Assembly (NCBI GenBank): GCA_002224055.1
Contig: AZLU01000293.1
Coordinates: forward strand, 1 to 44,522
Source: Pezizomycotina sp. ARF18
Lineage: Eukaryota; Ascomycota
Reading direction: 5' to 3'
Length of the DNA: 44,522 nucleotides
The stretch's first letter is position 1; each line of letters opens with the position of its first letter. A model generated the notes under the pieces. That model did no database searches. It was not told where the DNA came from and saw only the letters and a list, made by a program, of their open reading frames with translations. The translations under genes and the position numbers were made by a program. Below, piece by piece: positions 1-44,522 of this stretch.

Positions 1-3000
1 CGGAATAGTGCAAATTTGTCTACGCAGCGATCTCTTGTGGCCTCATACGCCTGACGTCATTTCGACGAGCTCCCTTTCACGCACGAAAACTTGCAGAGTG
101 GCACCATCAATCTCATATTGAGGTTTACGGCCCCTTCTAACCTCCTAAAATATCATACAAAGTAGAGATGATTCGAGAAGACCGTAGAAGCCATATTTCC
201 CATACAAGGAAACGATGCCCGTGGTCATACTTAATGTATCACTATTCCCTAGGAAGCGCAATAACCGTAGCGGGTGGAGAGGATGCATTGAGGACGTATA
301 GATAAACCAAAAAGTAGTCCGAGACGAGAACCTGTTAGAACGCTTACTTGTACCATTTTTGAAGACAAAACGCCAATGACTCCTGGGAGGGTTCTAGATC
401 ACCGATAAAGATACGGAAAAAATAATCTTTTTCAAGTATCACCGGAATCTAGCTCCGCGCAGAACGAGAGCGATGATATGAATACCCTTCCAGGAAAGCC
501 TGCCGTACGAGCACTAGGAAGACCACGGCGTCAGGTCCGCGCATAATGATTCCTGAGAGCGTTGCTTGCCACGCCGCAGGAAAGTAAGCGTGTTGAAGGG
601 GTTAATGCTCAGTGAGCAAGATATGGAGTAAATAGGTCACACGTGATAAGAAATCTCTTTCGGAAGACTAAAATATGGCCTTTGCAAAAGCAAAGTGAGC
701 CTGAAAATACTAAGCAGCGGGTCTGTCCGGGTGACGCCGCCTCCGTGACATTTCTCAAGTAAGGCAAGGTTTCTCGCATAAACGGTGCAGAAACTCCAAC
801 ACGCGCCATCCATTCATTCAGCAAAATGATGTTCATATAATTACCTTTATTCTATTTGAATCGGAAGCCACTGGATAATGTACCGGATGTAAGGTTGTGG
901 AGGCGACAAGACATACTTATTAGGAAGTGTCGCGACGTCGTTGCAAGATATTAAACCTCCTTTAGAAAGAGGAAGACCTACGAAAGAAGGATAAAAAATT
1001 CTTAAACTCTCGAGCAGTTCCGATGGCGAAGTTCTCGTCGCTGTTTCCATACTGCCCAAAAACGTTCCCAGATTCTCTCAGATTGTGTCATTGAGACAAC
1101 TTCAGGATGCAATTTACAACACAGCCCTTCACTTTTCATAAAGTTACCAAAATAATACTCAATAGATAATTCTCTAACGAGGGTCACATCAAAGATGAAG
1201 AATCATATGCATTCTGTAAGATCTTTCTCTGTACTCGAAAGCCTCTTCATAGATTCCCTGAAGAGTCGTCAGGGTCATACGCGTACTTTGGACCTACTTC
1301 AATGATGGCCGAACTAAATGCACCCAGTACACCCTTTACTTTATCGCGTAGGCGCGATATCCTCAAATGTAAATGCGTCCATCGCATTTCTCAATCTGAA
1401 CTATTTACGCTAGTCCCGGCTGATAGCCTGCGGAAATAGTAAGACACATTCGAGATCGGGATAACTCTGAAGGAAAAAATAGAATTGAACTGATCCTCGG
1501 GAATCATGGAATCACCCGGCGTTGACCTGAGGCATATGATCAACCATCCTAAGTATCCCTTTCTACGATAGTAAAAAATTCATTAACATTTCCCTGCTAT
1601 CTTTTCATTGACAGAATAAACTAGAGGAAAGTAGTTCATGACCATATAGTTGTGAAAATATGAACTAGGAAGGACAATGACGGATACCTTGAGAAAGTTT
1701 ATTTGGTTAAAGAATAGACTTTATGAGGAGCGCGACATATTTGGAGCGATGCTAACGAAAAAACCGGTTAGAGATGTGTTATATACGGGCGAGACGTATG
1801 GTGCAGACTTAAATGATAGATTAGTTGGGAAAGACGGTAGCTTGAACACGGTCACGTCGCGACTGATAAATTTTAGGAGATATCATTTGCGGCGGCCCTC
1901 ATATACAAGACGTAAACCGATTTCAGAGTGCGCTCACGAAATTCATCACTTCCGATCCCAAAGACATCAGCTCAAGAAAGATAAGTACTCTTTAGATGCG
2001 AGAGAACCTCCGCGACACACTTTGTGGTAGACGCATTTCGACTCCTTCTATCTACATCGTCACCTAGTGATGTATTACGTCTACCTTCAGACATGTATCA
2101 ATATACCATGCAATGCCTTCTCTCCTGGCTCTCGGAATTCGATCGATCTTATTAACGTTTCCGGGCCATAGCTAATTACGTTGTAGCGTGCGCTCTCGTG
2201 CCACTACGATAACGTTGAATTTTCTAGAAAGAGAACCGAAAACGTACGGGTAATGCTCGTGGAGCTCAACGTGAATATTTCCATTACGGTAAAGAACCTT
2301 GCGGCGACAAAGTTAGTTTCATCTGGGGAAGGACCACTCGACCACAGTCAATTACGATATTAGTGTACTGCATGACGAACGGTGCAGTGTTTCATCCCCT
2401 CAAGTCATTCCCAGCAAAACTTTCGTCATACAATAAATCTAGAATTAGGATATACTCGATATCTTATATTGTTTACCCACACCTCGTAATAGCATCGCCT
2501 CATAACACCCCATAGGATATCGAGCGTGTTCGGGTTGAGTGATATGGGAAGTGTCAAGGACTACCAGGAAAAAGCTAAACAACTATAGGGTACTATTCAC
2601 GAAGGTCCACCCTCTACCCTACATATTTAATTGAACTGGGAACCTTTGAGTACGGCAACGCCTCTAAGCCGCACGATAATTTCTGTTTCGACAAAGACCC
2701 CGGATAATAGTTTGAGAAAGCTTCCAGAGAAGAGCAAACCCCGAAGAAAAGAGCGATAGGTCTATTAATTCTCAAATCTAAAAAACACATACCGTACCCC
2801 GGTCCATATTCTCCATCGAAAAATCCAGCCGGTCTCGAAAGCAAAAATGATGGCGTTAATGGCTTCAAATGCTTACGAAAGAAAATTCCGTAGCTTTTAC
2901 AGGGCCACAAGATACGACTGCTAAATCGAAAGGCATCACTAGAAGCTGTGAGTGTTATGGATAGGAAGTCATGAAAGTGACCTCTTATAGGGCTAGTGAA

Positions 3001-3815
3001 GGAATTCACGTTATACCTGCTCGTCGATATATATCAAGAATCGCGCCTCACGCAAACATCTCATAACGAAAAGCGTCTAGGGCTGGATAGTACCACCATT
3101 TAACGCCACTCCTATGTCTACCGAAAGGATAGCTTGCTTTACTCGTTAGACTTATAGGAGAACACACAAGCCATATTGCCAGACAACCAGGACGTTCTAC
3201 ATGCGCAAGGTAGTCGTTTCTACGATTTACATGATCAAGAGGGGATGAAGACGTTGGATAGACGGAATTGAACATTACAATCGCCGCGAGATAGAAGCTG
3301 CAATGCGAAAGATTCTCTACTCTAGATAATTACTACTGATCGTATTAGAAGACAATAGTGGTCACGCTTTTTTTAGGATATATATAATCACCCTTTGTTG
3401 CGCGTTCATCACCTGTGATAAATGCAATAAGGAACGTATTTGAAGATGATCGATAGCGGACGAGGACGCGTCAATCGCTGGTTAGCTAGTCATTGAGCTA
3501 CGTGGATCGTGCTTTCGGATATTAAGTAGTTCCTGAAGCCGCAATTGCGTATCAATTTCATTGAAGACGTTTACTAGGCAGGATTTCTCGATGCTCTTCC
3601 TACGTAATAGCAACATTTTTAGGCTTATAGTTAGGATAACCTACGGGTTATATAGATTTTGATTATAAATCATCTCGAATTTCATTTCCCACCCTTCTAA
3701 AACGCTATGTAGTCTGATGCAATTCCCAATGTCGTGATGTACAATATCTAGGCTTTTGAATACGAGCGTGCGAACTCCCAACCATTCCTCCTCTCGCGTG
3801 CTGTTGCGATATTCC
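1..3815. other. gene-poor spacer, no gene recognised
   Basis: I see no protein family, splice-site chain or RNA gene here. The longest open frames are 117 codons (1677-2030, +) and 131 codons (2614-3009, -). Both lack recognisable motifs and are within what chance allows. Base composition is mixed, without the strong AT bias of heavily RIP-mutated islands. Old, unrecognisable repeat remains are possible. Confidence 0.5.
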
Positions 3816-3841
3816 TTTTTTTTTTTTTTTTTTTTTTTTTT
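3816..3841. repeat. T26 mononucleotide run
   Basis: An uninterrupted run of 26 T lies about 90 bp upstream of the TATA-like box of the membrane-protein gene. It belongs to a set of long A/T runs across this window. Such tracts can exclude nucleosomes in fungal promoters, so a promoter role is possible. The length may be inexact in an assembly. Confidence 0.8.
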
Positions 3842-3928
3842 AATTGCGCATCGTGGACGACGTCGACTGCCAAAGGTCAACAACAATTAATTTATTTTTC
3901 TCGCTTGCTATTTTGGGGCCGTGGCGCC

Positions 3929-3940
3929 TTATATATTTTC
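3929..3940 (+). promoter_or_regulatory. TATA-like box of membrane-protein gene
   Basis: TTATATATTTTC is followed by a pyrimidine-rich stretch (about 3940-4110, CT and TTC rich) with no ATG until 4212. This is a typical fungal core promoter and leader layout. The start site and a possible intron in the leader are inferred, not seen. Confidence 0.5.
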
Positions 3941-4211
3941 CTCTATGAGGGGGTCAGTTTCTGTTGTTCCTTCTCTCACCATCATCGCCATCTTTCGTGA
4001 TCTTCATCCTGACGAAGGTTCTATCTCGAAGCCGGCTTCATTTACTTAATCATTCTTAACTTTATTGACATCCACTGCTCTTTCTGAGAAGAATCCAAGC
4101 TTCTAGACTACTACAATCTTGCTACCCCTTTCGTCCCTTTTTGCTCTTTCCTCATCGCTTGTCAGGGTATTCTTCATTTCTTACCTCGATATCAACCTCC
4201 TACGAAGGGTG

Positions 4212-6119
4212 ATGACGCCTCTAATGTTGACGCAAAGCCAGAGCCAACCCACCAGACCGGTACCGCCTCGTGCGCAGGCAGTTTGGCGAGAAGGAGGAGA
4301 GGCACAGTATACCGCAGGAGTACAGCCTCACTGCGCCGCTCATCCCCGAGGGCAACCCGCTCACCGAACGTGCCGCCGGCATGGAACCGAGCCCTACCGA
4401 CACATTCGTCCCGTTGAGAGCTCCATGAACCAAGCCGCTGTTCCTACTCAGATGGGCATCGATCAAGCTCTCGGTTCCCCGTTGACATCTACGTCCCGCC
4501 AATTTCCAGCTACGCTGAACCAATCGCTACCGTTCCCGGAGCTCTTTCGAGACGCCGATCCCAGTCAACGAACGTGAACGTCTCGTCGAGCCGGAGTACT
4601 CCCTTACCGAAGCTCTTGCCCGTCCGCAGTTGCCGCTAGGTCCGCGCTTATCATCGTCGACACTCCGGCGCCGATACTCCAGACCTACACCGGCTACTTC
4701 AACTCGACGCACACCTCCGACATGGCGATGTTCTATAACCCTGGCGCTCTTCCTACCCCTGGCTTCTCGTCTTCGGCAGCATGGTCATGTCGTTCATCCT
4801 CGGTTTGTTGGCTTACCGTTCCAACCGCCCAGACTGGCCGGTTCCTTCCTCTTTTGTTAGGAAGCTTGTTAGGTCTAAGTCCTTCCAAGCCCGCAAGGAA
4901 TACAGGGACGCTCACCGCCAACAACGCCGCCTTAGGAAGAAGGATATGAGCGAGTTTTCTCCTTTTGGGATCAAGTCCATGTTTGGAAGAAATGGGAACG
5001 AAGATGTCAATGGTAGCAATGAGCAGACTGCGGATACTGCTAGCTTGGATATTCAGGTACTTGAGCCCGCCCAGGTCTACTCGCCCACCGATGGACAAGT
5101 TGACACCGAGAATTTGATCTCTTTCACGTCTCTTCCGCCCCCTGCTCGTGATAATCAGCACGATACCGAAAGCAAAGAAGAGGACCACGATACCACCGAA
5201 ACCCCCGAAACGCCGACTCCGAACTCAAACGAAGACCGCGTCAGGAACAAGAAGATCTTCTGGCGTGCCTCCCTGGCTTTGATCATCCTCACCTGGCGCA
5301 CCTTCCTCGCCCTCGCCGTTATGGTCTACTGCTGCACCAAACCCCTCGAGTTCCAAGGACCCTACCCTTCCCCGTCCGTTCTCTTCGTCCTTATGGTCTC
5401 CATCCAGATGGCGCTATCCAACGGCTACATTCCTCAATTCTTCACCCTGGCCTTCCTGATAAACCTCATCCTTGCGTCTGCCGCGTTCGTCATCAGCACC
5501 GTCTTCACCATGGACCGCTACGCCGCAACGGGTATACGTGGCGGCTACTGCCCGCAATTTCTAAAGGATTGTCCCGCAACATACCCCACTGGAAGCAAGT
5601 TGGCTGCGGCGCCCGCTACCCGCGCTACAGGACCCTCCAGACGACGCTAGAAGGGAATATCGGCTATACGAACCCCGACGACGACTACTACAAGCAGCAA
5701 TTTCCGTACATGGAGCTCCACGGGTTCGAAAACGCCGTTGTCATAATCGGGTGCACGTGGCTGTTCACCGTTATCACATGCGCGTACGTCTGCCGTAACC
5801 TTCTGCTATGCCGTGTCTCATGGGCGGACTTTTGGCGTAAACCGATTTCCGCTGAAAAGCAGGGGAGTCACGTAAGGTGGAGCGCTGTACGGGCTATCGC
5901 GATCGCGGGAGCGATTATTGCGGTGTTGATTATGGCTGTCTCGGTGATTTTACATGCGGTACATGAGAGGAATGGGAGGGAAGCTGGTTTGTGGATTCGT
6001 TCGGGCCGAAGGTTAATGTTACGAGACCGGAGGATGGAGGGTTAGCTGGAGCGATTGCTTTTACGTTGGGAGGGTTGTTAAAGGTGAGGGATGGTTTTGA
6101 AGGAGTGGGCTGGTTATGA
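4212..6119 (+). CDS. multi-pass membrane protein, frame-disrupted
   Basis: Function unknown; I do not recognise the family. Codon-like segments occur in different frames. Near 4255-4429 there is a polar N-terminal part (DRYRLVRRQFGEKEERH and on). Near 4640-4745 there is a segment with an N-glycosylation site in YFNSTHTSD. A long frame at 4781-5650 has a membrane helix (MSFILGLLAY), a basic RRLRKK loop, an acidic Ser/Thr-rich loop, then helices around LALIILTWRTFLALAVMVY and LFVLMVSIQMAL and a third at AFLINLILASAAFVIS. From about 5569 the frame changes and continues with NPDDDYYKQQFPYMELHGF and two more helices (VVIIGCTWLF; AIAIAGAIIAVLIMAV). A last frame change near 5975 leads to SWFVDSFGPKVNV and a stop at 6117-6119. 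This suggests at least six helices with a large cytoplasmic loop. The 5' end is unresolved: 4212 is only the first ATG, in a frame that does not continue. It may be a pseudogene or an error-bearing assembly of a real gene. Confidence 0.6.
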
Positions 6120-6207
6120 TGCGCTTTTGGCGCTTTTGAGGGTTATGGCTATGGTTTGATTTGGGTATGATGGTGTTTTTGCATTTTGATTTTGGAGGAG
6201 TTTGAGG

Positions 6208-6440
6208 TGAACTTGGGATGGAGTTTTTTGACTTTTGGGGGGAGGTTGAATAGGGTAAACATTGTTTTGCGATTCACGGTTTTCATTGCATTAGAATTTT
6301 TTGATCATCACACATCACAAAGAGGAGGAAAAGGGTTAAGCGGTTTTTGGCACAGGAAAGATTGTAATGGGTAATTAAATTGAAAAGGCAAAGAATACGT
6401 TTTTTCACGCAGTATCGTTTGCTTTTCTAGCTAGGTGCAT
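6208..6440 (+). repeat. diverged repeat, copy 1 (3' flank of membrane-protein gene)
   Basis: This segment just downstream of the membrane-protein stop aligns with 11202-11438. Shared landmarks in the same order are ACTTGGGATGGAGTTTTTT, GGTAAACATTGTTTTGC, ATTCACGGTTTT, GCATTAGAATTTTTT and TTTGCTTTTCTAGCTA. By eye identity is roughly three quarters. It is T/G-rich like a fungal 3' UTR. Confidence 0.7.
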
Positions 6441-7537
6441 GCCTGTTGCCAGATACTACGGCGGGAATTTGGCGTCGCTTACTCTGCCGCTGTCTTGGTA
6501 TTTTTATATTTCTTGCTTTCTCTCTTTTGCTTTCATAGCATGGACGTGTTTAGATAGCCTCTTATAGGTACCGTCTTTCTATGTAAACATTCATAAGAAT
6601 CAGAATAGCAAAGAATAGACCGGTACGGCCAGCCGCATTGCACTAGTTTTGTACATTGAGCGCCTTGGTTTACGTTGAAATAACCCAGCAACTCCTGATG
6701 TTCGGCCCATAACTCGCTGAGGCGGTATCGTTGTAGCACTAGATACGACTGTGCTCGTACGCGGTCAACATGTACCTGCCGATACTAAACAAGTGTAGCA
6801 GCCCCCACGAACAGCCGTTCTAGCTACCATATATTCTCGAAAGAAACGGGTCTTGCTTATGCGTTAGATGATTCAATTTTCGAACCGTATGTGAGCAGTA
6901 AAGGCTCCTTACGCTTCCCTGAAATTTTAACGAGGTTGATAGTCCGCTATTCTTTTTGCTGTCCATAAGCACATGTAATACTTAAGTATTCATTGGAGGA
7001 TTAAAAGCATTGAACCGGGAATTGTAATGAATAAGAAAACTAAAGTTGAATATCGGAAAATCTGAGCATGGATACAAAGTGTGAACGGGGAAGGAAAACC
7101 CGGATAAGTCTCTAAGCATGAAACCCGGGTGCTTGTCTGAATTCCGACTTGAAATACAGATGTGAATACAGATGTGCGGACAAAGGTGAATATAAACACC
7201 AACGCTGAAAGAAATATAAAGGAAACCATGGGCGGAAAAATGACACGGGTGAAAAATACGAAAATATGAAAACATTAACATACGCAAGTATGAATGAAAC
7301 GAGAGAAACGAGCGAGAGAAAAAAAAAGAGAGATGAAATGAAGCTAAATTTTAGATCCGGCATAAGCAACCTGTATATTTATAATAAACCCCACGCTTAG
7401 AAATACTGTATGGAATTCTAGGTAGCGCTAGCACTTTTCCCGCGATTTTACCCGTAGAATACCCGTTGAAAGTCCTCTTCGAGAGCGCGGGAGTGGTTGC
7501 TAAACTTTACCCGGACCAGACGCCAACTTCAGAATCG
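6441..7537. other. intergenic; 3' flank of aspartic peptidase gene
   Basis: No gene seen. 6441-6980 is featureless. 6980-7370 is purine-rich on this strand, so pyrimidine-rich on the minus strand, as expected for the 3' UTR and terminator area of the minus-strand peptidase gene ending at 7538. No poly(A) signal can be fixed with confidence. Confidence 0.5.
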
Positions 7538-9485
7538 TCATTCGGATCCGGATCCGGATCCGGAGCCAGATCCAGAGGATTGGTTGTCTTGAGACGAGCC
7601 GTTATCCCCAGAGCTGAATTCATGCCCTTCACTCCGAACCTCCTCCGTGTCCGTGTCCGGCCACTCACTCAAGCGGCTAGATGCTTGAGATGCCGCAGGA
7701 GAACTAGACCCAGATTCTTCGGGTACCCAGTAACGGTGTTATTATTACTCGGGGATGGCCACGAACCTCCTCCCGCCGTGTTCGTCGTCCAGTGTTGCAT
7801 TTCGGGATCCGTTCCGAGAAAGACAGTAGGCGGGTATACGGTCTTCGGGGCGGTAGATGCATCTTTCCTGCACCAGGTGACCTTCGGCTTCTCCGGCGGG
7901 GACGTGGTCCGGCCTTCGTCGAAGCAAGCCGTGTGGGAAAGGAAGAACGGTACGCCGATGACCGCGGGCGAGCTTCGAGCTTCTGGAGTATCTAGAGTGG
8001 CGCGCTCGGGCTGCAGAGAACCGAAACATATTTCTTTGGGCACGGATCCCGGGTTGGGTAGTACTTGCCGTCGGGTAGCCTCTGCTGTGGATCATCTGAC
8101 TACCCGGAATGGTGACCAATTTCCCTCCGAGTTTGAAACTAAAGGGCGGTAGCTCGTGATCCGTGCAGAGCCAGAAGACAGTCTCCTTGAAAAAGTCAAG
8201 TTGGCTGTTTCGAACGGTTATCCCCATGTCCGAAAGCTTTTTGTAGTATCCGTTTACGACTCTGGGTCGCTGGAATAGATGAACGGAGCTCCCGTGTCTA
8301 AATTACCGAGTATGGGATTTGGAGCAGGTGGGGCTTCCGGCCGAACATGGGCTTCGGCGTTAGGATCGAAGTTGAGGAGCCAGTGGTTAAATCCATTGGT
8401 GTTCGAGGCTGTTACCGATATCCATTCTGAAGCAGGCTGACCGGGCTCTTCGCAAGCGCACTTTCCTATCGTGAGCTTCGGTTTTCGGCCACGCGCGTCA
8501 TCGTGCCGGTAGAAATCTACCGTGTAGACGGGCCGATCTATCAAGTTCGAGGCCCGAGCTCGTTCCACTATAGTATCGATCCTAGCTTCATCGTTCGCGG
8601 CGTTTGAACTCTGCCCTGAACGATGACCGCCTGCGCTCCCCGCCCGGGGCGTAATTCCAAGGGCCAGGATACCGTCTTCAGGATCTTCGAAAAACTTCTT
8701 ATTCCCCTCCAGCGCCGTCCACTTCTCCACGCAGCCGAAAGTATAGCGCGGAGGGTCAGCCCGTCGACGGTGAAGATATCCGTTGCCGTGGGTCCTTCAA
8801 GCTCAAAAGTCTGAAATTGACTCTTCCAAGCAAAACCTTCGCCGGCGTCGCGCCCGGGATAACGGTTGCCGAAATCGTACTAAGCGCGGTCGCTGTAGTA
8901 AGCGTTCAAACGTTCTTTGTCGCGGGGAGACATTTTGGTAGAATGAACGAAGGTGACGGAGCTGCCGGTGTCTACCGTCATTTTGAACACCTGGTTTGAG
9001 TTGCCGATCTTGATTCCCGCGAGGAAAAAGGTGTTTTGCTTGAGGATGTCTACGACTGCGATCTCGTAGTGCTCGGGGTTCCTCTTAGAGTGGGCAGTGC
9101 TGTGAGCTTTTCCGGCGGTTGAAGGTTTTCCGGTTGACGTCTTAGGCGTATGTACAGCGGCATTCTTGGGATTCTGGGAACCGTGAGCTTCATTAACTGG
9201 CTTCTTGTTGTGAGCCTGGGAGGAGACTGGCTTTACACGCTTCCGCGGAAAGTGTTCAAGGGAAAGCTGATGTAGCGGGATCTCGAAGAAACGCTGGGGT
9301 GCACCGTGTTTTATTGGTTGCTGAGGATGATTTCCAGTGCCGCTTTTGCCTTTGTCGCGCCCTCCGTGCGGGGACGAAGAAATGTCTTTGTCGTGCTGAT
9401 GCAACCCAGGACGCGGAAGAGCCATGGAAGCAACGATGGAGCAGGAGCTCATGAGAGCCAGGAAAGCTGCCGTGATGATCAGCAT
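7538..9485 (-). CDS. secreted pepsin-like aspartic peptidase, frame-disrupted
   Basis: The predicted role is cleavage of proteins outside the cell or at the cell surface (peptidase family A1). From the ATG at 9485 there is a signal peptide (MLIITAAFLALMSSCSIVAS), a His/Lys/Pro-rich pro-region to about residue 140, then the mature domain. The first catalytic motif is seen in FKMTVDTGSSVTF and the second in GNLDTGAPFIYSS, with DGILALG between them as in the family. The C-terminal lobe follows (YYKKLSDMGITV, PFSFKLGGKLVTIPG) and AVIGVPFFLSHTACFDEG, at the place of the usual G-x-x-F-L near the end. The tail is Ser/acidic and ends in a Gly-Ser run and Glu, stop 7538-7540. Breaks: an in-frame TAG at 8880-8882 (one change from Gln CAG) and frame changes near 8740, 8262, 8080 and 7720. 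The DTGA in the second motif is slightly unusual. Family call is firm; whether it works is not known. Confidence 0.82.
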
Positions 9486-9504
9486 TGGGGGGAAGCTTTA
9501 AAAT

Positions 9505-9514
9505 CTATATATAG
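9505..9514 (-). promoter_or_regulatory. TATA-like box of aspartic peptidase gene
   Basis: On the minus strand CTATATATAG lies about 20 bp upstream of the peptidase ATG (9485). If used, it gives a very short or no leader, so a further upstream element may be the true one. Confidence 0.35.
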
Positions 9515-9656
9515 TACAGTTATAGTATAGCATTGTTAAGCTTCCGAATGGTAAAAGTAATGTAGGTGAGAACGACACCCATAGAACAATATATAGAACA
9601 GCTAAACGAGATAAGAAATTCAGTGAATATGTAACTAACGGGTGATAATTGACGCC

Positions 9657-9665
9657 TATAAAAGG
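9657..9665 (+). promoter_or_regulatory. orphan TATA box
   Basis: CCTATAAAAGG followed by a C/T-rich stretch (CTTCCCTCTCCTCGTCG) looks like a plus-strand core promoter. No recognisable coding sequence follows; a 99-codon open frame at 9642-9941 overlaps it and has no motifs. It may be a remnant of a lost gene or chance. Confidence 0.25.
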
Positions 9666-10288
9666 ACAGCCAGACCTTCGAACTTCCCTCTCCTCGTCGT
9701 GCGAAACCATAGCATCTCTTCCAAGCTCTATCTAGATGACCACAGCTGCTCCGCGATACTCATAAAAGGTAACTGCGGGGCTATATCGAGATCTCAACCC
9801 AGCTCTATGAAAGCTTCGTCTTGTAAGGCCGGATATGCGATTGATATAAATGCTATCCAGAACAAGGCTGTAGTTAAGATATTCCTTGTTTTCCCATATG
9901 GCTATCCAGCATCCGACTTCGATGGATGGATACGTACATAGCCGAAGCGGATAATGAAGTTTTTCGAGCTTTGGTATATCGCTGAAATGTAGCTGTCACG
10001 CAACAAAGCTTTGAAACGGAATCGGGCAGCTAGTGCTTATAGTATGAGTATAATACTACTATCTTGAGTTGCGATAGGCAATTTGCGTCTAGTTGAAAGT
10101 ACCGATTAAAGACCAATGTCAAAAAGAGCTTTCAGCGTTCTTTAGCTATGTTTATTTTGAGTCTCGGACGTTAATGAATAGTATATATTAACTATCAAAG
10201 CTTTTACAAGCACCACAAAAGAATGAATGTAGCTATATAGACGGACCTTTGGGGCAACAAACGCCTAATCTTACACGGGTTGCAGCTT

Positions 10289-10310
10289 AAAAAAAAAAAA
10301 AGGGGGGGGG
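10289..10310. repeat. A13-G9 composite homopolymer
   Basis: Thirteen A are directly followed by nine G. Such junctions are prone to length errors in sequencing and to slippage in the cell. Confidence 0.8.
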
Positions 10311-11201
10311 AAACATAAAAGATCCAATCATCTACTTTGAGAGCTCCGATAGTATAGCTGCCAATCCCAAAAAATAAAATAAAGGACAGATATTAGCAAT
10401 AAGGCGTGTTTTTCAAGGAAAGGATAATTATAGATTTTCCCCAAGGCGGAGACGCGGGGTGAATCAACGTGGTTTCAGTTCCAGGTGTTTAGTTTCATAA
10501 GCTAGAAAAAGCATTGACGGGTAATCGGATTGTATTCAGACTGCGCTCGCATTTAGCAGACCTCTTTGCTTTTTGGACGTGATAAAGACGACGGATGGAC
10601 CGATACTGGTGGCGAGCGCCACAGCCGCATTAACAGAAAGGCAAGGCATTGACGGGGAACTTAGCAGTGCCACTTACCTAACTGGTAAATGCAGCTAATT
10701 CAACCGACTGATCAATCCGCGGCCGGACAGCAAATCAAGAGCCAGAATCCAGAATCTCACAGTGCATACTTTAGCTATATATAAGTAATGAGCAAGTTGC
10801 GTTACACTCTCTTACGTTTGCATCACCTCGTCTTCGAGACTTGTTTTCGCCATAATATTACTTCATACCTGAGATTTATATAAGCAATGGAGCCCCGAGT
10901 GGAGCTGTCTCGAGGCTAACCCGAGATTGATTCAGGTTTGCACAACAGGAATAAGCGAGAATCTTTATCAACTTATAGATCACTTAGTACAAGGCTCAGC
11001 CAAGGTTGTTGATATTGGACAGTTCAAAGAGGACAATGCAGCAGTATTTGGCACCTTTAAAAAAAGGCGATGCGTAGAATGGTCAGCAATTGCGAAGTGT
11101 ACTACTATTATATTAACGTCTGATGTTGGAAGCCTTTGTATTTCTATAGGCTGAAGACCATTTTTCCTGAAAGAGTTTTTTTTTTTCTTTTTTCTTGTGG
11201 G

Positions 11202-11438
11202 ACTTGCTTGGGAAGGAGTTTTTGATTTTGAAATGGGTTTGAATATGGTAAATATTGTTTTGCCATTCACGGTTTTTACTGCATTGGAGTTTTTTTTATT
11301 ATTATCACGATGTGAAAAGGGAAGATGGAAATCGTTTAGGGGGGATTTTAACACCGGGAAAATTATAATCGGGTTTTGGATTACTCCAAAGGAGAAAGTG
11401 CACCTATGAAGAATTGTTTGCTTTTCTAACTACATGGG
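11202..11438 (+). repeat. diverged repeat, copy 2 (dispersed copy of a gene 3' flank)
   Basis: This aligns with 6208-6440 in the same orientation: GTAAATATTGTTTTGCC, ATTCACGGTTTTTA, GCATTGGAGTTTTTT, TTTGCTTTTCTAACTA. It lies within the desert with no remains of the membrane-protein coding region next to it. It is either a 3'-end fragment of a duplication or a small dispersed element present in both places. Confidence 0.7.
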
Positions 11439-14400
11439 TAACGAGGGAGGTTACAGAGTTAAATAAAATTCAAGATGAATTACTCGATTATCCATCCTTT
11501 TCTCTTTCCCGTCGGATGACTGCGTCTTACAACTCCCCAAAATTTAAAACTTGCTCTCGAGGTTATCCGAAGGCACGGGCAGGTTTCATAGTCAATCATT
11601 GAGTATGCGATGATGATGCTACGTAGGTTGTGCTGGATTCCATGGTGTGGTCGTGGATATATTTGACCCATTGTCGTGATCGATATTTGGTATGTTGCAT
11701 AGTGGGGCCTCCATGAGTGGAATAGTGATATTGCTAGTACTTGTACAACGGGATTAAGCTTATTTGTCGCGATACACGCAGATATATACTTCGATATACT
11801 TCGCTGGAGATAACGACTGGATAGTAGTAAGCCTGTGGAGTATGGCAGGGCGTTCCAGTACGATGCTACTACTCGCGCCCATTCGACCGTATCACTTTGG
11901 ACTAGTCTGCATGTGGATTTTTTTATGTGGCTTAGGTGCTTCTATGAAGCGTGTTCCTTGAGCTGGCTCCGAGCGCCAAAATTGGTATGGTTCGACACGT
12001 TTCTGCTTGAGACGTCATGATGAATGTCATAGAGATTTTGCCGTTGGTGTATCGGAAACGTGGGTGGATGGTGGTTCGTAAATAGTATCGAAAGATCTGT
12101 GAACTTCATGAATTGATTATCGGGAGGTTTTAAGTTTCGAATTTTGCGTGATTCGTTATCGGTATCCTGGTCCATCCTCTGGATGAGTACTCCGAAACTT
12201 GATATGAGTAGTCCCCGATGGTTTTCAACATTTAACTACTCGGAGTTTTATGACAAAAAGGATGTTTGGGCGACTCGTGCGAGCTTTGTTTAGCTATGGT
12301 TCCACGGCAAATTATCGTAGAAATCCATTCTCATTTCATTATAATCGCGCTAGCTCTCTTACAATAGCTTTATACAAGGGATTTAAGTCATCCTGGCGGT
12401 GGATGTTCGTGGGAATATAAATTTATACTTGAGCTTGTAGCTGGGAGACGTTAGTATCGAAAGTTGTTCGGGTACCTTCTACCGTGAATGGAAAGCTCAC
12501 ATGCCTTCGGCTAGTGATTCGCGAATCTCGTTCTAGATTAAGTTTAGGAGCATTATGCTCGGTGTTTAGCTATCATTGGTGAATGTTACGACCAGAAGGG
12601 GCCTATGTCCTGCCGCGTAAGGGGGATAAGACGTAGCAGTAATAATGTTATCAACCAGGCAGCTAGCGGCTCAATGCTCTGATGGCTGTTTATGAAGCTC
12701 GCTTTGGCCGTGTACTTCATATAGTTTTTCAATGAATATCGGCAACCAGAATCAATCACCCGTGATTACCTTACTACCCGCCTGCTTACTTCTATCGAAA
12801 GTTCGCTTAATTGCGAGTAAATTCGAGCTCCGATGGTATGGCGCAGTCGTTTTCCGGGTTGCATTCTAATAGTATCAAAAGCGCCCGATCGATGCGTCTA
12901 GGAAGGTTTCTATCGTAAAGTAGGTTTCAATTGGTATTGACTGCTTTGCAGAGTAAAGTATGGTTGGCGGGTTATATTTCGTTTGCGATATTTCGCGCTT
13001 GGTCTCTATAATAAAGCTATAAATTCCGAACCCCTTTTATCTTCACTTCTCCATTGCTTGGGCTTTTATGGTTTGTCTGTGCAGTAGCAAGTTTGTTTTC
13101 GTCAAACGGCTATCAGCCGCCACCTAGGCTCCAGCTTATGGCGACCGTTAAATCGTCGTTGAAGTACTTTCCTATTTTATGTATTCTCTCCCATGCTCCA
13201 AGGACTAGATCCTAATCAGCGCCATGATCGCATTATGTTTCGTTACGGCGAGCGGCTTTGGCGGAAACATAGCGTAGTTTCAAGTCTCTGTTGTAACTTA
13301 TCCTGGGAGTTTCCTTTTCCATGATCGCTACGGCGGGTCTCCTCCAAAGGAGTAATACATATGTACATTTGTCGCGGATGCCCGGGTAGCTACGGCTATC
13401 GTGGTCATGGCGTCGGGAATGAGCTCGTAGAAAGTAGTTTAGGAGATATCAGCCAAAATTAAGGACGACTCCGGTGTGAGATGGATGCTCTATATAACGC
13501 CGGTGGTCGTTGTCAATGCAAATGCTATGGGGTTGATGGATTGAGGAAACATGATTCCCGTAATTGTCGACGGCCCCGGTCGCACTCTGGTGTGAAATAG
13601 GGATGTTGATCTCACTATTTCAGTGATAAAATATTAGAGGATTAGTAGAAAATTTCCGTCGTTTAAGTATGTTACGTTCTCCGTTGTAATAGCGCTGCTA
13701 TGATCCTCTCGCTCAATCACTGCCTCTTCTGCGGGAGTAACATTGGATTTAATGATTATAAATTAGCGAGTTCACTTGGTAGGATAGAATTATAGGGGGG
13801 CAGGTTTTCGGGGAATCCCGGTCACGAATAACCCTGAGGATTCTATGGCAGAAATTTGTACTTCCGGGGAGACTGCTGGTTAAGGTATCCTGTGCTCATC
13901 GGTACTACGTACCGTTAGGCAGATTTTGCAGCTCATCACGACAACTTGTCATTTTGGGGCAGAAAGGCTTGATGCTTCGAATCGCGAATTATGAAGGATG
14001 AAGGATGGAGTTTGAAAATCTCCATCCGCGGGCTACGAGCTCAAATCTATAGTCCGCGTTTGTCTACCAAGGCTATGAACCACTCTAGCTATGATTGTTA
14101 CTCTTTGATTTCCAATTTTGCCTACTCAATGTCATAAGTTACGCCCGCTCTCTTACGCTTTACTACTCAGGTTTTTCGCGAGTAATTCCGAATTATGGAG
14201 AAGAAGCAAATGGGCTTCAAAGGCCTAGAACAAACTGGTTATATCACTATCTTCAGTACGTTCGAGCTCAAGTTGCTCCACTGCGATCCCGTGCTTATTG
14301 TACCGCTTCCGATAAACACAAATTGATACGATCGCCGCTTACTCCAACCGTCGATGTGCGGGAAATCTGAAAACGAGAAGTATACAGTGGGCTAATTGTC

Positions 14401-15999
14401 TTCTAGTAGTCCAGCTTGATCTACGAGTCAGCATCCGCACGAATTTTTGGCCTCTTCGCGTGGGTATATAGCAACTCATTCTTAAGCTTTCTCTACGCTA
14501 AGTACAGGTAGGATTGTGAGCTTTTTGAATGTAATTAACCATCTCGAGGCGATAATCCAAAATACGTCTGACGCAATATGACTTTCGCAGTTACGTATTT
14601 CACATGTCTACCGTATAGCGAGTTTCGAAATGATTCCCCGTGGCTTAATTCCATTACCGAGGTTTGGGAAAGGTTCTCTTGGTCTGATATCCCAAAATAT
14701 CCGCGACACTGAGCCGCGACGTAGATATACCAGGTACGTAGCAGTTGGTTTATTTCATCTATGCTACCTTTGATAGCTCCAAGCTGTAAATGAGCGTATA
14801 TCATTGCTTAGCAAGCTTTTCACCCCGCTAGAGAAGTATAATAGGTTTTTAAGCGCGATTCTAAAAATTTAAACCGCGCTTGCTCTTCAGTGCCAATCAC
14901 GGGCTTTCTACATGTCGTACAACTTCTCTAATCTGGCTATCGCTTCGTGGCGGCGACGCAAATTTATTACTATACTGCCTAAGGATCACACGGTAGCAAT
15001 CTCTATGGATTTTACTCTGCAGCGCGATAGTGATTATTAGATTTAAAACACATTCAAGTACTATTAGGCTCCGGTACCAGATTACATTTTCCGATTCTGT
15101 AGTGCATCGTGTCGGCGGCGACTCCAAATTACCTGAAAATTATGACTTGCCTTCGGCTTGAGAACTTTAGTCAACTGCATTTTTGGTATAATATAGCTGT
15201 ACTCTGGCCGAAACTGTGATAATATCCATTTATCCCACAAAATATTGCTAGGTGTGATCTCATCCTCACCCGCGAGCGCATTCGCGCTCGTTCAGTATCA
15301 AGAGACGCACCCGGCCATCATTTCCAGATCCTTTTATGGCCTGCAAGCATTATCCAACTTCTCATTCGACGTGAGTTGAAGTTTGTTTCTCTTCTCACCG
15401 TGATGCCTGCTGTTCTGGATTTTCAAAATACAACCTACCCGAGACTCGTGCTAGTGTTCAAGTTATCTTGCTGCACGCTCTTGTATCCGAGGCTACCACT
15501 TACGCTGTGCGAGCGAGGACCTGGGACGAAGTGACAATTATGCTCTACGATATGTGTCGGCTGATCAATCGCTATAGTACGGCTTTCTGCCCTCCTGACA
15601 AGGCTATGCCTCCAGCATATTGATTCTACCGTGAATATCAACTCTTCGGGTAAAGTTTCTAGCTTTTGATATCTACTTGTACAATGCGACCTCCATTGAT
15701 TGAAACGTCTTTTTGCATTATGTGGCCGTACGGTGAATTCATCTCTGTACTATCGATTCAAGAAAGAACTTGCGTGGACGTATTATCAGGTGTGTCTCTT
15801 CTTACCGAAAAGGATATCACATCCACGGACTACAAGGCGTGCGAAACACCATTTATTACCAATAGCGCTCGATATATGGGCCGAAGCGATTTTATTCTGT
15901 ATAATGTAGGGGGATTTTGCATATGCTTCTAATAGGACGATCCCGACTCTTTTGTGAGCGGCGTGCTGGTATTTCGATGTGATCGTGATTTCTTTTGCA
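11439..15999. other. gene desert
   Basis: No gene recognised. Repeated words hint at very old repeats: GTATCGAAAG at about 12086 and 12453; TTAGCTATGGTT at about 12290 and TAGCTATGATTG at about 14087, each followed 60-75 bp later by GCTCTCTTAC. GC content looks moderate, with many CpG, unlike AT-rich RIP islands. Confidence 0.45.
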
Positions 16000-16660
16000 T
16001 TTTCATCTTAGCGTATTATCTTCTATGATCACCGTCCTTCGTTCTCCCTACATCGGAATTTTAAAGCTGAATATGGCTCCAAGGTAGGTCCCGGAATGCC
16101 AGTTCATTCCTTTTGTGTTATAGTCGTACGGGAGCGCTGAAATATTCTGTAAACGAAAGAAATCTTGTACTTATAGCGTTAGGAACAGCCAAAAGTTACA
16201 AGGCGACACTTGTGCAAAAGCTTTCCATTTCGTATTTTAAAGCATAGCAGGGCTTCTATTGCTACTGTGGCCGAGAGAATAAAGTCTTTACTTCTTCGAG
16301 GCTCCCAAATGCAGCGCATTGCAGACAAGTTCCTCGATGGAATCTTTCTGTTTTATATGCTGGCGGCCGTACCAACCAGATTTTCACTCGAAGGCATCGC
16401 GTCAGTATCGAGTCTGACCGCTTTTTCCACAAGATAAAACAGCTACCTTGATGCCCCAGTCCAAGAGGTTGAGACAATATCAACGAACGGCGTATATTTT
16501 CGCAAGGTTACTAATTCTGGGTACCCTATGCAGATTTGGAGAGCTAGGGTTATCAAACTTTCGTCCTCTTCGCTGGTCTCCATATGCTCGGCTTCGACGC
16601 CTCTTTGAGTTTGGAATGCTGTTTCTTCAAGGTAGATGCCAAACGGGTCAATATGGCTAA
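16000..16660 (+). repeat. diverged duplication, copy A
   Basis: Landmarks recur further downstream: GGAATTTTAAAGCTGAATATGG (16063) against AAATTTTAGAGCTGCCTATGG (17602); TATAGCGTTAGGAACAGCC (16173) against TATAGCGTCAGGAAGGAACAGCC (18066); AAAGCATAGCAGGGCTTCTAT (16239) against AAAGCATAGCGGCGCTTGTAT (18137); GATAAAACAGCTACCTTG (16433) against GATAAAACGGTTACTTGG (18390); TTTGGAATGCTGTTTCTTCAAG (16611) against CTGGAATACTGTTCTTTTTGAAG (18626). The offset grows from about 1.5 to 2.0 kb, so copy B carries insertions. Confidence 0.6.
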
Positions 16661-17778
16661 ATGCTCCGGCGTTCGACCTGTCGCGTCGCTTATCGGAACG
16701 ATGTACTTCTGTTGAAGGAATTTGAGCCCGACCGATCGATCATCCTAAGTAATACAACAATATCGTAGGGACCATTTTCGGCGAAAATCACGTTTCCAGA
16801 CGACCTCCTGCTTGTATCGCAAGGTCGTTGTTTCTGCGTACGCTGGCGTTATCCGAGCAGGGTCAAATTGTACATGGTTCTGAATTTATGCCATGTCGCA
16901 TGCATAACGAGCGCATGGAATTGTATCCATCTAATGCTAAAACGCTGGAAGTTACGTCTCTTTGATATCCCGTATCCCGATCCTTCTCTATTTTCATCCT
17001 GGAGTGTAAATATGCGACGTAGTATGTTTTTCCGTGGTTATATTAACCTGTGGCTTATTTCCTCAATCTGGGAAATGTTTTGCGAAGCTCAATGGAATAA
17101 CGCTATCGTAGTGGCCCTGAGTTACACGAGCTGTATGGTTGCGTCCGTCCTGGAACGCTATCATAGAGTTCTCAGCGCCATGAATAATACTATACAATGC
17201 TCGGAATCATTTTTCGGTTATTTGTACCGGATAGGAACGGTGGCTGACCGACACTTATCAGCTGAGGACAATACAAGATGTTGCTAGATACTACGAGCGT
17301 TATGGCGAACCTAGAACTCCACCTAGACGATTTATTATAAGTGTTTTGTCTGGTATACTCGGTGTGCAAATACTACGGTCTAGAAATATCCGGCAAAGTT
17401 GCGAACTATTCGAAAGAATTTTATCACGTCGGGTGTCGGCTCGCGAGCACGTACGGAAGCACCCCGTCATCTCCAATTTAAAGATTATGATCGAGGTGCT
17501 TGTAAGGCGCAGACCTTGCTAGAGACCTAAATCTTTCTCTCTTACGATCTGACAATAGAATCACAATGTTGCCATCGTTCCTCTACTTTTTCACTACATT
17601 GAAATTTTAGAGCTGCCTATGGCTGGAGCAAATCGCTTCCGGAAGTCGGCAATTTGTTACTTTTGCCTTATTAGAGTGTTAAATATCTATGTAGGAACAC
17701 CATTACCATACATCATGTATATGCCTTATTGTACATAAATAGGGGAGCTTTCCCCCATCATCTCCATCAATCAACTCA

Positions 17779-17809
17779 AGGATCAATCCCTCTTCACGGT
17801 GTTCCAACA
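17779..17809 (+). repeat. 31-bp exact direct repeat, left copy
   Basis: Begins AGGATCAATCCCTCTTCACG and is identical base for base to 18011-18041. It is exact amid strongly diverged repeats, so it is recent. Confidence 0.9.
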
Positions 17810-17921
17810 GGTTATGAGCCGGTAGACGTTCTACTGGCTAACTCTGACCGTCATAATGTTGCGATACATTTTTTAATTCTTTTTAAAAAATTCTTTATTA
17901 ACGGAGCACCGTCGTCACAAA

Positions 17922-18010
17922 AGCGATATGCACGTCAAAACGCACAGTATTAAAAGCGCATATGCACGTTAAAACGCACAGCATCAAAACGCATATGCAC
18001 GCCAAAACGC
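17922..18010 (+). repeat. 33/34-bp tandem repeat, about 2.7 units
   Basis: Units start at 17922, 17955 and 17989 and share the core CATATGCACGTCAAAACGCA (small variants per unit). The array directly abuts the right 31-bp direct repeat. It is a short minisatellite. Confidence 0.85.
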
Positions 18011-18041
18011 AGGATCAATCCCTCTTCACGGTGTTCCAACA
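18011..18041 (+). repeat. 31-bp exact direct repeat, right copy
   Basis: Identical to 17779-17809. The two copies enclose 201 bp that include the 33-bp tandem repeat. This could be a local tandem duplication or the flanks of an insertion. Confidence 0.9.
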
Positions 18042-18689
18042 TTCTAAACCGGAAAATTTTGTCTTTATAGCGTCAGGAAGGAACAGCCGATAATTACCGG
18101 GTGAAGCTCTCGTTAAACCTTTCTGCTTTTATTCCAAAAGCATAGCGGCGCTTGTATCTCGATCGTGGTGGGTGGAATAGTGATCCAGTAGTCATGGTTT
18201 ACACTACTTTCTCGAGGGTATGATACGGCCGAATTTACTCCAGGTGCTCAGAGGTCGTTTAATAGATACGAATTCAGTAATATCTAGTCTTTAGAGTTCC
18301 CTCCTACTAGTCCTACTGATTATATTTTGGTGGCATCCGTCCAGGCATCGAGGTCGCCAGTCTACAACAGCTCGTTGCTTCTTTCGCACGATAAAACGGT
18401 TACTTGGGTATCCCAAGCACGGATTTTGGAATAGTACCACAAACAGCAGCCTCAGAACTATTAGGGGAGATAAAATCTACATAAAGAAAACCCTCTAGTT
18501 ATCGGTATGACGAGGGCGCCTACATCTACAATGCTGTTGCTATCACGCACGCTGTAACCGCTCAGAGATTGGGTTACCGAGCTTAGGTGTTGTTTGCTGG
18601 TTGTCATATGGCCAGCTTCTCGGGTCTGGAATACTGTTCTTTTTGAAGTGCACGCCAGTCAAGCAAACACGGATGATTATGATGCAGTG

Positions 18690-20399
18690 TTCAACTTTCT
18701 GGTCACTTATCCAGACGACTTGCCTCCGTTAAAGCGATATGAACGTATTGTCCGTGCTAGCAATACAATGATATCCTACGGAGCGGGTCGGCGATGATCA
18801 CGCTCGTTAATAACGTTCCGTTTGTATTACAGAATCAATATTCCCACACACACTGCCATTATCGTAGCAAGCTCCATGGATATTACTTTCTGAAATATGG
18901 CAAAGAAAGAAAACTTCGTCACTATTATATAAGGTGAAGCTATGCTTATGTGTATTGTATGATTCCAGATGGCTCCATAAAGAGGGTGACGGGGAGAGGT
19001 ACCTTATATACATGGTCTGAAGCTGCTAGAATGGGTGGTGGTCGGGTCGTGTCCTGGTGCAAGGATTATCGAACCGGATCAAGCTCATCGGACACTGTTA
19101 CGTAAATGGAAGCCACAAGGTTTTGATATCTGGTACTCATTCGTCGTTTCAGGCGTGTAAATATCCGACGTCGCGAGCTTCTGTAGAAGTAGTAAACGCA
19201 TAGTTCATCTCGTCTCCGATGAATATTCTTGTGAGAAGGGTGCTGAAAGCACTTCATAGCGATGCACCTCCAGCCACGCGAGCTATACACCACGAGCGTC
19301 CTCTCTTAAACACTAGCCAACGTGATCTCTAGGGCCATTCCAAATATGTCGCAATTCTGCGGATCACTACCGTTGTTTGCATCAGCCAAAAAGAAGGGTT
19401 GACCGAAATATCAGTGGAGGCCAATCCATAATGTTCCTGAATACTACTAATGCTATAAGCAGCGCGGAGGATTTGTCCTCATGCTCAGTTATGATTTCTT
19501 TGTTCGTTATTACTTAGATTTCGAATACTACAGTCTAGAAGTTCCGGAACTATGGTTTCCCACTTGGTCGTGTCGATTAATCCTGTTAGATATAATCTTC
19601 TTGTAATAGTTTCAGCTGATCGCTGATAGGTTGTCTCGATGTCCTCTACATATATAACAGCCGGAATATCACTACTGGCATCATAGTATGAATGAGACGA
19701 TACTACTTAGGTCCCGAAATCGATATCTTACGGATTTTGCTCTTCTAAACCCGAATGAGGAGAAAATATGACCGCACCCGAGAGCAGGAGCGATGTGGAC
19801 CTGAGATCCAAACTAAATGTTACTAATGGTGCTCTGAGTTGTCGTTGTATCAATTAATACGTAAGTCTTTCTTGGAAAAGTTCGAATGCGGGTTAAAACG
19901 AGTGCTAAGGTTGTTTGTTTGCTTTGCTGTTTTTTAATTTGCTAGATACTCAAATTATTTTTCCTACGATGTAGAAATTTCTAGCAAAAGCCAAAAAAAA
20001 AAAAGAAAGAAAAAAAATTTTTTTTTTCTTCCGCAAAATTGAAAAGCAAAGAGCTTCTAAGGACATCACGCAAAGCGTAAGTCCAGTTCTATGGCCATCT
20101 ATAATAGTCATGAGATCAAGTGCGGCGGGTTGGTTGTGGATTTAAGTTATTTGACGTCTGAAATAAGGCTGTTAAGCAGCTATAATAATAATCCCCCAAG
20201 ATTTTCATGATGCCCAACATATACCCCAGAGAAGCCTTATAGCTGTTTCGCAGTCCAGTATTGCTATTCACTCAAGAATATATGGATTTCTCCCGGCGGT
20301 TGTAAGTTTGTATCCACCTCATTTTTCACGTTTCATAATCCTAAACTCACAATCCTCAAAGAGTTACTACTTACATACTTGATTCTATTTATTTAAATT
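18690..20399. other. gene desert
   Basis: No gene recognised. AATACTACAGTCTAGAAGTTCCGG-like sequence at about 19526 echoes a similar string at about 17370, another sign of old duplication. An A/T purine-pyrimidine block with runs of A then T lies at about 19991-20030. Confidence 0.45.
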
Positions 20400-20744
20400 T
20401 AAGGATGCTCAACCCACCTCTTAAAGCTATCTAGTACTCGATTTAATATATCTCGCCGTAAAGAGTAGTTATTCATAAATTTCATGAGTGAAGTTGAGTT
20501 TAGGTCCACCCGAAAGGCTCCATCCCTCATTTTATGCGAACGAGCTCAATCGGTACGAACTCAATCGGTACGCAAAATATTGAGGTACTAGGATTCGAGG
20601 ATACCCAACCTACCTCGTACAGCGATTTCAAGCGAAGCTTCCAATGCGCTGCATCCTAGAGAGTAGTAATGAATCAGTTTCGTACTGTGTGGTTGAGTTT
20701 AGGTCCACCCGAAGTGCCTTCTGGCGTCTTAAACGTTTTACCAC

Positions 20745-20786
20745 CCGGTTAGCTCAATCTGTTTGGAAAAGAATTGAGCTAACCGG
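20745..20786. repeat. perfect 14-bp inverted repeat in array unit
   Basis: CCGGTTAGCTCAAT (20745-20758) and its exact reverse complement (20773-20786) are separated by 14 bases. It could form a hairpin or cruciform, or be a paired protein-binding site. It overlaps the array's TAGCTC box. Confidence 0.85.
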
Positions 20787-20926
20787 CTCTGGTAGCCCCA
20801 ACTCACCTTGTAGAGTAATTCTGAGTAGGCCATCTAAGTAGACTCGCCGTGGGAGTAAAACCGTGAAGATTTTATGAGAGCTCTGCGCATAGATTCGCCA
20901 GAAATGCCGTCTTCCTTCATTTTTAC

Positions 20927-20966
20927 CCGGGTAGCTCAATTTTTTCAAAGCGGTTGAGCTAACCGG
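20927..20966. repeat. second inverted repeat, next array unit
   Basis: CCGGGTAGCTCAA (20927-20939) pairs with TTGAGCTAACCGG (20954-20966) with one mismatch and a 14-base spacer. It is 182 bp from the previous palindrome, so the palindrome is part of the repeat unit in this part of the array. Confidence 0.8.
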
Positions 20967-23900
20967 CCTACAAAGATTTTTCAAAAATTATAATGAATCA
21001 AACCAGAGAAAAGTTTTGCATCCGACTCGTTTTACTGAAGCAGAGAATATGCACCATTATTGATGTGTTGATATTTTGGTCCACCCGATCCAGGTGTAAG
21101 CTGATAATCTCTCAGACCAGACTCCTGGAACCATGGAGAAGTTGATTAGCGAAAGAAAGACGGTGCTTAAGCTACCTTTAACAAAGAATCTGTTGGTACC
21201 ATTCGATCCGCGTAGCAGATCTACGTAAGGGAATACTGATTTTGCCTCATGTTGCGGTGGCTTCGGCAAGGCTAATAAGCGGCTATGTCGACGGAGTTCG
21301 ATTCTGCCAACGGACCGTCAAGGAAATTGACATCTCGAGATTTCATATCGCTCGAGTAGCCTTCCAAGAGCCCCTTACTATGTTATTACAAGCATTTCGC
21401 CTCCCTGCACGGGAATACGCTGAAATTATACTGCGCGCTTGACTTTCGATCCACCATGTTTTAGGCGATATTCGTTTTGTTCGTATCCTCGGCTAATTTT
21501 CACCAAAACTCGACATCGCAAGTTCATGGTTCCCCAAACTTCAGAACTAGAGCTTAAAAGCATTACCATTGGATCCAGTTCATCTAGCTGAATAAGAATA
21601 TACATGGCGTTCATGTAGTAGTTGGTTTTCAACCCACACTATTTTCTCAATTACTTGTCGTCAAGTCGAAATGTTTCGTCAAAATGTTTCGATTGTAATT
21701 TAAAGAATTTAGGGCTCCTCAAAGCATACTGCTACAACTTAATATTGATATCATTCGATTGACCTCAATTTCCCGAGTAAAGATGTGTCGCTGAAAGGGT
21801 CCAGCTAAGGTAGTCGAGGTTCAATCTGCACGTTTTATTTCAACGAATAAATAACTAAGTTCACGGTTTTGTTTCAATGAACCAAAACTTCACAGTAACC
21901 TGTTTGGGTCTCTCCAAGTACGTAACCATAGCTCGATATTAGCAGCATTCAATGCGCCTCCTGGGCCTGGATAAGAGGATATAAATATAATGCATTGGAG
22001 TTGAACTTTAAGATTCGTTTCTCGTCTTAAAAAAAAAAAAACCTTAAACCCGAGCTACTTTCCGCTCCTTAACATATAGCTCAACTATAGAAAAACACCA
22101 CCATTGTGTCCAGCTCGCTTCGCTGCATTGGAAACTATAGTTTTGTTACTTGTGTGGTATGTTTTGGTCTACTCGTGTTTCTTCTCATCTGTACGTGGGT
22201 AGAAGCACGTTAACGTACCGCGACGTTTTTCATTGAGGGCAGGAATTAGGTGGATTAACTATGATTACCAATGATTCGTAAGCACAGAATCCAAAGCACT
22301 GGAGCAAGCCCTTTGAAACAGTACCAACCTTGAGGCAGGATGGTATAGGTAGATCCAGCCCGAATACCCCTCGTTTGAAATATTCTCGTTAATTCATCAA
22401 TCTGTTAAGCCCATTTAATTCCTTTTCACCACCAGTTCAGAGTAGATCAAATATTACATACATTAATAGTGAGACAGAGTATCGAAAGCACCTTGGCGAG
22501 CTCGATTGAATAGTTAAACTATTATTCCGAAAGGCTATGCCTTGATCCTCTCAAAAATTATGGTGGTCAAGTTGTGAATCGCGAAATAGGTTGAACCATT
22601 CTCAACTTCAAATGGTTGAAATGGAGTGACTCGAAGATCGCCTCCGACTAATTTTGGGGTCTATATTTTATGCAGCTCCAGGAGCTCGATTGAATCGTCT
22701 AGTTTTAAGTCAGGATTCTATGGTTCGGTCCATATCCATCTAAATCTTTACTTTTAAGTTTATGAATCGTGAAACATTGGTTAAAACATTCTCAACATAA
22801 AAATAGTCAAGATGGGGTCACCCTACCTTCACCTCCCATAGTAAGAACCTTAGAATAGTGTGCAGCTCACTGAGCTCGATTTAATTATATAGTTTTCATT
22901 CTATAACGCTATAACTTAATCCATTCCGATCCTCGCCCTAATAATTGTGAGTTGCAGGAATGTTGGTTGAACTATTCTCAACCTTTTAACCTTCAAAGGT
23001 CGAAAATCAGTCGCTATCATACCACCACCACCAACAAAAAGAAACAAAGGCATTCGAATGGCTGAACGTAGCTCGTTTGGACGGTGTTAATTTGTTGTGA
23101 TGTTACAACTTGATCCCACTCGAAAAACGCCATGAGTAAAATTGAGTGTTGTGGAAAGTTGAATTTTTCTCACGCTTCGACGCTGAAATCGAGTGGCTAA
23201 CATACCCCACCAATGAAAAGAACAACAGTACTCGAACGGTCTCAGGGAGCTCGTTTGAAGAGTGATAATTTTGTGATGAGGTGTTACAACTTGATCACTC
23301 GAAATCATCGTTGGTGAAGTTGAAATTTTCACAAATTTATTGAACTTTTCTCGACTCTTCGATGGCCTACTTGAGTGGCTCTAATACCCTCGGAATGAAA
23401 GGTAGATATTGCCTTCGATCGGCCCCACGTAGCTCGTTTGAAGACGTAGTTGGAATAGCGCAAGAGACTACTTGGTCTACCGCAAATCGTCTTTCTTTGA
23501 AAATCGTAAGTGGTGAAAGTTGGTTGAGAAGGTTTGAATGTTAATCCCTTCAGCACAAAAAGTCGGATGACTTGAACACCACAACCAACAAATAGGAAAT
23601 GCAGCGTTCCATCGGCCTGGGACGGCTTGATCTAATGGTGTAGTTCTCGTTATGTATTGTTAAAACTTGATCCGCCCAAAAATGGACTTTCGTAATGTTC
23701 CATTTGCGCTCAGAAGCGCGCCAACAGCGGCCGCTCAATTCCTTCACCAAGTGGGACCGAGTGGATCTAGCACCAATCCCTGAGTACATAAAACGTGGCA
23801 TTGAATCTGCGTCAGCTAGCGCCTTCACTTGAAGTGGTTTTTATTGATTAGAGCTATAACTTGATCCGCGCGAAAACGGACTTTTCATAATATCTCGTTG

Positions 23901-26780
23901 CGCCTACTACGCGCCAACAGCTTCCTTCAGCGGCAGGACCGAGTGGATCTAGCACTAGCATCTGAGGACAAGGAACACGGCATTTGATCCGCCCCAGCTA
24001 GGGCCTTCACTTTATGTCGTTTTATCAACAGAAGCTATGACTCAGTCTACACCAAGGTTGATATTTGAGGTTGAGAGCCGGTAGCCTTTGCCCGCGCATT
24101 TGGCGCCAATTAATTCCATTTAACATAGATAACTAACAGCCTAAACATATTCACCAACTAGAAAAAAATATAGCCTGGTATGCGCCCAAACTACCTTGTT
24201 TTAACCATATAGTTAGTACCTTCTAAACTTATACTTTGGTCCACCCGAATGCTCATCGTACAGATTTGTTCTTATTAAAAGTTCGCGCCGCGAGCTTTCG
24301 TTCTCTAAGCTATTTAACAGCAGTTAATGAGCATCCCAAACTATATTACCAATAAAAAGTAAATGCAACACCGAATACGCCTGAGCCAGCTTGTTTAAAT
24401 CTCATATTCTTCATCTTGTGAATCTATACTTTCATGCACCCGAATCCTTTCAGGTAACATTGCCTTTCGTCAACCAACCGCCTCCAGAGGATCTATCGCC
24501 TTCTCAGATATTTAGTGGCTCTCAATGGGTAGCCCAAGCTATATCACCAATAAAAATCAAATGCAACATTTAATCCACCTAAGTTAGCTTCCTTGAAAGC
24601 TATACCTTTTATCCTGTGAATATATACTTTCATCCACCCGAAACCATTTCACGTAAGGTCCCCTTTCGCCAACCGCCCCCAGCGGCCCTTCCGCCCTCTC
24701 CGCCGTTTGGCAGCACTCACGAGTATCCCAAGCCCTATTACCATTAAAATTAAATCCAGCACTGAGTCTACTTCAACTAGCTCGTTCGAATGGTGTAATT
24801 TTTCTTTTGTGGTTTATAGCTTTGTCCACCCGATAATATCGCCTTTGGAGATTAAAAATCGCGAAACTACGGTTGAGGTCAAGAATATCTTAAACCCGAG
24901 CGGCCCCAACAACATTACGGTAGCATAAAAATTCTACTTTCAATGCAGCTTACTGCGCTCGATCGAATCATGTAACTTTTAGTCTGTGGTTATATCACTT
25001 GATCCACCCTGATAATTTTCATGCTTCAAATTAAGAATTGTGTAGTGATCACTCCCGAAGATCTCTTTAACCCACTCCAAGGTGCAACCTAAACACCAGG
25101 ACTTTATCATAAAAATTATAGCTTGCGATGCAGCTAACTGAGCTCTTCGAATGGTATAATTTCATCGTGTAGGTATATGACTTGGTCTACTCCAAAACTT
25201 CACACTTTCAAATTAAAAATCGCTAACTGAGGCTACGCCGACGATCTCTTCATATATTATACGGGTAGCTTCAACACCATCATGGTAGCATCAAAACTAT
25301 ACTCTGCAATGGCAGCTGACTGAGCTCGTTTCAGTGGGTGATCTTTTTCCCGCCTAAAGCTATAGTTTGATCTGCCCTAGATTCTACTTGACCATGCGCT
25401 CTTTAATCCGCAGTGGGGCACATAGATCTCTGGTAGTTGTAGAAATGCGGTGGATTGAATTACCTCTACAATAGAAAAAAAACTACAGGGGATCATCTGC
25501 CCCACGTAACGCTTTCCAGCGCCGTAAATTTCAAGTTCCAAAAGTGTAGGTTGAACCATATTTATTTCAAGGAAAGATAAACAAACTCCTTCTCGTACCT
25601 CTCGTACCTTGAGCTCACGAATTGATAATATAACATACTGAAAACAGCTACTCAACTTACAATCACCAATGAAATTCTGATAGCATCTTAACCGCCTCTG
25701 TGAGCTGCATTAGGAATTGGCCTTGGATTGTTGTGGTGAGGTGGTTCGCTCCACTGTTTTGTGTAATTTCAAGTTTTGAATAAAAGCTCTGCCACAGGGT
25801 GCGGAACTCGACGGATTCAAAGACTCGGTATTCCTAAACCACAATGAATAGAAAGTTCAAGAACACAATAAAAAGCACCTCGGTGAGCTGCCTTACGGAA
25901 TGTTCTCAGATTCCGTCAATTAGGTGCTTCGGGAATGCCCATTAACAACCCTGCGGTTTCAAAGCCAAAAAATAACTTCCAGGAAATGATCTGGCCTTTT
26001 GCGTGTATTTCAAACAGTCTCTGACTACCTCAAGAGAAAGAAAAGAATACGCCGTCTAACGTAGCTCACTCTCCCGCATCGAACGGTATAGTTTTTATCG
26101 TTTGATGATGGTACTTAGGACAGCACCTATTCGTCAAACGCTCTTCCAAAGCGTTCCCAACGGTATCGGCGCGGGATAATGGAACCTGGGAATATCCTAC
26201 GGATCTAAAGTCACGTTCACTGAATAAAATCTCCATATCATCGCTCACGCGCGTGAGCTGCTGTAATTCGTATATTTGAATTTCGATTGGAGGGTAGATG
26301 GGACACCACAAAATAGAGATTTTGAAAAATTTCCCAGTGGGATGGAGCCCCACATCAGATTCTCGAGATACACATTTTTCACCATGCAAAATTCTACACT
26401 TTAGCGTAAATAACTCGACAACAACCATTACTCAAGGCAAAAGAAACCCGAAGCTAGAAACTGATTGATTTGCTCTTTCGATTGGCCTACTTGAAATTAT
26501 TCGATAATACTAGTTGGGAAAACCTGTTTTGCACGCAAACATCAGTGTTGCGGTAAAAAGTCGTGATCTTCAGCTTCGGAAGTTTATCAAATCCACCGCA
26601 CCGCAAGCCAAGAAACCTTTTGTTCCCGAACCCTGAACGGAATATTCCCCCGCCTACAGACGTCATAAATTTTTTCTCTTTAAAACCGTAAAAGCTTCTT
26701 TTTGCCTTGCAAACTTCTCGAAATCCGGCAATTGAGCTTCACCACCACCACGAAACAAACGATCAATTGGTATTTAATTC

Positions 26781-26803
26781 AAAAAAAAAAAAAAAAAAAA
26801 AAA
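26781..26803 (+). promoter_or_regulatory. A23 tract ending at the exopolyphosphatase ATG
   Basis: A run of 24 A ends with the A of the start codon at 26804, so 23 A form the immediate 5' context. The preceding 150 bp have A/T-rich stretches and a CACCACCACC string but no clear TATA box. If transcribed, this would be an A-rich leader, which can favour initiation in eukaryotes. Confidence 0.6.
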
Positions 26804-28125
26804 ATGACGCTAAGGCTCACGATCCAGCAATTCCTTCAGACGGCGAAGCAGTCCTTCTCCGCCATCAAGGAGAACAAACCGGATCGGGTCATGATTGTAT
26901 CCGGGAACGAATCCGCGGGTAAACACCCTCTCTCCTCCTCCTCCTCCTCCTCTCGACCTCCTCAATCCCCCTTCAATCCACACGTATAAAACACAGAACT
27001 AACATCTCGCAGACCTCGACTCGATAACCTCATCAATCCTCCTCTCCTACATCTCCTCCTTCTCCCCAAACCCAACAACCTCCCAACCCCATACACCCAA
27101 AACGCATCTTTCTCCCCTCATAAACATCCCCCGCGACGAAATCGACCTCCGTCCAGAAGTCCTCCACCTCGCCACGAAATTCCACTTCCAAGCCTCCGAC
27201 CTATTCTTCCTCGACGACCTCCCCACCACCTCATCCTCATCCGTAATGGATAAAGTACCGTGGGTGTTAGTAGACCACAACGCACGCACCGGAAAACTAC
27301 TAGACCGCTTCGGTAATAATAGTATACCGGTATAATCGACCACCACGCTGACGAGGGGTATGCGAAAAATGCGGATCCGAGGATTATTAGTGCGGCGGGG
27401 AGTTGCTGCTCGTTGGTAACGAATTATCTTAAGGAGGGTGGGGGACGTTATCGGAGACGTTACCGGAGAACATCGATAAAAGTCTATCCGCGATGGCGAT
27501 GGTAACCTGTCTTGATCGATACGGCGAATTTAGTATCGAAGGTCACACAACACGATATTACAGCTATAGAGTATTTAATGGGGAGGAATACGGAAGTCGA
27601 TAGGGATCAATTGTACGACGAATTTAAAACTGCGAAGGGAGCTATAGATGATTTTCCGATGAGGGATTTATTACGTAAAGACTACAAAGAGTGGAAGAAG
27701 ATAACGGCGTACGACTTGGTATCGCGTCTATTGGACGGTCATTAGAGTGGATAGTGCAGCGCGACGGGCAGGAGTTATTAACGCGGTGGATAAGTGGTGT
27801 GAAGAGAGGAAGTTGGAGGTTATCGGTATTGTTTGTAATAATGGTGCGAAGAGGGGGGAGGATTATAAGAGGTTGTGCTTGGCGGGGGTTAGTGATAGGA
27901 GTAAAGATGTTGCGGGGGCGTTTGAGACGCAGGGGAAGGAAGAGTTGGCGTTGAAGAAGTTGGAGTTTGAGGTTGAGGTGGAGGGGACGTGGAGTTGGGA
28001 GCAGGGGATTTGGAGAAGAGTCGAAGGAGATTGCGCCGCTGTTGAGGGGGATTTGTGCGGGTTGTGAAGTAGGGATGAGAGGTGGAGGGTTTCTGTTTGT
28101 ATATGGTCTTTCTTGCATGTTGTGA
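26804..28125 (+). CDS. PPX1: exopolyphosphatase (DHH/DHHA2 family), frame-disrupted
   Basis: Releases phosphate from inorganic polyphosphate; the yeast homologue is cytosolic and soluble. Exon 1 (26804-26918) encodes MTLRLTIQQFLQTAKQSF and ends in VSGNESA. The intron is 26919-27012 (GTAAAC...CTAAC...CAG). Exon 2 resumes with DLDSITSSILLSY, so the joined motif is GNESADLDSI, the first DHH metal-binding motif. Next come DLFFLDDLP, PWVLVDHN and the signature IDHHADEG (27335-27360). IDTANLVSKVTQHD and the DHHA2 part (DRDQLYDEFKTAKGAI, DFPMRDLLRKDYKEW) follow, then LEWIVQRDG, WCEERKLEVIGI and a C-terminal KEIAPLLRGI. The order matches fungal PPX1 along its length. Frame changes are needed near 27333, 27440, 27508, 27690, 27790 and 28010, several beside G runs. 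The true stop is 28067 or 28125 depending on the last shift. It is convergent with the XRCC4-like gene, about 210 bp apart. Confidence 0.85.
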
Positions 28126-28333
28126 AGATCACGGTAGTCAATTGGTTGTATATTTAAATTCAATACCCTTCATCTGTGAGGGCTTTCTCTCCTCGAATAA
28201 ACAATAAGGCTATAAAAGCAATGCATGCGTATCCACTAATGATCCAACCATTTAATAAACAAAACCTCCGGTAGAGCAAAAGGAAATATCCCATAGACAA
28301 AAGAGAAGTTGGTACGTTGATCAAGGTGATCAA

Positions 28334-29823
28334 TTAAAGCTCATCGTCCCCATCATCAGTATCCGCCTCCATCGTCCCGCTCTCCTGCATATCTTCATCC
28401 GCATCTCCACCTTCCTTCTCCGATTCCTCTTCCGATTTAACCTGCGTCGTCGGCGGACTAACGCTCCTCTTCGCTTTCCTTTACCCTTACGCGTCGGAGG
28501 ACTAACGCTCCTCTTGCCCTTCGCTTGTGCTTTTCCTTTTCCTTTGGATTTGGAGGAGGCGGGGGAGGACTAGCGCCTTCATCGTCCGTCGTCTCGTCGT
28601 CGTCGTGCTCCGGCGTAGCCCTCCCCGTCATGCTCACGTCCGAATCGCTCGGCGTCGCGTTATCCTCGCTTAATTCCTTCTCCGCCTCCAACTGTAGTTC
28701 TTCTGCAGTCTTGCTTGCCTTCCGCTTTAATTTCTGCCTCGGTTCTTCATCCTCACTTTCCTCCTCTTCTACATCCGCCCCCGCGACACCGAAAATCTCC
28801 CCGCCGACTTTCGCACTACGCATTACATCGCGTAACTTCTGCTTCTTCTCGTTGAGTAATTCCGTAAAACGGAGTATTAATCTCTTTTCCGATTCTGTTT
28901 TTGCGGAAATGAAGGATTCGATTTGTGCCGTTAGTCGGTCGTTTTCGGTTTGCAGGTGGGACGCGCGGAGTTCGGATTCGCGGAGGGAGGTGGAGAGAGC
29001 GTCCTTTTCGACGCAGGAGGAGGATAGCCAGGACCAGAGTTCTACTTCGACGTCGCCGGTGGGGATGTGGAGGGTGCCCAGGCGCCGTTTTATGCCGTTG
29101 ACGTTTTCTAGTATTGCGAACTGGTAGATGGTGTTTTAGCTCATGGATCTATCGAAACACAAAAATGGAAAAAAAAAAAGAAAAGAAAAACGCTCTTGGG
29201 GGGGGGGGGGGGAGGGAAAAAAACGAGGGAAATGGCGACGGGGTTGCGAAGGGAGAACGAAATATACCTCGATATTGCTATTCTTGATGTTCGCGAATAC
29301 TTCAACTTTCCCCAGCCAAACCTTATCTTCCTCTTCGGGGTCGTTTAGTAGAACAGCTCGTAGGACCGACTTCCATTCTTCGTCCGTTTGTTCTGACGAA
29401 GATTCTTTGAGGCGGTTTGTTTTCGATTCCTTCACTGCAGAAAATTCGCTTGTATTAGTATTTTTCTTTCTTTTTTTTTTTTTGTTTGGTCGAATCGCCT
29501 GTCTCCCTGCAACCATCGCGCCTTTATTGCGCCATCCTCGCACCATCATCAAAAAAAAAAAAGGGCCGGAAATCGCCGATCCAACCAAAAATCGGCGGGC
29601 AAACAAAAATTTCCCTCCATCGAAACAAGGGAAGGAAGGGATTTTTTTACTTACGTAAGAAAACGTATCCGTTCTCCCCTTCCGTCGCCGTAATCTCGAC
29701 GTTCAGCTTTATCGTTTCGGCGGTCGGACGGGCGTGGAGGATAACGTTCCAGCTGTCTTCAGCGACGTCGGTGGGGCGGGTTCCGTGGCGGGGAGCACGG
29801 ATGATTTTGGCTTTGCGGGGCAT
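28334..29823 (-). CDS. XRCC4/Lif1-like non-homologous end-joining factor
   Basis: The family scaffolds DNA ligase IV in the nucleus during double-strand break joining. ATG at 29823 (MPRKAKIIRAPRHG). Exon 1 is 29823-29655; intron 1 is 29654-29435 (GTAAGT...TACTAATAC...CTGCAG); exon 2 is 29434-29268; intron 2 is 29267-29121 (GTATAT...CTACCAG); exon 3 runs to the stop. The head domain (exons 1-2 and early exon 3, WNVILHARPTAETIKLNVEI, WLGKVEVFANIKN) leads into a long helix. SAKTESEKRLILRFTELLNE, then KKQKLRDV, matches the XRCC4 stalk pattern SAK...E...RF...LLNEKK closely. The tail is acidic and Ser/Pro-rich, with KRSVSPPT occurring twice in the corrected frame and a DDGDDEL end. Frame changes are needed at about 28555-28575 (G-rich run in GGAGGAGGCGGGGGAGG) and 28475-28486. 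The stop at 28334-28336 assumes both. Head and stalk read without breaks. Confidence 0.82.
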
Positions 29824-30739
29824 TGTTTTTCGGTGAGAAGGGAGGTTGTGAGGAATTGAGGCTTTCGATCCGGGTGAAGATGAAGGTCGGTGATGCTGTA
29901 AAAGCAGAAGAGAGTCTTTTGATTGGTCAATTGGCGATGGAGATGTGATAGGAGATGTGATGAAGTTTAGCGTCCTTGCAGATGTGACGAGATTGTGAAA
30001 AAGGAATTGGCGTCTGTGGAGATTAAAAAGGGGAACGGGCGATGATCGATGATGAAGACGGGATAGGTTGGAGGTGACGCAAAATTTAAAAAAAAAAAAA
30101 AAAAGGCAGATTTGTTAGGCGTAAAATGGTAATTAAATTAATTATCGTGGTCATGTGAACACGTGTACGCGTTCGTGCGTGAGTCAGCCTTGCTATCCAG
30201 TCAATTTTCCTAATCCGGCAAGTGGCAGTGCTATTAGCCGGGCCCGGGTGGCGCAATAACTAATTTTCCGATACAGCACAAGCCACGGAATAATTCAATA
30301 AATATTTAAATATATTTTAATTTTATTATTTCATTCAACGCCGAAGCTGAAGGATCGCGAGATAGGCTGTGCAGGATATGGAGATGATTCATAAGGTTGA
30401 TTTTGGGGTACACTTGTTTATTTAAAGCAGAAGATTCCCTTCGTTTTGCAAAGAAATGTCAAAGTGTTTCGAAGAATATCGAAACAGGTGCAAGGAATAT
30501 TATATATATTCGAAGGTATTTTTTCTTTCGTCCTTCACGTTTTGAAGATCGCGAGATCGTTGAGAAGCCTTCGTTCCTGTCGCCGAGAAGTTTGCCTGAG
30601 AAACCTTTCACCTCTAGTCGCTCAAAGGAATATCTTAAGAGCTAGAGATACCGCGCAGAAGTAAGTGACCAGCCAGTGCCGCCAAAAGAAGCAACGTCAG
30701 TCTCTGGCGTGATTTTTCCGCTGCGGAATATTAGCAGCG
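29824..30739. other. intergenic between XRCC4-like and F-box genes
   Basis: It contains the XRCC4-like promoter side, an A17 run at 30088-30104, and an AT-rich stretch near 30300-30330. An open frame at 30397-30645 has no motifs. No gene recognised. Confidence 0.5.
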
Positions 30740-30782
30740 AAAAAAAAAAAAAAAAAAAAAAAAAACTTTTTTTTTTTTTTTT
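30740..30782. repeat. A26-C-T16 near-palindrome
   Basis: Twenty-six A, one C, then sixteen T. The arms can pair as a perfect A/T hairpin of at least 16 bp. It lies about 100 bp upstream of the F-box gene TATA box. Confidence 0.85.
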
Positions 30783-30877
30783 AATAAATAATTTTCGTAA
30801 CCGATCAACGCCGACGTAGTAAATTCGGTAATTATTTCTGAGCTTCGCATACTAAAACCGGATTACTAGGCGCGAAC

Positions 30878-30887
30878 TATAAATATC
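30878..30887 (+). promoter_or_regulatory. TATA box and leader of F-box gene
   Basis: CTATAAATAT is followed by a C/A-rich leader (repeats of CCTTCAAACCTTCAATCAAA, then AAGGAGAAGAAG) and CT-rich sequence up to the ATG at 31075. This layout suggests a strong promoter with a leader of about 160 nt. The start site is inferred. Confidence 0.6.
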
Positions 30888-31074
30888 CCAAGCCTCCCCA
30901 TTCTCGAAACCCTCCACAAACCTTCAAACCTTCAATCAAACACAAGGAGAAGAAGAGTCAATCAAAAGAAAGGAGACGAGAAAGTTTTTACTATCAGAGA
31001 GTTATCTTGAAAGATCTTTTCTTTTTCATCTGAATTCCATCTCAGTTCATCTCTTGACGAACCTTGACGAAGTC

Positions 31075-32665
31075 ATGGTTTCCTCGATTTTCTCCAATGG
31101 CGCTGAGGCTTCGTCTGATGAAGCTCTCACGTTGTCAAACGAGGTTACGGTTCCCGAAGTTGAAGCCTCGTCCTCTACTACGAGTACCCCCAGGAAGCGC
31201 GTCCGCCGTGCGAAAGGGCCCGAAGACGAATTTCGCTCGAAAGCTAAAATCCCGGCTAAAATGGAAATCAAGCTCCGGGAAACCCGAAAGAAGCCGTGGT
31301 ACCTGAACGACCCGAACCTGATCAATTCCGCCAAAATGGACATCGACAAGTACGACGTCGCTGAGAAAGCGTACGTCAAAGCCTGGGAGGAAGCTGAAGA
31401 AAAGGCCCTGAAGGAAATCGAACGTATCGAAAAGGAGCAGGAGGCCGCCATGCTCGAGGCAGAGGGAGGAGGTGAAGGTGGATCTGAGGAGAAGGATAAG
31501 AAGAGGATGAGCCAGGTTCAGAAGAAGAAGATCATTACCGCAATGCATACTGGCAAGGCCATATACGTCGGAAGCTTTCTTAAGTTCAAAGCGGACCTGG
31601 GCGCCTCAAGGGTGTCCCCCCGAGATCTTCGAACAGATCGCCAAGGATTTGCCTTACCTTGAAGATATCATCTCGTTCGTCAACACTTGCCGTACCACTC
31701 GCAACGTCCTCGGCAACAACAACAGGCACTTCTGGTTCAGCGTTGGCAAGAGTCGTTCGGGAAAGCACCCGAAGTTTCAGGCGGACTTTGACAAGAAGTT
31801 TAATTACTTCAAGTTTGTCAAGAAGGTCGCGGGCATCGAAGGCAGGAGCATGACCTGCTACCTTTGCTTTTCCAAGGACTCCGACACCAATCTGTACGAG
31901 GTCTTGTATGAGGAGAGGGAGATGAGGCTTGCAAAACGTGCCTCAACGACAATATCGATTGTAAGACTTCTTCCCCTTTTAATTTCCTCCCTCCCCTCTT
32001 CGCTTTGCAACCTGGAGGCATCAACTGACCGAAAAACCCTTCAGGTCTCAGTACCGTCAGGTGCATTCCAGGGTTGGATACCGACGGTCTCCACACTTTC
32101 AAAATAGATCAGGATAGCAAGCTCAAAAGCAACGCCAGGAAGCATTCCATCTTGAACAGGACAGCGTCACCCGCCGACTTTATGTTTGGAAGCCGATGGT
32201 CGAGCGCCTGCTTTTCAAAACCTACCCTTGCAAGTCTTACGACGATATCCTCGACGACACCGACGCAAACCGCGACGAATACGAGCAGAAGCTTCAGGAA
32301 GCCAGGGAGGCCGCCGAGTCGGAACTGGTCAAGGCCGCCATCAAGCAGGGAGAGCCGTCTACAAGGGCATCATGGCCATGAAGGACGCAGTGAAGCTTGA
32401 CGGCCCCCCAAAACCGGACAAATCAAACCCTACGCCGACCTCGTGGAACCGGTCGCCGTCGCCGTCGCCGAGAAAACCGGATACTGTCCTTCCGCACCAC
32501 GTCATTCAGGCATTCTCCAGGATGGCGAGTGAATGGTACAAGAGACACATCGCCACCACACGCCAGTATGGCAAGCCTATGGAAAAGGTCAAGGAGGACC
32601 AGATCGCGAGGTGGACGGCTGAGATGTGCCTTGAAGAGATCGTCAAGTCTTCTCACCGCTTCTGA
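31075..32665 (+). CDS. F-box protein with paired Cys motifs, frame-disrupted
   Basis: Predicted substrate adaptor of an SCF ubiquitin ligase; the target is unknown. The N-terminal 170 residues are charged and partly coiled-coil (EKAYVKAWEEAEEKALKEIE) with a basic TPRKRVRRAK patch. After a frame change at a C6 run (31616-31621) comes an F-box-like segment: PPEIFEQIAKDLPYLEDIIS then FVNTCRTTRNVL. HFWFSVGKSRSGKHPKF follows, then CYLC and, about 25 residues later, CKTC (needs a shift near 31928), a possible zinc-binding pair. The intron is 31961-32044 (GTAAGA...CTGAC...TTCAG). Exon 2 has VRCIPGLDTDGLHTFK, then after a shift near 32150 RRLYVWKPMVERLLFKTYP and a helical DEYEQKLQEAREAAES region; after another near 32355, a C-terminal WYKRHIATTRQYGKPMEKVK and stop. 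It is related to the broken copy at 39192-40306, which shares FW-x-VGKSRS, GLDT, YVWKP-VER and the intron position. Confidence 0.7.
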
Positions 32666-34614
32666 AGAGCCAAGCCAAACCTCAACAAGACTGATTGTTT
32701 GGGATGCTTGGTGGTTACTCCATTCTCTTTCCATCTGCTACTTTTTTCTTCCTTATGGATTTCTTTCTCTACTGGCGTTTTCTTAAAATGGGTTTCCTTT
32801 CTTTCACCGCGTCAACAATTTTTTTTTCTATTTCTTTACTTAACACAGGAACGCAAAATCATGTTTGGGAACGGCTAAAATATGGCTGATCTGTTTTTCT
32901 TTTCAATGCTAACAAACAAAAGAAACGAACATGTTATTACTTACTTCTTTTACAAGCGGTCCTGTATCTTTTTACTTTTTCTTTACATGTTTCACACGAT
33001 GTTCATTTCTTTCTTTCCTACTTCTTTTTCATTATAACAAAAATTGCTGGCTTTTTATTAATAATATAGGTTTATTCGGAATTATACGAACTGTTCTTTT
33101 CTTCCTTTTCATCTTGTCTTTGTTTTTTCTTTCTTCTTCTTTATTACCACCTCTGCTTTTCTTTTCTCCTTGATTTTTAGCAGAGGCGTTTCAGCGTTTA
33201 GGAGATTGTAGTCTTTAAATATTACTATGGAACAATTTTTTCTTTTCTATCGTTGTTTCGATCGCTTTGCGTTCTTCCTTTCTTCATTACTTCAGTATTC
33301 GTTTTCCGTGCGTTTTTTTTTCTTTGTTTCGCGCTTGTTTTGCTATGACGGATCATGAAACATTTTTTGCATTTCAGCGCTTTTTGCGAGCCATACGTTG
33401 CTTTGTTTCGTCTTTTGTTTTATCTATACCTCATTTTGCTCTTTCTCCTCCTGCTTCACCATTCTTACTTTGCAAACAGCTGCTTTTTTGCTCACCTCCT
33501 CCTTTGCTTGCAAACGTTAACCTCCATCCTTACTCCAATATTACTACAACCTCTAAAAAAAAAAAAAAAAAAAAAAAAAGAAAAGAAACGAATGTATTCC
33601 GACTTCTTTAGCATAGATCTGTACTCACACGGTTTGTTTACACTGCTTCCATCTCGTCTTTTTTTTTTTTCTTTTTTTTAAACACGATTAGTCTCTTTTT
33701 AAGCAAAAGTAGCTCGCCCTTCTTCCTCCTTCATTGGTTCTTCCTACTTCCATCCTTTCTTCGTTCCTTGTTCGTAGCTTTTTCATGATTTTTTTGGGAG
33801 GCGTTTTATTTGGGAAATAATAAATTGTATATTAGCACTTGATTTTTCTTTATTATTCTGTACTTCTAGGAGAAATTATATATCAATCGAAGTTGTGATT
33901 GGTGTTTTATAAACAAAAAAAAAAAAAAAATGGACCTCTCTATACCGTAGAAACCGGCGACTACTATCTAATAAGCAAACCCATTGAACAAGCAACGTTG
34001 CTTAGTTTTTCAATTCTGCTCAAATAAATGTAAGCAACAGGCTTTTTACATTGGTAAATATATGAACAATATCGATAAACGAGACCTATTGTATCATCGA
34101 CCTCGTCCTATGAGCATGTTGCTTAATATCTGAAATTTGCGCTAATTTCTACGGTACCTCTTGTATGTCGCTTGCAGCTTGGGGAATGAATTACCAGATA
34201 AAGAAATCCCGCTGACATCGATATCCGGAACATCCGTTCGTTTCATAAAAAATCGGTGGTTTAGAACGTCCAGCGGTTAGAATTTAACCTTTTTGGCGCT
34301 CGTCTGTCTAGTATTCGCGGCCAGTAGTAATCTCTTACAGTATGTGTATTTTCTCCATCCAGCTTCTCTAAACAAAAAAAATCATGAGAAGTAAAAAGTT
34401 TTAAAGACGTTAGTGGCGCTTTGTTGGGGGTACGCTGAAGGGATATTTGCACTGATTTGTGAGGTTAAGGAAGAAAAACACCCCCGGGCAGTTGTGTCAC
34501 CGATATAGTGTGGGTTCCTGATTATCCGCTGTTTTCCGTGCGTTTCGTCGATGTATGGATTTTGTATAAAATACTCTTCCCTCCCCCCCCCCTCTTTTTC
34601 CCTTTGAGATCGCG
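32666..34614. other. intergenic, T-rich 3' flank of F-box gene
   Basis: From 32700 to 33860 the plus strand is strongly T/C-rich, as in fungal 3' UTRs but unusually long. It has A25 at 33555-33579 and A16 at 33915-33930. Open frames here are low-complexity Phe/Leu/Ser products and are not credible genes. 34000-34560 shows nothing; 34580-34607 is a C/T tract just before the receptor start. Confidence 0.6.
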
Positions 34615-36072
34615 ATGGGGGTATATCCTTGGTGTAAAGTAAAAATTGTAAAAGATGCGTCTCCCCGCTATCAGCCACTGGTGCGAATCGTAAGTTTCTT
34701 CACTTCTCTTCGTTCTCCTCTACTGAAAAACCCCAACCCCCCTTCTCCATGAAAAATATCACTACTATTTTTTTTTTTTTCCCTTTTTCCCATATCTTTT
34801 TGCAAGAAGGATTAAAGATTCTAACAGACTGATATAATATAGGTAATCGACGTCCTTTGCGCAACCCTCTCCCTCTCCTTCCTCCTCCTCCTCCACGCGA
34901 CGGGTAGATAGCGCTTCTTCGGGAGTGCCTCCCCGTATTTTTCGGATTACTTTTTATATGCGTCGTGGGTGTGGTTCTGCCGGCGCATTTGACTTCTGAT
35001 GCCGTTGTGGGGTTTGGGGGGCGAAGGGGAGGGTTGGGGCTGTTTTGGATTATAGGAGGGGTGAGGAGAGATCAGAACCGCCGGCGGGGGGAGGTGGGGA
35101 GCATATGCAGTCGAAATTACAAGGTTGGTATAATTAGTTCCTTCCATTCACCCCCCCCCCCAATCAAGAAGAAAAAAGAAAGAAAAAAAAAGCTCTTCAT
35201 ACGCAACGGGAGGAAGTTATTCAATAGATAGTATTCTCCGCAATACTCTGTTACATAGTCGCGATGTACTGCGTTAAAATGTGTTTTCTGTTAACGTATA
35301 CACGACTGTTCCCGCCGTCGAGGAGAAGCTGTGTTTGGCGTTAAAGGGGACGATTTGGGGGGTTACGGTTGGTTATGTTGTTAGCGATGGGTTGTTTCTG
35401 GGGTGGTGTTGGCCGATATCGAGGAACTGGTGGGTTTGCTCTAATATATGCATTCTAAAGCATCCTTATGGAGTGGATTGTTGTTGTTGTTGTTTGTTGT
35501 TGTTAAGGCTGGAGAGATGTATACTGATGATGTTGTTGCACAGGTCATCCGATCCGAAACAGCAGTGTTCTTCAGTCGCTAGTTCTGTTCCCGTAAGTTT
35601 CCATATTTATACATCTCCAGCTCTTCGTTTTTTTTTTTTTTTTTTTTCTTTCTTTATCATTCGAAGCACTTCTCAAATTTATATTCTAACAAACCGCGTA
35701 ATTCGCATTCGCAGTCTCCTCCACGTGCTCTCCGACCTCTTAATCTACGCCCTCCCTTTCTCCCTACTCTCCACTCTCCGCTCCACAGGAAAACCATTGA
35801 CGTCCGTGAAGATTATGTTCTCGTTGGGATTTTTGTGTATATTGATTACGGTTGTAAGGTTGGTGCTGATGGCGGGGGATCCGCGGCAGGCGGCCGTTCA
35901 GGCGTGGTTTGGCGCCGGAGATTACGGCGCCGCAGGTTGTTGCTTGTTTGCCGATAGGGAGAAGGTTGGTTTTGGATTTGTGGGGGAGGAAGAGGGGAGG
36001 GGAGGGAAGTGTGAGCAGGATGGGGATGGGGAGAATGGGGTGGAGGGGAAGGAGGATACGGTGAAGTCGTGA
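34615..36072 (+). CDS. SAT4/PTH11-like rhodopsin-domain membrane protein, frame-disrupted
   Basis: Predicted seven-helix plasma-membrane protein; relatives of the PTH11 group act in surface or host sensing, ligands mostly unknown. ATG at 34615 (MGVYPWCKVKIVKDASPRYQ). Exon 1 ends at 34689; intron 34690-34842 (GTAAGT...CTAAC...ATAG) leaves the frame open into helix 1 (VIDVLCATLSLSFLLLLH). Then come SPYFSDYFLYASW, a helix-3 segment CYIVAMYCVKMCFLLTYTRL (35235-35300) with the family's K-x-x-x-L-L-x-Y-x-R-L-F pattern, and CWPISRNWW as in the C-x-P-x-x-x-x-W loop. Intron 35593-35714 (GTAAGT, a T20 run, CTAAC, CGCAG) follows. Next is HVLSDLLIYALPFSLL, then SVKIMFSLGFLCILITVVRL, the best-conserved block, then EITAPQVVACLP in a shifted frame (about 35907). 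The tail is acidic. An intron or break near 35120-35230 and one-base shifts near 34895, 35340 and 35900 are needed. The stop depends on the last shift. Confidence 0.72.
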
Positions 36073-39000
36073 TGGTTTTGCGCTTTTTTATTTTTTATTT
36101 TTATTTTATTTTTTTATTTTTATTTTTTATTTTTTTTTTTTTTTGACTTTTGTAAAATATTGTGTTCATAGCAACTTTGGCGTTCTCTGGATGGGCCGTT
36201 TTTCTTTTATGCTGAAGTAATTTTATTTTACTTTCTGTCCAGAAGAGATTTTGTTCTCAATCGCGAGTGAGGATCATATTGAGTCTATACGCTACAAGAA
36301 GTTCGTAATGATAAATTAAACACCCCCACTTGGGATTGTAGTGATATCCTGTGCCGGTCTGACGGTAGCAAATTGCGCTAGCATAATAAATAAAGAAACT
36401 TGGGGAAGAAACGTCGGTCTGGTGTAGCCGAGTGCGAGTTCCTTGCAACAGTAGCTCAACGGTCTATTAATAGTATTACAACTTCTGCAGCTGTTCGGGC
36501 AGTCGGACCGGCTCTCTATCAGAACTCATATCCTGCGCGGTATCTACGTGGCCTGTAACACTATCGCTATCTCGATAACCTCCCCTCCTTCCGGATCCGC
36601 GATTTCCCTGCGTCTGAATTTGGCCGACCTACGCAAGCCGCCGTTATCGACCACGCACGGCCAATTGGTGGAAAGACGAGCAGCAACCGTCTCGCACAAT
36701 GAAAATCCCTACACATGTCGTAGCACGTCTGCTGGTCTGCCTTGTAGGTGAAAAGGGGTTTGCATCCGGCTACACAGTAGGCGAAAATATCTTGCCTGTT
36801 AAGACGTAAGGACGGTTCCTAAGAAGGATATGAGGGTAGTGATAACGTAGAGGCGTGTATGATTGAGAGCTTCATGGTGCTTTTTTTTTTTTTTTTTTTG
36901 GTATGGCTATATTATGCGATTTTATCGGTGAAGGGCTCAACCGATGAAGCTGGGAAGGATCTCGTGAGCTCGAGTTGGTAATGAGAAGGCAGAATCTACT
37001 TTTCTTTTCTTAATTGCGGTTGAAGAATCAAAACTGTTGCTTTCCTAGCAGGCAGTCAGGTTCTAGACATTTACAGAAAGCGAGTATATAAAATGCAGGA
37101 GCCTGCCATATTTATAACTTTTCTCATTCACCACCTCTTAGTAGTTTGCAATAGGTTCATCATAAACATCTGTTCACGCTTTTACCAGAAAAAAGAAGGA
37201 AAGAAAGAAAGAAAGACAACTAATTCCCGAAAATTTGAAGATGTAGAATGTTAATCAAATTAGTTTACTGGCTCAATCTGCTATTTTACCTTGAGAGGTG
37301 AGGTGATATGATGACTCTCGCTGACAACTGATCATGCAATCTTTATCCCGAGTCCATTCTTACATCTTCCCTGGCAGTAGGGATTGCGAAAACAAGGATT
37401 TCTAGAATGCGTTCAAGGGGAAAACGTTGTTAACTTGCACTCACTCGTGGAAATGAGGCCGGAAAATTAAAGCAACTACGGGTATGGGGCGAACTCGGAT
37501 AAGAACTAAGACCAAAAGCTTATCCTAGACTGAATAAGAAAGAGGAACAGATGCGATTTTCACATGGGAAAAACTATAAGACACTTCAGCTTTTGAAGCC
37601 GCTAATCGAAGATTAGGTAACAGTTATCCTGGTTTAAATATTTGCGAAAAGAGACCATAACGGTGGAAACGTATCGCGTTTGTACGGTTATCAAAAGTTA
37701 TCTAATCTTAATTAACGCATGAAAAAGTCCGTGACCGCGGGGCTCTGTGGGCTTCATCCATCTCTCAAAGTTCTTCTGTGACACTTTCTAACGTCGCATA
37801 CATCTACTGACTGCCTCGTATTCGAAGACCAAAAATCAATCTCTCCTTTTGATTATCTTCTCAGTTCATTTTATTCCATCTCGTTGTTCATCGGATTTGC
37901 TTTTAATGTGGCCGTGTTGTACCGCGTTATTGCGAAAGTGGGATGGTATTTGAAAACGAACCAGCGTCGACAGTTACAGCAACTACTCCGAGATTGCTAA
38001 CGTTATTGCAACAAATTCAATTAGTGGAGCCGATTGCTCATTGATCTTGATAAACCATATATTAAAGCCAGTCTATTTGCGGTGTCTCTCATAGAAATTA
38101 TGGATGCGTATAAGAGCCGGGGTATTAAGACGCTTCAACAATGTCTTTATTTATATTTACTATCTTCAGACTTTTTCGGGACTTTCCGATAGGTTCTATG
38201 GATGGCTTTTGCTCTGGGTCGTAACTCTAAGGACAATCGCCGGACCACTTCACGTACGTATGGAGGCACTTTCGAAATGGCAGTTTATAATTCTTACGAT
38301 ACCTATAAATCTAAGAACAATTGTGGAGCCTACGCAACTCTAAATTATAGCAAGCGCGAGCCGTGGTCAGGTATTATGATACTTCTTATATGTAGTTAAT
38401 GAGATCACATTAGTAAAGCCTTGCGCAGTTTGTATCTATCAGGCAGAGGTAGAAATTCGAGATGTGTGCATGGAATACGGCGCCGGTGATCGAAACTCGT
38501 ACATAACATTCAAAACCCTGAAACGCGGTATAAGGAACCCACAAGATGTGATGGTGAGAAGGTAAAAATATTTAGCCTTAGAGAAGTGAACATCGCGAGT
38601 TGACATCGATAGTAACTATGCGAAAAATCTTCTTGGAATCACATCCGACAACAAGTATATGCGTTAACGACGAATCGATATTCGTAGATCAATAGCTCCG
38701 TTTTCGATTGTTGGTCGACTAGCTCAATAATACAGCGCGCTTTGCAGTGGAAGACATAATAGTGCGATACATTTACTTACAAGCTTTCGTCGTCTGACGA
38801 TTTCTCAAGTCACGACAAGAAGCCATTGCAAAACCTCCACGACTCAGCGATTACTAAACTCATCTCGAATGAACAGCTTCTTCAAGATTTAAAGCTCTTT
38901 TCCAGACTGTTTACCAAGCTCCTTGTCTCAAACACCCACAATTATCATATACTATTTTGTTTCTACGCAGGTTTTCTCATAAGCATAAAACTTCTTTTCC

Positions 39001-39191
39001 GTCAGGAACCCCGCACATCTATTGATCATCATCCGTAACTGCAGGACTGCGATTACAGCTTCACAAAGGCCACGAAAGGCAGAATTTAGGGCAGCTTGAA
39101 CTGTTATAACTCCTCTTTTCTTTTCTCTAGCGTCGAACTACTTGTTTTCTTGACAGCGAGGAATCATTTTTAGAAGCAGAACACCGGAAAG
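36073..39191. other. intergenic desert
   Basis: It starts with T-rich sequence typical of a 3' flank (36080-36145). It has T19 at 36881-36899, a promoter-like string at 37085, GAAA repeats near 37196-37217, and a weak local duplication (CTCTAAGGACAAT at 38226, ATCTAAGAACAAT at 38309). No gene recognised. Confidence 0.5.
37085..37094 (+). promoter_or_regulatory. orphan TATA box
   Basis: TATATAAAAT followed by TTCTCATTCACCACCTCTTAG and a GAAA-rich stretch resembles the promoter and leader of the F-box gene at 30878. No reading frame with recognisable content follows. It may mark a lost gene. Confidence 0.3.
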
Positions 39192-40306
39192 ATGTCGAAT
39201 GCTCATAGTAATGCGTCGAACCCGGCCCCAATCAGCCAGCACCTCCGCCCGCTGTATCAAACCACCTAGTACAGGCGACGAACAATAACGCGCCGAAGCT
39301 AGGAAACTTTGAAACACGTTCCGACAGAAATTCTAGAGCAAATCGCTGGCGAGGTCAAATACGTTGAGGACCTCTTCGCTTTCACTAATTCATGCAGGGA
39401 ATTCAAGAAGCATTCGGGAAGTCGACCCGATCTTCTGGTACAAAGTCGGGAAGAGTCGTTCAGCGGTGTCGATCAATACCAGAACTTTGAATGCCATGTT
39501 TAAACTATTTCCTGGATATACGCAAGAGGGCTGGGATCAGGAAGAACTTAATCAAGTACGCAATATCTGCTAAAGGCGGCGAGCAATAATGTAGCAGTAT
39601 TTGGAGTTACTTGCTGCAGAGATTGTGCTAGGGAAATCTCATGCGTACGTTTGATAATCTCTTTAGTCGTTGGTTTCTTTTATCGAGATATACATGAGAA
39701 ATTCGGCGAGGGATTCATACCTTTCAACCCTTTTTTTTTTTTTTTCCATTCAGCCATTCATGAGGTTCGACGTATCCGAGGGCTGGATACCCACGAACTC
39801 AAGTTCATGAGATGGAGTCGCCAGTTCGCTCGTTGGCTGGAGTTCCGCAAACAGACGCGAACGGATTTCTGGTTGTCTACGTCTGGAAACCGTCCGTCGA
39901 ACGCAGCTCGCGACTCTTTCCCCGGAAAGGATCTGTCTTTTATCTCGCCGCTACCAGAATGCCCGCACCATCTATGACGCAACTGCGACGTCTTTTCAGC
40001 AGATAGAGGCCGCCGCGATCAGGAAGGTTCAGAACGTCTTCGACATTCTCGCCGAGCCGCTCCTAAATTCGTTCTCCAAAGCGAAAACCGCTACGCTCTT
40101 TGGAACCGGGCAACCGGCTGTGCAGCCGACGAACTCAAGCCCATACTGAAGGCGACGATCGAGAGACTCATCAAGGAGAAGTTCAAGTGGCATGTGAACA
40201 ATATCCGTCAATTGGTTCGCAGCTCGATGATCTCACTGCCGATGACGCTGATTTGTACGGGAACCAAATTGTTCATGAGCTATTCTTCACTGGCCATTAT
40301 CTCTAA
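39192..40306 (+). pseudogene. decayed F-box gene, paralogue of 31075-32665
   Basis: ATG at 39192 (MSNAHSNASNPAP), a Pro/Asn-rich start that needs a frame change (APPPAVSNHLVQATNNNAPK), then an F-box-like segment LKHVPTEILEQIAGEVKYVE and DLFAFTNSCREFKK (39309-39410). A shift leads to DPIFWYKVGKSRS, the same FW-x-VGKSRS landmark as the upstream gene. A Cys-rich bit (TCCRDCAREISC) precedes a probable intron (GTACGT at 39645 to TTCAG near 39753), at the same place relative to the next block, VRRIRGLDTHELKF, as in the upstream gene. VYVWKPSVER follows in another frame, then QQIEAAAIRKVQNVFDILAE, LKPILKATIERLIKEKFKW and TADDADLYGNQIVHELFFTG, stop 40304-40306. At least five frame changes. It is shorter than the upstream copy and lacks its long charged N-terminus. 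Confidence 0.65.
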
Positions 40307-41637
40307 GTGCTCCTTTTTCTTCTTGATAATTTCTTTTCTAATAACCACGACTTCCAAATGGAGAGTTTTTTTTTTTATTTTTTATTTCATTTTATTTTTT
40401 CTTGCAGATATTGGGAAACGGCAAAAAGAAAGAAAAGGGGGACAAGAAAAAGGTATGAGACAGGTCCACTAAGAATCTAGAAAATTAATGAGGTTCAGAT
40501 ATCGTCACTCAGCTGAGAAACTGCTCAAGAATGCTTTTTTCAGTTATATCCGATTTATGGTTCAGAATTCGATGTTCGCGCAGCATTACCCGGCCGGAAT
40601 CGAATCCGGGTTTCGCAACTTCAAAAATGATCTTAGAGATTCACTAATAAACTCACTTTTGATAAGCAAAAATAATGTCCGTATATCTTATGGCTGTTCT
40701 ACAAATGCTTCATTTAAATCGATGTAACTCCTGTTCAATGCTATTGTTTAGGATACAAACTCATGCTAAAGATAAGTATTTCATTACTCCGTTCTATTTC
40801 TTATTAGTTTTTTCTAACTAGCTTAACGCGGCTAGCGATCGTGCCCCTATCTTCGTAAAATTTCCTCCAAATCGAGTAACTTCCTGACGTATCGAGAGAA
40901 CATGTGAATCCATCTTCTGAGCCTAGCTCATCCTTCCATCTAAGCCTTTCGGGGTAAAGTGAAAGCAAGGTATCCGGGTTCTCCCTCGATGGGCTGACTC
41001 GTACGGAGTTTCCCGGTTGGTCAAAGTACAGTGGACGCGACGCCAACCACTAAGAACCCTAATCCCAAGAAAAAGTCGTTATTATATCTTCAAAGTTGTT
41101 TAGCTGACAAATCTGGATTCGAGGGCAACTTACCATTTTGATGCTGCTGCGGAACCTTGAGCCAGCTACAGGTTCGTTCGTAAGCTAAGCTTCTTCGAGC
41201 TGGCCGTTCACGGTATCCATTATCGAACGTGCCTCGTAGCAGTTCTTCGGCTTTGAAGTAGTTTGGGAAACGGCTCTGGCGGACGGTTACCGTAAAAGCG
41301 GTTTTCCCTCAGCAGGCGGGTTTTCCTCCTCTGGCGGCAGGTCATGAAAAGAATATCGCATCTCTTGGTAAAGATCTTTTCTTGGCAATGCGAACACCGT
41401 CGGGAGTTGATTTCAACTGCAGCTTGGATCCTTTTGAATGCCTTTGCGATGTGCCCATCCGACTATAAGGGCTGCTTTCTCTTTAGCATCTTGGAGCATG
41501 CCTGTCGGCGGCGATTTTCGCCGCTTCTTTGCCTGCCTTTGCCGCTAATCGCTCTTACTTTCATGTGCTCATAACAACACCGTAGTCTGAGGGGTACTCT
41601 CCTGGCCAGGCGTGAGCAGAGACGGTCCAGGCAAGAA
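40307..41637. other. intergenic
   Basis: T-rich 3' flank at 40310-40405, then nothing recognisable. A short CCGGAATCGAATCCGG palindrome sits at about 40591. Confidence 0.5.
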
Positions 41638-42305
41638 TCAATCCAACGGCAGCCCTAGTAACCTCGCAATAACCCCCTTCCTCTCTTTAGTCTGCTTCTT
41701 GAAAGCTTCCTGAAACTCTTCGGAAATACATCCGACCAGATTTGGAGCCTTTCGTACTCCTCCAGCAACTCTGCTCCTTGTTCGTTCTATTTCTTCCTCC
41801 AACCTGCGTTAATTCGCGTCCACCTCCGGTAGCCGGCACCACCTCTCGTTAGACTTCCTGCGCCTTTCGTCTTCTTTCCTAAGATCTCGAGCGACTTGTT
41901 GTACCTCGCGGTCTCGACGAGTCTCGATGAAGCGGCCTTAGCCTTGCTCTCTCTTCGTATGTCTCATGACCCGGTAATCTTGGATTGAAGCGGGGGTTAA
42001 AGCGCCCTAAGTACCGCGACGCGAAGCTGGCTTCCTGTCGCGTAATGCGCTTTTCTCCGCGGCGTAATCCTCGCATCGTCGCGCTCTTCGTACGTCCCTT
42101 TATGAAGGGCGGGAATGGCGCCGAAATCCGTAAGTTTGTCTCTTCGGAGTGCGCGGACAGCGTGTACGGTGCGGATACTTGCGGCAGTTTTCGCAGTGGG
42201 TGTAGGTTGACCATATTTGTTCTTCTCTGCAGCCTGTGGTGCCGCAATCGAGGTTGCTGTCAACGATGTGGCCGAGAGCTTCGAGATGGTGCGCTTGATA
42301 CACAT
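41638..42305 (-). pseudogene. Cys-rich/coiled-coil protein pseudogene with four in-frame stops
   Basis: One minus-strand frame stays coding-like for about 220 codons from 42303 to the TGA at 41638-41640. It is interrupted only by TAA at 42100-42102, TAG at 42007-42009, TAA at 41938-41940 and TAA at 41809-41811. The first part has paired cysteines (LDCGTTGCREEQ, YTHCENCRKY, TRCP). The rest is charged and helical (RRDREVQQVARDLRKEDERR; RRLEEEIERTRSRV; EEFQEAFKKQTKERKG). An ATG at 42305 in the neighbouring frame (MCIKRTI) may be the original start before a one-base slip. MC at the start with a later GHI and Cys pairs is seen in many small fungal proteins of unknown function. Family unknown. The stops are each one C-to-T change from CAA or CAG. 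Confidence 0.65.
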
Positions 42306-43775
42306 CGTTTTCGTTTATTTGTCTTTTTGTTTTTTCCTTCGTAGAGTTTGCTCGATATGAAATGTTTTCGGCTTGCCTTTAAAACTGGAATGCCCTGATA
42401 TTAAGTAGCAGATTTCGTATTCAAGATATGATTTAGGAGAATTGAATCGAATTGGGTCAGGATTGCTGGTTTTGTGCTCATTCATCCACACCATAATGTG
42501 TAACATGGGAGGTTAAAGCTCGAGTAACGGACCATGATGTTTTGAAGCGACTCGACCGCAGTTCAAGATGCTCTTGTTTCGAGCCTAAGTTTTCTCTGAT
42601 TGTTTGCTCTCATTGTCAGATGATTGTTTGGGTAAAATTTCTTTGTGATGCTGAACATTCTATCGAGATCATTTTCAAAACACCAACAAAGAAGCTTCTA
42701 TTCGTTTCTCCATCGCAAAACAAGTTCTCGCTTCGTTCTTGAAGAATTACGTCGTCGGAAATGAGGAGTTTTAGCCATAAGCGCATATCATGGAGACGTT
42801 GTAGTTCGAATGTCTCAACTGCACGCTTTGCGCGAACGGGCACAAATTTATTCTAGGGCCGACCGATATTCGTCGTCGCGAACAAAGAGCCTGGGTGATA
42901 GCTTAGAGTTATGAATAAACCACGAATGGTCAGTTTAAGCAGCAATTCTTTAAAGTGTAATAGATCTTGCCACTTGCAACTTCACATTGCCCAAGGTTGT
43001 GGCGCAGTGGAGGCGATGTTGCTGGGCTTCAGCAATCAGGCGTTGAAGACTTTGGCGCCACTTCATCTATGTCGGACAACAAGCAGATCCGAACACGGCG
43101 AGGTCAAGCTAATAGCTTATAAGAGAATGATTTACTAGTAGCCTAAAAAAATCTTCGAGTTCTACAGTTCAATCATCTTAAGAAGAGCCATTAGCCGATG
43201 TTCTTTGAATTAGCCATCCGTGCATGTGCACTAATGTTTACCGATTTCCTCCCGAATTATCTCGATCACGGTTCGTAGTATCCTCAGGGAGAAATTTAAT
43301 CCTCAGAGCTTCTAAAGAAAAAAAGGAAGGTTAAAAGGGCCTGCTGGCAATTCTTCTTGAATCAAAAACTATTCCTAGATTTCCAGGCCTTGTTGTTTTG
43401 CGGCACTGATGCTGGTCAATCCCCGGGCGTTTAGCGAGAGAAGTGTGCCTTTTTGAAGGTAAGCGCCGCCACCCCTTGCAGGCAAAAACGAAATCGTCCA
43501 ATCGAGCCCATGTATTCGTTCAATGAGAAAACCGAAGTCTCAGTTGGTCCAGGGTCTAGAGTATTCTTTCTTAAATTTTAGAAAAACCCGCTGCTAGGTA
43601 TTGATACACTGCAATTGAACTATCGAATAAGTTTTATTTATAACTAACGATATCGCACATGTTGGTTGTGATCAATCTAGTATCATTGGTTTAGCCATTA
43701 AGGAAATTTTCCCTCGCTTGTTGTGGATTGAACTAACTTAGTAATGTCTACGACAGTGGCAACGACTCGGACGTC
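42306..43775. other. intergenic
   Basis: No gene recognised. Small open frames (42542-42742 and 42911-43138, both +) lack motifs. No clear TATA box is seen for the gene that follows. Confidence 0.5.
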
Positions 43776-44457
43776 TTGACGCGCCTAATATCAAGGTTCA
43801 CACCACCTGCTTCCTGTCTCACTGATTATTACAACGTCATGGATAAGTCCACCGTCTACTATCTTCCGTTGGGTCCTTTGGCGGAATGTTCAACGGCTGT
43901 CGCCGGGTGGCTACGATTGGAAACGCAGTATTTTTCGCCGGGACTTTGTCCTGAAGGTTATACAATAGCATGTTCGGCGAGGGTACTCGGAGTGAAGGGA
44001 CTTGGAACAGGGGCTGGGAGACACGCGCCACATGTTGCCCGACAGGCTTCAATTGCCAGACGGACACGGATCTCCCCTGGCAATCGGAACATAGATGTAC
44101 GAAGCCGAATGAAAGTTTCGCAACAAGACTTTTACTGTGACACTCGCAGCAAAAGATAGGCAGACCTCCGTTGTCTCACTATGTTGCCCCCTTCCAGCGG
44201 CGCAAACGCTGCTGGTATATCTATACGGTACTTCTCCGATGATTTCTTTCCAACAGCCAACGCCGATACAACGCAATCTCAATACGCCTCCGCTCTCTTC
44301 TTCTACTAGTAGCGCACTCTATAAATACGTTGGACTGTCTCTAGGAGCAAAAGCTGGGATCGGGGTAGCTTTCGGATCCTGGTTGCTTCTTCTGGGTTCT
44401 ATTATACTTCTTCTCCGATCGGAGGTCCGGAAAGCGTCGGCTAGCACCGATTCCTGA
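43776..44457 (+). CDS. Cys-rich surface protein with one C-terminal membrane helix, 5' end unresolved
   Basis: Function unknown; proteins of this layout in Pezizomycotina are predicted cell-surface or wall-linked. The ectodomain shows SRFTPPASCLTDYYNV, ECSTAVAGWL, then YFSPGLCPEGYTIACSA. After a frame change near 43998-44010 (G-rich run) comes ATCCPTGFNCQTDTDLPW and RCTKPNES. After another at the T run near 44130, FTVTLAAKDRQ follows. The CP-x-GYT-x-AC and TCCP-x-GF-x-C pattern is the family's hallmark. Then comes a Ser/Thr/Pro stretch, the helix GAKAGIGVAFGSWLLLLGS, and a short cytoplasmic tail with stop 44455-44457. GAKAGIGV before the helix is usual in this group. No signal peptide is visible; the first listed codon is a TTG, so a 5' exon or start upstream is missing or broken. 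Confidence 0.68.
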
Positions 44458-44522
44458 GACTCTGTATTCACATGGTAGCCTGAGCTTGCAGACACGGGCA
44501 TTATAATAGGACCGAATTACCG

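Follow-up and report, generated by a model that had tools for sequence, protein, structure and literature searches.

What keeps a tandem array in register when the sequence of its units has largely drifted apart? The question is raised by a stretch of 44,522 nucleotides from the ascomycete Pezizomycotina sp. ARF18 (contig AZLU01000293.1), hereafter the window, in which about 6 kb had been predicted to hold roughly 30 diverged units recurring every 188 bp or so, either as a very old satellite or through selection on phasing. The tandem array is real and larger than the original prediction stated. A family-wide HMM detects 32 dyad-symmetric units between 20,205 and 26,320 (E<0.01 each) and a weak additional one at 26,432-26,532 (E 0.0068), in agreement with the proposed number and coordinates. 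A first HMM, grown from 17 units picked by hand, recovered 25 plus-strand units in the window at E<0.01 (best 4.3e-24). Autocorrelation, proposed as a check, gave a peak of exact 7-mer matches in 20-26.5 kb at lag 185 (95 in an 11-bp bin, against a mean of 8.3 and an sd of 11.5). Lags of 372, 573 and 750 peak as well; together with the unit spacings, these lags describe head-to-tail units at a constant period, as in a satellite. The 7-mer lag lists of 0-18 kb and 27-44.5 kb hold no peak at 185. In the base-match list of 0-18 kb, lag 180 stands highest at z 4.6, and another ten lags score 4.1-4.4. To the left of the array, the family HMM finds no member in 9,500-20,200 (best E 1.9) and no match at E<5 in 1-9,500.

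Units 1 to 3 occupy positions 20,205-20,336 (E 7e-5), 20,395-20,523 and 20,592-20,715, and unit 4, at 20,965-21,090, follows at 376 bp, a distance corresponding to one undetected unit in between. Units 5 to 13 lie at 21,150-21,263; 21,347-21,469; 21,516-21,651; 21,701-21,822; 21,904-22,010; 22,064-22,175; 22,241-22,379; 22,431-22,570 and 22,614-22,736. Units 14 to 22 are found at 22,803-22,937; 23,021-23,117; 23,197-23,308; 23,371-23,501; 23,561-23,691; 23,759-23,890; 23,932-24,068; 24,137-24,263 and 24,320-24,455. Unit 23, at 24,525-24,645, has the top score in the window (E 1.5e-15) and is followed by units 24 to 32 at 24,719-24,850; 24,892-25,015; 25,080-25,209; 25,258-25,386; 25,433-25,569; 25,639-25,763; 25,821-25,932; 26,024-26,128 and 26,178-26,320. 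As predicted, the array stops shortly before a putative gene: an ATG-started plus-strand frame, taken as the first exon of the neighbouring gene, lies at 26,804-26,917, some 480 bp beyond unit 32 and 272 bp beyond the weak unit. Its product presumably resembles a fungal exopolyphosphatase; Pfam returned no match to this 38-aa piece.

The repeated unit is a stretch of approximately 155 bp with two-fold symmetry. The four ordered boxes of the original prediction do recur, but they are the mirror halves of one imperfect palindrome. Counted from the axis, each arm has central boxes containing TGAG and ATTGAAT (about +1 to +15), then a run rich in T (+18 to +29) and an outer box, TTTGATCCACC (+45 to +55), and most of the information sits in such discrete mirrored boxes. 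In a consensus of 97 units, each read on the strand chosen by the HMM, one axis makes 44 of 57 mirrored positions complementary (0.77), against only 0.26-0.46 at 16 shifted axes. Conservation in the same units is mirrored about this axis (rho 0.55, p 9e-6; shifted axes -0.17 to 0.29), and remains so within AT-only (0.63) and GC-only (0.75) positions. Independently of the HMM-chosen strand, when 14 of the window array's 15 anchor sites on one strand were used (anchor 23,983 being left out), a single axis stood out (z 4.7), lying 45 bp before the anchor. In 136 units, aligned on their centres by a symmetric matrix and hence with a bias towards symmetry, folded conservation fell near noise past about ±78 bp. 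The units thus combine nucleosome-repeat length (183.6 bp) with dyad symmetry over about 147 bp, as in a nucleosome array. Covariation between arms is absent (0.369 within units versus 0.376 permuted, with 273 of 300 permutations as high), as one would expect were each arm recognised as DNA.

The predicted period of about 188 bp lies close to the observed one, but it conceals two modes. A two-mode fit to 124 spacings places them at 183.6 bp and 10.2 bp higher, near 193.8 bp, a difference of about one helical turn, and its BIC of 840.9 compares with 860.7 for a t distribution and 857.6 for a skew-normal. This fit is preferred both in the full data set and within the window; outside the window it ties with the t distribution (629.5 and 629.4), with a tail test at p 0.059, and a bootstrap over arrays gives a wide mode offset of 3.1-13.1. 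In a set of 110 spacings, 64 fall at 181-187 bp, five at 188-191 and 18 at 192-195 (p 0.005). The fetched part of one array, C259, reads 184, 182, 194, 181, 183, 186, 183, 183, 182, 183, 184, 184, 183 and 182 bp. The spread within modes is only 1.8-2.4 bp and the overall sd of 107 spacings is 7.3. Outlying values include 12 of the 124 at 172-178 bp and others at 156, 159, 200, 203, 209 and 215. Over 105 pairs, successive spacings show practically no correlation (0.015), and the matrix score drops from 31.0 in place to -28.7 at a 10-bp shift, which argues against mis-centring of units. There is no 10-bp rhythm inside the units: conservation spectra do not rise above permutations, the arrays lack 10-bp autocorrelation, and AA/TT/TA/AT power (0.01 at 10.0 bp, 0.37 at 10.3 bp) shows the classical nucleosome signal to be absent. 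The conservation profile seemed to contain a 5-bp rhythm, which did not reach significance.

The great age proposed for the array is borne out by the low identity between units, on average 0.47 for adjacent units, 0.41 within the same array and 0.40 between arrays, and by spacers that have drifted close to chance. Spacers of C259 are 27.0% identical where 25.9% is expected; across four arrays, spacer identity is 0.27-0.29 against 0.26 expected, with cores at 0.37-0.40 in ungapped comparison. The similarity over whole units that characterises a homogenised satellite is not seen. Some adjacent units of the window nevertheless share 51-66% identity, and ordinary tandem duplication therefore also acts. 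Repeat-induced point mutation (RIP) was considered as the source of sequence drift unaccompanied by indels and is rejected: the eight arrays tested of 14 lack its signature, with (CA+TG)/(AC+GT) at 1.00-1.24, and transversions make up half of the changes (transitions to transversions 723:718 in adjacent pairs with identity of at least 0.5). The signature is present at C10:1-2300, beside one array, where the ratio is 0.02.

The family is dispersed. Verification in the 46.4-Mb genome yielded 14 arrays of at least two units, 13 of them besides the window array, so that the other arrays anticipated elsewhere were indeed found. Ten unselected 3-kb samples contained no array. Six 10-kb negatives comprised five places with pattern hits that had already proved to lack an array, and one neighbouring stretch (L019); the first HMM matched one of these five places, C46, at E 0.088. 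As fetched, several only in part, the arrays measure about 0.35-6 kb and differ in unit number. A BLAST-type search of the genome for similar DNA returned only the window itself. Tandem Repeats Finder missed the window array and blastn between arrays aligned only fragments of 19-53 bp, so that similar arrays may be overlooked elsewhere. Searches of open-licence PMC papers for such arrays, related repeats and linkers listed no report of such a family.

Judged from sequence, the best reading is that the units are dyad-symmetric and of nucleosome size, bind protein and are maintained in phase by selection, to which we assign a probability of roughly 0.38. The array would be a string of about 30 such units, each most likely positioning one nucleosome, or a nucleosome-sized complex of two-fold symmetry, whose dyad would sit on the palindrome axis. 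Linkers of about 28 or 38 bp, free in sequence, would join them, and the array would encode a chromatin fibre whose repeat length is 183.6 bp or longer by one helical turn. The spacing itself, held while the sequence drifted, may be what the cell uses. A broader and more doubtful proposal, which we advance only tentatively, regards the arrays as dispersed, DNA-encoded chromatin rulers, in which selection would keep the dyad-symmetric boxes and their helical-phase distance and not the intervening sequence; in a RIP-active fungus, divergence itself would let a functional tandem array survive. Should the phasing reading be true, regular nucleosome or nucleosome-like fibres would exist naturally, written in DNA, and whether linkers are helically quantised, an old question, could be tested at defined places. 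A functional tandem repeat would also outlast RIP by keeping boxes and spacing as the rest diverges.

Nucleosome-length satellites are reviewed in PMC8122249, and the macro-dyad satellites of Tribolium madens (PMC13081366) share with the present family tandem units near the nucleosome repeat length and dyad symmetry. The family differs from such satellites by unit identities of about 40-47%, by its short dispersed arrays, and by spacers near-random in sequence and fairly constant in length. Yeast linkers, according to PMC2522279, preferentially measure 10n+5 bp; the length classes reported here likewise lie about one helical turn apart, and 183.6 minus 147 leaves about 36.6 bp, near that series. 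The yeast classes derive from nucleosomes mapped genome-wide, whereas ours come from the sequence of a single repeat family, with a second mode that is not secure outside the window.

The main rival of the phasing reading, and nearly as likely, is a very old satellite without function, in which a palindromic ancestor that came in two lengths (about 184 and 194 bp) was duplicated and then decayed by substitutions and rare indels. Such ancestral length polymorphism would yield two modes, and the low identities everywhere, the more similar neighbouring window units (0.51-0.66) and the near-equality of transitions and transversions all suit it. In neutral simulations the share of linker lengths that stay within 2 bp is 71-89% when the indel:substitution ratio is 0.01 and 40-73% when it is 0.03, and the observed spread, with 0.33-0.83 of spacings at most 2 bp from the array median in ten arrays, overlaps both. 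Overlap even at 3% indels strengthens this explanation and weakens the phasing reading. The selection on phasing originally suggested has the second mode and the dyad symmetry in its favour, but the spread of spacings overlaps that of the neutral simulations at 1-3% indels. Against neutrality, the within-mode spread is narrower than the simulated sd (2.9-14.0 at a ratio of 0.03, 4.9-25.8 at 0.1), and conservation is very uneven and mirrored even in AT-only and GC-only positions, although context-dependent mutability would mirror too. Improbable, but less so than the readings considered below, is a set of sites for a sequence-specific dimeric regulator acting as enhancer, silencer or insulator, where contacts between proteins and not nucleosomes would favour helical phasing. 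The discrete mirrored boxes and the two modes fit it, as may array ends about 440-560 bp from ATG-started frames picked by eye (window, C10, C72, C157). It accords poorly with boxes spread over some 155 bp, large for one dimer, with the differing unit numbers, and with the neighbours, four of nine pieces of which match Pfam families with no common theme (aspartyl protease, TPR, FAD oxidoreductase, Na/Ca exchanger).

Short satellite-like arrays scattered through a genome are also carried by non-autonomous Helentrons of oysters, as PMC7492417 describes, and the arrays might likewise be repeats within a mobile element that has dispersed. Unlike in that precedent, 17 flanks (up to 3 kb) of 9 of the 14 arrays have no long stretch in common apart from 295 bp at 72% between the left flanks of C10 and C157, other matches spanning 21-33 bp, which makes this origin very unlikely. 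Marginally less credible still are centromeres or other chromosome-segregation sites. Some centromeric satellites have dyad-symmetric repeats of nucleosome scale, and 14 verified arrays are of the order of a chromosome number; the arrays as fetched are short, however, the stretches tested are neither AT-rich nor RIP-like, ordinary genes lie among the neighbours, and nothing singles out a centromere or origin function. The least credible is a polycistronic precursor of hairpin small RNAs, comparable to the hpRNA of flies, whose tandem hairpin precursors also consist of head-to-tail palindromic units. The consensus unit is palindromic, but 32 units gain no folding stability over shuffled sequence (mean z -0.12 on the plus and -0.33 on the minus strand; -0.34 for 32 control stretches), 24 units yield no consensus structure, and with arm covariation absent hairpin RNA was rejected. 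The window contains no tRNA, and Rfam gave one sub-threshold match in 18-28 kb (E 0.97), at 26,845-26,879, outside the array. A coding repeat was rejected as well, the spacings not being multiples of three and no frame of at least 110 aa lying between 17,287 and 26,066. A 120-aa minus-strand frame at 26,066-26,428 overlaps the end of the window array, and at C157 two frames, 222 and 241 aa long, likewise run into the array end.

The arrays form a real, old and dispersed family of dyad-symmetric, nucleosome-sized units in a genome of 46.36 Mb and 408 contigs, the window being its contig C293 (44,522 bp). The style of the genes and the presence of RIP-like DNA suggest a filamentous fungus. In the window, 7-mer autocorrelation yields a clear peak at lag 185 and its multiples in 20-26.5 kb, as anticipated by the original prediction of a period near 188 bp, and no lag-185 peak in 0-18 kb or 27-44.5 kb. 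The window array (20,205-26,320) escapes Tandem Repeats Finder. A TTTGGTCCACCCGAA-like anchor is repeated along it, adjacent sites lying mostly 178-199 bp apart. Starting from 17 units picked by hand, an HMM recovered 25 plus-strand units at E<0.01, and a family-wide HMM found 32, bearing out the proposed number of about 30. At 23561-24645, four adjacent unit pairs display ungapped identities of 0.51-0.66, above other neighbours, which points to more recent tandem duplication within the old array. The adjoining 10 kb (10000-20200) contain no detectable unit of the family and only two frames of at least 110 aa (10,980-11,354 and 16,868-17,287); a short tandem repeat of ~33 bp in 2.8 copies occupies 17918-18011.

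Seven pattern searches of the whole genome returned 15/4, 5/0, 8/8, 7/1, 24/8, 26/4 and 19/5 matches over reversed-pattern controls, the third showing no excess. Since 6, 3, 1, 2, 7, 8 and 5 of these matches lie inside the window, 9/4, 2/0, 7/8, 5/1, 17/8, 18/4 and 14/5 are left outside it, presuming no control match inside. The 26 places scanned outside the window comprise 13 arrays of at least two units, a single unit (C61, E 5e-11) and 12 non-arrays, which verifies the expectation of further arrays in the genome. The arrays lie on contigs C10, C9, C157, C72, C194, C30, C130, C37, C259, C144 (93k), C3 (419k), C358 (7.7k) and C149; that of C9 was found 5 kb from the chance pattern match that pointed there. 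The non-arrays are C29, C152, C46, C107, C144:54k, C10:133k, C66, C262, C358:25k, C144:30k, C28 and C57, the last with one match at E 0.021. Ten 3-kb samples from arbitrary genome places gave no match at E<0.1. Patterns also matched at 13 places beyond the scanned 26 (C44, C48, C117, C4, C42, C97, C138, C156, C333, C368, C1, C3:295k and C125), C138 and C156 each being matched by two overlapping patterns; the 19-match search placed 14 matches in arrays or units already scanned, two at C138 and C156 and three at new places. The family may comprise roughly 15-20 arrays.

The array unit is an imperfect palindrome. An HMM built from the window alone recognizes the window's units on the minus strand as well (best E 1.8e-5), and in a consensus drawn from nine fetched stretches (97 units), 44 of 57 mirrored positions are complementary (0.77, against 0.26-0.46 at 16 shifted axes). 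Conservation is mirrored as well (rho 0.55, p 9e-6), also within base classes (0.63 at AT-only and 0.75 at GC-only positions). Because the strand of each of these units was the HMM's choice and a symmetric matrix supplied the later centres, symmetry was re-tested with one-strand anchors of the window alone: 14 of the 15 in-array anchors (23,983 left out) gave a single outstanding axis (z 4.7), located 45 bp before the anchor. Of the 11 arrays that have at least five units, centred with the symmetric matrix, 10 had the axis as the best among 61 shifts; in the C358 array the best of the 61 was displaced by one base (z 2.6), and five random control stacks gave no axis signal. The strongest positions are ±46 to ±54, ±4 to ±14, and ±18, ±19 and ±24; folded conservation of 136 units is close to noise past about ±78 bp.

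Over all arrays, 107 single centre-to-centre distances average 185.5 bp (sd 7.3), and the 15 units in the fetched part of C259 are separated by 184, 182, 194, 181, 183, 186, 183, 183, 182, 183, 184, 184, 183 and 182 bp. Outer spacers are nearly random, with identities of 27.0% in C259 (25.9% expected) and 27.3% in the window (25.8%). Two centre-finding methods both give a sharp mode at 182-187 bp and a second at 192-198 bp, with few between; among 110 spacings, 64 fall at 181-187, five at 188-191 and 18 at 192-195 (binomial p 0.005 for all spacings, 0.035 in the window only and 0.059 outside it). Ten of 14 stretches contain a spacing of 192-198 bp. After missed units were filled in (14 spacings gained, 124 in all), a two-mode fit placed the modes at 183.6 and +10.2 bp (sd 1.8 and 2.4, weight 0.30), the offset ranging over 3.1-13.1 on bootstrap over arrays. 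BIC was 840.9 for two modes, compared with 860.7 and 857.6 for the one-mode t and skew-normal fits, 224.6 against 231.3 and 229.7 for the window only, and 629.5 against 629.4 and 634.9 without it. Twelve of the 124 lie at 172-178 bp and a few still further out. Successive spacings are uncorrelated (0.015) and the matrix score drops to -28.7 upon a 10-bp shift, which argues against mis-centred units. A Rayleigh scan found no sharp optimum period, and since its nulls were also wider than the data, its p values are given no weight.

A dyad-symmetric stretch of ~147-155 bp, a 183.6-bp repeat and linkers that differ by one helical turn are consistent with a string of nucleosomes. Yeast linkers preferentially follow a 10n+5 rule (PMC2522279), and the linker here, 183.6-147 = 36.6 bp, is close to that rule. 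The lack of a 10-bp rhythm in AA/TT/TA or in conservation of the arrays counts against nucleosomes; if present on the units, they would owe their placement to bound proteins or to some non-classical signal. A different complex with two-fold symmetry could equally occupy the units. We tentatively favor a phased protein-DNA array in which selection maintains boxes and spacing (probability about 0.38). An old neutral satellite is only slightly less probable: with free linkers and 1.5 substitutions per site, simulated linker sd was 1.6-8.5, 2.9-14.0 and 4.9-25.8 at indel:substitution ratios of 0.01, 0.03 and 0.1, and the fraction within 2 bp was 0.71-0.89, 0.40-0.73 and 0.12-0.44. The fractions observed in 10 arrays run from 0.33 (window, C3) to 0.83 (C259); spacing constancy alone is therefore compatible with neutrality at 1-3% indels. 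The second spacing mode and the mirrored box conservation lend selection some further weight.

Hairpin RNA is unlikely on folding energies, consensus folding and arm comparison: 32 units gained no fold energy over dinucleotide shuffles (mean z -0.12 on the plus and -0.33 on the minus strand, compared with -0.34 in 32 control stretches), RNAalifold on 24 units gave no consensus structure, and arms of the same unit are no more alike than arms across units (0.369 against 0.376; 273 of 300 permutations as high).

Extreme RIP-like DNA occupies C10:1-2300, about 2.3 kb from the array (GC 0.23, (CA+TG)/(AC+GT) 0.02, TA/AT 1.57), and therefore RIP-type mutation was very strong in the genome's past. 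The eight of 14 arrays tested lack this signature ((CA+TG)/(AC+GT) 1.00-1.24), which excludes RIP as the source of their divergence. In such a genome, a tandem array may survive only with its units kept dissimilar.

Pfam matches were obtained for four of nine neighbouring protein pieces: an aspartyl protease in the window (8,880-9,485, 11 kb from the array), a TPR protein on C10, an FAD oxidoreductase on C9 and a Na/Ca exchanger on C72. In four cases chosen by eye (window, C10, C157 and C72), an ATG-started frame lies ~440-560 bp from the array end. Among 17 flanks of nine arrays, one 295-bp match at 72% is common to the left flanks of C10 (~2165-2455 of the fetched stretch) and C157, mutually inverted, the remaining matches being just 21-33 bp; it is probably a worn transposon, since it overlaps the RIP-like stretch on C10. 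On C157, a pair of overlapping frames (222 and 241 aa; 4973-5999 of the fetched stretch) extends across the array end.
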